A stretch of DNA of 64,000 bases from Massilia sp. PAMC28688 (lineage in GTDB: Bacteria; Pseudomonadota; Gammaproteobacteria; Burkholderiales; Burkholderiaceae_D). The DNA lies in NCBI RefSeq assembly GCF_019443445.1, contig NZ_CP080378.1:3534001-3598000 (forward strand), read 5' to 3'. Under the pieces are notes generated by a model. It was given only the letters and a program-made list of their open reading frames with translations. It was not told the origin of the DNA and did no database searches. The position numbers and the translations under genes are program-made. Of the stretch, positions 1 through 64,000 are shown in pieces; the first letter of the stretch is position 1, and each line of letters starts with the position of its first letter.

Positions 1-136
1 CATCCCAGCGCCGCGGCGGCGTCTCGGGCATGACAATGACGCTGTAGTCATAGCGCTCGGCATTGATTTCGACCCCCTGGTCATCGTAACCGGTGACAGT
101 CTGGTATTGTTTGGTTGTGCTGGCGTGAAGCTTCAT
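1..136 (-). CDS. Mth938-like domain protein, 5' part only
   Basis: The first 45 codons of a minus-strand gene are visible, starting at an ATG at 136 and running off the left edge. The residues begin MKLHAS and include the run GYDDQGVEIN and then SVIVMPE. This is the N-terminal pattern of the small Mth938/NDUFAF3-like family, a conserved protein of unclear function usually about 125 residues long. It is divergent from the aminotransferase gene at 359, with about 220 bases between them. The family call rests on the N-terminal third only. Confidence 0.75.
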   Translation of the reverse strand, partial: MKLHASTTKQYQTVTGYDDQGVEINAERYDYSVIVMPETPPRRWD

Positions 137-358
137 GGCGAATACATCGATATGGGAGACGCCAGCATGCCACAAACATCATTAAAGCGCGAATTTTCAC
201 GAATCTGCCGCCAAAAGCGGTACAAAGCTGTGCTTCGCGTCCATCGAGAAACTCGGCGGTTGATTAAATGCCCTCCTTTCGGCAGAATGGTATTTTTCGC
301 ACTGCAACATAAGCAGGGCATGCCGCTGCCTTAACTTCGCTCTGGACAGGAAACCAAC

Positions 359-1588
359 TTGCGACCGATTTTAAAATCGAACAAATTAGACGACGTGTGC
401 TACGAGATTCGCGGGCCTGCGCTGATCAAGTGCAAGCAGATGGAAGAAGACGGCCACAAGGTCATCAAGCTCAACATCGGCAACCTGGCCGTGTTCGGCT
501 TCGATCCGCCGGACGAAATCGTCCACGACATGATCGTCAACATGCATGGCGCGGCCGGGTATACCGATTCCAAGGGCATGTTCGCGCCGCGCAAGGCGGT
601 GATGCATTACTCGCAGAGCAAGAACATCAGCGGTGTCGGCATTGAAGACATTTACCTTGGCAATGGCGCGTCAGAATTGATCGTGATGGCCATGAATGGC
701 CTGTTGAATACCGGCGACGAAGTGCTGGTACCTGCGCCGGACTACCCGTTGTGGACGGCAGCCGTGAGCCTGTCGGGCGGCAACCCGGTGCATTACATCT
801 GCGACGAGCAGGCCGGCTGGTTCCCCGATATCGACGACATGCGGCGCAAGATCACCTCCAATACCAAGGCGATCGTTGTCATCAACCCCAACAACCCGAC
901 CGGCGCCCTGTATCCGCGCGAGATCCTGCTGGAGATCGTGGAACTGGCACGCCAGCACCAGCTGATCATCCTGGCCGACGAGATTTACGACAAGGTCCTG
1001 TACGACGGCGCGCAGCACGATTCCATCGCCTCGCTGGCCGACGATGTGCTGTTCATTACCCTCAATGGACTGTCGAAGAATTATCGCTCGTGCGGTTACC
1101 GTGCCGGCTGGATGGTGGTGTCGGGCGAAAAGCGCCATGCCAGGGATTACATCGATGGCTTGAACATGCTCGCCAGCATGCGCCTGTGTGCCAATGCACC
1201 GGGCCAGTTCGCGATCCAGACGGCCCTTGGCGGCTACCAGAGCATCGATGACCTGGTGGGACCGGGCGGGCGCCTGCTCAAGCAGCGCGACCTGGCCTAC
1301 CAGCTGCTCACCGATATCCCGGGTGTGACGTGCGTGAAGCCAAAAGCGGCGCTGTACATGTTCCCCAAGCTCGACCCCGTGATGTATCCGATCGCGGACG
1401 ACCAGCAGTTCATCTACGAACTGCTGTCGGAAGAAAAAGTACTGATCGTCCAGGGCACTGGCTTTAACTGGGGTACGCCGGATCACTTCCGCCTGGTGTT
1501 CTTGCCCAACTCCGACGACCTGACTGACGCCTGCGGGCGCATTGCGCGCTTCCTTGACGGTTACCGCCGACGCCACGGGCGAGGCTGA
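359..1588 (+). CDS. alaA: Alanine aminotransferase (AlaA type)
   Basis: Encodes a 409-residue cytosolic class I/II PLP-dependent aminotransferase. It should interconvert pyruvate plus glutamate with alanine plus 2-oxoglutarate. The start is TTG at 359, chosen because AGGAAA lies 5 bases upstream and because the resulting N terminus (MRPILKSNKLDDVCYEIRG) lines up with E. coli AlaA from memory. The PLP-binding lysine is K240 in NGLSKNYRSCGYRAGW; the motifs NPNNPTG and ADEIYDK are present. Length matches the family. The hom gene follows after 22 bases on the same strand, suggesting one transcript for amino acid synthesis. Confidence 0.93.
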   Translation: MRPILKSNKLDDVCYEIRGPALIKCKQMEEDGHKVIKLNIGNLAVFGFDPPDEIVHDMIVNMHGAAGYTDSKGMFAPRKAVMHYSQSKNISGVGIEDIYLGNGASELIVMAMNGLLNTGDEVLVPAPDYPLWTAAVSLSGGNPVHYICDEQAGWFPDIDDMRRKITSNTKAIVVINPNNPTGALYPREILLEIVELARQHQLIILADEIYDKVLYDGAQHDSIASLADDVLFITLNGLSKNYRSCGYRAGWMVVSGEKRHARDYIDGLNMLASMRLCANAPGQFAIQTALGGYQSIDDLVGPGGRLLKQRDLAYQLLTDIPGVTCVKPKAALYMFPKLDPVMYPIADDQQFIYELLSEEKVLIVQGTGFNWGTPDHFRLVFLPNSDDLTDACGRIARFLDGYRRRHGRG

Positions 1589-1610
1589 TATTTACTTACA
1601 CGAACAGACT

Positions 1611-2933
1611 ATGAAACCCATCAAAATCGGCCTGATTGGCTTAGGTGTCGTCGGCAGCGGCACCTTCAACGTCCTTAAACGCAACCAGGAAGAGATCCGG
1701 CGCCGCGCCGGCCGCGGCATCGAGATCGCCATGATCGCCGTGCGCAATGCCGAACGCGCCGAGGCACTGGTGTGCGGCGACTGCGAGATCGTCACCGATC
1801 CGTTCCTGGTGGTGGACCATCCGGAGATCGACATCGTGGTCGAACTCATTGGCGGCTGCGACACGGCCAAGGAGCTGGTGCTGCGCGCAATTGGCAATGG
1901 CAAGCATGTGGTCACGGCCAACAAGGCGCTGCTGGCGCTGCACGGCAACGAGATTTTTGCCGCGGCCCAGACGCGCGGCGTGACGGTGGCGTTTGAGGCG
2001 GCAGTGGCCGGCGGCATCCCCATCATCAAGGCGCTGCGCGAAGGCTTGACCGCCAACCGTATCGAATCGGTATCGGGCATCATCAACGGCACCACCAATT
2101 TCATCCTGACCGAAATGCGCGACAAGGGCCTGGATTTTTCCACCGTCCTCAAACAGGCGCAGGCCCTGGGCTATGCGGAAGCCGATCCCACTTTCGATAT
2201 CGAAGGCGTGGACGCCGCGCACAAGGCCACCATCATGTCGGCCATTGCCTTTGGCATCCCGGTGCAGTTTGAAAAGGCGCACGTGGAGGGCATCAGCAGC
2301 CTGCAGGCAATCGATATCAAGTATGCGGAGCAGCTGGGCTACCGCATCAAGCTGCTGGGCATCACCAAGCGCACCGTGGTCGACGGCGTGGAAGGTATTG
2401 AACTGCGCGTCCACCCGACCCTCATTCCCGCCAAGGCGCTGATCGCCAACGTGGAAGGGGCCATGAACGCGGTGCTGGTGCAGGCCGACGCCGTGGGCGC
2501 CTCGCTGTACTACGGCCGGGGCGCAGGGTCCGAGCCAACCGCGTCTTCCGTGATCGCCGACCTGGTCGACATCACCCGCCTGGCCACGGCGGACCCGGAA
2601 TACCGCGTGCCGCACCTGGCCTTCCAGCCCAACCAGATGACGGACGTACAGATCGTGCCGATGTCGGAGATCACCACCAGCTACTACCTGCGCGTGTACG
2701 TGAAGGACCAGCTGGGCGTGATGGCCGATCTCACGCGCATCCTGGCGGACGCCCGCATTTCGATTGACGCCGTGCTGCAGAAGGAACCGGGCGAAGGCGA
2801 AACCCGCACCGACATCATCATGCTCACGCATCAGACGCAGGAAAAGAATATCGATGCGGCGATCGCCAAGATCGAGGCGCTGGAGACCGTGGTGGGCAAG
2901 GTGGTGAAGATCAGGCTCGAAAACCTGGCCTGA
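1611..2933 (+). CDS. hom: Homoserine dehydrogenase
   Basis: 440-residue enzyme of the aspartate pathway: reduces aspartate semialdehyde to homoserine with NAD(P)H, leading to threonine and methionine. The dinucleotide-binding glycine motif GLGVVGSG is at residues 9-16, the catalytic-domain segments GTTNFILT and ADPTFDIEG(V)D follow, and a C-terminal ACT domain (from about residue 355, YYLRVYVKDQLGVMADLTRIL) suggests amino acid feedback control. The ATG at 1611 is chosen over an upstream in-frame start inside alaA because it gives the normal N terminus MKPIKIGLIGLG. Threonine synthase, the frequent next gene in related bacteria, is not downstream here. Confidence 0.95.
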   Translation: MKPIKIGLIGLGVVGSGTFNVLKRNQEEIRRRAGRGIEIAMIAVRNAERAEALVCGDCEIVTDPFLVVDHPEIDIVVELIGGCDTAKELVLRAIGNGKHVVTANKALLALHGNEIFAAAQTRGVTVAFEAAVAGGIPIIKALREGLTANRIESVSGIINGTTNFILTEMRDKGLDFSTVLKQAQALGYAEADPTFDIEGVDAAHKATIMSAIAFGIPVQFEKAHVEGISSLQAIDIKYAEQLGYRIKLLGITKRTVVDGVEGIELRVHPTLIPAKALIANVEGAMNAVLVQADAVGASLYYGRGAGSEPTASSVIADLVDITRLATADPEYRVPHLAFQPNQMTDVQIVPMSEITTSYYLRVYVKDQLGVMADLTRILADARISIDAVLQKEPGEGETRTDIIMLTHQTQEKNIDAAIAKIEALETVVGKVVKIRLENLA

Positions 2934-2961
2934 CTGACCGCGGCCAAGTGATGCATGTGAT

Positions 2962-2995
2962 GCACAAGGCGCGCTGGTGACAGGGCGCCTTGTGC
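2962..2995 (+). terminator. Hairpin after hom
   Basis: An 11-base perfect inverted repeat (GCACAAGGCGC and its complement) with a 12-base loop sits 29 bases after the hom stop and just before the end of the convergent DUF2145 gene. The T tract is weak (GTTTA), so it could end transcription from either side or simply stabilise the 3' end. Confidence 0.55.
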
Positions 2996-2997
2996 GT

Positions 2998-3774
2998 TTA
3001 CCGCACCAGGATTTCGCGCGCTTGCGGGTCGCGCCGCTTGACGAAGTCGAGCACCGACTCCACCGTCACCGTATCAATCTGGCCCGCCATCCGGCGCCCG
3101 AGGGGATGGTCGTCAAACGAGATGTTGACGGTGAACATGCGCGCGCCGAGGCGCTTGCCGGTCCACACCCGGATGGCCTTTGGCTGATAGCCAGCCAGCT
3201 TGAGCCAGCCCTGGGCCGCCGTGCGGCTGGCCGCAGCCAGCGGATCCGAGCTGGCTGCATAGGTCTCCAGCACCCACTGGTTCGAGTTCTGGTACATGGT
3301 GGAGAAGGGAAAAGCCAGCATGTTGTAGCGCGGCGAATGCATGCGCGATGCCACCGGCGAGGACAGCGCTTGTGCAATCCGCGCCTGGCTCTCGGGTGAG
3401 GGCACCACGATCTTGGCCTCGAACGCAAACAGGTCGTCCAGGAAGAAGTTGGCCAGGCCTTCGTTGAACAGGGCAGATGCATCGGTGCCGCACCGGTTCA
3501 GTTCATGCACCACCAGCCAGCGGCCCTGGGGATGGTCGCGCCAGGCAAAAGCGAGGTGCGAGTAGCGCAGGCCGTAGCTGGACAGGTCCTGTCCCACGCG
3601 CGCCAGCAGCGCCACCTGGGCACCTGACGCCTCCAGCGCCGCCCGGGTTTTTTCGGCCACCTGCATGGCACTGACAAAGGTGGCAGCGCTGGCCGGCCTG
3701 GTCTCGCAGGCACGGCCCGCATGGGCCGGGAAGATGGCGCAACTGAGTATCAAGGCGGCGAACAGGCGCTTCAT
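2998..3774 (-). CDS. DUF2145 family exported protein
   Basis: 258-residue protein with a clear signal peptide (MKRLFAALILSCAIFPAHA, cleavage after about residue 19), so it is probably periplasmic. The body matches the DUF2145 family as I recognise it: segments YSHLAFAWRDHP, WLVVHELNRCG, YNMLAFPFSTMYQNSNQWVLE. Function is unknown. Its start codon overlaps the stop of the upstream gene as ATGA (3771-3774), which indicates translational coupling. Conserved H, N and C residues in the middle are reminiscent of an enzyme, but I cannot name an activity. Confidence 0.8.
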   Translation of the reverse strand: MKRLFAALILSCAIFPAHAGRACETRPASAATFVSAMQVAEKTRAALEASGAQVALLARVGQDLSSYGLRYSHLAFAWRDHPQGRWLVVHELNRCGTDASALFNEGLANFFLDDLFAFEAKIVVPSPESQARIAQALSSPVASRMHSPRYNMLAFPFSTMYQNSNQWVLETYAASSDPLAAASRTAAQGWLKLAGYQPKAIRVWTGKRLGARMFTVNISFDDHPLGRRMAGQIDTVTVESVLDFVKRRDPQAREILVR

Positions 3775-4193
3775 TTGATCACCGGTGCCTGGTAACGCGA
3801 CTGGTGCATCAATGCCTTGCCCGCTTCGTTAGGCAGGAAGGCAATCACATCGCCGGCGGCGATCAGTGCATAACCACTGGACATGGTAAGAATCTCCACA
3901 GTGCCGCCAACTGCGAGCGATGCCTTGCCAAGCACCGCGCCACTGCCCCTGATCGCGGTACGGCTGGCGTTGGACGCGCCCTTGAGCACGACGGTGACCA
4001 CGTCGCCGGTTTTCTCGACACTCTCGACCACCGCGGTGCCGGCGGCGCTCAGGGCTTCGCCACTGCCCCAGACAACGAGGACCGATCCAAATACGGACAT
4101 GTCGGACGGCGTCGAGTTGTTGAGCGCCGTGTAATTTTCGGCGCGGGCGCTGCAGACGGTACACGCCAAGACCAGGCAAACGAGCATTTTCAT
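3771..4193 (-). CDS. Small exported protein coupled to DUF2145
   Basis: 140-residue protein with a signal peptide (MKMLVCLVLACTVCSARA). The ATG at 4193 is chosen over an upstream start because AAGGAAGT precedes it and the signal peptide then begins at residue 1. The mature part is rich in small and beta-forming residues (SGALGKASLAVGG type segments) and contains no cysteines after the signal. It ends in an ATGA overlap with the DUF2145 gene, so the two products probably work together in the periplasm. I do not recognise a domain. Confidence 0.75.
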   Translation of the reverse strand: MKMLVCLVLACTVCSARAENYTALNNSTPSDMSVFGSVLVVWGSGEALSAAGTAVVESVEKTGDVVTVVLKGASNASRTAIRGSGAVLGKASLAVGGTVEILTMSSGYALIAAGDVIAFLPNEAGKALMHQSRYQAPVIK

Positions 4194-4328
4194 TGCGACT
4201 TCCTTGTATGAGGGAACGGGAGTGATTGTGGCGGGTCGTTTGAGGCAACTCAACAAAATGCTCTACGGTATCGCTTTTATCGAAAAACGGTATTAATATC
4301 TGCTACCCAAACAAGAAAGTTCAAATGC

Positions 4329-5063
4329 ATGCCGCACGCAATTACACTGATTGACACCTTGAAGCGCCTGCTGAAGGCCCGTGGACTGACCTACGGCGAA
4401 CTGGCCGCACGGATTGATATGTCGGAAGCGAGTGTAAAACGCATGTTCTCACAGAAAAATTTCACCTTGCAGCGGCTCGATGAAATCCTCACCGCCAGCG
4501 GCATCGAGTTTGAGGAACTGAGCGCCGCGCAGGCGGCACCGGCCATGCTCCAGCATCTCACGCTGGCGCAGGAGCGCGAAATCATTGGCGACCCGCGCCT
4601 GCTGGTGGTGGCGGTGTCGGCGATGAACCATATTGGTTTCGACGACATCGTGCGCTACTACGACATGACGGAACTGGAAGTGACGAAGTACCTGCTGCGG
4701 CTCGACAAGATCGGCTTTTTGGAGCTGCTGCCCAATAACCGCGTCAAGCTGCTGATCGCGCGCACCTTCAGCTGGATTGCCAATGGCCCGATCCAGACCT
4801 ACTTCCGGCACGAGGCGGCAGGCGACTATCTGAACTCGCGCTTTGATGGCCCCGATGAAGTGCTGCGGCTGGTGAACGTGATGCTGTCGAAGCAGTCGAG
4901 CGTGGCGCTCCTGGAACGGCTCAAGCAGGTGGCGGCAGAATTCGCGCAGCAGCACCAGCACGAGGTGCGCCTGCCCTTGGAGCAGCGCCACGCGATCAGC
5001 TTTATCGTGGCCGCGCGGCCGTGGGTGCCGCAGGCCTTCAAGACTTTACTACGCAATCCCTGA
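4329..5063 (+). CDS. XRE-type helix-turn-helix regulator
   Basis: 244-residue putative DNA-binding regulator. Residues about 7-62 form a Cro/CI-type helix-turn-helix (LKARGLTYGELAARIDMSEASVKRMFS). The remaining about 180 residues are an uncharacterised, largely helical domain. The ATG at 4329 has AAGAAAG about 12 bases upstream; a second, out-of-frame ATG overlaps at 4325. The gene stands alone between the DUF2145 pair (divergent, 135 bases away) and the MFS/acyltransferase gene; targets are unknown. Confidence 0.8.
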   Translation: MPHAITLIDTLKRLLKARGLTYGELAARIDMSEASVKRMFSQKNFTLQRLDEILTASGIEFEELSAAQAAPAMLQHLTLAQEREIIGDPRLLVVAVSAMNHIGFDDIVRYYDMTELEVTKYLLRLDKIGFLELLPNNRVKLLIARTFSWIANGPIQTYFRHEAAGDYLNSRFDGPDEVLRLVNVMLSKQSSVALLERLKQVAAEFAQQHQHEVRLPLEQRHAISFIVAARPWVPQAFKTLLRNP

Positions 5064-5114
5064 CTTTTCCTTTATTATTCGTCAACTTTTGCATCCCAAC
5101 CGACCGAGACCGAC

Positions 5115-7001
5115 ATGAGTCAACCAAGCCAGTTCGCCCTGATGGGCCAGCGCCGCTTCGCCCCGTTTTTCTGGACCCAGTTCCTGGGCGCCTTTAACGA
5201 CAACGTATTCAAGACCGCGTTCCTGGTGGTGCTGACCTACGATGCCGTCAGCTGGACCACGCTCGACCCCAAGATGCTCACCAGCCTGATCCCGGGCCTG
5301 TTCATTTTGCCGTACGTGTTTTTCTCGGCCACCGCCGGCCAGATCGCGGAAAAGATGGAAAAGGGGCGCCTGGCGCAGTACGTCAAGATGATCGAGATCG
5401 CCATCATGGCGATCGCCGGCTTTGGCTGGCTGACCAAGTCGCTGCCGCTGCTGCTGTTCGCGGTGGTGGGCATGGGCGTGCATTCGGCCCTGTTCGGACC
5501 GGTAAAATATGCCTACATGCCGCAGCATCTCAAGCCGGAGGAACTCACCGGCGGCAACGGCCTGGTGGAGATGGGAACCTTTGTCGGCATCCTGCTTGGC
5601 CAGGTGCTGGGCGCGGCCCTCGTCCAGTACGCGGGCATTGGCGTGCAGCTCGTTGCCGGCGGCACGCTGGTGCTTGCGATACTGGGCCTGCTGGTCAGCT
5701 ACCGCATCCCGCATTCGCCGGCCCCCATGCCGGACCTGAAAATCAACCCCAATCCCTTTACAGAAACCATCCGCAACCTGTCGTTCTCGCGCCAGAACCG
5801 CACCGTGTTCCTGTCCATGTTGGGCAACTCGTGGTTCTGGTTTTATGGCGCCATGATCCTGTCGCAGTTCCCGGTGTACGCCAAGGATTACCTGCATGGC
5901 GACTACAGCGTGTTTGTCGGCCTGCTGACCGTGTTTTCGGTGGGCGTGGGTACCGGCTCGCTGCTGTGCGAAAAGCTCTCCGGCCACAAGGTGGAAATCG
6001 GCCTGGTGCCATTTGGCGCCATCGGCCTGTCGATCTTCGGCATTGAGCTGTACCTGGCCAGCATCGCCTATGCCGGCACGGCGGCGGTCAGCATGGCCGG
6101 CTTCGTGGCCACGCCGGGCGCGCTGCGCATCCTGTTTGACATCGTCATGCTGGGCGTGTTCGGCGGCCTGTTCATCGTGCCGCTGTTCGCGCTGATCCAG
6201 ACACGCTGCGACCCGGACCACCTGTCGCGCACCATCGGCGGCCTGAATATCCTCAACGCGCTGTTCATGATCGGCGCGGCCGGTGTGGCCATGCTGATGC
6301 ACGCCTATGGCTTCACCATTCCGCAAATGTTCCTGGCCACGGCCATTCTCAATGCGCTGGTGGCCGTGTACATCTTCACGCTGGTGCCGGAATTCCTGAT
6401 CCGCTTCCTGGCGTGGATGCTGATCCATACCATCCACCGGGTGAAAGTGGAGGGCGCCGAGCGCATTCCCGACGAAGGCCCGGCGGTTTTGGTATGCAAT
6501 CACGTCAGCTACGTCGATGCGCTGGTCATTGGTGCGGCCAGTCCTCGTCCGATCCGCTTCGTGATGGACCACCGCATTTTCAAGACGCCGTTCCTGGGCT
6601 GGTTCTTCCGCACCGCGCGCGCCATTCCCATTGCGCCGGCCAGGGAAGACCAGTGGCTCATGGAGAAGGCGTACATCGACATTGCCCAGGCCCTGCACGA
6701 AGGCGACCTTGTTTGTATTTTCCCGGAAGGTAAGCTGACCAGCACCGGCGAGATGAGCGAATTTCGCGGCGGGATCGCCAAGATCCTCGAACGCAGCAAG
6801 GTGCCCGTGATTCCGATGGCCCTGCGCGGCCTGTGGGGCAGCCTGCTCACGCGCGACCCGGCCAACCTGTTCGAGCGATCCTTTGCGCGTGGCCCGCGTT
6901 CGCGCCTGTCGCTGGCCGTTGGCGCACCGGTGGAGCCGCAGCAGGCTACGCCCGAATACCTGCACCAGCAAGTGAGGACGCTGCGCGGCGACTGGAAGTA
7001 A
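5115..7001 (+). CDS. MFS transporter fused to PlsC acyltransferase
   Basis: 628-residue inner-membrane fusion protein. Residues about 1-430 form a major facilitator transporter of the lysophospholipid-transporter type, with about 12 hydrophobic segments and an early FWTQFLGAFNDNVFK signature. Residues about 440-628 are a PlsC-like 1-acyl-glycerol-3-phosphate acyltransferase with the HX4D catalytic motif (H463, D468 in NHVSYVD) and FPEG (536-539). By analogy with LplT and Aas, it likely flips lysophospholipids inward and re-acylates them in one polypeptide. In E. coli these are separate proteins; an additional acyl-ACP synthetase domain found in longer fusions is absent here. Confidence 0.9.
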   Translation: MSQPSQFALMGQRRFAPFFWTQFLGAFNDNVFKTAFLVVLTYDAVSWTTLDPKMLTSLIPGLFILPYVFFSATAGQIAEKMEKGRLAQYVKMIEIAIMAIAGFGWLTKSLPLLLFAVVGMGVHSALFGPVKYAYMPQHLKPEELTGGNGLVEMGTFVGILLGQVLGAALVQYAGIGVQLVAGGTLVLAILGLLVSYRIPHSPAPMPDLKINPNPFTETIRNLSFSRQNRTVFLSMLGNSWFWFYGAMILSQFPVYAKDYLHGDYSVFVGLLTVFSVGVGTGSLLCEKLSGHKVEIGLVPFGAIGLSIFGIELYLASIAYAGTAAVSMAGFVATPGALRILFDIVMLGVFGGLFIVPLFALIQTRCDPDHLSRTIGGLNILNALFMIGAAGVAMLMHAYGFTIPQMFLATAILNALVAVYIFTLVPEFLIRFLAWMLIHTIHRVKVEGAERIPDEGPAVLVCNHVSYVDALVIGAASPRPIRFVMDHRIFKTPFLGWFFRTARAIPIAPAREDQWLMEKAYIDIAQALHEGDLVCIFPEGKLTSTGEMSEFRGGIAKILERSKVPVIPMALRGLWGSLLTRDPANLFERSFARGPRSRLSLAVGAPVEPQQATPEYLHQQVRTLRGDWK

Positions 7002-7122
7002 GCGCCGCACAAACGCGGCAGCCGCAGCCATGCAAATTGGCTTATCATGTGACAGTCGGGCTGACGCCCCTTTCACGCAAAGGCTGCCGCATCCTCATGA
7101 ATCGACACGTCCCCGCTGGACC

Positions 7123-9381
7123 ATGAAAATCCGCGCCTATCTCGCGTTGATGGTGGCGGCAATTCTCATTCCCGTCATCTTGTTCTCCACCATTTCGCTG
7201 AGCATGCTACTCAAGTCGGAACGCGATGCAGCGCTCAAGGGTGTGCGCGAGACGGCCCGCATCACCCTCGTCAGTGTGGACCGCGAACTGACCAACTCCG
7301 AAAGCGCGGTGCGCATCCTGGCCAACTCGCCTTACCTGGAAAGCGGCGACCTGGAAGGCTTCTACCGCCAGGCCCACTTTGCGGACAAGAAAGGCAGTAC
7401 CTGGACGGCGCTGCTCGACGAATCGGGCCAGCAGCTCATCAACACCAACGTCCCATACGGTACCGTATTGCCGCCGCCGGATGCCGCCAGCGTGCGCGTG
7501 CGCCAGGTGCTCGATGCGGGCAAGCCGATGGTGTCGAACCTGATCCGCGGTGTGGTGAGCAAGGTTTTGCTGGTGGCGGTCGACGTACCTGTGACCACCC
7601 GCAGCGGCAAGCGCTACATGATCTCCCAGGGCTTTCGGGTTGACCATTTCAACCGCGTGCTGCGCCAGGTGAGTGCGCCGCCGGGCTGGCTGGCCGCGGT
7701 ATTTGACCGCAACGGATTGACCATTGCGCGCACCAAGGGCGGCGAGATGATGGAGCGGGGCGACGCCCGGCCCGATCTGCGCCAGGCCATCGCCAACCAG
7801 ACCGAAGGCGTGATCCGCAATGCCAGCGGCTCCAACAAGCGGCTATACACAGTGCTGGAGCGCTCGGCGCTCTCGGGATGGACGGTGGCGGTCGGGGTGC
7901 CGGAGGCCGAAATCGAAATGGCGGCCCAGCGCGCGCTCAAGGTATCCATGCTGGGGCTGCTGGCCGCCATCCTGTGCGCGGCGGCGGCCGCCGTGTTCTT
8001 TGCACGGCGCCTGTCGCATTCCATCGCCCTGGCGGCGCGCTCGGCCAAGGCCCTCGAACGCGACGAGCCGGTGGGGCCGCCATCGGTGTCCGGCGTGGCC
8101 GAAGTGGACCAGGTGCAGGCCGCCATTGCCGCGGCAGCCGTCGTGGTGCGTAATGAAAAGCTGTCGCGCCAGCGCGCCGAGGACCAGCGCGAAGTGCTGT
8201 TCGAGCTCGAACACGAGGCTCGTACGCTGGCCGAACAGCAGAACCGCGCCAAGGATGAATTTCTGGCCATGCTCGGACATGAACTGCGCAATCCGCTCGC
8301 TGCCATCGTCAACGCCACCAACGTCATGGCGCACAAGGGCATGAGCGAACAAGCCACCGCGCGTGCGCGCGACATCATCACGCGCCAGAGCGGGCACCTG
8401 ACGCGCATTGTCGACGACCTGCTCGACATGGGGCGCCTCCACTCCGGCAAGATCCTGCTCGAACGGCGCCCCTTGCGGATGGACCTGGTGGTGGAGGCTT
8501 ACATGGCGGCCTTGGCTGGCACCGCGCGCGCCCAGCCCTATGCGCTGGCGCTGGAGACTGCTCCGGCGTGGGTCGATGCCGATCCCACCCGGCTCGAACA
8601 GATCATTGCCAACCTGCTCGACAACGCGCTCAAATATACGCCCGCCGGCGGCAGCATCCATGTCTCGGTCGCGGTCGATGGCGCCGAAGCGGTGCTGGCG
8701 GTGGCCGACTCCGGCGTGGGCATCGGCCCGGAATTGATGCCCTATGTATTTGACCTGTTCGTCCAGGGTGCCCGGGCGCTGGACCGGGCCCAGGGTGGCC
8801 TTGGCGTGGGGCTGGCGCTGGTGCGGCGGCTGGCCGTCATGCACGGCGGGCGCGTGACGGTGCACAGCCAGGGTACGGGTCTGGGCAGCCGCTTCGAGCT
8901 GCGCCTGCCCGTGGTGGACGAGCCGGCTGAAAGCAATGACCTTCCCGACGCGGTACCGGTTTCGCGGCAGAAGGTCTTGCTCATCGAAGACAACGAAGAT
9001 GCGCGCGAGATGATGTCGATGATGCTGGCGGCCCAGGATTACGAGGTGTCGAGCGCGGTGGACGGCTACGACGGCCTGCGTCAGGCGGCGGAAAACCTGC
9101 CGGACGTGGCGCTGGTGGACATTGGCCTGCCCGGCATCGACGGCTACGAAGTGGCGCGCCGCATGCGCGACAGCGAAGCGACGGCCGGCATCCGGCTGGT
9201 GGCGCTGACCGGGTACGGGCAGGAGAGCGACCGCGCGCGGGCGTTGGCTGCGGGATTTGACGCCCACCTGGTCAAGCCGGTGGACATGAATCTGCTGCTG
9301 GCGGTGCTGGAAGAGGGGAGCGCTACACCACCCGGCGCAGTGCCGGAGGCTTGCCCAAGCGATCACTCGCCAGCCGTTTGA
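7123..9381 (+). CDS. Hybrid sensor histidine kinase with receiver domain
   Basis: 752-residue membrane sensor kinase. A transmembrane segment near residues 7-27 is followed by a periplasmic sensor region of about 250 residues (probably Cache type), then a second transmembrane segment near 283-303. A HAMP-like linker and coiled coil lead to HisKA with phospho-acceptor H386 (LGHELRNPL), the HATPase domain with N, G1 and G2 boxes ([27 protein letters not shown]), and a C-terminal receiver with D666. The ATG at 7123 gives the transmembrane start directly; an upstream in-frame ATG at 7030 would add 31 unlikely residues. Its 3' end overlaps the convergent kinase by 59 bases. Confidence 0.9.
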
Positions 9382-10855
9382 TTTCGTCGAAGTCTACTGG
9401 CTTGATCAGGTGGTGATCGAAGCCCGCTTCCATGGTGCGCTGGCGCGCGTCGCTCTGGCCCCAGCCGGTGAGGGCAATCATCAGGATGTTTTGCGTGCCG
9501 GCCTTGTCGCGGATGCGGCGCGCGGCCTCATAGCCGTCCATGCTCGGCATGCCGAGGTCCATCACGACCAGCTCGGGCATGAATTCGTCCACCGCCTGCA
9601 CCGCCTCGAAGCCGTCGTAGGCGGTGGCGACGTTGCAGTTTTCGATTTCAAACAAGGCTTGCAGCGAGTCGGCTGCGTCGCGGTTGTCGTCCACCACCAG
9701 AACCCGTGGGCGGCGGTCGGCCAGGCTGAGCGCCGTCTCCGGGGCCGGCGTGGCCGGCAGTTTTTCCTCGCTGACCACGGGCAGCGACACGGTAAATTCG
9801 CTGCCCTTGCCCAATCCTTCGCTGGTCACACTGACACTGCCACCGTGCATTTCGGCGAACTGCCGTGACAGCGACAGGCCAATGCCAAGGCCGCTCGTGA
9901 TCTGGCCGGATGGCGGGCGGCTTTGCTCGAACATGGCAAAGATGCGGCTTAACGCTGCCGGTTCCAGGCCGATGCCGGTATCCTTGATATAGATTTTGAG
10001 GCAGCCTTTTTCAACCAGCGCGCGTACCGAGATATAGCCGTCGACCGGCGTGAACTTGACCGCATTGGACAAAATGTTGGCCACGATCTGCACCACGCGC
10101 GCATAGTCGGCGTTCAGCATGACTTCTTCGTCCGGCATCGCCAGATCAATCTTGATACGGCGCGCTGCGGCAGGCGCGGAGCACAGTTCCATCACGTGAT
10201 TCATGATGGACGTGAAGCTGGTGACTGCGCGCTGAAGCTCTATCTTGCCGCTATTGATGCGCGCCACGTCGAGCAGGTCGTCAACCAGGCGCGTGAGGTG
10301 GGTAACCTGGCGCTCCACTACATCGCACACCTTCTTTACGGGCGCCTGGTCCGGGTACATGTGATTGAGCACGCCCATGGACGTGCGGATGGGCGCCAGC
10401 GGGTTGCGCAGCTCGTGGCCAAGGCTGGCGAGGAATTCATCCTTGCGGCGGTCTGTCTCGCGCACCTGGTACTGCTTTTCGCGCGCGCGCAGCACCGATT
10501 GCAGCGAGGTGATGAGCGTGAGCGTGCGCACCGGGCGCTCCAGCAAGGTGACGTTGCCCAGCACCCCAATGGCCTGGCGCACCGACAGTGAATCCGGTCC
10601 GCGATTGGTCAGCAGGACGATGGGCAGATCCGACCAGTTGGGCTGATGCTGCGCGAATTCGCCCAGCACTTTCAGGCCGCCGTTGGACAGCGCTTCTTCC
10701 ACCGTGAGCACGGCGCCCACGCCGCGCAGCAGCTCCTCGGCCAGCTGGGCGGCGGTGCCCGTGACCAGGTTGTCGACCCCGGCGAGGGTGAGCATTTTGG
10801 AAGCCAGCATGGCATCCTGCCCGGTAGGGGCGTAAATGAGAACGCGTTTTTCCAT
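9323..10855 (-). CDS. Soluble hybrid histidine kinase, KaiC partner
   Basis: 510-residue kinase without transmembrane segments. Residues 1-120 resemble a receiver fold but lack the phospho-acceptor aspartate (VLTVEEAL at the expected strand), so this is a degenerate receiver. HisKA follows with H147 (LGHELRNPL), then HATPase (NILSNAVKFT, DTGIGLE, GLGIGLSL) and a C-terminal receiver from about 385 with the acid pair VVDDN and acceptor in VVMDLGMPSMDG. The start is 12 bases after the KaiC-like stop, so both are one operon. The product probably reads out or controls the KaiC-like ATPase. Confidence 0.9.
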   Translation of the reverse strand: MEKRVLIYAPTGQDAMLASKMLTLAGVDNLVTGTAAQLAEELLRGVGAVLTVEEALSNGGLKVLGEFAQHQPNWSDLPIVLLTNRGPDSLSVRQAIGVLGNVTLLERPVRTLTLITSLQSVLRAREKQYQVRETDRRKDEFLASLGHELRNPLAPIRTSMGVLNHMYPDQAPVKKVCDVVERQVTHLTRLVDDLLDVARINSGKIELQRAVTSFTSIMNHVMELCSAPAAARRIKIDLAMPDEEVMLNADYARVVQIVANILSNAVKFTPVDGYISVRALVEKGCLKIYIKDTGIGLEPAALSRIFAMFEQSRPPSGQITSGLGIGLSLSRQFAEMHGGSVSVTSEGLGKGSEFTVSLPVVSEEKLPATPAPETALSLADRRPRVLVVDDNRDAADSLQALFEIENCNVATAYDGFEAVQAVDEFMPELVVMDLGMPSMDGYEAARRIRDKAGTQNILMIALTGWGQSDARQRTMEAGFDHHLIKPVDFDEIKRLASDRLGKPPALRRVV

Positions 10856-10867
10856 GGGGCGGTCCGG

Positions 10868-12361
10868 TCAGTCGTCCAGCACGCCGTCGGCCTGCGAGTC
10901 GTCGAAAGTGGGTACGCCGGTGAGGATGCCGTGGAAGTTGGTGAGCACGTCGCCCACCGCGATACCCTGGCTGCTCATGCTGAACAGGCGGATGGTGCGC
11001 TCGTGCGGGCCGGCGCGCTTCTTGAAGACCGAGATCGCCTGGCGCACCTTGCCGCGCGCTTCAAAGTAGCGCAGCATGATCACGCCGTCGGCAATGTAGC
11101 TGGCGTCCACCGAGGTCGACATCGACATGCCGATCACGCCCGGCTGCACGCCCACCAGCAGCGTTACCACGCCGCGCTGGCCGAGGTAAGTGAGCAGCTC
11201 GTGCATATGGGTGGCCAAGAAGCGTTCATCCGGCATGGCCTTGAGGTAGCCGTTCAGGCTGTCGATTACGATTACTTTGGCGCCATCGGCCGCTGCGTCG
11301 GTGACCGACTGCATGAATTCACCGGGTGCCATTTCGGCCGGGTCGATCTGCTGAATCTTCAGGCGCCCGCTGTCGAGCGCACCCTGCAGGTCGATGCCAA
11401 GGCCGGTGGAACGCAGCAGCAGATTGTTGGCAGCTTCCTCGAACAGGAACATGGCAGCCTTGTCGCCACGCTGGGTGGCCGCGTACACATATTGCGCGCA
11501 CAAGGAGGACTTGCCGGTGCCGGGTGGACCGGAAATCAGGGTGCTGGTGCCTTCTTCGAGGCCGCCGCCGGTGAGGGCGTCCAATGCGGCGATCCCGCTC
11601 GAGAGCTGGCTGCGGGTGGCCGTGACGCGCGACGAGGCGGCGATCAGGCGCGGATACACGCACAAGCCGCCGGTGACGATCTTGTAGTCATGCGAACCGC
11701 CGCGAAAGGCGATGCCGCGGTACTTGACGATGCGCACCCGGCGCCGCTCGGAGCCGTAATCCTGGTTGATCAGTTCAAGTGTGATGACGCCATGCGCCAC
11801 GCTGCGCACCTGCAGGTCGCCGGACAGTGCGGTGCGGTCATCGAGGAACAGGGTGGTGCAGCCTTTGCCGGCCAGGTACTGCTTGAGGGCCAGCACCTGG
11901 CGCCGGTAGCGCAGGGGACTTTCGGCCAGCAGCTGCAGTTCGGACAGCGAGTCGAGCACCACGCGCGTTGGCTTGTACTTTTCGATGGCGTCGAGAATGC
12001 GCTGGGTGGTCATGCCCATTTCCACTTCGGACGGATGGAAAATGGTGAACTGCTGATCGGGATGAAGGATGTTCTCGTTAGGGATGATGTCCTCGACGTG
12101 AATGCCGTCCATCGACCAGCCGTGCGACAGCGCGACGGCCTTCAGTTCGACCATTGTCTCGGCCAGGGTGATGTAGATGACCGACTCGCCATTGCGCACC
12201 CCTTCGTGCAGGAACTGCAGCGCGAGGGTGGTCTTGCCCGTCCCCGGCTCGCCTTCGATGAGGAACAGCCGGTCGCTGGTCAGGCCGCCGCCCAGAATGG
12301 TGTCAAGGCCCGGCACGCCTGTGGACAGGAAGCGGTTGGTTTCGCTGTTTTGTTGCTCCAT
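10868..12361 (-). CDS. KaiC-like double RecA-fold ATPase
   Basis: 497-residue protein with two tandem KaiC domains. Walker A motifs are GEPGTGKTT (37-45) and GPPGTGKSS (278-286); catalytic acidic residues are E68 (TLAE) and E308/E309 (LFEE). The length is close to cyanobacterial KaiC (about 519). At the C-terminal autophosphorylation site the positions aligned by hand to S431/T432 of cyanobacterial KaiC are S421/Y422. No kaiA or kaiB is nearby; instead a hybrid histidine kinase follows in the same operon. In Proteobacteria such KaiC homologues are usually linked to two-component proteins and not proven to be clocks. Confidence 0.92.
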   Translation of the reverse strand: MEQQNSETNRFLSTGVPGLDTILGGGLTSDRLFLIEGEPGTGKTTLALQFLHEGVRNGESVIYITLAETMVELKAVALSHGWSMDGIHVEDIIPNENILHPDQQFTIFHPSEVEMGMTTQRILDAIEKYKPTRVVLDSLSELQLLAESPLRYRRQVLALKQYLAGKGCTTLFLDDRTALSGDLQVRSVAHGVITLELINQDYGSERRRVRIVKYRGIAFRGGSHDYKIVTGGLCVYPRLIAASSRVTATRSQLSSGIAALDALTGGGLEEGTSTLISGPPGTGKSSLCAQYVYAATQRGDKAAMFLFEEAANNLLLRSTGLGIDLQGALDSGRLKIQQIDPAEMAPGEFMQSVTDAAADGAKVIVIDSLNGYLKAMPDERFLATHMHELLTYLGQRGVVTLLVGVQPGVIGMSMSTSVDASYIADGVIMLRYFEARGKVRQAISVFKKRAGPHERTIRLFSMSSQGIAVGDVLTNFHGILTGVPTFDDSQADGVLDD

Positions 12362-12580
12362 GTAACGGGCCTTTGCGACGTGAGGTTTTATATATGCAAC
12401 TATTCTAATGGGATACTACTGAAACAGGCGCGCGAGAACGGTGCGCTTGTGAACATAACAATACACTTTGTCCTGCTCAGCTGATGGGAGACATCTGCGC
12501 AGACTTCTGATTTGGCGCAAGGCGCCAAGGGAATTTTTTCTCAGGCAGATTTTCCGCTTCATGACAGCGCCAAGCTCTGA

Positions 12581-12586
12581 TATAAT
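12581..12586 (+). promoter_or_regulatory. -10 box of the tRNA-Pro promoter
   Basis: A perfect TATAAT lies 11 bases before the mature tRNA 5' end, which puts the transcription start a few bases upstream of the tRNA. A convincing -35 is not seen; CTTCAT at 12557-12562 would give an 18-base spacer. Confidence 0.6.
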
Positions 12587-12597
12587 TCGCAACTCGT

Positions 12598-12674
12598 CGG
12601 GGCGTAGCGCAGCCTGGTAGCGTACTTGCATGGGGTGCAAGGGGTCGGAAGTTCGAATCTTCTCGCCCCGACCA
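12598..12674 (+). tRNA. tRNA-Pro (anticodon GGG)
   Basis: A 77-base cloverleaf can be folded by eye. Acceptor stem CGGGGCG pairs with CGCCCCG; D arm GCGC...GCGT; anticodon stem CTTGC/GCAAG with loop ATGGGGT giving anticodon GGG; T arm GGAAG TTCGAAT CTTCT. The 3' ACCA is encoded. It reads proline codon CCC (and CCU by wobble). It stands alone with its own promoter and terminator. Confidence 0.97.
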
Positions 12675-12690
12675 ATAGAATCAAAGACTT

Positions 12691-12716
12691 AGGCCAGCCT
12701 CCGTGCTGGCCTTTTT
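12691..12716 (+). terminator. Rho-independent terminator of tRNA-Pro
   Basis: An 8-base perfect stem (AGGCCAGC with GCTGGCCT) with a 6-base loop is followed by a run of T residues, 17 bases after the tRNA. This is a textbook intrinsic terminator. Confidence 0.88.
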
Positions 12717-12730
12717 CTCGTTGTAAAGTT

Positions 12731-13153
12731 TTGATGTGGCTACCCCTACGCATCGGGTAAGTTGTGGCGCCTCTTGATTGGACTCCGGTTTCTCGATGAT
12801 GAGCAGGTCATCAAGGTAGACTTTGACAAAGAAGAGGTAAGGCAACTATCACGCAACCTTCCCCTTTGTAGAGCAATGCGGCACCGGGATTAACAGCACT
12901 GAAACCGTTGGATTTGCGGCAAGAACAGCCAAGCAGAATCCTAGAACATGGCGGTCAGTGGCTTTTCCGAGTTCAGACCTTGAAAAAATGTCTTCTTCTC
13001 AAGCTGGTAATTTTCCCAGTTGAGGGACCTGCGGATGATGGCCCACGCAAGAACGCTTTTAAAGAGATCACCGACGAAATGACGAGTGCAGGAGCGGCGG
13101 TAAACGACTACGCTGACAAAACATCAATTTTGCAGAAGATCTCGGTCCACTGA
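12731..13153 (+). other. Lower-GC stretch with decayed coding remnants
   Basis: This region has no gene with a good start. On the plus strand one open frame (about 12731-12892) reads LRFLDDEQVIKVDFDKEEV before stopping; a second frame continues from about 12842 to 13025 with protein-like composition; a third (12908-13153, 81 codons from TTG, no Shine-Dalgarno) ends in a hydrophilic segment KEITDEMTSAGAAVNDYADK. GC content is visibly lower than in the flanking genes. Overlapping interrupted frames next to a tRNA suggest remnants of an inserted element, but no integrase or att repeat was found. Confidence 0.35.
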
Positions 13154-13177
13154 TTTGCTGTGAGGCTTGCCACCCTT

Positions 13178-13573
13178 TTACTTCACCATGGTGCGCAAAG
13201 GCTCATCGTACTCGACGAACAGCCTCCCGTTGCGAGCCAGCCAGCATTCAGTGAGGCGCTTTGCTTCGAGAGGATTATCGTGAAAAATGCGAACTCGCAT
13301 GGCGAACACTTTGTCAAACCGCTGGAGTCCTGGATCGAAGGACTCCAGGGACGCCAAAACGAAGGCGGCACGCGATACGTTAACGAACTCTGCGTTTCGC
13401 TTGGCCGCTACGGCGATCATTTTTGGTGAGCGGTCTATTCCAACGTAAATGCCGTTTTTGAGCTGCCGACAAATCAGGGAAGCGGCAATGCCATGCCCAC
13501 AGCCAATCTCGAGAATCCGGTCGTTTGGCTGGACATGCATCGCCTCCACAAACTTTTGAATGCGATTTGACAC
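13178..13573 (-). CDS. Short class I SAM-dependent methyltransferase
   Basis: 131-residue protein with the Rossmann motif I ILEIGCGHGIAASLI (residues 20-34) and acidic residue D47 in VGIDRSPKMI, which together bind S-adenosylmethionine. The start is GTG at 13573 with AGGAGA a few bases upstream. Methyltransferases with this fold usually run to 180 residues or more, so the C-terminal part of the sheet and substrate region may be missing; the gene ends beside the decayed low-GC stretch. The substrate is unknown. Confidence 0.7.
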   Translation of the reverse strand: MSNRIQKFVEAMHVQPNDRILEIGCGHGIAASLICRQLKNGIYVGIDRSPKMIAVAAKRNAEFVNVSRAAFVLASLESFDPGLQRFDKVFAMRVRIFHDNPLEAKRLTECWLARNGRLFVEYDEPLRTMVK

Positions 13574-13691
13574 GGGATGTCTCCTCGTCTCGGCCAGGCG
13601 TGGACGTACGCGATCATTGCCCAGTCAAAGGTGGGAAAGATGAACCAGGCAGTACCGCTGTGGTAGAGCTGGTGACTGCCCGGCCTGATCG

Positions 13692-13802
13692 TCAAGCGTT
13701 GCTCGGAAGCAGGACCAGAAATACCAGCGACAGGCCGGCCAACAAGGCCCCCTGAAGACTGAGCACGATTGCGGGAATACGAAGCTCTGTAGGGATTTTC
13801 AT
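13692..13802 (-). CDS. Tiny hydrophobic membrane peptide (36 aa)
   Basis: A 37-codon frame starts at ATG 13802 with GTGAGG upstream and encodes MKIPTELRIPAIVLSLQGAL followed by a strongly hydrophobic tail (about 22 residues, one membrane span). It could be a genuine single-span peptide, or the 5' end of a truncated membrane-protein gene. It sits 118 bases upstream of the methyltransferase on the same strand. Confidence 0.35.
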   Translation of the reverse strand: MKIPTELRIPAIVLSLQGALLAGLSLVFLVLLPSNA

Positions 13803-14016
13803 ATCGACCTCACTTTCGTTAGGAGTGCCACCATGTTAAGCCCGGGCCGTTGCGCGATGATGTCGGTGAAAGCTAGACGAATTTGTAGGATCAGTCTGAA
13901 TTTGCGGCCACGGGAGCGAATGCTTGGCCTCTCGGTATCGAATGTGGGGCGCCGCACAGAGCGCAGCATCAGGGCCTCGTATCTTCGCATGACCAATCAA
14001 AGTCAAGGAGCAGCCC

Positions 14017-14187
14017 ATGCCAACCGGATCAAGCCCCAAGCGCGAGCGCGAGTTCAAGGAACTGGAAAGCAAATTCAAGAAGGAACACCGCTACCCCGGC
14101 CGGGAAGAGGAGGTGGCCGCACGCATCGTTAACAAGCAGCGCGCGGAACACGGTGAAACCAAGGACGCCAAAGACAGTAAGAAGTAA
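14017..14187 (+). CDS. Small charged KRERE-type protein (56 aa)
   Basis: A 56-residue, very hydrophilic protein starts at ATG 14017 with CAAGGAG upstream. It begins MPTGSSPKREREFKELESKF and contains a helix ending AARIVNKQRAEHG. This resembles a widespread family of small basic proteins beginning M-P-x-G-S-x-K-R-E-R and often annotated as plasmid-stabilisation or Rho-N-like; function unknown. It ends one base before the convergent VWA gene. It is a real gene judging by codon use and ribosome binding site. Confidence 0.75.
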   Translation: MPTGSSPKREREFKELESKFKKEHRYPGREEEVAARIVNKQRAEHGETKDAKDSKK

Positions 14188-14188
14188 C

Positions 14189-15334
14189 TCAGGCCGCTAT
14201 CGCGATATTGTTCTGCGCGGCCCATGCCGACATATCCTGCTTCTTGATGGCCGAGGCCATCAGATCGGGGAATTTGTCTGGCGTGCAGGCAAAGCACGGA
14301 ATGCCCAGCTGCGCAAAATGGGCAGCGTGGCGCCGGTCATAGCTCGGCGCGCCGCTGTCGTCGAGCGCAAGCAGGGCGATCATCTGCATGCCGCTGGCGG
14401 CCATAGCGGCGGCGCGGGAGAGCATCTGTGCAGCGTTGCCGCCCTCGTAGAGGTCGCTGATCAGCACGAAGATCGTTTCCTGGGGGCGTTTGACCAGCCC
14501 CTGGCAGTACGCCAGCGCCTTGTCGATATCGGTGCCGCCCCCAAGCTGCGTGCCGAACAGCACCTCCACCGGGTCTTGCAGCAGCGGGGTCAGGTCAACC
14601 ACGGCGGTGTCGAACACCACCACCTGCGTGCTGACCGCCTTGATGCTCGCCAGGACCGCCGCGAACACGCTGGCATACACCACGGATGGGGCCATTGACC
14701 CGCTCTGGTCCACGCACAGCACAATGTCGCGCAAGCTCTGGCTCTTGCGCGCAAAGCCCACGCGCGTTTCGGGAATGATGGTCTGGTAGTCCGCCTGGTA
14801 ATGCTTGAGGTTGGCGCGAATGGTACGCAGCCAGTTGATCTCGTTGTGCCGCGGACGGTTGTTGCGCGCCGCCCGGTTCAGACTTCCGCTCACGGCTTGC
14901 CGCAACGGATTGGCCAACTTGCGCTCCAGCTCTTCCACCACCACGCGGACTACCTGGCGTGCCGTGTCCTTGGTCTTGCGCGGCATCATGTGATTGAGCG
15001 AGAGCAGGGTGGCCACCAGGTGCACGTCCGGCTGCACGCTGCGCAGCATTTCCGGCTCCAGCAGCATGCGCTCCAGGCCGAGGCGCTCCATGGCGTCCTT
15101 TTGCATCACCTGCACCACGCTGGAAGGAAAATACTCGCGGATGTCGCCCAGCCAGCGCGCGACGTTCGGCGCGGACCCACCCAGGCCGCCCCGTCCCTCC
15201 TGCTTGTCGTACAGGGCCGACAAGGTGCGCTCCAGCGCCGCATCTTGTGGCGGCAGTGGCAGGTTGTCCGCTTCGCTCCCCAGCAGCAGGCGCCAGCGCC
15301 GTGCCAGCGCCTCCTTTGTGATCTCGGTACTCAT
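14189..15334 (-). CDS. VWA-domain protein of MoxR-linked operon
   Basis: 381-residue cytosolic protein. Residues 1-195 are helical and of unknown fold; residues about 200-370 form a von Willebrand factor A domain with a complete MIDAS metal site: D209, S211, S213 (DQSGS), T268 (GGGT) and D294 (LISD). VWA proteins encoded with MoxR AAA ATPases (as in ChlD/ChlI, NorD/NorQ or ViaA/RavA) act as metal-dependent adaptors for the ATPase. It is the last gene of a five-gene operon, its start overlapping the DUF5682 stop as ATGA. The target is unknown. Confidence 0.88.
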   Translation of the reverse strand: MSTEITKEALARRWRLLLGSEADNLPLPPQDAALERTLSALYDKQEGRGGLGGSAPNVARWLGDIREYFPSSVVQVMQKDAMERLGLERMLLEPEMLRSVQPDVHLVATLLSLNHMMPRKTKDTARQVVRVVVEELERKLANPLRQAVSGSLNRAARNNRPRHNEINWLRTIRANLKHYQADYQTIIPETRVGFARKSQSLRDIVLCVDQSGSMAPSVVYASVFAAVLASIKAVSTQVVVFDTAVVDLTPLLQDPVEVLFGTQLGGGTDIDKALAYCQGLVKRPQETIFVLISDLYEGGNAAQMLSRAAAMAASGMQMIALLALDDSGAPSYDRRHAAHFAQLGIPCFACTPDKFPDLMASAIKKQDMSAWAAQNNIAIAA

Positions 15335-17553
15335 GCTGCTTCCTCGGTTGGTGCGCGCGGTCCTGTCAAGAGATGGAGGATGGGCAGCACGAGCGCGGCG
15401 CGCTGCTCATCTACTTCGCTGGCCACGGCCGCCTGCGGGAGCGCGGCGCTGCCGTGCACCACACGCTCGCCCAGCTGGCGTCGCTCGGCCGCTTCAAAGG
15501 TGGAAAAGGTGCGGCGCAGCAGCGGCAGCAGTTCCACAAAGGCGTCGTCGCTCAGGCCAGCCACCCAGCCGTGCAGGATTTGCCATAAGGCGTCGTTAAC
15601 GATCAGGAGCAGGCCGCTGCCGCGCAGGAAGCCTTCGAGCCACTCGGCTGTCGCACTCGGGTTGACGGGATTGGTACAGGCCAGCGACAGCGCCTGCGCG
15701 CACTGCTCCACGCTCCAGTACTCCTGCTCAAACAGCAGGCGCACGGCGCGCCCGGCGATGAGGGCGTGGGCCTGCAGCCGCACACACTCGGCCAGGGCCG
15801 CGTGCCATGCGGCCTTGTGCTCGGGATGTTGCAGCAGCGACAGCGCACTGTCAGCCTGGATCATTTTGCCAAGCAGTGCCTGCGCCGCTTCTTCATTGAT
15901 GCCGCGTGCGGCCACCGGCAGGGCGATGCAGGCGCGCTGCACCAGACCATCGACCACCGTGCCGACGCTGCCTGTGTCGGTGCCGCGCACATTCCCGTAG
16001 CGAAGAACGTTGGCCAGTGGCGCCACCGCAGCGAGCAGCATGCCGGCGTCATGGGTGCCGGCAGCGATGGCTTGCATGCGCTCCATGAGCACCGGTACGG
16101 CCAGGCGCACGTCGGCCAGCAGCATGCCTTCGACCAGCGCGGTCAGCTCCGGCAGCTGCTGCACCTGGCTGGCCTTGTGGCGCAAGAAGCCGTCGCACGC
16201 CAGTTCCAGTGTCGCGCCCCAGACATTGGCCTCGATGAGTTTCAGTTCGAAGTCCGGTTCCCACGCCAGCACCCAGCGCTCGTGAAAGCTGCCGCTCTTG
16301 CCGCTGACGGTGCGGGTCTTGCCCCAGTCGATGCCCAGCAACTGCAGGCGATGCAGGAAGGTGCTTTTTTCGAGCTGGCTTGTCTGGCGCAGGTCCAGGT
16401 CCAGGTCCACCTGGTCAGCGCGCGGCGCCATGCGCAGGCGCTTTTGCAGCTGGCGTACGTCCTGCGTCAGGGGCAGCGTGGGCGTGGCCGCGGGCACCGC
16501 TCCCAGCCTGTCATTGACGAGCAGCTCGCGCTCGATCAGCCGCAAGGGTGCATCGCTGTCGCCGAACAGCACGCTTTGCAGCGCTTCGAGCAGTTCGCCC
16601 AGGCCAGCGCGCGAGCGCTCGCGCAGGCTGGCCAGGGTGTCAGCCAGGCGCAGGGCCTCGATCACGTGCGCCGACGACGCGTCGAGCCCGTGATTGCGCA
16701 GCAGGCGCACAGCGTCCGTCAGCCAGTAGATCGATGCCTTGTGCGGCGTGTGCCACAGGTGGTGATACCAGCCCGGCGCCTGCACGCCGGCACCGTAGCC
16801 ACTGTCAAGACTGAGCCGCCCGTAGGTCCAGGGCGTCCAGGTGGCTGCCACCTTCGCCTTGGGCAGGTCGCTCAGCAGGTCCTTGTCATGTTTGGCGGTC
16901 GGCATCTGGCGCAATGCCGGCACGTGCCAGGCGCCGCAGATGACGGCGATGTTCTGGTGCCCCTGCTTGACGGCTTGCCGGATCATCTGGCGCATGTGGG
17001 CTTCGCGCTGTGCTTCGCGCGCAGGCAGCGGATCGTTCAGCGCATGGCGGGCCACCGTCATCATTTCTTCGATGGCCGCGAACAGTTCCAGGCTGTCGTG
17101 GCGCTGTTCGACCAGGTGGTCCCACCAGGTCTCGGTATCGGCAAAGCCGGCTGCCTGCGCCAGTCCTGCCAGGGCGTCGCCGCTGGAGGAGACCTGGCGC
17201 GCCATTTCTTCGTCAGGCTCGTGCACCGTCATGCCGGCGGCCAGCGTGTGCGCCATGGGCAGGTCGATGAAGCGGGTCGGCACGCCATGCGCCTGGCCAT
17301 ATGAGATGGCTTGCCATTCGGGGGAGAACTGCGCGAACGGGAAGTACACGGCGTGCTGCGGCATGGCCGGTACGTAGACCAGCAGGGCCACCGGCGGCTT
17401 CATGTCTGCGTCGGCGGCGAGGCAGAGCAGGTCGTCGGCTTCCGGCGGGCCTTCGATGAGGATGGCGTCGGGCTGCAGCTGCTCGAGTGCCTGCGCCAGG
17501 CTGCGCGCGCAGCCCGGACCATGGTGGCGGATGCCGAACAGGTGGACCGTCAT
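15331..17553 (-). CDS. DUF5682 family protein, possible TraB/TIKI-like hydrolase
   Basis: 740-residue protein matching DUF5682. The N-terminal 220 residues carry two GxxH motifs, G7-H10 (FGIRHHGPG) and G207-H210 (CGAWH), with an acidic IEGPPE motif at 33-38 and an REAHMRQMI segment near 184. This arrangement is that of the TraB/TIKI/EreA-ChaN-like fold, whose members include metal-dependent hydrolases; that link is my inference. The remaining 520 residues are mostly helical with no motif I can name. It starts one base after the MoxR stop and overlaps the VWA start. Confidence 0.8.
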   Translation of the reverse strand: MTVHLFGIRHHGPGCARSLAQALEQLQPDAILIEGPPEADDLLCLAADADMKPPVALLVYVPAMPQHAVYFPFAQFSPEWQAISYGQAHGVPTRFIDLPMAHTLAAGMTVHEPDEEMARQVSSSGDALAGLAQAAGFADTETWWDHLVEQRHDSLELFAAIEEMMTVARHALNDPLPAREAQREAHMRQMIRQAVKQGHQNIAVICGAWHVPALRQMPTAKHDKDLLSDLPKAKVAATWTPWTYGRLSLDSGYGAGVQAPGWYHHLWHTPHKASIYWLTDAVRLLRNHGLDASSAHVIEALRLADTLASLRERSRAGLGELLEALQSVLFGDSDAPLRLIERELLVNDRLGAVPAATPTLPLTQDVRQLQKRLRMAPRADQVDLDLDLRQTSQLEKSTFLHRLQLLGIDWGKTRTVSGKSGSFHERWVLAWEPDFELKLIEANVWGATLELACDGFLRHKASQVQQLPELTALVEGMLLADVRLAVPVLMERMQAIAAGTHDAGMLLAAVAPLANVLRYGNVRGTDTGSVGTVVDGLVQRACIALPVAARGINEEAAQALLGKMIQADSALSLLQHPEHKAAWHAALAECVRLQAHALIAGRAVRLLFEQEYWSVEQCAQALSLACTNPVNPSATAEWLEGFLRGSGLLLIVNDALWQILHGWVAGLSDDAFVELLPLLRRTFSTFEAAERRQLGERVVHGSAALPQAAVASEVDEQRAALVLPILHLLTGPRAPTEEAA

Positions 17554-17554
17554 G

Positions 17555-18649
17555 TCACAGGACGGCGTGGCAGGCGCGGTACAGGTCTTTCCAGCCTTCG
17601 CGTTCCTTGACCACGGTCTCCAAATATTCGAGCATCACCAGGCGGTCCTGCACCGGGTCCTTGACGATGGCGCCGACCACTGACGACGCCATGTCGGCGC
17701 CGCGCAGGGTGCCGTCGCCGAAGTGCGCCGCCAGCGACATGCCGTTGGTGACAACCGAAATGGCTTCGGCCGTGCTCATGCTGGCCGATGGTGACTTCAG
17801 TTTGATCTTGCCGTCGTCGGTCTGGCCGGCGCGCAGTTCGCGGAAGATGGTGACGATGCGGCGAATCTCCTGCAGTGCCGGTTTTTCGATCGGCAGTTCC
17901 AGCGCGCGTCCCAGGCTGGCCACGCGCGTTTCCACGATCTGGACTTCTTCATCGGCGTTGTCGGGCAGGGGCAGTACCACCGTGTTGAAGCGCCGCTTGA
18001 GGGCGCTCGACAGGTCGTTGACGCCGCGGTCACGGTCATTGGCGGTGGCGATGACGTTGAAGCCTTTCTCGGCCTGCACGTACTGGTCCAGTTCCGGGAT
18101 CGGTAGCAGCTTTTCCGACAGCAGGCTGATGAAGCTGTCCTGCACTTCCGACGGGATGCGGGTCAGTTCTTCGATGCGGGCCATCTTCCCGGTGCGCATG
18201 GCGCGCATGACGGGGCTGGCGACAATGGCGTCCATGCTCGGGCCCTTGGCCAGCAGCTGGGCATAATTCCAGCCGTAGCGGATGGTTTCTTCCGCAGTGC
18301 CGGCAGTGCCTTGCACCACCAGTGTGGAATTGCCGCTGATGGCGGCGGCCAGGTGTTCGGACACCCATGATTTCGCCGTCCCCGGCACGCCCAGCAGCAG
18401 CAGGGCGCGGTCGGTGGCCAGGGTGGCCACGGCAATCTCGATGATGCGGCGCTTGCCGATGTACTTGGGCGTGATCTCGACGCCGTTGTCGAGCTTGCCG
18501 CCGAGCAGGTAGGTGGCCACCGCCCAGGGCGACATTTCCCAGTTGGGCGGCCGCTGGCGCTGGTCCATGTCTTTCAGCGCGGCCAGTTCATGGGCGTACT
18601 GCTGCTCGGCCTGCTGCCTCATGACCGTGTTGCTGTGGGGAGTGCTCAT
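17555..18649 (-). CDS. MoxR-type AAA+ ATPase
   Basis: 364-residue AAA+ ATPase. Walker A is GVPGTAKS (87-94); the Walker B position reads ARIEEL (E160-E161) instead of the usual hydrophobic-DE, a variant; sensor 1 is N204 (ATAND); an arginine finger lies at R219/R220 (LKRRF). The start at 18649 (MSTPHSN) is set by the ATGA overlap with the preceding gene; a longer upstream frame is excluded because it would lie inside that gene. MoxR ATPases remodel or load partner complexes, typically together with a VWA protein, here encoded two genes downstream. Confidence 0.9.
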   Translation of the reverse strand: MSTPHSNTVMRQQAEQQYAHELAALKDMDQRQRPPNWEMSPWAVATYLLGGKLDNGVEITPKYIGKRRIIEIAVATLATDRALLLLGVPGTAKSWVSEHLAAAISGNSTLVVQGTAGTAEETIRYGWNYAQLLAKGPSMDAIVASPVMRAMRTGKMARIEELTRIPSEVQDSFISLLSEKLLPIPELDQYVQAEKGFNVIATANDRDRGVNDLSSALKRRFNTVVLPLPDNADEEVQIVETRVASLGRALELPIEKPALQEIRRIVTIFRELRAGQTDDGKIKLKSPSASMSTAEAISVVTNGMSLAAHFGDGTLRGADMASSVVGAIVKDPVQDRLVMLEYLETVVKEREGWKDLYRACHAVL

Positions 18650-20208
18650 GCGTCGTCCTTTTCCAGAAAGCTCTTTTGCATTGTGTGTCGGAATTCGATG
18701 GTGTCGATCAGGGCATCCACCGGGCTGCGCCATTGCGGCCAGCGCTCCCAGCTGTCTTCGGGCCAGCCCTGGCGCACGTAGGCGGGGTCGCTGGCGTCGA
18801 GTACCCGCGCCAGCGTGCCGAAGTAGCCGCTGGCGGCAAACGATTGCTGCGGGTTGTCGCGCATGACGCGCTGGGCCGCCACCAGCATCGCGTGCGACAG
18901 GGCGGGCGGGAGCGCGTGGCCCAGCGTCTGCGCCCATAAGATGGCGTTGGGCATGCTGGCGCGGTTGTCGTTGCAGTCGTCAAGCCAGGTGCGCACGATG
19001 GCTTCCTGTTGTTCCAGCGGCAGCTGGTGAATGGCCGGCATCAGTGCGGCGCCGGGCAAAATGCCGGGATCGTGGCGCGTCACGCCGCCAATCAAGGTGG
19101 TCAGCCAGGCGCGCGATTCGTCGCGCGCGGCGCTGAAGGTGTTGGCGCAGGCGTTGACCAGGCCGTGCAACAGCGCGCTGCGAAAGTCGCTTGCGGCCAT
19201 GATCGCGAGCACCTGCTCGGGCGCCATGTGCCAGTGGCGGCTCCAGTACTCCGGTGGCACGGATTGCATGAGGTCTGCGAGCCATCCGGCCTTCTCGCCC
19301 AGCAGGTGATAGCTGCCGCTCCCGGCGCCGTCGCGCTTCATGGCTTTGTCGGCTTTCTCCGGCAGTGTGATCTCGAGCGCAGGCTGCGCAAGGCCGAGCA
19401 GGCGTGGCTTGAGGGTGAACAGGGCGCCCAACCGTGCGGCGCAGCGCTGGCTCAGCTGCGAACCGGGCAGGCTGGCCAGCAGTGCCAGCGCGACCGTGCG
19501 TACTTCCTTGCGCTTGTCGTCCAGCGCCGACTCCAGGAAGGCTTCATCGTGCTGCGACAGGCCGTGGCGCAGCATGGGCAGCAGCGCGGCGCGGCTTTCG
19601 GGCGGTTCCTGGGGCCAGCCTTGCTCGAGCAGGTGCAGGCCGGCGGCGGCATCACGCAGGCGCAGCTGGCGCAGCGCGTCGGTGCGGCGCGCCAGGGTGC
19701 CCAGTTCCCATTCACGCTCGAGCGCCTGGTGGGTGCAGGTGGCGGGCGCGTAGGCGTCGCGCCACTGCGGGTGCTGGGCGGTGAGCCACGCACCTCGCGC
19801 GCCCAGCACGGCGCTGATGGCCGGCCGCAGGGCGGACGTGCGCACGCCATGGTCGAGGACCGCTGGCAGGGCGCTGTGCGGCAGTGGCACTGCATGCCTG
19901 TGCGCCAGGGCCAGCCAGTTTTCCAGCAGCTCCGGGCGAATGCCGCGCAGGATCAGGTGTAACTGGTGCTCCGCAGCGCGGGGGCAGGGTGTTTCAGGTG
20001 CGGCTGGCTGGCGCGTCGCCACGCCAGTGTGCGGCTGCAGGCCGGCGCGCTGCCACAGCCTGACCGCGGCCACGACATGCCACAGGCGGTTATCGCGCTG
20101 CAGCGGTTCCAGCAGCGCTTGCAGGGCGGGGGCGGAGACGTGGCCGGCCAGCGGCACGCGCTCGGTGCCGGCCAGTATCGCCTTGTGAAGATCGATCTCA
20201 AAGCTCAT
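18646..20208 (-). CDS. DUF5691 family protein
   Basis: 520-residue protein matching DUF5691, a family I know only from this type of gene neighbourhood. It is leucine- and alanine-rich with repeated helical pairs (for example EFL-type helices around residues 190-260 with KRKEVRTVALALLASLPGS), suggesting a HEAT/ARM-like scaffold; this is inference. There is no signal peptide or membrane span. It overlaps both neighbours by ATGA (20205-20208 and 18646-18649), so it is translated in step with the SWIM and MoxR proteins. Confidence 0.82.
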   Translation of the reverse strand: MSFEIDLHKAILAGTERVPLAGHVSAPALQALLEPLQRDNRLWHVVAAVRLWQRAGLQPHTGVATRQPAAPETPCPRAAEHQLHLILRGIRPELLENWLALAHRHAVPLPHSALPAVLDHGVRTSALRPAISAVLGARGAWLTAQHPQWRDAYAPATCTHQALEREWELGTLARRTDALRQLRLRDAAAGLHLLEQGWPQEPPESRAALLPMLRHGLSQHDEAFLESALDDKRKEVRTVALALLASLPGSQLSQRCAARLGALFTLKPRLLGLAQPALEITLPEKADKAMKRDGAGSGSYHLLGEKAGWLADLMQSVPPEYWSRHWHMAPEQVLAIMAASDFRSALLHGLVNACANTFSAARDESRAWLTTLIGGVTRHDPGILPGAALMPAIHQLPLEQQEAIVRTWLDDCNDNRASMPNAILWAQTLGHALPPALSHAMLVAAQRVMRDNPQQSFAASGYFGTLARVLDASDPAYVRQGWPEDSWERWPQWRSPVDALIDTIEFRHTMQKSFLEKDDA

Positions 20209-21569
20209 GCGGCACGCTCGACGTCAAGCAGGTGCATGCGGCCGGCGCTGATGACCGACAGTGGCAGCAGCGCGTTGCCGTTCCACAGGCCGAACAGCGT
20301 GACGGGATGGCCCCCGGCGATGGCATGCAAGTGCCAGATCTTGCGAAAGGAGGTCGCCAGCGGCACGATCTCGCCGTCTTGCGTGTGCAGGGTCATCTGT
20401 TCCTCCGGTTGCAGCGCGATGGCCGGGGTGACCTGGGCCAGCAGCATGGGGCAGCTGTCCAGAAACGGGTTGAGCGCAAGCGCCTGGGCATGGTGCTGCA
20501 GGCACGCGGCCAGAGCGGGCGGGTCAAGCGAAAGCGCATGGGCTGGTGCCAGCTGTACGTCGTCGCCCATCACGGCGCGCAGCGGCACCGCGCCCGGGTA
20601 GAAATGGAACGTGCCGGCTTGACAGGTGCCCGGCAGAAGCGGCGGGGGCAGCGGCTGGGAGCCGGCCGCGAACTGCAACAGCATGGCCCAGCGGCCCGTG
20701 GTGCGCCCGCGCAGGTAGCACGCCCGGCGTGCAATCCGCCCATCGTCCTGGGTGTGGTTGCCCCACACGTCCCAGCTGTCGTGGATGCCGGGCTGGGCCA
20801 GCACTTCCTCGTGGCTCATGGACCAGCCGATCGCGGTCTTGACGTCGTGCGCCAATGCCTCGGGTAATTGTGGCAGGCGGCGGTAGGCATCGGCCAGCAA
20901 GGCTAGTTGGCCGAGTTCGCCGGCTACTTCCGGCTCCCAGCCGCTGGTGCTGGAACCATAGATCAGCATGCCGACGCGGCGCACGCGTGAAGCAAGGCCC
21001 GGCGCTTGTGTATCGACCAGGCGCGCGGCGATGGCTTCCCAGTCGCGTGCGCTTTTGCTGCGCAGACCTGCCAATCCTTCGCGTGCCAGGTCGGCCAGCC
21101 AGATATCGAGCACGGCAAGGCCCGATTCGACATTGCCCTGGCGCTTTTCTTGCCGCTTTTGCTGGCTCTGGACCTTGGCGGCCAGTTCTTGCGGCGACAG
21201 GTCGGCATGCTGCGTTTCTTTGGCGGCTTTTTTCTCAGAGCGCTGTTCGCGGCTCTTGAACCAGTCGCTCACCCAGGCGGGGAGTGCTGTTTCCGTGAAG
21301 GCAGCGCCGTCCGCAGCATACAAGAGGTAAAGGCCAAGCCCGTGCTTGCAGGGGAACTTGCGGCTGGGGCAGGTGCATTTGAATGCCGGACCGGCCAGGT
21401 CTATCTGCGCCCGGTAGGGTTCTTTGCCGCTCCCCTGGCACAGTCCCCACAGCGCTTGCGCGTGGCCGCCGAGGCCTGACCATTTGGCGCGGCTGGCCTG
21501 GGCACTGCCGGCCTTGGCCGACGAGGCGTCTGGCGCCAGGGCGAGAATCTGGTCTGCGGTGAGAGACAT
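20205..21569 (-). CDS. SWIM zinc-finger protein, first gene of MoxR/VWA operon
   Basis: 454-residue protein with a SWIM zinc finger near the N terminus: C65, C67, C74, H76 in the pattern CxCx6CxH (KCTCPSRKFPCKHGLGL). SWIM domains bind DNA or proteins. A charged, lysine- and glutamine-rich helix follows at about 105-145 (REQRSEKKAAKE, QSQQKRQEKRQG), then a long C-terminal region without known motifs. It is the promoter-proximal gene of the five-gene operon and may be its target-recognition component; this is inference. Confidence 0.85.
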   Translation of the reverse strand: MSLTADQILALAPDASSAKAGSAQASRAKWSGLGGHAQALWGLCQGSGKEPYRAQIDLAGPAFKCTCPSRKFPCKHGLGLYLLYAADGAAFTETALPAWVSDWFKSREQRSEKKAAKETQHADLSPQELAAKVQSQQKRQEKRQGNVESGLAVLDIWLADLAREGLAGLRSKSARDWEAIAARLVDTQAPGLASRVRRVGMLIYGSSTSGWEPEVAGELGQLALLADAYRRLPQLPEALAHDVKTAIGWSMSHEEVLAQPGIHDSWDVWGNHTQDDGRIARRACYLRGRTTGRWAMLLQFAAGSQPLPPPLLPGTCQAGTFHFYPGAVPLRAVMGDDVQLAPAHALSLDPPALAACLQHHAQALALNPFLDSCPMLLAQVTPAIALQPEEQMTLHTQDGEIVPLATSFRKIWHLHAIAGGHPVTLFGLWNGNALLPLSVISAGRMHLLDVERAA

Positions 21570-21596
21570 TGCAATACGGGAAAAAAACGATCGCTG

Positions 21597-21626
21597 ATTC
21601 TAGCACCATGGTTGAGCAAAAGATAA
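21597..21626 (-). promoter_or_regulatory. Candidate promoter of the SWIM-MoxR-VWA operon
   Basis: On the minus strand an extended -10 (TGCTAGAAT, core at 21597-21602) lies about 30 bases before the SWIM start codon. A TTATCT at 21621-21626 would be an 18-base-spaced, weak -35. It is the only promoter-like sequence in this 96-base gap. Confidence 0.45.
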
Positions 21627-21665
21627 GGTTTTGTTGCCCATGGCCGAACGTGGCGTTTGGCAGGG

Positions 21666-22349
21666 TCAAGCGCATGCCAGGCCCGGCTGTAAAGGCTGCT
21701 GTGGCAGAACACGCTGCGCACCGTGGCAGCGCCTGGAGCCCATCTGGCGCCGCAGGTCGAGAACGCCACGCCGGATCCAGGTCTTGACCGTGCCCAGCGG
21801 CTTTTGAAGCTTTGCCGCCACTTCTTCGTGGGTCAATTCCTGCATGTACGCCAATTCGATCGCCTGGCGTTGGGTAGCGAGCAGTTGGTGCAGACAGCGC
21901 GCGACTTCCGAGGTGCGTTGGCGCGATTCCAGCAGGCTACAGGGTGAGTGAGCAATGTTTTCTTCATGCGTGCAGTCGAAGAAAAAATGGTCGTCGGCAT
22001 TGGCACGCACGCGCTGAGCACGAAAATGATCAAAGGTTTTGTGGCGCACGATGGCGCTCATCCAGGTCATCGGGCTGGCGTGATGGAATTCGTAAGTGTG
22101 GGCTTGGCGCCAGATGGCAATCAGGCTTTCCTGCACGATATCATCCACGATGTCGTGCTGACTGGTCAGGCGCATGACGCAGCGCCGCAGACGGGGCGCA
22201 ACCAGGGTGTACAGTTGGGCAAATGCGCGCGGGTCGGCCCGGGCGCAGGCGGCCAGCAGCGCGGCGAGTTCCGCACTGGCCCGGCCGCTGGCTTGCGGGT
22301 TCGTGCGCAACCGGACAAGCGGTTGGATAAGGTCAATCTCGGGTCGCAT
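21666..22349 (-). CDS. ECF-type RNA polymerase sigma factor
   Basis: 227-residue sigma-70 family factor of the extracytoplasmic function group. Region 2 spans roughly residues 45-115 (DIVDDIVQESLIAIWRQA), region 4 about 165-215 (LAYMQELTHEEVAAKLQKPLGTVKTWIRRG). The region 4 form resembles the SigK-like group. The ATG at 22349 is preferred over longer in-frame starts because it gives a normal N-terminal length. No anti-sigma gene is adjacent, which is unusual for this group. Confidence 0.88.
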   Translation of the reverse strand: MRPEIDLIQPLVRLRTNPQASGRASAELAALLAACARADPRAFAQLYTLVAPRLRRCVMRLTSQHDIVDDIVQESLIAIWRQAHTYEFHHASPMTWMSAIVRHKTFDHFRAQRVRANADDHFFFDCTHEENIAHSPCSLLESRQRTSEVARCLHQLLATQRQAIELAYMQELTHEEVAAKLQKPLGTVKTWIRRGVLDLRRQMGSRRCHGAQRVLPQQPLQPGLACA

Positions 22350-22594
22350 GGGTGGTTGGTCCTGTTGCGGCGCAGGGCACGCCTGGATAGCCTCCCTGTT
22401 ATAGGCGGTGTTCCGAATCGCGTATGTGGGGTAGCTAACGTTTGTAAGTAAATGTGAGCGCAACTCCGGGATGCAGGCGGGTCAGTAGCGGGTCGTGAGC
22501 GGTATGCCGCATCCATCCTGAAGCATGCGGTACGGATACTGCTGAATGACACGCCATCGCCTTTTCCACTAAGATTGCAGCAGAGGTGATTGAT

Positions 22595-23161
22595 ATGACT
22601 CCGCAGATTCTCGCTCTCGATATTGCCGGCAATCCGTTTGACTGGATTTCGGCCCAGGACGCTGTCCACTACTACGCCACCAACAAGGTGGCGTGGGAGC
22701 TTGGCGACCGTGAATTCCTGTTCCGTGGTGGCGTCTCGAATGCCGGTGTGCTGTCGACGCTGACGGTCAAGCCCATCATTGCCATCTCGGGCAGTGAGCG
22801 CATGGCGCGCATTTTGCGGCAGGAGTTGCCACTGGGCGATGACAACAGCTTATTGTTTGCCCGTGACCGTCATACCTGCGCATTCTGCGGCAACGTGTTC
22901 GCACGGCAGCATTTATCGCGTGATCATGTGCTCGCACGCAAGCATGGGGGAAAGGATACCTGGACCAATTGCGTGACCGCCTGCAAGACATGTAATCAGG
23001 CCAAGGGATCGAAATTCATCCACGATTTCAGGCCGCTGCTGTACGTGCCATACGCGCCATGTCGCTTCGAACATTTCATCCTCAGCGGCCGCCATGTGCT
23101 TGCAGATCAGCACGATTACCTGTCGGCCAAGCTTCCCAAGCATTCGCGTTTGCTGGCGTGA
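22595..23161 (+). CDS. HNH endonuclease
   Basis: 188-residue protein with an HNH nuclease domain at about residues 90-140: two CxxC zinc knuckles (CAFC and CKTC) surround DHVLARKHGGKDTWTN, the beta-beta-alpha metal catalytic core. HNH proteins cut DNA and serve in restriction, repair or mobile elements; this stand-alone type is common and functionally uncharacterised. The ATG at 22595 follows AGAGGTG at 6 bases; an in-frame GTG at 22586 lies within that site. Confidence 0.88.
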   Translation: MTPQILALDIAGNPFDWISAQDAVHYYATNKVAWELGDREFLFRGGVSNAGVLSTLTVKPIIAISGSERMARILRQELPLGDDNSLLFARDRHTCAFCGNVFARQHLSRDHVLARKHGGKDTWTNCVTACKTCNQAKGSKFIHDFRPLLYVPYAPCRFEHFILSGRHVLADQHDYLSAKLPKHSRLLA

Positions 23162-23357
23162 GCGCTCCATGTCGGCGCATCCGCCCAGGCGCCGGACAAA
23201 AAAGAGGTATTTTGCACAAGAGAATCTGTCCCTGCCCGGGGCGGGGAGTGTCTGCCGCATCCGCCGGGCGAAGGGTCGCGCACGACGTTGGCGGTACTGC
23301 GCAACTTGCGTCCCCGTCTGACGGTCCAATGATTGAAACGCTATCGAAGGAGTGCAT

Positions 23358-24119
23358 ATGACTAAGAAATTGTTGGTCGGGTTGGCTGCGTTGGCAGTGA
23401 GCAGCGTTGGGTGGGCGCAGACGCCGCCTGTTCCTGGCGATCCAAAGACACCCAAGACCATGGCGCTGGAAGCTGGTGCCAAAGTGTTGCAATCGAACAC
23501 GCCGCTGAAGCCTTTCGATGTCTACATAGTCGGGTTTCATCCGATGAAAGAGCAGCCCGAGCATCAAATGGAGGCGCATCATTACTGTCACCAGGTCAAT
23601 GAGGATTTTGCTCAGTGCGCCCTGTTTGACAGCAGCACAAAAAACGCGCGGCTCAACGGCGTGGAATACATCATCTCGGAAAAGCTGTTTGCCACCCTGC
23701 CGGCAGAGGAACGGGCATTCTGGCATCCTCATAACGGCGAAATTCTTTCTGGCCAATTGATCGCGCCGGGCATTCCTGCCGCTGCCGAGAAAGCCTTGAT
23801 GCGCCAAAAGATGAACAGTTACGGCAAAACGTGGCACCTGTGGAATACCGGGCACGAAGGCATGGCGGCTGATCAGTTGCCACTGGGACCAGCAAAGCTG
23901 GCCTGGTCGTTCAGCCGGGATGGGGAAGCCATTCCCGCGATGATTGAAAGGCGCGACCGGCGAATGGATGTGAGCACGGCGAAAAAGCGCCAGCAGCGTG
24001 CCGATTTGCAGCAACTGGCCAAACCGCAAGACGGTGTGGATGCTTTGAAGGGCAAGTTCGGGCGGCCCACGACAGACATTCCCGGGGTGCGAGCTGCCAC
24101 GGCAGGTGGCAATCCTTGA
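23358..24119 (+). CDS. DUF1264 (OBAP-like) exported protein
   Basis: 253-residue protein with a signal peptide ending in VGWAQ (about residue 21). The body contains the DUF1264 signature as I know it: FHPMKEQPEHQMEAHHYCHQ and ISEKLFATLPAEERAFWHPHN, with many conserved histidines that could bind metal. The plant relatives are oil-body-associated proteins; the bacterial role is unknown. The ATG at 23358 has GAAGGAG upstream. The C-terminal 50 residues are charged and likely disordered. Confidence 0.82.
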   Translation: MTKKLLVGLAALAVSSVGWAQTPPVPGDPKTPKTMALEAGAKVLQSNTPLKPFDVYIVGFHPMKEQPEHQMEAHHYCHQVNEDFAQCALFDSSTKNARLNGVEYIISEKLFATLPAEERAFWHPHNGEILSGQLIAPGIPAAAEKALMRQKMNSYGKTWHLWNTGHEGMAADQLPLGPAKLAWSFSRDGEAIPAMIERRDRRMDVSTAKKRQQRADLQQLAKPQDGVDALKGKFGRPTTDIPGVRAATAGGNP

Positions 24120-24360
24120 AGGGGCCGTCCGGGACCGGTGCCTGACTGTGCGACGGCCTCGCGATCGGGCTCCGGCCGCGGACACGGGCTTGCGCCTGGC
24201 GAGCGCTGGCAGGTGACTGTTCTCGCCGATGTGCTTGCCCCTGATGTTGGCGCTGCACGGGACGCAGTGGGCGGGTGCACCGGAGAGCCAGGACGGGTGC
24301 CTGGACCAGCCAATGCCCCGCGCTGTGCAGGCTGACGGAACCGGCAGGGCAGCGGCGCGC

Positions 24361-25440
24361 TTATCGCGCAGGCAGCGGCTGGGCCAGCAGTTCTTCCACT
24401 GCCGCAATCACGCGCACGGGCGCGACCTTTGCCAGGCAGTCCTGGTGCCCTTCCGGACACACGCTTTTGTGGCAAAGGCGGCAATGCACGTCATGGAACA
24501 GGACGCGGCTGGGTACCTGCCACGGTGTGTGCTGGGGATTGGTGAGGGCATACAGGCTGACGATGGGCGTGCCGAGTGCGGCCGCCATATGGGCCGGCCC
24601 CGTGTTATTGGCCACCATGACCCGCGCCATGCCGATGACCGCGCCCAGCTGTCCAAGGTTCAGTTCGCCGGCCAGGACGATGACACCAGCGCGGCACTGG
24701 GCCGCAATCGCACTGACCAGCGCGCGTTCGGCAGCGTCGCCGCTGAGCAGAATGGGGCACTGCAGGCGTTCATACAAGCCATTGACCAGTTCCACCCACA
24801 GATGGGGCGGGTAGCGGCGGGATGGTGCGCTGGCGCCCGGGTGCAGCAGCACGTACCCCATATGCGGCAAGATGCCATGGCTGGCCAGGAGCGCCTGTGC
24901 CTGCACCATGGCGGCACGGGGCACCATGAAGGACAGGCTGCTGTCATGCGTTTGCCAGCCCACGCTGGCCACCAGGTCGAGCTGGCGCTGGACCTCGTGG
25001 CGCACCATCTGGTCAGGCTCGGCATCCGGAACGCGGTGGGAGATGAGGTGGTAGGCGTTTTCGCGGCAATGTGCCAGGCACAGGGGAATGCCGGCGAGGC
25101 GGCACAGCATGGCTGCCGGCAAGGGACTCTGGCTGTAGGAAGTAAAGATCACGGCAGCATCAAAACGTTCGGCCCGCATTGCTTCGATGATGCGCAGATC
25201 GTGCGGCAGCCCTGCGCAAGGTGGCTTCATCCAGGGCGCTTCGTAGCGCAGCACGGCGTCAATGTCGGGGACGAAGTCGGCACCGGCAGCGCCGCCAGCG
25301 GAAGTCAGGAGCGTGAGCGAGCGCTTCGGGCTGGCTTCCTTGATGGCCCGCAGGGCAGGCGTGCACATCAATACGTCGCCGAGCGAGTCGAGCCGCACCG
25401 CCAGCACGTGGCGCGCCTGTTGCCAGTCGGGGGCATTCAC
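24361..25440 (-). CDS. Glycosyltransferase family 9 (heptosyltransferase-like)
   Basis: 359-residue GT-B enzyme. It begins near a GT9 signature (VRLDSLGDVLMCTPALRAIK) and has the typical C-terminal donor site segments LLHPGAS and NNTGPAHMAAALGTP. Family members move ADP-heptose onto lipopolysaccharide core or related glycans. The GTG start at 25440 overlaps the HAD phosphatase stop as GTGA; an upstream in-frame ATG would sit deep in that gene. It is the last gene of the glycan cluster. Confidence 0.87.
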   Translation of the reverse strand: MNAPDWQQARHVLAVRLDSLGDVLMCTPALRAIKEASPKRSLTLLTSAGGAAGADFVPDIDAVLRYEAPWMKPPCAGLPHDLRIIEAMRAERFDAAVIFTSYSQSPLPAAMLCRLAGIPLCLAHCRENAYHLISHRVPDAEPDQMVRHEVQRQLDLVASVGWQTHDSSLSFMVPRAAMVQAQALLASHGILPHMGYVLLHPGASAPSRRYPPHLWVELVNGLYERLQCPILLSGDAAERALVSAIAAQCRAGVIVLAGELNLGQLGAVIGMARVMVANNTGPAHMAAALGTPIVSLYALTNPQHTPWQVPSRVLFHDVHCRLCHKSVCPEGHQDCLAKVAPVRVIAAVEELLAQPLPAR

Positions 25441-26009
25441 CTGGATGCTCCTGCTGCGCCCGCCACAATGCACGCGGCGGCGTAAATGTCGGCCACCACC
25501 CGGGTCGGCACGCGGTGCTGGCTGAGCCGCCATTCGGTCTCGTTGCCGCTGTCGATGAGGATGGTGCGGCAGCCCGCACGGTTGCCCGCTTCCACATCGT
25601 GCAGGATGTCACCCAGCATCCATGACGCCTGCAAGTCAATGTCGTGCTCGCGTGCTGCCTGGATCAGCATGCCTGGCATGGGCTTGCGGCACAGGCACTC
25701 GACCGCGTATGCGGTCACGCGTCCCTGCGGGTGGTGCGGACAAAAGTAAAAGCCGTCCAGTGAAACCCGCTCGCGGAACAGGAGGTCGCCCAGGCGATTC
25801 TCTACGGCCACCAGGGCCGTTTCTTCGAAATGGCCGTGAGCAATGCCATCCTGGTTGCTCACCACGAACAGGCGGTAGTCCAGCCTGGCCAGCAGGCGCA
25901 GGGCGGCACCGGCACCATTGCACAGTGAAATCCTGCGCGGGTCGGTGTTATGGGGCACGTCTTCAATCAAGGTGCCATCCTTGTCCAGGAAAATCGCGCG
26001 GATGCTCAT
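25437..26009 (-). CDS. HAD phosphatase, GmhB-like (heptose bisphosphate phosphatase)
   Basis: 190-residue HAD-IIIA phosphatase with nucleophile D9 and general acid D11 in FLDKDGTL, the SNQDG motif, and a zinc loop CPHHP...CLC. This is the GmhB pattern: hydrolysis of D-glycero-D-manno-heptose 1,7-bisphosphate at position 7 on the way to ADP- or GDP-heptose. It overlaps the SDR gene by ATGA and the GT9 gene by GTGA. Histidinol phosphatase is an alternative for the fold but the neighbours favour heptose metabolism. Confidence 0.85.
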   Translation of the reverse strand: MSIRAIFLDKDGTLIEDVPHNTDPRRISLCNGAGAALRLLARLDYRLFVVSNQDGIAHGHFEETALVAVENRLGDLLFRERVSLDGFYFCPHHPQGRVTAYAVECLCRKPMPGMLIQAAREHDIDLQASWMLGDILHDVEAGNRAGCRTILIDSGNETEWRLSQHRVPTRVVADIYAAACIVAGAAGASR

Positions 26010-26752
26010 GGCCAGGAAGTCTCGCGCATGGGCAGGACGGTCAGCTCCGCAACAACGCTACCGGCCGACATGAGCAGCACCGCCTGAATGGCAGCGGCCA
26101 CGTCCAGCGGGTCTTGCAGCGCCGCGGGATCGAGTTCGGGGAAGCGCTCAAGCAGGAAGGGTGTGCGCATCCCGCCGGCCACCACGGCCGTGACCTTGAT
26201 GCCATGCGGACGCAGTTCTGCATGCAAGGCGTGTGACAGGCCCAGCAACCCCCACTTGCTCGCATGGTAGGCACTGGCATTGGGCCAGGCGCGCTTGGCG
26301 GCGGTGGAGGCGATATTGACGATATGGCCGCCCCCGGCCGCGCGCAGATAGGGCGCTACATGCTTGGACAGCAGGAACGGCCCGTTGAGGTTGGTATTGA
26401 TGACGCGCTGCCACTGCTCGGCAGTAAGTTCCTCGAGCGGCAGGGTCTTATCGGTGCCGGCATTGTTGATCAAAATGTCGAGCCTGCCGAAATGGTCGAA
26501 GCCGGCGGCCACGGCCGGTGCCGCGGCAGCAGCGTCACCCACGTCCAGCACCAGTGGCCAGGCCCGCGCGCCCTGCGCGTGCAGGCGTTCGGCCATGGCG
26601 GCGGCGCCGGGTTCGTCAATGTCAGTCACGATGATGGCGGCGCCGGCGCCAGCCAGCACCTGGGCCAGTGCGGCCCCCAGGCCGCTTGCAGCGCCGGTGA
26701 TCATGGCAACCTTGCCGGCCAGCCCAGGCATTTCAGGATGCGGGGGAAACAT
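26006..26752 (-). CDS. SDR family oxidoreductase
   Basis: 248-residue classical short-chain dehydrogenase. The cofactor motif TGAASGLG is at 19-26, NNAG at about 96-99, and the catalytic triad is S149, Y162 and K166 (YHASK). D44 of VTDIDE suggests NAD(H) preference. It lies in the glycosyltransferase cluster, overlapping the phosphatase by ATGA, so a sugar or nucleotide-sugar is a reasonable substrate, although the substrate cannot be read from the sequence. Confidence 0.88.
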   Translation of the reverse strand: MFPPHPEMPGLAGKVAMITGAASGLGAALAQVLAGAGAAIIVTDIDEPGAAAMAERLHAQGARAWPLVLDVGDAAAAAPAVAAGFDHFGRLDILINNAGTDKTLPLEELTAEQWQRVINTNLNGPFLLSKHVAPYLRAAGGGHIVNIASTAAKRAWPNASAYHASKWGLLGLSHALHAELRPHGIKVTAVVAGGMRTPFLLERFPELDPAALQDPLDVAAAIQAVLLMSAGSVVAELTVLPMRETSWP

Positions 26753-26764
26753 GGTTTTTTTCCT

Positions 26765-28069
26765 TCAGGACGTCAATTGCGATGGGAGGGAAGCAACGCC
26801 GGCGGCAGTGGCGTAGATGGCTGCCACCTGTCGTGCCACCGTGCGCCAGGTGAAGTACTGGAATGCGCGCCGCATGCCTTCGTCGCCCATATTGCTTGCC
26901 AGTTCAGGATTGCTGTGCAGTTGTGCGAGCCGCTCGGCGACGGCCTGCGGGTCGCGCGCGGGAACCAGGAAGCCGGTGCTGCCGTCGACCACGGTGCTCT
27001 TGATGCCGCCCACCGCGGCGCCGATGACGGGCCGCGCGCATGCCATGGCTTCCACCGGGGTAATGCCAAAAGGTTCGTACCATGGCGTGGTCACGAACAC
27101 GTCGGCGGCGCTGTAGAAGTAGCGCAGTTGCGCGCGCGCCTGGCGGCCCAGGAATAGCACATCGCCGCTCACATCAAGCGCGCATGCCAGTGTCCGCAGC
27201 CGGCCCAGTTCGGCCGTGTCGGCCTGCTGGGCGCCGCCTTCACCGCCCACCACCAGCAGCAATGCGTCAATGCCGTAGCGCCGGCGCAGCAGGGCCAGGC
27301 TGCGCACCACCGTATCGATGCCCTTGCGCGGGACGATGCGGCCCAGCTGCAGCACAATGAAGCGGGCACCGGGCAAGCGCAGGCGCTGGCGCGCCAAGCG
27401 CGCAGTGACCGGCCACAGCTCTTGCGGATCGAAGCCGCAGGGGGCGATATCAATCCTGGCGGGGTTGGCGCCGTATAGCTGCACCATGTCTTGAAGGTCT
27501 TGCGGGCACTCGGCGATGATGCGGCTGGCGTCGCGCATCAGTGCGCGTTCAATGCCAAGGCGTGCGTTCGGGAAGGCATCGGCCGCGCCCTGCGCCTTGC
27601 GCCGCACCTGGTCGAGTGCGTGAAAGGTGATGACGAAGGGTAGGCCAAGTTCCTGGCGCAGGCGCTGCGCCACCATGCCGGACATGAAGAAATTGGCGTG
27701 AACAATGTCGTACGACGAATCCTGGCGGCGCGCAAACGCGCTGACGAAACGGGCAAACGCGTCCATGTAGGGCAGCAAGTCCTCCTTGGGTACGTGGTGC
27801 GCGGGACCGGCCGGCACATGGATCACCCGGATGCGCTCGCCCCACTGCACCACCTGCGCATTCACCATGCTGTCGCGCCGCGTGAAAATATCCACCTGGC
27901 AGCCCGACAGCGCCAGCTCGCGCGCCAGGTGGGCCACATACACATTCTGGCCGCCGCTGTCGATGCTGCCTGGCGCTGCCAGCGGCGAGGCGTGATCACT
28001 GATCATGGCGACACGCCGCACCAGGGCTGCGCCAATGCTGGCCGGCAGCGGCTTCTCATTGGGTAACAT
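26765..28069 (-). CDS. Glycosyltransferase family 4 (GT1-type domain)
   Basis: 434-residue GT-B retaining glycosyltransferase. The N-terminal half carries SGGQNVYVAHLARELA, like sucrose-phosphate synthase and MshA-type enzymes; the C-terminal half has the donor-site motifs LGRIVPRKGIDTVV and the EX7E-type segment WYEPFGITPVEAMA. It probably makes an exported glycan or glycolipid with the neighbouring transferases. The gene ends 12 bases before the SDR gene, so both are likely co-transcribed. Confidence 0.87.
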   Translation of the reverse strand: MLPNEKPLPASIGAALVRRVAMISDHASPLAAPGSIDSGGQNVYVAHLARELALSGCQVDIFTRRDSMVNAQVVQWGERIRVIHVPAGPAHHVPKEDLLPYMDAFARFVSAFARRQDSSYDIVHANFFMSGMVAQRLRQELGLPFVITFHALDQVRRKAQGAADAFPNARLGIERALMRDASRIIAECPQDLQDMVQLYGANPARIDIAPCGFDPQELWPVTARLARQRLRLPGARFIVLQLGRIVPRKGIDTVVRSLALLRRRYGIDALLLVVGGEGGAQQADTAELGRLRTLACALDVSGDVLFLGRQARAQLRYFYSAADVFVTTPWYEPFGITPVEAMACARPVIGAAVGGIKSTVVDGSTGFLVPARDPQAVAERLAQLHSNPELASNMGDEGMRRAFQYFTWRTVARQVAAIYATAAGVASLPSQLTS

Positions 28070-28115
28070 GCTTGCTCCTTGAGATGTTCTTGTTATTGCA
28101 GGATTGACGAGCCAC

Positions 28116-29090
28116 TCAGCCGGAGCCCGGCCGGGCCGGGCCGGTCGCCCCCGTCACTTCGCGCAGGAGGGCATCCCATTCGGCCACAAAGCGGCCAATG
28201 CCGAAGCGTTCGCGCGCATACAGGCGCCCCCGTTCGCCCAGCTCACGCGCCAGCCCCGGGTCGCGCAGCAAGCGCTGCATACAATCGACAAGGCGGTCCG
28301 GATTGGTGTCAGCAAAGCCGGTCTCGCCGTCACGGATGACAGTGGCGATTTCGGTGGTGGCCAGTGCCACCACCGGCAGGCCCACCATCATGGACTCGAT
28401 GACAGCCAGCCCCATGCTGGTGTAACGGATGGGATTGAACAGGAATCGGTAGCGCGCGCTGACGGCCGGCAGCCGCTCGTGCGCGATCTCGCCCGGGCCG
28501 CCGAGTGCTTCGGCGCCCATGCCGACCAAGTCAAGGGGCACGCGCGCTGCTGCCCCGGCAAAGATGTCGGCGCCCAGGCGCCGTCCGCGCTGCGCCAGGT
28601 GGTTGATGACGACCAGGCCGCGCGCGAGCGAACCGCTGTAGCGCACCTGTGGCGGCACCGGTACGCCATGCTCGATCACCCGCACCGGCGAGCGGCCGGT
28701 ACGCCACATGAGCCGGTTAAAGTGCGACACATGCACCAGCACCACGTTTGGGTCGTCTACCAGGTGTGGCATGTCGGTCGGATGCGCGCGGGGCGGATCG
28801 TGCTCGATGTAAATGCGCGGCAAGGCGCGCTGGCCCGCACCGAGCAGCTCGTACTGGTCTTTTTCGTACTGCGGATCGTCCTGGTAAATAATGCAGTCGA
28901 AATGATGGTGCCGCACATGGCTGGCAGGCATGTCATGCACATTGGGGCCCCATGCCACGCCAGGCGCCCGGCCGCCATAACCGGGTGGACGGCCCGGCCG
29001 GGAGAGGATGTGGAAATGGTGGGGCACCTGGCTCAGGTAGTACAGGTAGCTGCCGTGCGTGTTCCAGGTAAGAATGTGCAAGGGCCGCAT
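28116..29090 (-). CDS. Glycosyltransferase, short GT4-like
   Basis: 324-residue protein. The ATG at 29090 (MRPLHILTWNTHGSYLYYLS) is chosen over an upstream in-frame start because it yields the usual first beta strand. The C-terminal half contains IEHGVP, a donor-binding region with GADIFAGAA and LAVIESMMVGLPVVALATTE, matching the EX7E region of GT4 enzymes. It is the first gene of the minus-strand glycan cluster and 46 bases upstream of the larger GT4 gene. Confidence 0.82.
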   Translation of the reverse strand: MRPLHILTWNTHGSYLYYLSQVPHHFHILSRPGRPPGYGGRAPGVAWGPNVHDMPASHVRHHHFDCIIYQDDPQYEKDQYELLGAGQRALPRIYIEHDPPRAHPTDMPHLVDDPNVVLVHVSHFNRLMWRTGRSPVRVIEHGVPVPPQVRYSGSLARGLVVINHLAQRGRRLGADIFAGAAARVPLDLVGMGAEALGGPGEIAHERLPAVSARYRFLFNPIRYTSMGLAVIESMMVGLPVVALATTEIATVIRDGETGFADTNPDRLVDCMQRLLRDPGLARELGERGRLYARERFGIGRFVAEWDALLREVTGATGPARPGSG

Positions 29091-29215
29091 GGCTACTCCC
29101 GCCACGCCCGACGATGGCAGCACACCCAAGCACTAATTTGTGACGTGCGCATAGTGTTTCCTTATCCTGCCCGGCCGGATGACCCTGGTGATATCAATGA
29201 TCGCGAGAAAAATTC

Positions 29216-30988
29216 TCATGTCGCCGGCCCACGTTCCTGCTGCAGGTTCCACAGGCGCGCGTACAAGCCTTTTGTGGCCAGCAATGCGCGGTGGCTGCCT
29301 TGTTCGACAATGCGCCCGGCATCCATGACGATGATGTGGTGGGCATGCACGATGGTCGACAGGCGGTGCGCGATGATGAGAGTCGTTCGATCACGCGACA
29401 ATCGTTCCAGTTCCCGCTGAATGGCGCGCTCTGAATCTGAATCAAGTGCTGACGTGGCTTCGTCAAAAATGAGAATGGGCGGATTCTTGAGCACGGCACG
29501 GGCGATGGCGATGCGCTGCTTTTCGCCGCCTGACAACTTGACCCCGCGCTCGCCCACGAGCGTGGCGTACTTGTGGGGCAGGGCATCGATGAACGCATGC
29601 ACGTGCGCGGCCCTTGCCGCGGCAATGACGTCGGCCTCGGCACTGCCCGGACGGCCGTATGCAATGTTGTAGCCGATGCTTTCATTGAACAATGCCGTTT
29701 CCTGTGGCACCACGCCGATGGCAGCACGCACGCTGCCTGGCGACAGCTGCGCCAGGTCCTGTCCATCGATGAGAATGCGGCCGTGCACCGGCGCGTAAAG
29801 GGACAGCAGCAAGCGCGCCAGGGTTGACTTGCCGGACCCGCTACGGCCCACCACGGCCAGCGTGCGCCCCGGCGCAATACGGAAGCTGACGTCGCGCAGG
29901 ATGGGGCGCGACAGTTCGTAGTGAAAGCTGACGTGCTCGAACACCACATCCCCGCTGCGCGGGTCCAGGCGGGGCAGGCCCGGCGGGTCGGGCCGGTCGG
30001 GTCGCTCGCGCAACAGGGCAAACAGGCGTTCCGCATTGACCCAGGCGTCGCGCGCTTCGCGGTACACAAAACCGAGGGCATTCAGCGGCAGGCACACCTG
30101 CAGGGCATAAGCATTGATGAGGACCAGGTCGCCCACGCGCATGGCGCCGCGCCACACATCGCGTCCGGCCATGAGCATGATGGCCGCCACCCCGCACCCG
30201 ATGACGGCGCTCTGCCCGACATGCAGGACGAACAGGGCGCGCTGGTTGCCCATGCCCGCGTGTTGCCAGCGTCGCATGATGATGCGGAAACGATCGGCTT
30301 CCAAGGTTTCGTTGGCGAAGTACTTGATGGTGTCATAGTTGATAAGACTGTCGGCCAGGTGGCTCTTGGCGCCGGAATCGAGCTTGTTCACCCGCCGCTG
30401 ATAGATCACGCGGCGGGCCGTGAACACCAGCGTGAAGCCGGCGTAGCCGAGGAACATGAGCACGATGATGGCGCAATACCAGGCGCTGTAGCGGTCGAGC
30501 ATGACCGCCAGCACCAGGCCGATTTCCACCAGGGTGGGCACCATCGTAAACAAGCCCACGCCCAGCAGGAAAGCAATGCCGCTGGTCCCGCGGTCAATAT
30601 CGGGCAGCAGGCCGCCGATCTGGCGCCGCGCATGGAAGCCCGCACCCAGCGCATGCAGATGGGCAAACGTCTTTTGCGCGTAGACCGATACCGTGTGCAG
30701 CGTCACCCGGGCGAACAGCAGGTCGCGCAGTTCGTTGAACAGGGTGGACAGAAAACGCAGCAGGGCGTAGCCCGCCAGCAGGTACACGGGAAGGCGCAGC
30801 AGTTCCTGGGGCTGGGTGAACGCATCGATAATGCGTTTTAACAGCAGCGGTACCGCCACGGTGGCGACCTTGGCAATGATGAGGCAGGCCAGTGCCAGGC
30901 CGATGCGCCCGCGATGGCTTTTCAGAACTTGCCACAGGTCGGCTGCCATGCGCGTGCCGGTGCCGCTCGCTTGTAAAGTGTTTTCCAT
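29216..30988 (-). CDS. Atm1-type ABC exporter (permease-ATPase fusion)
   Basis: 590-residue half transporter. Residues 1-330 form the six-helix ABC membrane domain and include LINYDTIKYFANE, typical of the Atm1/HMT1 group that exports glutathione-linked compounds and heavy metals. Residues 345-580 form the nucleotide-binding domain with Walker A GRSGSGKST, signature LSGGEKQR, Walker B ILIFDEAT and the H-loop histidine (IIAHRLST). It should act as a homodimer in the inner membrane. Its end is about 125 bases upstream of the glycosyltransferase cluster, so involvement in glycan export is possible but less likely. Confidence 0.9.
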   Translation of the reverse strand: MENTLQASGTGTRMAADLWQVLKSHRGRIGLALACLIIAKVATVAVPLLLKRIIDAFTQPQELLRLPVYLLAGYALLRFLSTLFNELRDLLFARVTLHTVSVYAQKTFAHLHALGAGFHARRQIGGLLPDIDRGTSGIAFLLGVGLFTMVPTLVEIGLVLAVMLDRYSAWYCAIIVLMFLGYAGFTLVFTARRVIYQRRVNKLDSGAKSHLADSLINYDTIKYFANETLEADRFRIIMRRWQHAGMGNQRALFVLHVGQSAVIGCGVAAIMLMAGRDVWRGAMRVGDLVLINAYALQVCLPLNALGFVYREARDAWVNAERLFALLRERPDRPDPPGLPRLDPRSGDVVFEHVSFHYELSRPILRDVSFRIAPGRTLAVVGRSGSGKSTLARLLLSLYAPVHGRILIDGQDLAQLSPGSVRAAIGVVPQETALFNESIGYNIAYGRPGSAEADVIAAARAAHVHAFIDALPHKYATLVGERGVKLSGGEKQRIAIARAVLKNPPILIFDEATSALDSDSERAIQRELERLSRDRTTLIIAHRLSTIVHAHHIIVMDAGRIVEQGSHRALLATKGLYARLWNLQQERGPAT

Positions 30989-31348
30989 GCCACTTCGACC
31001 GCGTCCGCGCGTGCAAGATCCCGTAACTGTGCTGTATCAAACTTTGTGTGAAAAGGCGGCGATTGCCGCGCGCTGCGCTTGAATTTTTTGCGCCAGCTTG
31101 TAAGGTGAGCGTCTGCAAGCGGCCGCGCAGGACAGGGAGCTATCATGGTCATACTGGAAATGAACAAGCCAGATGCTGCGCAAAAGGCGCGGCCTGCGGG
31201 GCTGTTTGCGATTTTTCTGAACCGCTGGCTGACCGTGCTCGTTACGCTGCGCGATGCCATCGCTTTCGCATACGGCGCGGCGCTCGATGCGCTGGGCCTT
31301 CAACAAGCCGGCTGGCGGCGGGCCCCGCACATTGCCGTGACGGCGCGG
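30989..31348. other. Intergenic stretch without a confident gene
   Basis: This 360-base gap contains the upstream region of the ABC exporter and the downstream region of the hydrolase. A plus-strand frame opens at ATG 31145 with a good GGGAG site and reads MVILEMNKPDAAQK, but it has no stop until it has crossed the whole antisense hydrolase gene. It may be the 5' end of a truncated gene. Nothing else is seen. Confidence 0.4.
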
Positions 31349-32257
31349 TCAGCGCGCCGCTGCAGCGGTGCCGCTACCAGGATTGCGGCCCGCATCGCTG
31401 CCGACGAAGGTGTCGATCACATCCAGCGTGGGTGCGAGGCTGCGCAGGGGCGCCGCCAGCGAGGCCACCAGGGTCGTATGACTGACGCCATCAAAATACA
31501 CCTCCTGCACCGTCACGCCCTTGGCACGCAGCTTGTTGGCCAGCGCGCCTGTGTTGCGCCTGGCATTGACCAGATCGTCATCGTTGGCGGCAATCAGCAG
31601 GGCAGGCGGCGCAGCCTTGCTGACATGGTGAATGGGCTGCGACGCCGGCGGCGTATTGGGGAAATCAAACACCGGCTTGGTGGTCGGGTTATGAATCGGC
31701 AGGAAGTCATAGGGGCCGGCCAGGCCGATCAGGCCGCGCAAGGCCGAGGCGCGCATGCCAAATTTTGCCAGGTAGCGCGGATCGAGCGCCACCATCGCTG
31801 CATTGTAGGCCCCGGCGCTGTGGCCCATGACATACAAGCGACTGGGGTCGCCGCCAAAGCGGCTGATCTCGCGCGCGGTCCAGGCCACGGCCCCGGCCGA
31901 GTCGTCCAGAAAATCCGGATAGGTCACCTCCGGGTAAAGGCGGTAGTCGGGTATCACCACGACATAGCCGCGCGCGGCCAGGGCCCGCCCGACAAAGGCG
32001 TAGTCGCCCCGTTCCCCCTTGACCCAGTTGCCACCCATAAAAAACACAATTACCGGTGCATTGGCTACGCTCTGTTCTGGCGTATAAATATCGAGCTTAT
32101 GACGCGGGCTGGCACCGTAGGGCACACCCGCACTGGTGCGCAGAGATTTTCCCGGGGACAGGGCATTGAGCGCGCCGAGGGGCGAGCAGGCGGCAAGGGC
32201 GCCCAGTACGATGCCGGCGGCAGCCAAGCCCAGCAAGGTGGTTTTCAGCGTGGTCAT
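31349..32257 (-). CDS. Lipoprotein alpha/beta hydrolase (carboxylesterase-like)
   Basis: 302-residue alpha/beta hydrolase with a lipoprotein signal: hydrophobic N terminus and lipobox LAAC with C24. The oxyanion region reads FFMGGNW where HGG is usual, the nucleophile elbow is GHSAG (MGHSAGAYNAA), and the catalytic acid/His are likely in ANDDDLV and VSHTTLV. It is similar to the BD-FAE/esterase group. It should sit on a membrane facing the periplasm and hydrolyse a small ester; substrate unknown. The AraC regulator is immediately upstream on the same strand. Confidence 0.87.
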   Translation of the reverse strand: MTTLKTTLLGLAAAGIVLGALAACSPLGALNALSPGKSLRTSAGVPYGASPRHKLDIYTPEQSVANAPVIVFFMGGNWVKGERGDYAFVGRALAARGYVVVIPDYRLYPEVTYPDFLDDSAGAVAWTAREISRFGGDPSRLYVMGHSAGAYNAAMVALDPRYLAKFGMRASALRGLIGLAGPYDFLPIHNPTTKPVFDFPNTPPASQPIHHVSKAAPPALLIAANDDDLVNARRNTGALANKLRAKGVTVQEVYFDGVSHTTLVASLAAPLRSLAPTLDVIDTFVGSDAGRNPGSGTAAAAR

Positions 32258-32290
32258 CGTATTCCCGAAACATAAATTGTCTTGAATTTA

Positions 32291-33082
32291 TTATATCGGT
32301 GCAATCGATTGTGCCGCGCTCGGCTGGGTGGCGCTGGCGCGAAGCATGGCGCGGTATTGCACCGGACTCATGCCTGCATGGGCCTTGAACTGGCGGCTGA
32401 AGGCGCTGTGGTCCGTGTAGCCACAGGCATAGGCGATGTCGGCAATGCTGTGCTCGCCATCCGATTCCAGCATGGCCATGGCCCCTTCCAGGCGCGACTG
32501 CAGCAGCAGCTGGCGCGGCGAAAAGTGGAAGACGCGCTGGAACAGCCGCTCCACGCGCGACAATGACAGGCCCGCCTGGCAAGCCAGTGCTTCCATCGAA
32601 ATCGGCGTGTGGTAGTGCTGCCGGATATGCTGGGCAATGGCGGCAATCTTGCGGTAGACGGGATGCAGTTCGTCGGCCAGGCCCAGGTCCTGGGAGGTTC
32701 CAGCCAGGCCGACGACCGTGCCCTGCTCGTCGCGCAGCGGCACCTTGTGGGTCAGGCACCAGCCGCGCGCGCGGGTGGGATACAGGTGCAGCTCGAGGTG
32801 CTTGCACAGGGCGGTTCCGCTTTCCATGACGGCATGGTCCTGTTGCAGATAGGTGTGGGCCAGGTGGGCCGGGTGCACTTCCAGGACGGTCTTGCCGATG
32901 ATGTCACGCTTGGAGCGCAGGCCGCAGCGGCGCACCAGCGTCGTATTGACGCTCAGGTAGCGGCCTTCGCGGTCCTTGACGAAAAACGCGACATCGGTGA
33001 GGGCATCGAACAAGCTCTCCATGGCCGGCAGGTCGACTGAACGCAGCGCGGGGCGCTGATTGAACACGGTACGCATATCCAT
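32291..33082 (-). CDS. PAS-AraC transcriptional regulator
   Basis: 263-residue regulator. Residues about 20-130 form a PAS domain (FDALTDVAFFVKDREGRYLSVN, later LRDEQGTVVGLAGTSQD), which may bind a small ligand; residues about 150-250 form the AraC double helix-turn-helix (SIADIAYACGYTDHSAFSRQF, then SPVQYR). The gene sits 33 bases upstream of the lipoprotein hydrolase and may control it, and it is divergent from the DapA-like gene with 163 bases between. Confidence 0.88.
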   Translation of the reverse strand: MDMRTVFNQRPALRSVDLPAMESLFDALTDVAFFVKDREGRYLSVNTTLVRRCGLRSKRDIIGKTVLEVHPAHLAHTYLQQDHAVMESGTALCKHLELHLYPTRARGWCLTHKVPLRDEQGTVVGLAGTSQDLGLADELHPVYRKIAAIAQHIRQHYHTPISMEALACQAGLSLSRVERLFQRVFHFSPRQLLLQSRLEGAMAMLESDGEHSIADIAYACGYTDHSAFSRQFKAHAGMSPVQYRAMLRASATQPSAAQSIAPI

Positions 33083-33245
33083 CGCGAAGCGGCTCCACTG
33101 TGGTCAAAACAGCCAGTATAGTTCGGGCGCGGCCATAATGGTCATTGTGCCGATTTGGGCGTTGTATGCCGCGCGGCCGCCGCAAGACTGCGCCGGTAAA
33201 CCAGACTATGCTGATTGCCTTCTCCATTGAACCTGAAGGATCACC

Positions 33246-34139
33246 ATGTGGCAAGGCGTCATCCCCGCGGTAACCACCAAATTTGACGAAGAGGGCGAGC
33301 TGGACCACGCCGAGATGGCGCGTTGCTTTGGCCTCATGATGGACGCCGGCTGCGATGGCTTGATTGCCTGCGGCTCGCTGGGCGAAGGCCCCATGCTGTC
33401 GCACGCCGAGCGCCTGGCCGTCCTGCGCCTGGCGAAGGAGGCAGCGGGCAAGCGTCCTGTGTTGCTCACCATCGCGGAAGCGGCCACCCGCGACGCCTGC
33501 GCCCTGGCCGCGCAGGCAGCGCGAGCCGGCGCCGATGGCCTGATGGTCGTGCCCAGCACCATCTATCACAGCAACCATCGCGAAACCGTCGCGGCCCTGC
33601 GCGCCATCGCGGCGGCAGGAGACCTGCCCGTCATGATCTATTCCAATCGTCTGGCCTACCGGGTTGACGTCAGCTGCGACATGCTCGCTGAACTGGCCGA
33701 CGACGCCCGCTTTGTCGCCATCAAGGAGTCGTCCGACGATATCCGCCGCAGCACCGATATCATCAACCGCTTTGGCGACCGGTTTGCCCTGTTGACGGGC
33801 GTGGATAACCTGGCGTACGAAGCATTGTCCGTGGGCGCGGTCGGCTGGGTGGCCGGCCTAGTGGTGGCCTTCCCGCATGAAACCGTGGCCATCTGGCGCC
33901 TGATGCGCGCCGGACGCCAGGCCGAAGCGCTGGCCATCTACCGCTGGTTCCGTCCTTTGCTGGACCTGGATGTCTCGACCTATCTGGTGCAAAACATCAA
34001 GCTCGCCGAGGCCCTGGCCATTGGTTCCAGCGAGCGGGTGCGGGCACCGCGTCTGCCGCTGGACGGGGCGCAGCGCCAGCATGCCGAGCGCATCATCCGC
34101 ACCGCGCTCGAGACCCGTCCGGTGCTGCCTGCCGTCTGA
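33246..34139 (+). CDS. DapA/NAL family aldolase or deaminase
   Basis: 297-residue TIM-barrel Schiff-base enzyme. Catalytic Y132 (IYSNR) and Schiff-base K160 (AIKESSDD) are present. The C-terminal part (LDVSTYLVQNIKLAEAL then RVRAPRLPL) resembles the hydroxyproline-pathway enzyme 1-pyrroline-4-hydroxy-2-carboxylate deaminase more than lysine-pathway DapA. No other hydroxyproline gene is next to it, so substrate remains open. It is divergent from the AraC regulator. Confidence 0.85.
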   Translation: MWQGVIPAVTTKFDEEGELDHAEMARCFGLMMDAGCDGLIACGSLGEGPMLSHAERLAVLRLAKEAAGKRPVLLTIAEAATRDACALAAQAARAGADGLMVVPSTIYHSNHRETVAALRAIAAAGDLPVMIYSNRLAYRVDVSCDMLAELADDARFVAIKESSDDIRRSTDIINRFGDRFALLTGVDNLAYEALSVGAVGWVAGLVVAFPHETVAIWRLMRAGRQAEALAIYRWFRPLLDLDVSTYLVQNIKLAEALAIGSSERVRAPRLPLDGAQRQHAERIIRTALETRPVLPAV

Positions 34140-34196
34140 CGCGCCAACGTGGACAAGCCCGGCGTGCCGGGCGGGTCTGACGGACGCCCGCGACAG

Positions 34197-34280
34197 GCGT
34201 CCTCATTCAGGCGTGCTCATTCATGCGTCCTCAGTCACGCGTCCTCAGTCACGCGTCCTCAGTCAGCCGTCCTGATCACT
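34197..34280. repeat. 14-bp tandem repeat, six copies
   Basis: Six head-to-tail units with consensus GCGTCCTCAGTCAC: 34197, 34211, 34225, 34239, 34253 and a degenerate one at 34267. Units three and four are identical and the others differ at one to five positions. The array lies between the convergent DapA-like gene and the disordered-protein gene, and its last unit covers the stop codon of the latter. Confidence 0.85.
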
Positions 34281-34728
34281 GCTTGCGGCCGGCATTGCTG
34301 TGCTCACGCTCCTGACGGATCTGGTCCACCTGGCGCGGCTGGTTGACGGTATTGGACAGGCCCGTATCCTCATCCATCTTGCGGTCGGCCGACAGGCTAT
34401 TGGTGGCGGGACTCATGGGGTAGCTTTCGCCTGCCGCATTCGACTTATTGTTCACCTGCGGCCTGGCCTGCTGCTCATTGCCGGTCTGCGAGCCGGTGCG
34501 GCCGGTGCTCTCCGGGCTGTCCGCCCCGCGCTGCTGCGAGCCGATCGGATCCTGGCGCTGGCTGCCCTGCTGGGAGCCGACATTGGTCGAGCCGTTCAGG
34601 GTGCCCGATTGCTGTGACTGGTTAAGGTTGTCTTTCTCAACGGTACCGCCGCGCGAGGAAGACACGGATTTTTCATTGCCGCCGTTGTCGGACTGATTGT
34701 TTCCCTGGCTGCGCTGGTTCGAATTCAT
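34276..34728 (-). CDS. Disordered Asn/Gln/Ser/Gly-rich protein
   Basis: 150-residue very hydrophilic protein with no cysteine, tryptophan or hydrophobic core; it is dominated by N, Q, S, G and charged residues (for example SQQGSQRQDP and QRGADSPEST). The ATG at 34728 follows GGAGG at 6 bases, so translation should be efficient. It has no signal peptide. Such proteins are often desiccation- or stress-related, and a KGG stress protein is the divergent neighbour; the role is inference. Confidence 0.7.
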   Translation of the reverse strand: MNSNQRSQGNNQSDNGGNEKSVSSSRGGTVEKDNLNQSQQSGTLNGSTNVGSQQGSQRQDPIGSQQRGADSPESTGRTGSQTGNEQQARPQVNNKSNAAGESYPMSPATNSLSADRKMDEDTGLSNTVNQPRQVDQIRQEREHSNAGRKQ

Positions 34729-35056
34729 GGTGCCTCCGGTTCTGATTGGTGAAAGGTGGCAACGCCTGCGGAGGAGGGCGCTTGCACCACTCAGTCCGCA
34801 CAATCCGACCATAGTCGGCGTTGCCAGGGTTCCATCATGCGCTTGCACTCGTCACGCCACCATCAGAACACTACCGGCATGCCTGTAGGACAACGGGCCA
34901 GTGGGACAAGCCTGCGGCAGCATGTTTCCCCGTCCACGACGTTCTACATTTCTTCCTAGGCTCTCCGCGGAATTTTCCTATGGCAGTGCCGCCCAATGCT
35001 TCCTAAGATGAGTATTGGTCCGGCGTCCGTTCCGGGCTTTGTCCAAGGAGCACATC
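34729..35056. other. Divergent promoter region without a gene
   Basis: This 328-base gap separates the disordered protein gene and the KGG gene. It must hold both promoters. GGAATTTTCC at about 34969-34978 is a near-palindromic AT-rich core that could be part of a stress-sigma promoter, but no canonical boxes were found. Confidence 0.4.
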
Positions 35057-35395
35057 ATGGCAACGAACAAGGAAGGCAATAAGCAAGGCGGCACCAGCAG
35101 TCGCGGCTTTGCATCGATGGACCCGCAGCGCCAGCGCGAGATTGCCAGCGAAGGCGGCAAGGCTGCCCATCAAAAAGGAACTGCGCACGAGTTCACATCC
35201 GAAGAAGCGCGCCGCGCCGGCAGCATGAGCCATGGCAACCGCCAGGCCGACGACAGCGCTGCCCGCACCGGCGCCAGCAAGCAAGGCGGGCGTGCCGAAG
35301 CCGATGCGCAGGGCAAACCCGGGCACGCCGGCCGCCAGCAGGCCGGCAAGCCGTCTGCCGCCCGGAAAAGCGAGGGTGGCGCCAAGCCGCGTTGA
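35057..35395 (+). CDS. KGG-repeat stress-induced protein
   Basis: 112-residue hydrophilic protein. The N-terminal half carries KGG-type motifs: RGFASMDPQRQREIASEGGKAAH and a second, FTSEEARRAGSMSHG, similar to E. coli stress protein YciG and general-stress proteins of proteobacteria. The rest is Lys/Gly/Ala/Gln-rich and disordered. The ATG at 35057 has CAAGGAG at 6 bases. Probably abundant under dry or stationary-phase conditions; this is by family analogy. Confidence 0.85.
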   Translation: MATNKEGNKQGGTSSRGFASMDPQRQREIASEGGKAAHQKGTAHEFTSEEARRAGSMSHGNRQADDSAARTGASKQGGRAEADAQGKPGHAGRQQAGKPSAARKSEGGAKPR

Positions 35396-35452
35396 CAGCC
35401 TGGGAGCAACTGCTCCCTTGGCCGCGCTTTGCTTCCGACCTTTGCAATAGGG

Positions 35453-35458
35453 TAAAAT
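35453..35458 (+). promoter_or_regulatory. Possible -10 box before the 135-aa protein
   Basis: TAAAAT at 35453-35458 lies 33 bases before the GTG start of the following gene, in an otherwise GC-rich stretch. No clear -35 is present. Confidence 0.3.
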
Positions 35459-35491
35459 TGCGACGCGTTTTTCAACTTTTGAGGTCAAGTC

Positions 35492-35899
35492 GTGGCAAAA
35501 CAAGCGGGTATCCGTGAAGTCAAAGGTCTCACCGTCGCGTGCGATCCGATCGGCAACATGTTGTTGGTAAAGTTCAGCGTTGCTGGCGGCAGCGATGCCT
35601 GTGTATTTTTCCCCGCGCATATCGTGTTCTGGCTGCTCGAGCACATGCCGGTCAACCAGGACCCCGATTTGCCGCCACCGGTGCACTATCCGCAGATCGC
35701 CCAGCGCGACTGGGATGACCACATTACGCCGCGCGCCGTGAGCGTCAAGTGCCACCAGCACGCCGATGCAGTCACCATGCAGCTCGAGCTGGACCACAAG
35801 AGCCCCATGCGTCTTTTGCTGAACCGGACTAACGTGGAAGCCATGCGCCAGTTTCTTGCGAACTACCGGGGCGACCTGATGGACCTCGGGGTGTTCTGA
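35492..35899 (+). CDS. Conserved hypothetical protein (135 aa)
   Basis: 135-residue soluble protein, GTG start at 35492 with GAGG 8 bases upstream. It contains beta-rich segments (VACDPIGNMLLVKFSV) and ends in a likely helix (NVEAMRQFLANYRGDL). No signal peptide or membrane span. I recognise it as a conserved protein of this bacterial group but no function is known. The M14 carboxypeptidase follows after 67 bases on the same strand. Confidence 0.75.
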   Translation: MAKQAGIREVKGLTVACDPIGNMLLVKFSVAGGSDACVFFPAHIVFWLLEHMPVNQDPDLPPPVHYPQIAQRDWDDHITPRAVSVKCHQHADAVTMQLELDHKSPMRLLLNRTNVEAMRQFLANYRGDLMDLGVF

Positions 35900-35966
35900 C
35901 TTCGACTTGCGCGTGAATGCGGGTATGATGCTCTTCTTTGTGAACCACTGACAAAAGGATCATTTC

Positions 35967-37088
35967 ATGCCCATCAAAATCAGCCAGCATTTCGACTCAG
36001 GCGCCATCGAGGTTGTCCAGGCCGACAATGCGCGCCAGATCGACCTGAACCTGCGGGCCGACTCGCACGCCGACATCCGCCAGTGGTTCCATTTCCGCCT
36101 GCAAGGCGCGCGCGGCGAAGAATGCACCATTCGCTTTCTTAACGCCGGCAAGGCTGCCTATCCCAGCGGGTTCCGTGGCTACCAGGTGGCGGCGAGCTAT
36201 GACACGGAAAACTGGTTCCGCGTGCCCACCAGTTTTGACGGCCAGATCATGACGGTGACCCACACACCGGAACTCGACAGCGTCTACTACGCCTATTTCG
36301 AGCCCTACTCATGGGAGCGCCATTTGCGCCTGCTCGGGGAAGTGGCAGAAAATCCCATCGCCCGGGTGCACGACATCGGCACTACCGTGGACGGTCGCGA
36401 CATGAACATGGTCGTCATCGGCAACCCTGCGGCGGAGAAAAAGATCTGGGTCATCGCGCGCCAGCACCCGGGTGAAACCATGGCCGAATGGTTTGTCGAA
36501 GGCCTCATGGATGCGCTGCTCGACAATGCCAATCCCATTTCGCGCAAGCTCTTGCAGCGCGCCGTGTTCTACATCGTTCCCAACATGAACCCGGACGGCG
36601 CGGTGCGCGGCAACCTGCGTACCAACGCCGCTGGTGCCAACCTGAACCGCGAATGGATGACACCGTCGCCCGAGCGCAGTCCGGAAGTGCTGTGCGTCAA
36701 GACGAAAATCCATGAGGTTGGCTGCGACATGTTCTTCGACATCCACGGTGATGAAGATCTGCCCTACAACTTCGTGGCGGGCAATGAAATGCTGCAAAAT
36801 TTCACGCCCGAACGGGACGCCATGCAAAAGGCATTCGTGGACCAGTACATGCTGGCGAGCCCCGATTTCCAGAACGTGCACGGCTACCCGATCAGCAGGT
36901 ACAAGGAAGACATGCTTACGCTTGCGTCCAAGTACATCGGCCACCACTTCGGCTGCCTGGCGCTGACGCTGGAGATGCCGTTCAAGGATAACGCCAACCT
37001 GCCCGACGAGTACACCGGGTGGAACGGCGCCCGCAGCGCCGAATTGGGCAAGGCGCTGCTGCAGCCCATCCTCAGTGCGCTCGCTTAA
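35967..37088 (+). CDS. M14 cytosolic carboxypeptidase (CCP-like)
   Basis: 373-residue zinc carboxypeptidase of the cytosolic CCP/AGBL subgroup. An N-terminal beta-sandwich domain (about 1-115) precedes the catalytic domain. Zinc ligands are H167 and E170 (HPGE) and H260 (DIHGDED); the substrate-binding NPDGAVRG and N-L-N-R-E motifs are present, and the catalytic glutamate is E336 (TLEMPFKD). No signal peptide, so it is cytosolic. The eukaryotic members remove glutamate from tubulin tails; bacterial substrates are unknown. A CYTH gene follows after 3 bases. Confidence 0.9.
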   Translation: MPIKISQHFDSGAIEVVQADNARQIDLNLRADSHADIRQWFHFRLQGARGEECTIRFLNAGKAAYPSGFRGYQVAASYDTENWFRVPTSFDGQIMTVTHTPELDSVYYAYFEPYSWERHLRLLGEVAENPIARVHDIGTTVDGRDMNMVVIGNPAAEKKIWVIARQHPGETMAEWFVEGLMDALLDNANPISRKLLQRAVFYIVPNMNPDGAVRGNLRTNAAGANLNREWMTPSPERSPEVLCVKTKIHEVGCDMFFDIHGDEDLPYNFVAGNEMLQNFTPERDAMQKAFVDQYMLASPDFQNVHGYPISRYKEDMLTLASKYIGHHFGCLALTLEMPFKDNANLPDEYTGWNGARSAELGKALLQPILSALA

Positions 37089-37091
37089 GCG

Positions 37092-37556
37092 ATGGGCATT
37101 GAAATCGAGCGCAAGTTCCTCGTTGTCAGCGATGCCTGGCGCACCCTGGGCCAGGCCGTGCTGCTGCGCCAGGGTTATCTCTCGTCCAATCCGGACCGCA
37201 CGGTGCGCGTGCGCATTGAAGGCGACACTGGCACCATGACCGTCAAGGGGCGCAGCGAGGGCGCCACGCGCGCCGAATGGGAATATGCGATTCCAGTCAC
37301 GGAGGCGGCAGAACTACTTGACCGATTGTGCGAGCAGCCCTTGATTGAAAAGTACCGGCGCCGCATTCCCGTGGGCAGCCACGTGTGGGAAGTGGACGAG
37401 TTCCTGGGCGCCAATCTGGGCCTGGTGGTTGCCGAAATCGAACTGGGGGCGGAAGACGAGGCGTTCGAGCGGCCGGACTGGATTGGCGCCGAGGTCACGC
37501 ACGACCGGCGTTACTTTAATTCCAGCCTGATCCGCGCCCCCTATTCGCGCTGGTAG
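37092..37556 (+). CDS. CYTH-domain protein (triphosphatase-like)
   Basis: 154-residue protein starting with the EIERKF signature of CYTH enzymes (E4, E6, K8). Further acidic and basic residues in alternating strands (RVRIEGDTGTMTVKG, EVDEF, VAEIEL) form the triphosphate tunnel. Small bacterial members hydrolyse inorganic triphosphate or similar. The 3-base gap after the carboxypeptidase gene indicates a shared transcript. Confidence 0.9.
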   Translation: MGIEIERKFLVVSDAWRTLGQAVLLRQGYLSSNPDRTVRVRIEGDTGTMTVKGRSEGATRAEWEYAIPVTEAAELLDRLCEQPLIEKYRRRIPVGSHVWEVDEFLGANLGLVVAEIELGAEDEAFERPDWIGAEVTHDRRYFNSSLIRAPYSRW

Positions 37557-37578
37557 CCGGTTCAGCTGCACCGACGGA

Positions 37579-37608
37579 AAAAAGGGGAAAGCTTGCTTTC
37601 CCCTTTTG
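37579..37608 (+). terminator. Terminator after the CYTH gene
   Basis: A 12-base perfect stem (AAAAGGGGAAAG with CTTTCCCCTTTT) and 4-base loop sits 20 bases after the CYTH stop. Its T-rich arm faces both strands, so it likely also ends the convergent DUF2863 transcript. Confidence 0.88.
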
Positions 37609-37611
37609 TAT

Positions 37612-38874
37612 TTAATGGAAGTGCTCGTTCCCGGGTGGCGCATCTTCCGGCATCTCTGCGTGGACCAGCTCGCCCACGGGATCGGCAAACAGCGGCCCGC
37701 CACAATCGTCGCAGTATTCCGCGATGAAGCGCTCGTGATGGCGCTTGATGTGGGTGATGCCCGCTTCGTTGAGGTGGCCCAGGATTTCATCGAGCGGCGC
37801 CTTTTGCAGCTCCATCTCCATGCCCGCCGCCAGCAAGCCTTCCACCGGCGTGCCATCCTCGTCCTCCTGTCCGTACAGCGGCCACACAATGCCGTAGATG
37901 ACGTCGGTTGTCTGGCGCATGGTGAATGCCACGCGGTACTCGTCGATCTGGCCGTCGGCTGCTTCCTCGCCAAAGCCGGCGACCACCGCGCGCAGGTCCG
38001 AGGCCTGCACGCCGAGCGTGTTGGTCAGGTAGTGCACGGCGGCGCGGATCGACACCGGGCGGATCAGCTTGTCCGCTTCGCGGCAAGCCACGTAGTAGGC
38101 TTCCGGCAGCAGCAGTTCGATGCCGCAGCCTGGCATCAGGCGCGACACGGTGTCGCTGGCCTGCGTCTGCCACTGTTCCAGCGAATTGGCGCGCTCGATG
38201 GTGAAATTCATCTGGTGCTGCGGCTCCTGCCAGCGGAACAATGGCGCGCCCAGCGGGGCCACGATGGCCACCAGCAGGTAGCGCGTATCGGCCAGGAAGG
38301 GCGCCGTTTCAGCCGCCTTGGCCAGGGGCTTGATGGGCGTGCCCTTGTAGGCTGCCTGGGCCAGCTTGTGGGTGGCGGCGTAGGTTTCGGCATGGCTGCG
38401 CGGCAGCTGGTCGATGGCGAACAGGGTGGGCGCCATCGACATGCGCACGCCGTCGGCCAGAAGGTGCGCGCTGAAGTGGGCTGACAGCGTGGCCAGCGTG
38501 TCCGGCGGGATGGTGCCGGAGGCAATCGCAAAGCGGGTCCAGGCCAGAATGGGGGCGGCCACGAGCAGCGCCTGGTAGGTGGTATCGACGCCGTCGACCG
38601 AGTCGACCATGATGGACGATTCGCTGACCGCTTCCACGCCTTCCATCAGCGTGTCATAAGCGTTGAGGTCTTCCTTGAACAGGGTATTGAGGGTGGTGTC
38701 GATGGTGTCCTGGTGCCCGGTCTTGAGCAGCTTCTGGAGCTGGGCATCAAGCTGGCGCTCCAAGGCTCGTTCCTCGACGCGGCTGGCCGCCTGTACGATG
38801 GCCTGGCTGATGCTGACCAGGCGCTGGCTCTCGGCCGACAGTTTGGGGGATGAATCTTTCGATGGACGGCGCAT
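37612..38874 (-). CDS. DUF2863 family protein
   Basis: 420-residue cytosolic protein of DUF2863, a family largely limited to betaproteobacteria. Notable parts are a charged helical N terminus (about 30-70), a central alpha/beta region, and a C-terminal zinc-knuckle-like YCDDCGGP followed by an acidic tail. No function is known. Its presence supports the Burkholderiales assignment of the window. It is transcribed alone, convergent to the CYTH gene. Confidence 0.82.
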   Translation of the reverse strand: MRRPSKDSSPKLSAESQRLVSISQAIVQAASRVEERALERQLDAQLQKLLKTGHQDTIDTTLNTLFKEDLNAYDTLMEGVEAVSESSIMVDSVDGVDTTYQALLVAAPILAWTRFAIASGTIPPDTLATLSAHFSAHLLADGVRMSMAPTLFAIDQLPRSHAETYAATHKLAQAAYKGTPIKPLAKAAETAPFLADTRYLLVAIVAPLGAPLFRWQEPQHQMNFTIERANSLEQWQTQASDTVSRLMPGCGIELLLPEAYYVACREADKLIRPVSIRAAVHYLTNTLGVQASDLRAVVAGFGEEAADGQIDEYRVAFTMRQTTDVIYGIVWPLYGQEDEDGTPVEGLLAAGMEMELQKAPLDEILGHLNEAGITHIKRHHERFIAEYCDDCGGPLFADPVGELVHAEMPEDAPPGNEHFH

Positions 38875-39050
38875 GAGGTATAAGGATCTTTAAGTTAAGC
38901 ATGAGCAGAACTCATGCGGGATCAGTAAATTAGGAACAATGATAAACCCTTATCAGCCCTATTGTAGTGCATTCCGATTCCGGACATGAAACCGCGCGGC
39001 GCTGTGCCATTTTGTACGAGTGTGCCTGCATAGGGAGCCCTCAAGCAATG

Positions 39051-39075
39051 AAAAACGCCAGACAAGCTGGCGTTT
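39051..39075 (-). terminator. Terminator downstream of the PAAR gene
   Basis: A 9-base perfect stem (AAACGCCAG with CTGGCGTTT), 5-base loop, and a T run on the minus strand lie 38 bases after the stop of the interrupted PAAR gene. It marks the end of the Tae4-immunity-PAAR operon. Confidence 0.75.
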
Positions 39076-39112
39076 CAAATGGGCATTTGCGCTGGCGCAA
39101 TCAGGTCGAGAT

Positions 39113-39597
39113 TCAGGCCGCGGATTCTTCGGGCACGGTGATGATGGTCTTGCCTGCAAATGCGTTCATCACTTTGGCCTTGCCCTCGGCATCAACCCTG
39201 GCCCGCAAGGTGAGCTGTTTGACGCCTTCGACGATGTCGGCGCCATCATCGTCTTCGATGGTGATGTCGACCATCTCGCCAGGGGCATAGTTTTCCGTCG
39301 TGACGTGCACATTCAGATCGACATAAAAGCGGGACGCGCCGCTGACAGGCGTTTCGTCTTCGCCATATGACCAGGAGATCGCCGTGCCCTTTTTTTCCTT
39401 GTTGCCGGTCTTCTCGTTCGGCGCTGCGGTTTGGCCGGCAGCGCTGGCGGCACTAGCTGCTGCGGCAGTGGCCGGCGCCGCGGAAAATGGCTCAACGAGC
39501 GCTTGCGAGGCCGCGGCAGCAGTCGAAGAACCGCCGCCTGTTTCCACGATATCGGTGAACTGGGTTGCAATCAGCGTGGCGCCGCAGGCAGTCTTCA
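39113..39597 (-). pseudogene. 3' fragment of IS66-split PAAR-domain gene
   Basis: This frame continues exactly from the PAAR 5' fragment at 41912-42151 if the IS66 element and one target duplication are removed: ...VAGMKT joins ACGATLIATQFTD, restoring the last strands of the PAAR domain. The rest is an Ala/Ser-rich linker and a C-terminal beta domain of about 95 residues (SWSYGEDE to VPEESAA). Reconstructed length is about 229 residues. As it stands the fragment has no start; an internal GTG at 39547 could allow reinitiation, but function is probably lost. Confidence 0.85.
39590..39597. repeat. IS66 target-site duplication, left copy
   Basis: AGTCTTCA directly precedes the left inverted repeat and is repeated at 41939-41946. 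Eight bases is the expected IS66 duplication length. Confidence 0.93.
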
Positions 39598-39619
39598 GTA
39601 AGCGGCCAGCCCAGCCACC
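39598..39619. repeat. IS66 left inverted repeat
   Basis: Begins GTAAGCGGCCAGCC; matches the complement of 41917-41938 at 19 of 22 positions. Confidence 0.92.
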
Positions 39620-39631
39620 TTCTACCAGCGT

Positions 39632-41173
39632 TTAAGTCTGTGTAGAGTTTGCGAACGGTAGCAGCGAGTCGATTTTGCTGTTGGGGCAGGTGGGAAGCTT
39701 TGCGAGGGTGTCGGCGAGCCAGCGAGCCGGGTCCAGGCCGTTAAGCTTGGCGGTAGCGAACAGGCTCTGGATGGCAGCGGCGCGGCGGCCCGCGCGCTCG
39801 GAGCCGGCAAACAGCCAGTTCTTCTTGCCGATGGCGATGGGGCGTATCGCATTCTCGACCGGATTATTGTCAATCGGAAGGCTGCCCGAGCTGGCATAGC
39901 ACTGCAGCGCCGCCCAGCGCTTGAGAGCATGCTCGATGGCCTTGGCCGTGCCACTGCCAGCAGCGACGCTGCGCTGGGTCGCCACCAGCCAGCCATGCAA
40001 GTCGGCCAGCACTGGCATGGCGAGCTGCTCACGCAACGCTGCGCGCTGTTGCGCCGTCATCCCCGCCGCTTGCTGCTCGATGGCGTACAGCTGCCCAATG
40101 CGCCGTAGTGCTTCCTCGGCCACCGGGCTGCCGCTAGCAGCGTGGACGTCGAAGAACTTGCGCCTGATGTGGGCCAGGCAAGCGAGCTCGGTGGGGCCTG
40201 CCGTAAACAGCGCCTTGTAGCCGACATAGTCGTCCACCATTAGATGGCCGCGCCATTGCTGCAGGAAGGCGCGAGCGTGCGCCCCAGCGCGACTGGTCTG
40301 GTAATCGAACACGACGATGCCCGACCCGTCATCGAGTACGTTGGAGCGGTAGGCCCACAGATAGGCGTGTTTGGTCTTGCCGCTGCCAGGATCGAGCTGG
40401 CGCACCGGGGTTTCGTCGGCATGCAGGCAACTTCGTTGCCTGAGCAGTTCGGCCAAGCGGTCAGCCAGCGGCTGCAAGGCCACACCGATGCGCCCGATCC
40501 ATTCGCCGAGCGTAGAGCGGGCCAGTGGCACGCCGTCACGCGCGGCAATCTGTTCGATGCGGTAGAGGGGCAAGTGGTCAAGGTACTTGCACACCGCGAT
40601 CCAGGCCAGCAGCCCGACAGCGGCCATGCCGCCGTCGATGACGGCTGGCGGGATAGGCGCCGCCGTCACCGTCTCGCAAGGACGGCACGCATACTGCGGG
40701 CGGATGTGGCGATGCACGAAGAAGCGCGCCGGTTCCACGTCCAGCTGTTCGCTTACGTCTTCGCCGATCTTGACCAGGTCGGCGCCGCATTGACCGCACA
40801 GGCACGACTCGGGCTCATGACGGTGCTCGATGCGTTCCAGATGCGCTGGCAGCGGTTGGCGCCCGGCGCGCTTGCGCTGCCGATTTACGGGGGCCTGCGC
40901 TTGAAGTTCCTCGTCGATGGCTGCCAGGTCCGTATCGACCGTTTCTTCAAACAGCAGCCGCTGCGCGCCGACGAGTGCTTCGCTGGCCTTGCCGAAGCGA
41001 ACCCGCTTGTAGTACGCCAGCTCGTGCGTCAGCGCGGTGATCTTGAAGTCCTTCTCAGCGAGCACAGCGTCGCGCTGTGCCAGCTTGGCCTGCTGCTGCT
41101 CGAACAATGCCTGCACCTTCGCCAAGGCGGCAGGAGCGATATCCAGATCGGCGAGTTCGTTGAGCAGGTCCAT
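39632..41173 (-). CDS. tnpC: IS66 family transposase TnpC
   Basis: 513-residue DDE transposase of IS66. The N-terminal coiled coil (ALFEQQQAKLAQRDAVLAEKD) and LZ-like region, a CxxC zinc finger segment (CLCGQCGADL), and the catalytic core with HADETPVR, VDDYVGYKAL and the last acidic region near IDNNPVENAIRP are present. It has full family length and no frameshift. It lies at the 3' end of the element with its stop 34 bases from the left terminus. Confidence 0.95.
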   Translation of the reverse strand: MDLLNELADLDIAPAALAKVQALFEQQQAKLAQRDAVLAEKDFKITALTHELAYYKRVRFGKASEALVGAQRLLFEETVDTDLAAIDEELQAQAPVNRQRKRAGRQPLPAHLERIEHRHEPESCLCGQCGADLVKIGEDVSEQLDVEPARFFVHRHIRPQYACRPCETVTAAPIPPAVIDGGMAAVGLLAWIAVCKYLDHLPLYRIEQIAARDGVPLARSTLGEWIGRIGVALQPLADRLAELLRQRSCLHADETPVRQLDPGSGKTKHAYLWAYRSNVLDDGSGIVVFDYQTSRAGAHARAFLQQWRGHLMVDDYVGYKALFTAGPTELACLAHIRRKFFDVHAASGSPVAEEALRRIGQLYAIEQQAAGMTAQQRAALREQLAMPVLADLHGWLVATQRSVAAGSGTAKAIEHALKRWAALQCYASSGSLPIDNNPVENAIRPIAIGKKNWLFAGSERAGRRAAAIQSLFATAKLNGLDPARWLADTLAKLPTCPNSKIDSLLPFANSTQT

Positions 41174-41228
41174 GGCTCAGTAGTTTACAGAGCACGGACG
41201 ATGTTTACAAGCGAAACAGTTTACGTCC

Positions 41229-41573
41229 TCACAGTCGCCACTGCGCTGGTGCCGGTGCCGACAGGCGTTGCCAGTCCACGCCAGCGACCAGCCATTGCCA
41301 TTGTTCGGCGCTGATCTGCCAGCAGGCGTCGTCAACTTGGGGCCAGACAAACTGGCCCCGGTGCAGGCGGCGCAGGCACATCCACACGCCCGTGCCATCC
41401 CAGCAGACCATCTTCAGGCGCGTACGGCGACGGTTGGCAAACACGTATGCCGTGCCATCGCATGGCGGCCGCCCCAGCGCCTGCTGCACATGCAAGGACA
41501 GCCCGTCGATGCCGATGCGCATGTCCACCGCTGCCGTCGCCAGCCAGATTGCATTGGCCGACAGCTGCATCAA
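41229..41573 (-). CDS. tnpB: IS66 accessory protein TnpB
   Basis: 114-residue IS66 Orf2 protein with the conserved VDMRIGIDGLSLHVQ and the AYVFANRRRTRLKMVCWDGTG motif. It is required for IS66 transposition but its biochemical role is unclear. It overlaps tnpA by ATGA and precedes tnpC by 55 bases. Confidence 0.95.
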   Translation of the reverse strand: MMQLSANAIWLATAAVDMRIGIDGLSLHVQQALGRPPCDGTAYVFANRRRTRLKMVCWDGTGVWMCLRRLHRGQFVWPQVDDACWQISAEQWQWLVAGVDWQRLSAPAPAQWRL

Positions 41574-41860
41574 AGCGCCCGCATCACTTCGGCCAGCCAG
41601 CTGGCCGGTATCGCGCCGGGCAGCGTCAAGGTCCAGCCGCGCTCACTACGTAGCGTGATCGTCGGCATCGCCGCCGGCACGCCCACCACCCGCACCGGTA
41701 GCAGCGCCGACGTTTGCACACCCGTCAATCGCCGCACCCAGTAGCCGACCTGGCGCGCTGGGAAACCATGTTGGATTGCGTAGGCGCGCTGGGACAAGCC
41801 GCTTGCCTGCCATTGAGCTACCCGCTCCTGCCATACCTGCTCGCGTTCCACGTTGTTCAC
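41570..41860 (-). CDS. tnpA: IS66 accessory protein TnpA
   Basis: 96-residue IS66 Orf1 protein with an N-terminal helix-turn-helix (WQASGLSQRAYAIQHGFPARQVGYWVRR). Start is GTG at 41860, with AGGAGG 5 bases upstream. It is the first gene of the transposition operon; TnpA probably binds element DNA. Confidence 0.93.
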   Translation of the reverse strand: MNNVEREQVWQERVAQWQASGLSQRAYAIQHGFPARQVGYWVRRLTGVQTSALLPVRVVGVPAAMPTITLRSERGWTLTLPGAIPASWLAEVMRAL

Positions 41861-41916
41861 ACTGTCCTCCTAAAGTACGAGGGATGCAGTGTGGCCAGTG
41901 TGATTAGGAATTCATA

Positions 41917-41938
41917 GGTGGGCCGGCTGGCCGCTTAC
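41917..41938. repeat. IS66 right inverted repeat
   Basis: The complement begins GTAAGCGGCCAGCC, identical to the left end for 14 bases. Confidence 0.92.
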
Positions 41939-41946
41939 AGTCTTCA
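41939..41946. repeat. IS66 target-site duplication, right copy
   Basis: AGTCTTCA immediately outside the right inverted repeat, identical to 39590-39597. Confidence 0.93.
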
Positions 41947-42192
41947 TGCCGGCTACGGCGACACCCTTGCCGTAAAAGGTCGTCGTCAAGACGCCTTCCA
42001 CGATAGGATACGTGCCCTTGCACTGCGGGCAAGACACCTTGTGACCCATGTAAGCGATGGGTTGGCCATGACAGATATCGGTCAGCGATCCTTCCAGCAC
42101 CGTGCCGCCGTGATTGGTCGGGTCGCCTTTGCGAATGATTTCACCAGCCATGTGTTGTTCCTGCAAAGTAATCGGCAAGCCGAGAGTGAGGA

Positions 42193-42843
42193 TTATTGTT
42201 CCAATGGGACCCGGCAGTTAATGCCTGCCCGAATGGGGCTACCCTTACTGCTGCATAGCGGCAAAGCAGGCAATTCGACCTCTTCAAGAACTTCGTTTTT
42301 ATCGTTGATGATGTAGCCTTGGCCACCCACGAAATCAGAATCATGGCAGTCTCCGCTGTCACACTGGGAAGTACATCCAATGCACACCAACGCATGCCCG
42401 TCCTTGAATGATTTGCACTGGTCGTAGATTGGCGGGACGAGGACGCGGAACGGTGCGCGTTCGTAGTAGCCGCACTTGGAAATCGTCTCATTGTTGGCAT
42501 CCTTCGCTAAATACCCGAACCGGCCAGTTTCGCCATCAGTTGGCTCGAAGTCGAATTCTAAAACTTGCCCATATCTGTGGCGTAATACCGTTCCATTCCT
42601 CAAAATCGTAACCAGTTCCGGCGGATTAGAGATGACAACGGACGTGGAACGCTCGCGACCTATCACTAAGTTTTTCCTGAATTCCTTCTTTACCGTCCTA
42701 ACCGCGCGCGTCGTGTCGAAGCATTTTCCAGACCACACGCGGTTTACGTTCGTGAGCGGGCATTTGTGCGCTCCTGATGCCGTCGCGACTTGCAGCAGCA
42801 TGACAAAAATAAAAACGACCCTCATATGCATGGGAGTGCTCAT
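42193..42843 (-). CDS. Exported Cys-rich protein, putative Tae4 immunity protein
   Basis: 216-residue protein with a signal peptide (hydrophobic core VVFIFVMLLQVA, cleavage after about ASGA). The mature part has about ten cysteines and a WG-repeat-like stretch (VPPIYDQCKSFKDGHALVC then GYIINDKNEVL). Its ATG overlaps the effector stop as ATGA (42840-42843), the arrangement expected for effector and immunity genes. Known Tai4 proteins are shorter and also periplasmic; similarity to them is not visible by eye, so the immunity role is inferred from position and export. Confidence 0.65.
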   Translation of the reverse strand: MSTPMHMRVVFIFVMLLQVATASGAHKCPLTNVNRVWSGKCFDTTRAVRTVKKEFRKNLVIGRERSTSVVISNPPELVTILRNGTVLRHRYGQVLEFDFEPTDGETGRFGYLAKDANNETISKCGYYERAPFRVLVPPIYDQCKSFKDGHALVCIGCTSQCDSGDCHDSDFVGGQGYIINDKNEVLEEVELPALPLCSSKGSPIRAGINCRVPLEQ

Positions 42844-43514
42844 TTCAGTTCCCAAAATTGGATATGTTGAACCTGGACCAAAAACTTCTTCTTAGTTTCC
42901 TTGTTTATGCCTACAGTGGTTAGCCAAGGATAGAAGCTACGCGACTGGGGGTCGTCATGATCATTTGCGAAGGCAAGCTTTCGAGCCGTGCCATCCCAAA
43001 GAGTGAAATGCCCGGTCGCATTGCTCCAACCTTCCACCTTGAAAACAATAATTCCGTTTTTTGATAGGAGATGCGTCTTGAAAAACTCCGTCGCCTTGGC
43101 TTTACGAGCCTCGAACTGGACCGTTAGAGCGTCTTCATCCTCGGCCAGTGCGGTGTCGAGTAATTCGAATGACAACTCCGCGTCAAACCCCTTGAAGCGC
43201 GCAACTAACTCGGCACGCAAGTCTGCCACGCGCAGCCAATACCATCGCTTGTCAGCCCCCAATTTGCTCGCCGCGGGATCCGACGTTCTGGATAACCCAA
43301 ATCCACTTCGAAGGAGGGCATAGGACATTCGAACCGCGCACGTATTCTCCATCCAGGAATGCTTATGGGCGCCCTTAAATTGGTTGCCGATCTTTGTATA
43401 CAATTCCTCGGTTTCGATTTCCTTTCCTGGATAATGAGTATGCATGTCTGCCCAAGAAGGTCGCCGTGGAGCGATCGATCCGGTGGCGTTGCCTGCGGTC
43501 GCTGTAATAGCCAA
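42840..43514 (-). CDS. Tae4-like T6SS amidase effector
   Basis: 224-residue protein matching the Tae4 peptidoglycan amidase family. Catalytic C59 lies in ENTCAVRMSYALLRSG and H169 in GWSNATGHFTLWDG, both family signatures; D174 follows. Tae4 cleaves the D-Glu-mDAP bond of peptide stems in the periplasm of target cells. The start is TTG at 43514 with GAAAGG upstream, kept because the family motif RPSWADMHTHYP lies before the first ATG. An extra charged helical segment (about 115-150) makes it longer than the Salmonella enzyme. Lower GC than the neighbours suggests horizontal transfer. Confidence 0.88.
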   Translation of the reverse strand: MAITATAGNATGSIAPRRPSWADMHTHYPGKEIETEELYTKIGNQFKGAHKHSWMENTCAVRMSYALLRSGFGLSRTSDPAASKLGADKRWYWLRVADLRAELVARFKGFDAELSFELLDTALAEDEDALTVQFEARKAKATEFFKTHLLSKNGIIVFKVEGWSNATGHFTLWDGTARKLAFANDHDDPQSRSFYPWLTTVGINKETKKKFLVQVQHIQFWELK

Positions 43515-43590
43515 GTTAACCTTTCGCCTGAAATCCGATATTCAAAGATTAATCTTGTCGCGATTGTAAATGTTTTGCTCTCGACATAAA

Positions 43591-43617
43591 AAAAGCGCCG
43601 GGACGACCGGCGCTTTT
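43591..43617 (-). terminator. Terminator of acnA
   Basis: An 11-base perfect stem (AAAAGCGCCGG with CCGGCGCTTTT) with 5-base loop and a T tract on the minus strand lies 20 bases after the acnA stop. Confidence 0.9.
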
Positions 43618-43636
43618 AACTTTGCACAAGATTGCG

Positions 43637-46345
<2,709 letters not shown>

Positions 46346-46389
46346 GACCTCTCCTTCAGTGGGGTATTTTGTTATTGACTGCTTGATGA

Positions 46390-47871
46390 CTATTGCTTGA
46401 TCTCGGGTTCCGTCGCCACGGGCTTGCCTGCAGCAGGCTTGGCATCGGCCGCACCAGGCGGCACACGCGGCTCATACGTTTTGTAGACAGGCTGCGCTGC
46501 CGGTGCCGGAGCCGCTGGCGCTGCCGTAGCAGCAGGCGCCGGCACTGCAGGCTGCGCTGCGGGCAACTGGGACGATGCTGGAACCGGCGCTGCTTGCGCT
46601 GGCGCCGCCGCAGGGGCCGGCGGCGTAAGCGGAGCGGCTACAGGGCCGGCAGCGGGAGCAGCAGCAGGAGCGGGAGCCGCAGCAGGGGCAGCAGGGGCAG
46701 CAGGGGCAGCAGGGGCAGCAGGGGCAGCAGGAGCGGCAGGAGCGGCAGGAGCAGCGGAAGCGGCAGCCGCCGGAGCCGTCGCAGGACGTGCTGGCGCGGC
46801 GGGCGCTACCACCGCTGCCGGAGCCGCCGGAGCCGCTGGCGTTACCGCTGGGCTTACCGCGGGCGTGACACCGTTCGCAGGCGCAGCCGCCGGTGCGGCA
46901 GGAGCCGCAGCTGGCGCTGGAGCAACCGCAGGCCGTGCAGCTGGTGCAGGAGCAGGCGACACCGGCACAGGCGCCGCCGAGCCGGCCGGCGCCGCGATCA
47001 AGGGCTTCACTTCCGGCAGCACGAACTGCATCGGTGCTGCGGCGATAACTGGTGCCGCCGGTGAAGCAATCAGCGGTTTTACTTCTGGCAGCGCACCAGA
47101 GGCGAGAGCAAGCGGTGGGGCCACGGCAACCGGGGCAGCCGCCACGGCAACCGGCGCAGCAGCTGTTACAGGCGTAGCTGCAGTCACAGGTGCGGCTGCT
47201 GGCACAGGTGCAGCTGCGGCGGCTGCCACCGGCGCCACCGCGACGACCGGAGCGGAAGCCACAGTTGCAGCGACGGGGGCGGCAGCGGCCACCGGGGCCG
47301 CAGCAGTAACAGGTGTCGCCGCAGCGGCAGCCAGCGGCGCGGCGGCAATAACCGGCACAGCCGCAGTGACCACCGGTGCAGCCGGCGCAGCACCGGCAAG
47401 GAACATCGGATTATCCTGGTCAGTCTTGCACTCGTTCGCCAGCTGGCGATTGAGCTTGGAGTCAAGCAGCATGCCCTTGGCAGGAATGCCGATCCACACC
47501 AGGCCGTAATTGCGATTCTCGTAGCGCTGGGCGCCTGTGGTGGTGCCCACCCGCGTCAGGCGGTGCAGGCGCTTGCGCCAGCGAACCGCGATCGAATCGA
47601 CCTGACTGTCATGACTATAGACCGTCACCACGTTGCCAAGTTCGCAGTTAAACTGCACTACCTTGTTGTCCGTGATATCGGGTTCATCTTCCGGCGTCGT
47701 GGCTACTGGCGCGTCGTCATCGACTGCCTTGGCTTTGGCCTTGGGTTTTGCTTTCGGTTTGGCCTTGGCCGTTTTCTTTGCCTCTTGTGCCTGCGCGGGG
47801 AGCGCGCATAGCGAACTGCCCGCCACGGCAATGCCAAGGGCGAGCAGGGTTTTGCTAATCAGGTGAGCCAT
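46390..47871 (-). CDS. Exported Ala/Pro-rich low-complexity protein
   Basis: 493-residue protein. A signal peptide ([21 protein letters not shown]) is followed by a Lys/Ala run ([11 protein letters not shown]), then a folded region of about 110 residues with conserved-looking [18 protein letters not shown] and [22 protein letters not shown]. From residue about 165 on the protein is almost pure A, P, V with two copies of LPEVKPLIA. Such A/P domains form extended rods crossing the periplasm. The start at 47871 (MAHLISKT) abuts the CoA lyase stop as TGATG. Confidence 0.75.
46682..46753. repeat. 9-bp tandem repeat coding Ala-Pro-Ala
   Basis: Five perfect units of GCAGGGGCA (46682-46726) continue as three degenerate units to 46753. 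Being a multiple of three, copy-number change would lengthen or shorten the Ala/Pro rod without a frameshift. Confidence 0.88.
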
Positions 47872-48872
47872 CAGGTGGATTCCGTGTGTGTGTCGTGATT
47901 GACAAGTGCGATGGCGGCGTCGGGCAGGGCCAGGCCAGCCAGCTTCGCGCGCTGGAGAACACTCCAATAATAGCGATAGCTGGCGCGGTCGTGCAAGCGC
48001 CCGTTTTGGGCGGTCGGACCCCAGTTTGCCTTGATGGCTTCGGTCAGTATGTTGGTGGCTTCGTGTACTTCCGACAAGCGTGGTGTAAAAGCTTTAATGA
48101 TCGGCTTGATCTGGTCGGGGTGGATGCTCCACATCCGCGTAAAGCCAAACTCGGCCGCGGCGCGCTGGGCATCGTTGGCCACCACGGCCGTATCCTTGAT
48201 TTCGGTGGTCACATTGTGCGACGGAATCTTGCCATGCGCATGGCAGGCAGCAACGATTTCCAGCTTGGCGCGCACTACCAGCGGGTGCTGAAACTGGCCC
48301 GGCGTGCGCATCGCATTTGCGGGAATGGCGCCGTAGTGGGCTGATACAAAATCCATAATGCCAAATGACAGGCATTCAACTTGCGGCAGGGCGGCGATGG
48401 CATAGGCATCGCGCAGCGCGCCGTGCGTTTCAATCAACACGTGTACCGGCAGCATGGCCGTGCGTCCGCCCTTGGCGGCATGCTTGTTGATCAATTCGAT
48501 GGCGCGTGCGACGTCTTCCACGCTGTCGGCTTTTGGCAACACAACATACGCCAGCTTGCTCGCGGCGCCGCCAACGATGAAGGCCACATCGCCTTCGAAA
48601 AATTCGCTGGACTGATCGTGCACACGCACGCCGATGCGGTTATGGCAATTGCTCTCGTCGTTGAGCAGGCGCACCACCAGCTGGGCGTGCTCAAGCTCTT
48701 CGCCGGCGCTGGCGCCGTCTTCGCAATCGAAGGTGATGTCAAACAGGGGGCCAAGCTCTTGTTGCAGAGCCATCGACTTGCGCATCAGCTTTTCCGAACC
48801 GGCGTAGTGATCGCAGGCGGGAAGCAGAAGGGGCTGTCGTTTGCCCTGGAATAAAACCTCGGAAGGATGCAT
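47871..48872 (-). CDS. HpcH/HpaI family CoA ester lyase
   Basis: 333-residue TIM-barrel lyase of the citrate lyase beta / malyl-CoA lyase family. The metal and substrate motifs DITFDCEDG, VLPKADSVEDV, HVLIETHGAL and SFGIMDF are present. It probably cleaves a malyl- or methylmalyl-type CoA ester into acyl-CoA and a 2-oxoacid. Start at 48872 (MHPSEVLFQGKRQ). Located between mdh and the Ala/Pro-rich gene, all on the minus strand, 76 bases after mdh, so it is likely in the mdh transcript. Confidence 0.88.
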   Translation of the reverse strand: MHPSEVLFQGKRQPLLLPACDHYAGSEKLMRKSMALQQELGPLFDITFDCEDGASAGEELEHAQLVVRLLNDESNCHNRIGVRVHDQSSEFFEGDVAFIVGGAASKLAYVVLPKADSVEDVARAIELINKHAAKGGRTAMLPVHVLIETHGALRDAYAIAALPQVECLSFGIMDFVSAHYGAIPANAMRTPGQFQHPLVVRAKLEIVAACHAHGKIPSHNVTTEIKDTAVVANDAQRAAAEFGFTRMWSIHPDQIKPIIKAFTPRLSEVHEATNILTEAIKANWGPTAQNGRLHDRASYRYYWSVLQRAKLAGLALPDAAIALVNHDTHTEST

Positions 48873-48948
48873 TTTTCTCTTTTCAGCCGTGACGGCGAAC
48901 GTGACAGCGCCCATGCCGCCTTTGCAAGCGGCACGGGCGCATCCTTAC

Positions 48949-49938
48949 TTAAGCGAGCAGGTGGGCAACGCCCTCGCGCTCTTCGGTCAGTTCCTTGAGC
49001 GTGAGGTTGATGCGCTCTTGCGAGAACTCGTCGATGGCCAGGCCCTGGACAATGCTGTACTCGCCGTTGGCTACCGTGACCGGGAAGCCGAACATGGTGC
49101 CTTCAGGGATGCCGTACGAGCCATCCGAAGGAATGCCCATGGTGGTCCACTTGCCGTCGGTGCCGACGTGCCAGTCGTGCATGTGGTCGATGGCGGCATT
49201 GGCTGCCGAGGCGGCCGAGGACAGGCCGCGCGCTTCGATGATGGCGGCGCCGCGCTTGCCCACGGTTGGCAGGAAGGTGTCGCGGTTCCAGGCGTCGTCG
49301 CCGATCATGTCCTTGACCGAGGCGCCGTCAATGGTGGCAAAGCGGTAGTCGGCGTACATGGTTGGCGAGTGGTTGCCCCACACGCACAGCTTTTCGATCG
49401 ATGCCACTGGCTTGCCGGTCTTGGCCGCAACCTGCGACAGGGCGCGGTTGTGGTCCAGGCGCAGCATGGCGGTGAAGTTCTTGGCCGGCAGCGACGGCGC
49501 CGATTTCATGGCGATGTAGGCATTGGTGTTGGCCGGGTTGCCCACCACCAGGACCTTGACGTTGCGCGAAGCAACCGCGTCCAGGGCCTTGCCCTGTACC
49601 GTGAAGATCTGGGCATTGGCTTCCAGCAGGTCCTTGCGCTCCATACCGGGGCCGCGCGGGCGGGCGCCGACGAGCAGGGCGAAGTCGGCATCCTTGAACG
49701 CGGTCATCGGGTCGGAATGGGCAGTCATGCCGGCCAGCAGCGGGAAGGCGCAGTCGTCGATTTCCATCATGACGCCCTTGAGCGCTTTCTGGGCCTTTTC
49801 GTCGGCAATTTCCAGCAATTGCAGGATGACCGGCTGGTCCTTGCCCAGCATGTCGCCGTTAGCGATGCGGAACAGCAGGGAATAACCGATTTGACCGGCC
49901 GCGCCGGTGACGGCAACGCGCATTGGGGTTTTAGCCAT
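48949..49938 (-). CDS. mdh: Malate dehydrogenase
   Basis: 329-residue NAD-dependent malate dehydrogenase of the cytosolic type. NAD motif [16 protein letters not shown] near residues 10-25, substrate arginines in [15 protein letters not shown], catalytic histidine in [11 protein letters not shown]. Interconverts malate and oxaloacetate in the TCA cycle. The ATG at 49938 has TTGGAGAT upstream; an in-frame upstream extension is rejected because it has no family similarity. Divergent from the GntR regulator, with a palindromic site between. Confidence 0.96.
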
Positions 49939-50131
49939 GTGAATCTCCAAGTGGGAATGAAAACTGTGAAGCCGGTGTCTGCACACCTGTACGCTTGTTC
50001 GGAAAACCATAATGATACCAAAACCGGAACCGATACAGCTCTCAGTCAGGGCACCTGCATGGCCGCGCGCGCGTAGGCCGGATGGACCGGGAGTGTAGGC
50101 GTGCATGGCCCATCTGTCAATTCATATCATA

Positions 50132-50147
50132 TGTCTTATATAAGACA
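50132..50147. promoter_or_regulatory. 16-bp perfect palindrome, candidate GntR operator
   Basis: TGTCTTATATAAGACA is a perfect inverted repeat in the mdh-gntR intergenic region, 60-75 bases before the regulator start and about 195 bases from mdh. GntR-family proteins bind short AT-centred palindromes as dimers. Autoregulation and control of mdh or sdh are plausible inferences; no second copy was noticed elsewhere in the window. Confidence 0.6.
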
Positions 50148-50206
50148 CATAACGTAGAGGGTTTATTACTAGACTGCATCGGTCATTTGTGGTGAAATCA
50201 GCGTCT

Positions 50207-51055
50207 ATGAATCCAGTCACCACGCTCCCGAAAGACGCCAATGGTACACCGGCCAGCGGGACCGGCGCACCCGCTACGGGCATGCCCGCTGCCGGTACGC
50301 CCGCCGGTGCTGGCGCTGGCGCCGCTGCCATCGCCGCCAGTCCCACCTTCAGCCCCCTGTACCAGCAGATCAAGGCCCTCATCACCCAGGGCCTGCAGTC
50401 GGGCGAGTGGAAGCCCGGCGAGATGATTCCGAGCGAAGTGGAGCTGGCCGGGCGCTTCAAGGTCAGCCAGGGCACGGTGCGCAAGGCCATCGATGAACTG
50501 GCGGCTGAAAATCTGGTCTCGCGCCGCCAGGGCAAGGGCACGTTTGTGGCAACGCACCATGAGGCGCGGGCCCATTTCCGCTTCCTGCGCCTGATGCCCG
50601 ACGAAGGCGTGCCCCATCACCCGGAAAACCGCATCATCGAAGTGCGCCGCATGCGCGCGCCGGCTGAGGTGGCGCGCCTGCTGGACTTGAAATCCGGCGA
50701 CGCGGTGGTCTACATCAAGCGTGTCATGGCCTTTGACGGCGCCCCCACCATCCTGGAAGAGCTGTGGCTGCCGGGCCTGCTGTTCAAGGGTCTCACGGCA
50801 GAGCGCCTGGTGGAATACAAGGGGCCCATGTACGGTCTGTTTGAATCGGAATTTGGCACCCGCATGATCCGCGCCAGCGAAAAGATCCGCGCCGTGGCCG
50901 CCGATGCCGCCGCAGCCCAGTATCTGCAGGTGGAAGAGGGTACGCCGCTATTGTGCGCCGAGCGCGTTTCGTTTACCTATGGCGACAAGGCGGTGGAACT
51001 GCGGCGCGGCATTTACCTGACGGCGCACCACCATTACCAGAACGATCTGTCGTGA
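50207..51055 (+). CDS. GntR/HutC-type transcriptional regulator
   Basis: 282-residue regulator. The winged helix-turn-helix is at about 52-118 (GEMIPSEVELAGRFKVSQGTVRKAIDELAAENLVSRRQGKGTF) and the C-terminal UTRA ligand domain at about 135-275. An unusual N-terminal extension of about 45 residues is A/G/P/T-rich and low-complexity. The ATG at 50207 is chosen; a GTG at 50189 in the same frame is possible and neither has a strong ribosome site. Its place directly before sdhCDAB and opposite mdh suggests control of TCA genes by a dicarboxylate or related acid. Confidence 0.86.
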   Translation: MNPVTTLPKDANGTPASGTGAPATGMPAAGTPAGAGAGAAAIAASPTFSPLYQQIKALITQGLQSGEWKPGEMIPSEVELAGRFKVSQGTVRKAIDELAAENLVSRRQGKGTFVATHHEARAHFRFLRLMPDEGVPHHPENRIIEVRRMRAPAEVARLLDLKSGDAVVYIKRVMAFDGAPTILEELWLPGLLFKGLTAERLVEYKGPMYGLFESEFGTRMIRASEKIRAVAADAAAAQYLQVEEGTPLLCAERVSFTYGDKAVELRRGIYLTAHHHYQNDLS

Positions 51056-51282
51056 GCGGCCTTCGGCGAACCGCGATTGTCCCGCCTTGGTATTGACATC
51101 CGGCCCGGCGGTCAGCACGAAATATGCATAGCGATTAAACTGTTTGCTGCTCAAAAATCACACAAAGTTGCGCAATCAGCCGATATTTTTCCTTAAGTGC
51201 AATTTAGATATTGGTGCGGCACACAAAAATTGGCGATAATGTCGAGTTGTACATTTACAAGTCAGTCAAGGGGAGGTCTCTT

Positions 51283-51705
51283 ATGTCCGAAGCCGTGAAA
51301 GAAGTTCCAAAAAAAGAGCGGCGCGAGTTCCGTAATATTCACATCACGGAATTACCGAATTACCGTTTGCCGCCAGCCGGCTGGGTATCGATCCTGCACC
51401 GCGTCAGCGGCGCCGGCCTGTTCCTGGCACTGCCGTTCCTGCTCTACCTGTTCCAGCAGAGCGTGCAGTCCGAAATGACTTACGCCTACATCCGCGGCGT
51501 GATGGAAAACCCGCTCGTCAAGCTGGTCCTGCTGGGCCTGATCTGGGCCTATATGCAGCACTTCTGCGCCGGCTTCCGCCACCTGTTCATGGACATGCAC
51601 TGGGCGCTGGAAAAAGAATCCTCGCGCAACAGCGCCATTGCCGTGCTGGTCGTCAGCCTGTTGCTGACCGCACTGGCCGGCCTCAAACTGTTTGGAGTAT
51701 TTTAA
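51283..51705 (+). CDS. sdhC: Succinate dehydrogenase cytochrome b556 subunit
   Basis: 140-residue membrane anchor with three transmembrane helices. The signature SILHRVSGAGLFLALP includes the family histidine near the quinone site, and HFCAGFRHLFMD carries a heme-ligand candidate. Start at 51283 with GGGGAGG upstream. First gene of sdhCDAB; it overlaps sdhD by one base (TAATG). Confidence 0.94.
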   Translation: MSEAVKEVPKKERREFRNIHITELPNYRLPPAGWVSILHRVSGAGLFLALPFLLYLFQQSVQSEMTYAYIRGVMENPLVKLVLLGLIWAYMQHFCAGFRHLFMDMHWALEKESSRNSAIAVLVVSLLLTALAGLKLFGVF

Positions 51706-52070
51706 TGGCTAAGAATAACATCGGGCAAAATCGCCTGGTCGTCGGCGCCCACTATGGCCTGAAAGACTGGCTGGCCCAGCGCATCACCGCCATCGTCATG
51801 GCCGTCTACACCTTTGTCCTGCTCGGCGCCTTCCTGACCGGTCAGAATTTCACTTACGAAGGCTGGGCTTCCCTGTTTGCCCAGCAGTGGTTCAAGCTGT
51901 TCAGCCTGGTCACCTTCCTGGCGCTGTATTACCACGCCTGGGTTGGCATGCGCGACATCTGGATGGATTACGTCAAGCCGGTCGGCATTCGCCTGACCCT
52001 GCAGATCATCACCATCCTGTGGCTGGTCGCTTGCGCCTTCTACACCGTACAAATTCTCTGGGGACTGTAA
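51705..52070 (+). CDS. sdhD: Succinate dehydrogenase hydrophobic anchor subunit
   Basis: 121-residue membrane protein with three helices. [20 protein letters not shown] at the N terminus and [16 protein letters not shown] (heme and quinone region) match the SdhD family. It forms the membrane anchor with SdhC. It overlaps sdhC by one base and is followed by sdhA after 2 bases. Confidence 0.94.
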
Positions 52071-52072
52071 TC

Positions 52073-53851
52073 GTGTCGGCAATTAAAAAAGGTTTACCAA
52101 CACGCCGCTTCGATGCGGTCATCATCGGCGCCGGCGGCTCCGGCATGCGCGCCTCGCTGCAGCTGGCCGAAGCAGGCCTCAATGTCGCGGTGCTGTCCAA
52201 AGTGTTCCCCACCCGTTCCCACACCGTGGCAGCGCAGGGCGGCATCGGCGCATCGCTCGGCAACATGAGCGAGGACGACTGGTACTGGCACATGTTCGAC
52301 ACCGTCAAGGGTGGCGACTATCTGGGCGACCAGGATGCGATTGAATTCATGTGCCGCGAAGCGCCCAAGGTCGTCTACGAGCTTGAACACTTCGGCATGC
52401 CTTTCGACCGCAACCCGGACGGCACCATTTACCAGCGTCCGTTCGGCGGCCACACCGCCAATTTCGGCGAAAAGCCGGTGCAGCGCGCCTGCGCCGCGGC
52501 CGACCGTACCGGCCACGCCCTGCTGCACACCCTGTACCAGCGCAACGTGCGCGCCCGCACCCACTTCTTTGTCGAGTGGATGGCCATTGACATCATCCGC
52601 GACGCCGAGGGCGATTGCGTGGGCGTAGTCGCCCTTGAGATGGAAACCGGCGAATGCATGATCCTGGAAGCGAAGACCACCATCTTCGCCACCGGCGGCG
52701 CCGGCCGCATTTTCGCCGCCTCCACAAATGCCTTCATCAATACCGGCGACGGCATGGGCATGGCGGCACGCGCCGGCCTGCCGCTGCAGGACATGGAATT
52801 CTGGCAGTTCCACCCCACCGGCGTGTCCGGCGCGGGCGTGTTGATCACCGAAGGCGTGCGCGGCGAAGGCGGCATCCTGATCAACAGCGAAGGCGAGCGT
52901 TTCATGGAGCGCTATGCGCCGACCCTGAAGGACCTGGCGCCGCGCGACTTCGTGTCGCGCTCGATGGACCAGGAAATCAAGGAAGGCCGTGGCTGTGGTC
53001 CCAACAAGGACCACGTGCTGCTGGACCTGCGCCACATCGGCGCCGACACCATTGAAAAGCGCCTGCCGTCGATTCTCGAAATCGGCCACAAGTTCGCCAA
53101 CGTGGACGCGACCAAGGAACCGATTCCCGTTGTGCCGACCATTCACTACCAGATGGGCGGCATCCCGACCAACATCTACGGCCAGGTGGTCGCGCCCAAG
53201 GATGGCAATCCAGTCGCCATCGTCAATGGCCTGTATGCGATTGGCGAATGCGCCTGCGTGTCGGTCCACGGCGCCAACCGCCTGGGCACCAACTCGCTGC
53301 TGGACCTGATCGTGTTTGGCCGCGCCGCGGGCAACCACGTGGTGGCATCGAACCTGAAGCAGAAGGAAAACAAGCCGCTGCCGAAGGATGCCGCCGATTT
53401 CGCCATGGAGCGCATGAACCGCCTGGAGACCTCCACCGGTTCGGAAAAAGTGCAGGGCGTCGCCAACGACATCCGCGCCACGATGCAGAAGTATTGCGGC
53501 GTGTTCCGTACCGACGCGCTGCTGCAGCAGGGCTACAAGGAAATCATGGTGCTCGACGAGCGCCGCAAGCATGTCTCGTTCAAGGACAAGTCCAAGGTCT
53601 TCAACACCGCCCGCGTGGAAGCGCTGGAACTGGACAACCTCATTGAAACGGCCAAGGCCACCATCGCATCGGCCGTGGCACGCAAGGAGTCGCGCGGCGC
53701 CCACGCGCACAGCGACTACCCTGAGCGCAACGATGAAGTCTGGATGAAGCACACGCTGTTCTACTCGGAGGGCAACCGCCTTGAGTACAAGCCTGTGATC
53801 ACCAAGCCGCTGACGGTCGATACCTTCAAGCCGAAACCACGTACTTTCTAA
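52073..53851 (+). CDS. sdhA: Succinate dehydrogenase flavoprotein subunit
   Basis: 592-residue catalytic subunit oxidising succinate to fumarate. FAD motif [10 protein letters not shown], covalent FAD histidine H50 in [11 protein letters not shown], and active-site residues around HPTGV and GEGG are present. The start is GTG at 52073, 2 bases after sdhD; an upstream frame reading into sdhD is rejected. FAD attachment should be assisted by SdhE encoded downstream. Confidence 0.97.
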
Positions 53852-53859
53852 GGTCAGCC

Positions 53860-54570
53860 ATGACACGCACCGTAAAACTGAAAATCTACCGTTACGATCC
53901 GGACCGTGACGCCAAGCCGTACATGCAGGACGTGACGGTGGAGCTGCAGGACACCGACAAGATGCTGCTCGACGCCCTGCAGCGCATCAAGTCCGATGTC
54001 GATGACTCGATCGCCCTGCGCCGCTCGTGCCGTGAAGGCGTGTGCGGTTCCGACGCCATGAACATCAATGGCAAGAACGGCCTGGCCTGCACCACCAACC
54101 TGAACGAACTGACCCAGCCGATCGTGCTGCGGCCGCTGGCCGGCCTGCCGGTCATCCGCGACCTGATCGTGGACATGACCCAGTTCTTCAAGCAGTACGA
54201 TTCGATCAAGCCCTACCTGATCAATGACTCTATTCCGCCGGAAAAAGAGCGCCTGCAGACCCCGGCCGAGCGCGAAGAGCTCGACGGCCTGTACGAGTGC
54301 ATCCTGTGCGCCTGCTGCTCCACTTCGTGCCCGTCGTTCTGGTGGAACCCGGACAAGTTCGTCGGCCCGGCCGGCCTCTTGCAAGCCTACCGCTTCATCG
54401 CCGACTCGCGCGACGAAGCCACCGGCGCGCGCCTGGACAACCTGGAAGACCCGTACCGCCTGTTCCGCTGCCACTCGATCATGAATTGCGTGGATGTGTG
54501 CCCGAAGGGCTTGAATCCCAACAAGGCAATTGGCAAGATCAAGGAATTGATGGTGCGCCGCGCCATTTAA
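53860..54570 (+). CDS. sdhB: Succinate dehydrogenase iron-sulfur subunit
   Basis: 236-residue protein with an N-terminal ferredoxin domain for the 2Fe-2S cluster (CREGVCGSD and C near GLACTTN) and C-terminal cysteine motifs CILCACCSTSC and CHSIMNCVDVCP for the 4Fe-4S and 3Fe-4S clusters. It passes electrons from SdhA to quinone. Starts 8 bases after sdhA. Confidence 0.97.
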   Translation: MTRTVKLKIYRYDPDRDAKPYMQDVTVELQDTDKMLLDALQRIKSDVDDSIALRRSCREGVCGSDAMNINGKNGLACTTNLNELTQPIVLRPLAGLPVIRDLIVDMTQFFKQYDSIKPYLINDSIPPEKERLQTPAEREELDGLYECILCACCSTSCPSFWWNPDKFVGPAGLLQAYRFIADSRDEATGARLDNLEDPYRLFRCHSIMNCVDVCPKGLNPNKAIGKIKELMVRRAI

Positions 54571-54702
54571 GCGCGGCGAGCTGTTGTTCCAGGCTGTCCC
54601 CGCGCGTTCCTGTGCGAACGCGCGGTTTCGTTACCGTAAAAGTACTGTACTGCCGAAATCCGGCAGCGGGAGTATGATGTTGACAAGACGACGGGCTCAA
54701 GA

Positions 54703-54981
54703 GTGACCTCAAGTGTAACTACGCATCAATCCGATCCCGCCAACCGCTCCCGGCTGCGCTGGCGCAGCCGCCGCGGCCTGCTCGAGAACGACATCCTGCT
54801 CACCCGCTTCCTGGATGCGCATGAGGAAAGTCTTACCGACGAGGAAGTAGATGCGCTCACGCGCCTGCTGGATCTGGCGGACAACCCGCTCCTGGATCTG
54901 ATCCTTGGCCGCAGCGAGCCCGAAGGTGACGTCGACCTGCCGCATGTGCGCGCCTTGCTGGCACGCCTGCGCCAGGCTTAA
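54703..54981 (+). CDS. sdhE: FAD assembly factor SdhE
   Basis: 92-residue protein with the RGLLE flavinylation motif at about 24-28 ([13 protein letters not shown]) that promotes covalent FAD attachment to SdhA. Helical, acidic, of family length. GTG start at 54703 is the only reasonable one in frame, but the ribosome site is weak. Located 132 bases after sdhB and 53 bases before gltA. Confidence 0.9.
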
Positions 54982-55034
54982 CCAAGTTTCGTAATTTTTA
55001 TTTTGAAGACCTCACCTCCCAAGAAGGAAGTGCC

Positions 55035-56336
55035 ATGAACATCTCTGATACAAAAGCAACACTGTCCTTTTCCGATGGCAGCGCGCCCATCGACATGCCG
55101 ATCTACAAGGGCACCGTCGGCCCGGACGTCATCGACATCCGCAAGCTGTACGGCCAGACCGGCAAGTTCACGTATGACCCAGGCTTCATGTCGACGGCGG
55201 CGTGTAACTCCAGCATCACCTACATTGACGGCGACAAGGGCGAGCTGCTGTACCGCGGCTACCCGATCGAGCAGCTGGCCGTCAATTGCGACTTCCTGGA
55301 AACCTGCTACCTGCTGCTGAATGGCGAACTGCCGAACAAGGCAGAGAACCAGAAGTTCAGCGACACCGTCACCAAGCACACCATGGTGCACGAGCAGATG
55401 CAATTTTTCTTCCGCGGCTTCCGCCGCGACGCGCACCCGATGTCGGTGCTGGTCGGCACCGTGGGCGCGCTGGCCTCGTTCTACCACGATTCGCTCGACA
55501 TCAACGACCCGCATCACCGCGAAGTGTCGGCCATCCGCCTGATCGCCAAGATGCCGACCCTGGTGGCCATGTCGTACAAGTATTCGATCGGCCAGCCGTT
55601 CGTCTATCCGCGCAACGACCTGTCGTACAGCGCCAACTTCATGCGCATGATGTTCGGTAATCCGTGCGAAGAGTACGTTGTCAACGACGTGCTGGTACGG
55701 GCTCTGGACCGCATCCTGATCCTGCACGCAGACCACGAGCAGAACGCCTCGACCTCGACCGTCCGCCTGGCCGGCTCGTCGGGCGCCAATCCGTTTGCCT
55801 GTATCGCTGCCGGTATCGCCTGCCTGTGGGGCCCGGCACACGGCGGCGCCAACGAAGCGGCACTGAACATGCTCAAGGAAATCGGCACCGTCGAGAACAT
55901 TCCTGACTTCATCGCCAAGGTGAAAGACAAGAATTCCGGCGTCAAGCTGATGGGCTTTGGCCACCGCGTGTACAAGAACTTTGACCCACGTGCCAAGCTG
56001 ATGCGTGAAACCTGCCACGAAGTGCTGGCAGAACTGGGCCTGCAGGATGACCCGCTGTTCAAGCTGGCCATGGCGCTGGAAAAGATCGCCCTGGAAGACG
56101 AATACTTCGTCTCGCGCAAGCTGTATCCAAACGTGGACTTCTACTCGGGTATCGTGCAGTCGGCACTGGGTATTCCGGTATCGCTGTTTACCGGTATTTT
56201 CGCCATGGCCCGTACCATCGGCTGGATCGCCCAGTGGAACGAAATGATTTCGGACCCGGAGCAGAAGATCGGCCGTCCGCGCCAGCTCTTCATCGGCGCC
56301 ACCACGCGCGACGTCAAGCCGATCGAGCAGCGTTAA
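55035..56336 (+). CDS. gltA: Citrate synthase (type II)
   Basis: 433-residue enzyme condensing oxaloacetate and acetyl-CoA. Active-site histidines are in [13 protein letters not shown] and [14 protein letters not shown], and the catalytic aspartate region follows near [13 protein letters not shown]. Length matches the hexameric, NADH-regulated Gram-negative type. Ribosome site AAGGAAG before ATG 55035. It ends the TCA operon. Confidence 0.97.
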
Positions 56337-56353
56337 GCGGTACCGGCACTGAG

Positions 56354-56382
56354 AAAAAAGCGAGCTTCGAGCTCGCTTTTTT
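56354..56382 (+). terminator. Terminator after gltA
   Basis: A 13-base perfect inverted repeat (AAAAAAGCGAGCT and complement) with loop TCG, followed by T residues, 17 bases after the gltA stop. It also faces the convergent gene ending at 56382. Confidence 0.92.
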
Positions 56383-56897
56383 CATGGGACGCACTTGCCG
56401 CGCAAGAAGGCGACCGGGATGAATGGCAGGGCCAGCAGACCGCCGAAGATGAAGGTGTTCTGGTGCTTGAGGCCATCCTGGCTCAGGCAGCCGGGTTTCT
56501 TGGCTGCGATGAAGCCTTTTTCAAAGCGCTCATATTTGTTGAGCTTCATGTCCGGGTTCGAACTCATGGTATAGCGCTCGGGAATGGCGGCCGCCTTGGC
56601 TGCGGCCTTGGCCTGCGCGGCTTCGCGCTCGTCGTCGACGATCAGCGTTTCGCGCACGGCGCGCCGGATCACAGTGTCTGACGGCACTACCGGTTTGGCC
56701 CAATTGGGTGAAAGCGGCACCGGTTCGCCCGCCGCAGTAGAATCCCCAGTGGTCTCCCGCGTGCCGCCTGGGGCCGGTGCTGCCGGTGCTGCCGGTGCTG
56801 CCTGTGGCGGCTGGAGGGGCGCCCTGGCAACGGCGGCTGCCACGTCCTGCGCGCCCAGCGCTGCGGCGAGAATGCCGATGGCAAGATGATGGGACAT
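56382..56897 (-). CDS. Exported/membrane hypothetical protein (171 aa)
   Basis: 171-residue protein. The ATG at 56897 (MSHHLAIGILAAALGAQ) follows AAGGATC and gives an N-terminal signal-like helix. A Pro/Ala/Gly-rich linker (about 25-50) leads to a charged helical region (DEREAAQAKAAAKAAA), and a C-terminal hydrophobic segment (FIFGGLLALPFIPVAFL) that may anchor it. Function unknown. Confidence 0.65.
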   Translation of the reverse strand: MSHHLAIGILAAALGAQDVAAAVARAPLQPPQAAPAAPAAPAPGGTRETTGDSTAAGEPVPLSPNWAKPVVPSDTVIRRAVRETLIVDDEREAAQAKAAAKAAAIPERYTMSSNPDMKLNKYERFEKGFIAAKKPGCLSQDGLKHQNTFIFGGLLALPFIPVAFLRGKCVP

Positions 56898-57031
56898 GAA
56901 GATCCTTGGGTGGTGGTGTTGGCCTATTGACACAGATACTACAGGTGACCATGAACAAATGCCCATGTTTTTAAAATAGTTACATTTTTGCGTGAGTGTA
57001 CAATCAATCGTCTTCCGAACAGGCAATAACA

Positions 57032-57577
57032 ATGAAAAAATTTATTCTTACTCTTTTGCTGCTGGCCGTCAGCGTTGGCGCTCAGGCGCAGAGTGTGCCT
57101 CTTGACACGGCTTATCGCAAGCAGATCAACGCCTTTATCGATGAATGGCACGATGATGCGGCCCATGCCCGCATGGCGTACTTTGACAAGATTGCGCCCA
57201 ACGGCATTTATATCGGCACCGACAAGACCGAGCTGTGGAACCGCGAGCAGTTCAAGGCATGGGCCAAGCGCTTCTTTGACCGCAAATCGGCATGGTCGTT
57301 CAAGGCGACCAAGCGCAACGTCTACATGTCGGCTGACAAAAAGTTTATCTGGTTCGACGAACTGCTTGATACCCAGATGGGGCCGTGCCAGGCCAGCGGG
57401 GTCATTCGCAAGACCGACAAGGGTTTCGAGATCGAACATTATCAGCTGTCCATTGCCGTTCCCAACGAGGTGGCGGACCAGGTCACCAAACTGGTCAAGG
57501 AATTTGAATCGCGCCCGGCGCAAGCCAAGCCCGCGGAGGGCAAGCCAGCTGCGGCCAAGACCGTGCCGAAGGGTTGA
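57032..57577 (+). CDS. Exported NTF2-like (SnoaL-type) protein
   Basis: 181-residue protein with a signal peptide [19 protein letters not shown]. The mature part matches the nuclear-transport-factor-2/SnoaL fold ([26 protein letters not shown], then [19 protein letters not shown]), a cup-shaped fold used for ligand binding or simple enzymes. The C-terminal 25 residues are Lys/Pro/Ala-rich. The stop overlaps the gluQ start as TGATG, so the two are translationally coupled. Confidence 0.85.
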
Positions 57578-58467
57578 TGCAGGTGCAGCCGGAGCGGTAC
57601 GTCGGGCGTTTCGCGCCATCGCCATCCGGCCTGCTGCACGCCGGTTCGCTGGTGGCGGCCGTGGCCAGCTACCTGGACGCCCGGGCCCACCATGGACAAT
57701 GGCTGGTGCGCATGGAAGATGTGGATGAAGGGCGCGTGGCCGCGGGTGCCGCCGACGCCATCCTCGACCTGCTGCCGCGCCTGGGCATGCAGTGGGATGG
57801 CGAGGTGGTGTGGCAGAGCCGGCGCAAGCACCTGTACCAGGCTGCGTTCGAGCGCCTGGGCGCGCATGCCTATCCGTGCGGCTGCAACCGGCGCGAGATT
57901 GCCGATTCGCGCCTGGGCGTGGCGCCCGACGGCGCGGCCATCTATCCCGGCACCTGCCGCCACGGCCTGCCGCCGGGGCGCAGCATGCGCAGCCTGCGGG
58001 TGCGCGTTCCCGAACCGGGGATGGACGCTATCTCGTTTGCCGACCGTCTGGCCGGCCCGGTCATCCAGCATTTGGCGCGCGATGCAGGCGACTTCGTCCT
58101 CAGGCGTGCCGACGGCTTCTGGGCCTATCAGCTGGCAGTGGTGGTCGATGATGCCCAGCAGGGCGTGACGGACGTGGTGCGCGGCGCCGACCTGCTCGAC
58201 TCCACGCCGCGCCAGATCTACCTCCAGCGCCTGCTGGGCGTGCCGACGCCGCGCTACCTGCACGTGCCGGTGGTCAGAAATGCCGATGGCGACAAGCTGT
58301 CCAAGCAGACCGGCGCCACAGCCGTCACCGTCAACAGCGCCGGCGAAGCGCTTGCCGTGCTGCAGCAGTGCGCCCGGTTCCTCGATCTTGACGTTTGCTC
58401 CTGCGCCGATGTCCCATCTTTCTGGGCTGCTGCGGCGGCGGCGTGGGCCCGCCGCTTCGTGGCTTAG
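57577..58467 (+). CDS. gluQ: Glutamyl-Q tRNA(Asp) synthetase
   Basis: 296-residue truncated glutamyl-tRNA synthetase paralogue lacking the anticodon domain. It attaches glutamate to queuosine at position 34 of tRNA-Asp. The HIGH-like motif is [14 protein letters not shown] (residues about 11-24), a zinc-binding set CGC...C is in [10 protein letters not shown] and PGTCRHG, and the KMSKS-like motif is [10 protein letters not shown]. Start at ATG 57577; a TTG one codon earlier is rejected. Confidence 0.93.
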
Positions 58468-58476
58468 GCTGCTGCC

Positions 58477-58977
58477 TTAGCGCTTGTTCGTCCCTTTCTC
58501 GTCGTCACTGTGGGACGCTTCCTTCTTCTGGATAGTGATGTTGCCGTCAGCTTCCAGGTAGACGTGGCCCATCTCTTCGAGCTTGCAGTCTGCTTCACGC
58601 AGCGCCTCGCTCACTTCCGTATCCGACAGCCGGCATTTCTTGAGCACGTCCTTGAAGATCTTGCCGTTTCGTCCCAGCAGGACCGCCGTGCCGTCGAGCG
58701 CGTCGGACATGATCTTGCTGCGGGAAGTCAGCCAGGCCGCGCCCATGTTCAGGCAAACCAATGTGGCGGCCAGGATCAGGCCCCCGCTGACGGATTCCTC
58801 GCCGGCCGTGAGCGAGCCTGTTACTGCTTCACTGAGCAGCATCACCACCAGCAGGTCGAAAGGCGTGAACTGGCCGATGGTGCGCCGGCCCGACACCCGC
58901 ACCATCAGCAGCAGGGCGCAAAAGACCAGCGCAGCCCGGACCACAAGTTCCCACCATGGCGTATCGAGTTCGAACAT
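58477..58977 (-). CDS. DUF421 (YetF-like) membrane protein
   Basis: 166-residue inner-membrane protein. Three N-terminal transmembrane helices (ELVVRAALVFCALLLMVRVSG, then TPFDLLVVMLLSEAV and LILAATLVCLNMG) precede a cytosolic DUF421 domain (SDALDGTAVLLGRNGKIF to LEADGNITIQKKE). Function unknown. ATG at 58977 has CAGGAGCAGG upstream. It is convergent with gluQ. Confidence 0.88.
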   Translation of the reverse strand: MFELDTPWWELVVRAALVFCALLLMVRVSGRRTIGQFTPFDLLVVMLLSEAVTGSLTAGEESVSGGLILAATLVCLNMGAAWLTSRSKIMSDALDGTAVLLGRNGKIFKDVLKKCRLSDTEVSEALREADCKLEEMGHVYLEADGNITIQKKEASHSDDEKGTNKR

Positions 58978-59227
58978 GACCTGCTCCTGACCGTTGTTGA
59001 TGTCATATTGTAGAGATCTTCCGGGCCCAACATGCTTTCCCTGGACCAATCGCGCGTGCCAGACTGCGCGTCGCCACGCGGCTTGGTAGCCAGCAAAAGT
59101 CGTAAATAATTTGTAAAAAAGCAACGCGTAGCGCAAATATCTTGTGCAATTAATAACGATCAGCAATCATTGATTCGATGTACCTGCCGCGCAGTTTTTC
59201 GTGAAAACTCAAGCAGAAGGGGATTGT

Positions 59228-60169
59228 ATGAGACGGTTAATCTTTGTCAGCTGCACCGCGCTGCTTGCCGCAGTGTGCTCATCGGCAATCGCGGTCGAGT
59301 GCGCCATGTCAGAAGCGTTCAAGCAGCCAGACAGCAACGCCAGGAAACAGTTGACCTCGGTATGGCAAGACAGTGACGCATCGTCGCTGCTGTTCGTTGA
59401 ATCGCTCAACGTCAACACCGATGGCACGCGCCGATCCTACAAGGTGGATGATTTCTGGGGCGAAAAAGAAGCCTTCAACAATCTGTGCAATGCGATGAGT
59501 GATGCCTGCCGGGGACTCAAAACAGAAGCAGAGCAGCGCGGCCGGCGCATCATCACCCAGACAGCGGCCGCCAACGGGTGGCCCCGTGACCAATTGGCGC
59601 TTACGAAAATCTCTTCCTCCATTATTCCCTTCAGAGACGGCAAACCATGCCCGCCCAAAGACGGTTACCTGATATCGGCAACGTCTTTGCACAACCCGGA
59701 GGTCCAAGACGTATGCGATATCGACCGCTATGTCGACGCACTGGTCACGCCGGCCCTGGTCCTGCCGAAACCGCCTAAAGGAAAAAACCTGTCGCGATTT
59801 GGCAAGCTCAACGCGAAGATTGGCGATCTGGTGGTGGCCATGGTGCCAGGATCGCTGCAGCCGGTGTTTGCCGTGGTGGGCGACCACGGTCCGGCAGACG
59901 CCCTGGGCGAGGGATCGATCGCGCTGAACGGTCAGTTACTCGGCAAGACGGCGCTGCCCGTCAATTATCGCGAAATCCGGGGCAGGGCGCCGTATCGGGG
60001 GCAGGGCTGGACCGTGCCGAAATCGATTGTGCTGATTTTTCCCGGCACGCGCGACCAGAACGCGCCTTACCTGACGCCAGAGCGCATCAACGCCGCAGCC
60101 CGGGAACGCTTTGAATCGTGGGGCGGAGTCGGGCGCATGTACGCGTGCGCGGCAGCCTATCAGGACTGA
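59228..60169 (+). CDS. Exported GH75-like chitosanase domain protein
   Basis: 313-residue secreted protein (signal MRRLIFVSCTALLAAVCSSAIA). The C-terminal two thirds resemble glycoside hydrolase family 75: SSSIIPFRDGKPCPPKDGYL, then VVGDHGPADALGEGS with D219 and E228. The nine-residue spacing fits the Asp/Glu catalytic pair of fungal GH75 chitosanases as I remember it. It may hydrolyse chitosan or partly N-acetylated glucosamine polymers. ATG at 59228 has AGAAGGGG upstream. Its end overlaps the convergent gene by ten bases. Confidence 0.72.
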   Translation: MRRLIFVSCTALLAAVCSSAIAVECAMSEAFKQPDSNARKQLTSVWQDSDASSLLFVESLNVNTDGTRRSYKVDDFWGEKEAFNNLCNAMSDACRGLKTEAEQRGRRIITQTAAANGWPRDQLALTKISSSIIPFRDGKPCPPKDGYLISATSLHNPEVQDVCDIDRYVDALVTPALVLPKPPKGKNLSRFGKLNAKIGDLVVAMVPGSLQPVFAVVGDHGPADALGEGSIALNGQLLGKTALPVNYREIRGRAPYRGQGWTVPKSIVLIFPGTRDQNAPYLTPERINAAARERFESWGGVGRMYACAAAYQD

Positions 60170-60399
60170 GTATCGCGCGCTGACGGCTTAACGTCGCTGG
60201 CCTGCCTTTGCTGATGGCGCGCCTGCCATGCCCGCAGCCGGGTTTGATAGCGCTCCAGCGCGTCCTCATAGAGGTCCAGGATGCAGGGCGTGCATCCGCT
60301 GCGGCAGCAGTCCTCCAGCGCGGGCGGCGCCGGAGGCAGCGGGCAGGGGTCCGTTGCCGGGGGCGGCGGAGCGGGCATTTTTCGTGGTGGTCTGCTCAT
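60160..60399 (-). CDS. Small oxidoreductase-like domain protein
   Basis: 79-residue protein. A Pro-rich N terminus is followed by CCRSGCTPCILDLYEDALERY, the cysteine signature of the oxidoreductase-like domain (about three dozen residues, also found in mitochondrial proteins); cysteine positions suggest metal or redox chemistry, with function unknown. ATG at 60399 (MSRPPRK) is chosen over one two codons upstream. Overlaps the GH75 gene tail to tail. Confidence 0.78.
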   Translation of the reverse strand: MSRPPRKMPAPPPPATDPCPLPPAPPALEDCCRSGCTPCILDLYEDALERYQTRLRAWQARHQQRQASDVKPSARDTQS

Positions 60400-60445
60400 C
60401 GCCACAACTTAATCCACGGCGCTCGGAAAGTCCAGGTGCACCCGG

Positions 60446-60817
60446 TTAGGAACGGTCCTGCATCGATGTCACGTCAAAATACATGCCGCGTGCATCCTGT
60501 TCGCAGCTGCCCGTCATTGTCACGCCTTTCTTGGGCGTCAGGGTCAGGACCGTCCCCACCGCTTTACCGGCACAAGCGGCGTGCGCAGATTCCGGCACCC
60601 GGGGTGGCTCCGGTGGCAGCGGCGGAGCTGGCGGCGGCGGTGGCAGAGGAATGGATGCGCCCATGATGGGCGGCGGCGCGGGCGGGGTGGGGGGCGCAGG
60701 CAGCGCCTTGCAGCGGCCACGCTCGCTGCCGGTGCTGCACTCTGCGCGCTCGTGCGCCTGGCCCTGCGCGGAAAGGACGAGGGTGGCGCTGATGACGAAC
60801 ATGGTGACATATTTCAT
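60446..60817 (-). CDS. Exported Pro-rich small protein
   Basis: 123-residue protein with a signal peptide (MKYVTMFVISATLVLSAQGQA). The mature part contains two cysteine pairs (ECSTGSERGRC; ACAGKAV...GSC) around a proline-rich centre with runs of five prolines (SIPLPPPPPAPPLPPEPP). Probably periplasmic with an extended middle. It lies 72 bases downstream of the BaeR-like gene and may be part of the same transcript or a target. Function unknown. Confidence 0.68.
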   Translation of the reverse strand: MKYVTMFVISATLVLSAQGQAHERAECSTGSERGRCKALPAPPTPPAPPPIMGASIPLPPPPPAPPLPPEPPRVPESAHAACAGKAVGTVLTLTPKKGVTMTGSCEQDARGMYFDVTSMQDRS

Positions 60818-60889
60818 GGTGTTTCTCCTGTGGTGGGTGAACTGACAGGAAGCAGTGTGCAGCCCAATTGTGGAGAAATCGTGGGGACG

Positions 60890-61552
60890 CTATAAATCGA
60901 AGCGGTAGCCCAGGCCGTAGACGGACGCGATGGCTTCCGCTTCCGGTAAGACAACGCCAATTTTGCGCCGCAGGTTCTTGATGTGACTGTCAATGGCGCG
61001 GTCGGTCACGTCCAGGCTGTCGTGGCGTGCCAGGTCCAGCAGCTGGGCGCGCGAAAACACCTGTCCCCGGCGCCGCGCCATGCCTGCCAGGATGGCGTAT
61101 TCGCTGGGCGTGAGCTCGAGCACCCGGCCGCCAATCATGATGCGCTGGGCCGGCTCATCCACGTGGCATACGCCGGTCGCAGCGCCGGGCTGGACGCGCC
61201 GCAAAATGACCTTGATGCGGGCCATCAGTTCGCGCGGGCTAAATGGCTTGCACAGGTAGTCGTCGGCGCCGCTTTCCAGGCCGAGCAGCCGGTCAATTTC
61301 TTCCACGCGCGCCGTGACCATGATGATGGGCACTTGCGAAACGGCGCGCACCGCGCGGCAGACGGCCAGGCCGTCCATCCCCGGCAGCATGAGGTCGAGC
61401 ACCAGCATGTCCGGCGCCTGCGCGTGCACGGCGGCCATCGCTTCGCGGCCATCGACGAACACGGTTGGCAGGTAGCCGCTGGCGCGTGCATAGTCGGCCA
61501 TCACGGCTGCCAGTTCCGCCTCGTCCTCGACGATGTAGACGCGCGCGCTCAT
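60890..61552 (-). CDS. OmpR-family response regulator (BaeR-like)
   Basis: 220-residue regulator. The receiver domain has acidic residues E9-D10, phospho-acceptor D53 (VLDLMLPG), and K in LCKPF; a winged-helix DNA-binding domain follows (RVLELTPSEYAILAGMARRRG to NLRRKIG). The stop codon side is free, and its start overlaps the kinase stop region as ATGA (61549-61552), so both are translated together. Confidence 0.93.
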   Translation of the reverse strand: MSARVYIVEDEAELAAVMADYARASGYLPTVFVDGREAMAAVHAQAPDMLVLDLMLPGMDGLAVCRAVRAVSQVPIIMVTARVEEIDRLLGLESGADDYLCKPFSPRELMARIKVILRRVQPGAATGVCHVDEPAQRIMIGGRVLELTPSEYAILAGMARRRGQVFSRAQLLDLARHDSLDVTDRAIDSHIKNLRRKIGVVLPEAEAIASVYGLGYRFDL

Positions 61553-63060
61553 GGCGCCGCCAGTGTCAGGCGCGCCTGCAGGCCGCCCAGCGGCGAGCGC
61601 GCAAAGGCCAGCGCTCCGCCATGCGCCATGGCGATGCGCAGCGACAGCGACAGTCCCAGTCCTGCGCCGCCATGCTGGCGGCTGCGCGACGCATCGACCC
61701 GGTAAAAACGCTCCGCCAGATGCTCGAGTGCCGCTTCCGGCACGCCCGGGCCGCTGTCGTCGATCAGCAGTTCCAGCTGGCCGCCATGGCGGCGCGCGCT
61801 CATCACCACGCCGGTGCCCGGGCCGCAGTAGCGGATACAGTTTTCAAACAGGTTGGTGAGAATCTGGCGGATGCGGTCAGGATCGGCCACCACGATGCAT
61901 GGCGCCGCTGCGGTAGCGGCGCTGAACGTCATGGAAGCGGCGGCAAAGCGCTCGGCGAAGCCCTGCGCGTGATCGCAGGCCAGTTGCCACAGGTCGAGCG
62001 GGACGGCTTGCAGATCCAGTTCGCCCACATCGGCGCGCGCCAAGGTATAGAGCTGGTCGATCAGCTTGTTCAAGGCCAGCACCTGGCGCAGCATCGCTTC
62101 AATGTTTTGCTCACTGGCGGGCCGCACGCCATCCTGCATCGCTTCGAGCTGGGCGCGCAGTACCGACAGCGGGGTGCGCAGTTCGTGCGAGGTGTCGGCT
62201 ACCCATTGGCGGCGCGACGACTCCACCTGGTCCAGCCTGGCGGCCAGTTGGTTGAAGCTGGCGGCCAGGTCGCCCAGTTCATCGCTGCGCGCGGCGTCGA
62301 GCCTGGTCTCGTAGCGCCCCGCCGCCAGTTCACGCGCGCCATGGGCCAGGCGCAGGATCGGCTTGCGAAAGTGGGCCGCCAGCAGCACGGCGGCCAGTGC
62401 GCTCAGTCCCACGCTGGCTGCCACGATAATCCACAAGCTGTTCTTCATCCGTTCCATGAATGCGCCCGCCATGGCGTCGCTCGGCAGCGTGGCCTTGGTC
62501 ACGGCCAGATGGCCAACGACCACACCCGCGGCGACAATGGGCCGCCGCGCGCTGGCGTCGGCGGCCGCCTCTGGCCGGCCGGCCAGGTAGCCGCCGCTGG
62601 CGTCGAGCAGCGTCACGCGGTCCTGCAGACCAAGCTCGCTGGCGTTCTCAGGCGCTTGCAAGGGGATCACCGGTGGCGGCAGCGGTGGCGCGACAAAGGC
62701 GCCCGGCGGCGGGGGCGGGGGTGCCGGCGCCTCTGGCGCTGGTGGCGGAGGCGGTGGTGCGGGAAGGCCCCGCGCAACCTGCAGGCGCCCCAGTTCCTCG
62801 GCAATCCAGCGCTGCCGGGATGGCAGGGCCGATGGCAGGAATTGCCAGCCTCCCGCTTCGCGGTAGCGGCGGCTCAGGTCACCGGAGAGTTCATCGAGCC
62901 GATCGAGTTCGATGCCGACCGCGTAATCCGAGAAGCCGCTCATGACGTTGTGCCGCATCAGCATGACCGCTGCCGCCGCCACGGCCACGATGGCCAGCAG
63001 GACAGACAGGAACAGGCGATGGCCGATGGACAGTTTCAAACGATTTACCGGTAAGGTCAA
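61549..63060 (-). CDS. HAMP sensor histidine kinase with poly-Pro sensor loop (BaeS-like)
   Basis: 503-residue inner-membrane kinase. Transmembrane helices near 15-35 and 215-235 border a periplasmic domain of about 180 residues that contains runs of six prolines (PPPPPPAPEAP, APPPPPPGAF). HAMP follows (to about 285), HisKA with H292 (DTSHELRTPL), and HATPase (NLFENCIRYC, DSGPGV, GGAGLGLSL). It should phosphorylate the adjacent OmpR-type regulator. The start is given as TTG 63060; no strong ribosome site is visible and the exact start is uncertain. Confidence 0.9.
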   Translation of the reverse strand: MTLPVNRLKLSIGHRLFLSVLLAIVAVAAAAVMLMRHNVMSGFSDYAVGIELDRLDELSGDLSRRYREAGGWQFLPSALPSRQRWIAEELGRLQVARGLPAPPPPPPAPEAPAPPPPPPGAFVAPPLPPPVIPLQAPENASELGLQDRVTLLDASGGYLAGRPEAAADASARRPIVAAGVVVGHLAVTKATLPSDAMAGAFMERMKNSLWIIVAASVGLSALAAVLLAAHFRKPILRLAHGARELAAGRYETRLDAARSDELGDLAASFNQLAARLDQVESSRRQWVADTSHELRTPLSVLRAQLEAMQDGVRPASEQNIEAMLRQVLALNKLIDQLYTLARADVGELDLQAVPLDLWQLACDHAQGFAERFAAASMTFSAATAAAPCIVVADPDRIRQILTNLFENCIRYCGPGTGVVMSARRHGGQLELLIDDSGPGVPEAALEHLAERFYRVDASRSRQHGGAGLGLSLSLRIAMAHGGALAFARSPLGGLQARLTLAAP

Positions 63061-63079
63061 ATCGCCAGTGTAGCCGGTT

Positions 63080-63760
63080 TTACAGCTCCGCCCACTGGCG
63101 CAGCAGGTTGTGATAGTGGCTGGTCAGTGTGATGACCTCGTCAGCGTCGCCAATGCGCATGCGCAGGCGCTGGATGGTTTGATCCAGTTCATGCAGCATC
63201 GACCGCTTGGCGTCGTCGCGCACCATGCTCTGCACCCAGAAGAACGAGCATACCCGGGTGCCGCGCGTGACTGGTTCCACTTTGTGTACGCTGGAGGAGG
63301 GGTACAGGATCATGTCGCCGGCCGGCAGTTTCACTTCGTGGGTGCCATAGGTGTCGGTGACCACCAGTTCACCGCCGTCATAATCTTCGGGATTGGCCAG
63401 GAACAGGGTGCAGGAAAGGTCGGTGCGCAGGGGCAGGGGACTTCCCGGAACGCTGCGGACCGACCCATCGACGTGGGCGCCGTAATGTTCGCCACCGGCG
63501 TAGCTGTTAAAGAGCGGCGGCACGGTGCGCAGCGGCAGCGCCGCCGAGATGTAAAGCGGGTGGCGCTGCAGCGCCGCCAGAATCACCGCGCCCAGTTCCG
63601 CGCCCAGTGCCGATGCTTCCGGCAGCTGGCGATTGCGCTTGACCTGGGCACCCTGCGGTCCCACTGTCGCGCGCCCGTCGGACCAGTCGGCGCCATCGAG
63701 GGTGCGCCGCATGGCAGCGACCTGGTCGCGGGTCAACACGTCGGGAATATGCAGCATCAT
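63080..63760 (-). CDS. piuC: Fe(II)/2-oxoglutarate dioxygenase, PiuC/PKHD type
   Basis: 226-residue PKHD-type hydroxylase. Iron ligands are H96 and D98 (HYGAHVDG) and H159 (SSSVHKVEP); the 2-oxoglutarate arginine is R169 region (TRGTRVC). It is usually encoded with siderophore receptors and iron-responsive genes; substrate is not known. ATG at 63760 preferred from an ATG pair, with AAGGTAG upstream. It is 11 bases downstream of the partial flavoprotein gene. Confidence 0.88.
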
Positions 63761-63771
63761 GATCAACTACC

Positions 63772-64000
63772 TTAATAAACGTCGCGCCGGTAACGGCCCT
63801 GGGCATCGAGCTGGTCGAGCGTATCCTGGCCCAGCGCGTCAATGAGGACTTCGTGCACGCCGCCGGCCATGCCCTGCAGGCTGCCGCAGACATAGATGGC
63901 CGCGCCGTCAGCGATCCAGGCGCGCAGCATGGCGGTGCGCACGGCCAGCAGGTGCTGCACATAGGTGTGTTCGCCGCCGTCGCGCGAGTACGCCAGGTCC
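63772..64000 (-). CDS. C-terminus of a flavoprotein reductase, partial
   Basis: Only the last 76 codons are in the window. They contain AAIYVCGSLQGMAGGVHEVL and end in GRYRRDVY, the NADPH-binding C-terminal signature of sulfite reductase/cytochrome P450 reductase-type flavoproteins. Next to piuC it is probably the PepSY-linked flavoprotein thought to reduce ferric siderophores, but only the reductase end is seen. Confidence 0.85.
   Translation of the reverse strand, partial: DLAYSRDGGEHTYVQHLLAVRTAMLRAWIADGAAIYVCGSLQGMAGGVHEVLIDALGQDTLDQLDAQGRYRRDVY

Follow-up and report, generated by a model that had tools for sequence, protein, structure and literature searches.

According to the accessible part of PMC3893208, YehL is one of seven subfamilies of the MoxR AAA+ ATPases, and a chaperone-like role is supported for other MoxR subfamilies. 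MoxR-VWA cores have also been proposed in conflict systems (Kaur et al. 2020, accessible part of PMC7159879). In E. coli K-12, the genes stand in the order yehL (MoxR), yehM (DUF5682), yehP (VWA) and yehQ (SWIM), with yehI (DUF4132) upstream. The window (the whole stretch of 64,000 nucleotides that was analysed) carries five genes in the order SWIM–DUF5691–MoxR–DUF5682–VWA, which run head to tail on the minus strand from 21569 to 14189 (Table 1). This operon shares an AAA+ motor and a VWA cofactor with CoxD/CoxE, NorQ/NorD, ChlI/ChlD and RavA/ViaA but adds three further proteins, and it has the same MoxR-DUF5682-VWA core, in the same order, as yehL-yehM-yehP. While YehL-type MoxR is known by name, neither the five-gene arrangement nor the exchange of partners reported below was found described in the literature searched. 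The initial annotation called the purpose of the set unknown, and no published function for it was found in that literature, where papers on DUF5682, on DUF5691 or on a SWIM domain together with MoxR were likewise not found.

Table 1. Features of the five-gene operon and its borders in the window.
Feature	Coordinates	Strand	Description
ECF sigma factor gene	21666..22463	-	stop 96 nt upstream of the SWIM gene
Intergenic region before the SWIM gene	21570..21665	-	96 nt; possible promoter region
SWIM zinc-finger protein	20205..21569	-	454 aa; Pfam SWIM, remainder without Pfam family
DUF5691	18646..20208	-	520 aa; PF18944, E 6e-113
MoxR AAA+ ATPase, YehL group	17555..18649	-	364 aa; AAA_5, E 9e-37
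DUF5682	15331..17553	-	740 aa; Pfam, E 5e-261
VWA (CoxE-like) protein	14189..15334	-	381 aa; VWA_CoxE PF05762, E 6e-50
Convergent small ORF	14017..14187	+	56 aa; borders the operon at its 3' end, outside the system

The genes are tightly packed, with four-base overlaps at 20205, 18646 and 15331 and a single base (17554) separating MoxR from DUF5682, and both coordinates and junctions agree with the initial annotation. The longest open reading frame of the MoxR gene opens at 18937, yet the ATG at 18649 overlaps the stop codon of DUF5691. No sigma-70-like promoter match was detected in the 96 nt in front of the SWIM gene. Each of the five proteins has a Pfam domain; an NCBIfam scan of the same proteins returned nothing specific. 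DUF5682 is present once in the window genome, a single contig of 5,455,977 bases, and the nearest named relatives of the window are Duganella and Massilia.

Species genomes scanned with an alignment of DUF5682 yielded at least 580 confirmed relatives, and the best 80 loci were annotated with iterated profiles. Loci with at least 4300 bases of DNA upstream and at least 1500 downstream of DUF5682 were taken as assessable (64 of 80), and 16 loci with short flanks were set aside. All five genes occur in the window order in 57 of the 64 assessable loci, a proportion biased towards the window type since the 80 loci are those most like the window DUF5682. Going by their labels, at least 12 phyla are represented among the complete loci (Pseudomonadota, Cyanobacteriota, Planctomycetota, Verrucomicrobiota, Chloroflexota, Thermomicrobiota, Bacteroidota, Acidobacteriota, Actinomycetota, Armatimonadota, Deinococcota and Thermodesulfobacteriota), and all matches to the five families in the annotated loci lie on the same strand. 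For the four junctions, 50 of 63, 48 of 68, 48 of 72 and 58 of 69 loci have a possible start at -40 to +30 nt relative to the stop of the preceding gene. Since both the arrangement and its tight spacing recur, the operon is not a product of chance. Three of the 57 complete loci contain an internal gap of more than 1 kb (L105, L120 and L127). The inserted genes look esterase- and cyclase-like by eye in L105, and HSP90-like with a weak TPR match in L127, each a single case. All seven incomplete loci lack the SWIM gene and four lack the VWA gene (L073, L102, L118 and L135); a SWIM match lies elsewhere in five of these seven genomes and a VWA match elsewhere in all four that lack it at the locus. 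Several of these genomes are draft assemblies, with contigs that break off close to the genes in question. Among annotated records, Rhizobium sp. K102 has all five genes in a row, Deinococcus taeanensis has them with a small hypothetical gene between the AAA ATPase and DUF5682, and Methylosinus trichosporium shows the first four in a gene table that is incomplete.

A less biased check than the 80 loci comes from 299 genomes sampled evenly within the window's phylum, the window genome among them. DUF5682 is present in 12 of them, and in six it is of the window type (>650 bits). DUF5691 above the cut-off and full-length SWIM proteins (>200 bits) are found in exactly these six genomes, where SWIM, DUF5691 and DUF5682 lie on the same contigs, a few kilobases apart. 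These counts leave out DUF5691 matches below the cut-off (G267 and G068) and partial or motif-only SWIM matches (G121, G220, G248, G268, G319 and G299, the last with profile positions 5-143). SWIM and DUF5691 are moreover fused in one open frame in two Planctomycetota, with 977 aa (L065) and 994 aa (L122). Mantel correlations among the five families range from 0.64 to 0.86 (64 rows), values in which shared species history has a part and which we do not take as proof. The 57 complete loci, the coincidence in the same six genomes and the SWIM-DUF5691 fusions demonstrate that the five genes are a real unit. The initial proposal that they act as one system is thus borne out, and homologues are usually found together, as had been anticipated, rather than separately.

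MoxR retains the Walker A motif G87-V-P-G-T-A-K93, the acidic pair E160 and E161, N204, and R219 and R220, and the VWA protein has a complete MIDAS (D209-Q-S211-G-S213, T268 and D294). With the AAA+ and MIDAS residues kept, the pairing of an AAA+ ATPase with a VWA partner, already recognized in the initial annotation, stands. The window MoxR aligns with nine YehL-type proteins at 40-46% identity over 354-376 residues, as against 23-24% over 197-230 residues, a partial length, for two other AAA_5 proteins of its own genome; RavA gave no real match. Judged from these alignments, MoxR is nearer to YehL than to the other MoxR proteins compared. Mean pairwise identity within the operon is highest for MoxR (72.5%) and falls through VWA, DUF5682 and SWIM to 27.8% for DUF5691 (64 rows, the window and 63 loci), a gradient that by sequence has the form of a fixed motor with a fast-changing solenoid.

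The zinc ligands of the SWIM protein are C65, C67, C74 and H76 (CxCx6CxH), and all four are invariant in 38 of 38 aligned rows; its Pfam SWIM score of 19.6 bits falls exactly on the cut-off. DUF5691, for which the search returned 123 related proteins, looks like an all-helical HEAT/ARM-like solenoid and would serve as a scaffold or adaptor, in line with the scaffold first proposed for it. In hhalign, DUF5691 and DUF4132 align over no more than 30 columns (E 0.007), and we do not claim kinship between them.

The E. coli relative was overlooked in the initial annotation, as was the replacement of SWIM and DUF5691 by DUF4132 in sister systems. Identity to the window is 41% for YehL, 32% for DUF5682 (approximately the first 450 residues) and 35% for VWA. 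The yeh locus also has a SWIM protein, YehQ, but its gene stands last whereas the window's stands first, and the likeness is confined to the SWIM motif (an alignment of only 24 columns). DUF5691 is absent from the yeh locus and, by family search, from the E. coli control genome, and a DUF4132 gene lies upstream of the E. coli core instead. MoxR, DUF5682 and VWA are adjacent in this order in the window, in E. coli and in 19 of 20 relatives fetched; in the exception, L055, the contig ends soon after DUF5682, where a YehF-like ORF starts. The window arrangement (type I) accounts for 10 of these 20 relatives. In type II (6 of 20), DUF4132 genes precede MoxR-DUF5682-VWA, and type III (3 of 20, one of them by a weak match) is type II with a terminal YehQ-type SWIM gene. 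One fetched locus (L038) has a second, partial VWA match downstream. Type I forms one clade in the trees of DUF5682 (25 rows, 100/100) and MoxR (11 rows, 100/100), while types II and III are not neatly resolved from each other.

Among the 299 genomes, DUF4132 occurs in nine, including all seven with a type II or III DUF5682 and none of the five with type I only; two genomes (G066 and G258) have DUF4132 without DUF5682. No DUF4132 match was obtained in the window genome. Four genomes of the window's genus have three DUF5682 genes; layouts I and II were both fetched from one of these four (G008), and both are also present in G254. Beyond the operon, the flanks contain no conserved neighbour apart from a sixth gene that recurs only in seven Chitinophagaceae loci, between DUF5682 and VWA in L120 and after VWA in the other six. 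The L120 copy, the one scanned of the seven, encodes a DUF4132/HEAT protein, and it ties the layout types together. These observations define a constant MoxR-DUF5682-VWA core with exchangeable partners.

DUF5682 consists of an N-terminal alpha/beta domain (approximately residues 1-270), which carries H10, E34, D97, E149 and H210, and a helical solenoid at about 400-702. The polar residues E34, D97, E149, R183, E184 and H210 do not vary across the 58 rows, which cover all three layouts; G207 is likewise kept in 58 of 58, H10 in 57 and G7 in 55, with Pro in the other three. Hydrolases of the TIKI/TraB/EreA type are marked by two GxxH motifs and a conserved Glu. DUF5682 resembles them in a conserved His and Glu near the N terminus, in a GxxH that ends a later strand and in a weak fold match to 2rad, but differs by its large additional helical solenoid. 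The match to 2rad comes from a VIA-align list, in which the absence of other hydrolases carries no weight. No significant match to DUF5682 came from the profiles of TraB, EreA or ChaN, of which the last (4 rows) was poorly chosen and is uninformative; Foldseek gave no significant match to TIKI/TraB/EreA-type hydrolases, and a PDB sequence search returned only ATP synthase b chains and similar proteins (E >= 0.07). The metal hydrolase first suggested for this protein is a plausible candidate; the conserved His, Glu and GxxH are in place, with no significant profile or Foldseek match, and the resemblance of the N-terminal domain appears limited to a few key positions.

We tentatively consider the operon to be one YehL-group machine, in which SWIM-DUF5691 would be the adaptor, MoxR/VWA the remodeller and DUF5682 an enzyme that hydrolyses the client. 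This division of roles is suggested by the identity gradient, the SWIM-DUF5691 fusions and the exchange with DUF4132. The SWIM-DUF5691 pair would bind and present a client, a task that DUF4132 proteins may take over in the sister systems. The MoxR ring would use ATP to pull on or re-fold the client, with VWA as the coupling, and DUF5682, docked to the complex by its C-terminal solenoid, may perform a metal-dependent cut or hydrolysis on it.

The main rival, which we hold to be rather unlikely, is maturation of a metal enzyme. MoxR and VWA would then open a client enzyme for the entry of metal or cofactor, as a chaperone like CoxD/CoxE or NorQ/NorD, and DUF5682 would handle the metal or its ligand without cleaving the client. 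The window VWA protein matches the CoxE family (PF05762, E 6e-50) as CoxD/CoxE would lead one to expect, and in the accessible part of PMC3893208 the MoxR proteins of known role mature metal enzymes, with CoxD acting on the [CuSMoO2] cluster. A hint in the same direction is an E. coli report that molR affects molybdate use (Lee 1990, as cited in the accessible parts of PMC8533742 and PMC4245954). On the other hand, the clustered flanks (about 9 kb) contain no CO dehydrogenase or other client enzyme gene that recurs in a fixed position next to the operon; their sole recurrent neighbour is the DUF4132-type gene of the seven Chitinophagaceae loci (one copy scanned). From its map position and gene name, we take molR to be the DUF4132 locus adjoining yehLMPQ. 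That the window genome has no counterpart of DUF4132 also speaks against maturation.

A role in anti-phage defence or biological conflict, with SWIM and DUF5691 sensing the invader, MoxR-VWA setting the threshold and DUF5682 as effector, is less likely again. It would fit the proposal of MoxR-VWA cores in conflict systems noted above, the patchy distribution (13 of 60 relatives, the window's own included), the mixing of phyla in the DUF5682 tree and the presence of the system in 36 of 72,556 records of a plasmid collection, some of them chromosome-sized. The ternary MoxR-vWA conflict systems resemble the window in combining MoxR AAA+, VWA and further partners in one operon, but their third components (VMAP, inactive STAND, FtsH and beta-propeller) were not found here by Pfam scan, and the main text of PMC7159879 contains no mention of DUF5682, DUF5691, SWIM or yeh. 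The bpMoxR model matches the window MoxR at 27.8 bits (cut-off 27), over only 50 of its 205 positions, which fall within the AAA+ domain. None of the five proteins has a PADLOC match of note (PADLOC-DB 2023; the best E-values, 0.0099 and 0.021, both belong to the AAA+ protein), no sign of a variable effector part appeared, and the system is nearly absent from phages (1 of 50,697 records).

The flanks give a different picture. Of 704 flanking ORFs, 413 lay within the size and distance limits; 146 of these were chosen, and 37 that overlapped or looked doubtful were then left out by eye. The remaining 109 match 71 PADLOC families (E <= 1e-5), compared with 30 for 109 control ORFs from 19 of 20 Pseudomonadota genome stretches, a rough control since the flanks come from many phyla. 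Strong flank matches, among the matches listed, include Orf5, HEC-06, mREase_IV and SspE (two ORFs each), and Pfam finds GmrSD in two flanking ORFs; the best control match among those listed is 7e-31. This excess raises the defence reading and slightly lowers the others. However, few ORFs account for it, many PADLOC models being alternative descriptions of one and the same protein, and SspA/DndA (four ORFs each) may be ordinary aminotransferase-family enzymes, as four ORFs match Aminotran_5. For the clustering near defence genes, a check raised in the initial annotation, the evidence is mixed; the interpretation given in that annotation is, as a whole, partly supported. Least probable is that DUF5682 is a non-enzymatic structural arm of a MoxR-VWA complex that merely remodels or disassembles its client: much of it is helical solenoid, its hydrolase homology is not significant and its gene lies between those of motor and VWA protein in 19 of the 20 fetched relatives, but the polar residues invariant in all 58 rows exceed the needs of a scaffold.

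The adaptor, remodeller and hydrolase reading has a wider and more doubtful form, in which a MoxR/VWA motor and DUF5682, as a new metallohydrolase family, make up with interchangeable adaptors an undescribed class of ATP-dependent processing machines that extends over many bacterial phyla, and of which a single cell may run two or three. If so, SWIM-DUF5691 or DUF4132/WGR would choose the client. MoxR AAA+ proteins are widespread, and the clients of most are unknown. The relative in E. coli K-12 makes the function testable where deletions and tagging are routine, and the DUF4132 link would reopen the old molR molybdate observation. If DUF5682 were shown to be a hydrolase, or the client were found, a protein set shared by many bacteria would be explained, and it would become clear whether MoxR/VWA pairs can drive processing, beyond folding.

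A 974-996 aa gene accompanies the operon in Chitinophagaceae, as seen at the loci L120, L090, L092, L093, L094, L097 and L101, and the copy at L120 encodes a DUF4132/HEAT protein. Among the flanking ORFs of the 80 loci that best match the DUF5682 of the window (L057-L136), strong matches to PADLOC defence models were found in few, namely to Orf5, HEC-06, mREase_IV and SspE.

In the window, the gene nearest to the operon on its upstream side encodes an ECF sigma factor. Comparison of the flanking ORFs showed that this gene is not a recurrent neighbour of the operon at other loci. The G+C content dips to 52.5% at window positions 42001-44000 and to 54.1% at 12001-14000, and the remaining 2-kb blocks lie at 58-68%. 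Elsewhere in the same genome, EreA-family and TraB-family genes, from hydrolase families to which the N-terminal domain of DUF5682 may be related, are located at G000:C1:4269561-4270637 and G000:C1:1862382-1863182.

Genes surrounding the operon in the window
Gene	Window position	Strand	Location
ECF sigma factor	21666-22463	-	same strand as operon, 96 nt upstream
KaiC-family ATPase	10868-12361	-	downstream of operon
HNH endonuclease	22586-23161	+	upstream of operon
DUF1264	23352-24119	+	upstream of operon

A relative of DUF5682 (28%) is encoded at 10638-12758 of MT835988.1, a 14.2-kb record from faeces labelled 'Bacteriophage sp.', which may be a bacterial fragment. CP137936.1, labelled an E. 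coli plasmid, carries at 90110-103483 the chromosomal yehI-btsR region including yehL-yehQ, the E. coli relative of the operon; the record may represent a fragment of the chromosome or a replicon that has integrated. The DUF5682 of Hymenobacter radiodurans (NZ_CP037921.1, 86059-88324) is annotated in three pieces and is possibly a broken copy.

A SWIM protein of the sampled genome G299 (G299:C2:1018759-1019223) matches the profile of the operon SWIM family only at positions 5-143 (145 bits), and neither DUF5691 nor DUF5682 was counted in this genome. The N-terminal part of the SWIM family is possibly used there as a stand-alone protein.

In Variovorax sp. OK212, two genes are inserted between the MoxR and DUF5682 genes of the operon, one for an HSP90-like ATPase and one with a weak match to TPR (L127, 4625-8944). 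In Variovorax sp. OV700, the stretch upstream of the SWIM gene holds an HtpG-like ORF (L112, 2207-4252). A link between the operon and chaperones is possible, but was seen in just these two related Variovorax loci.
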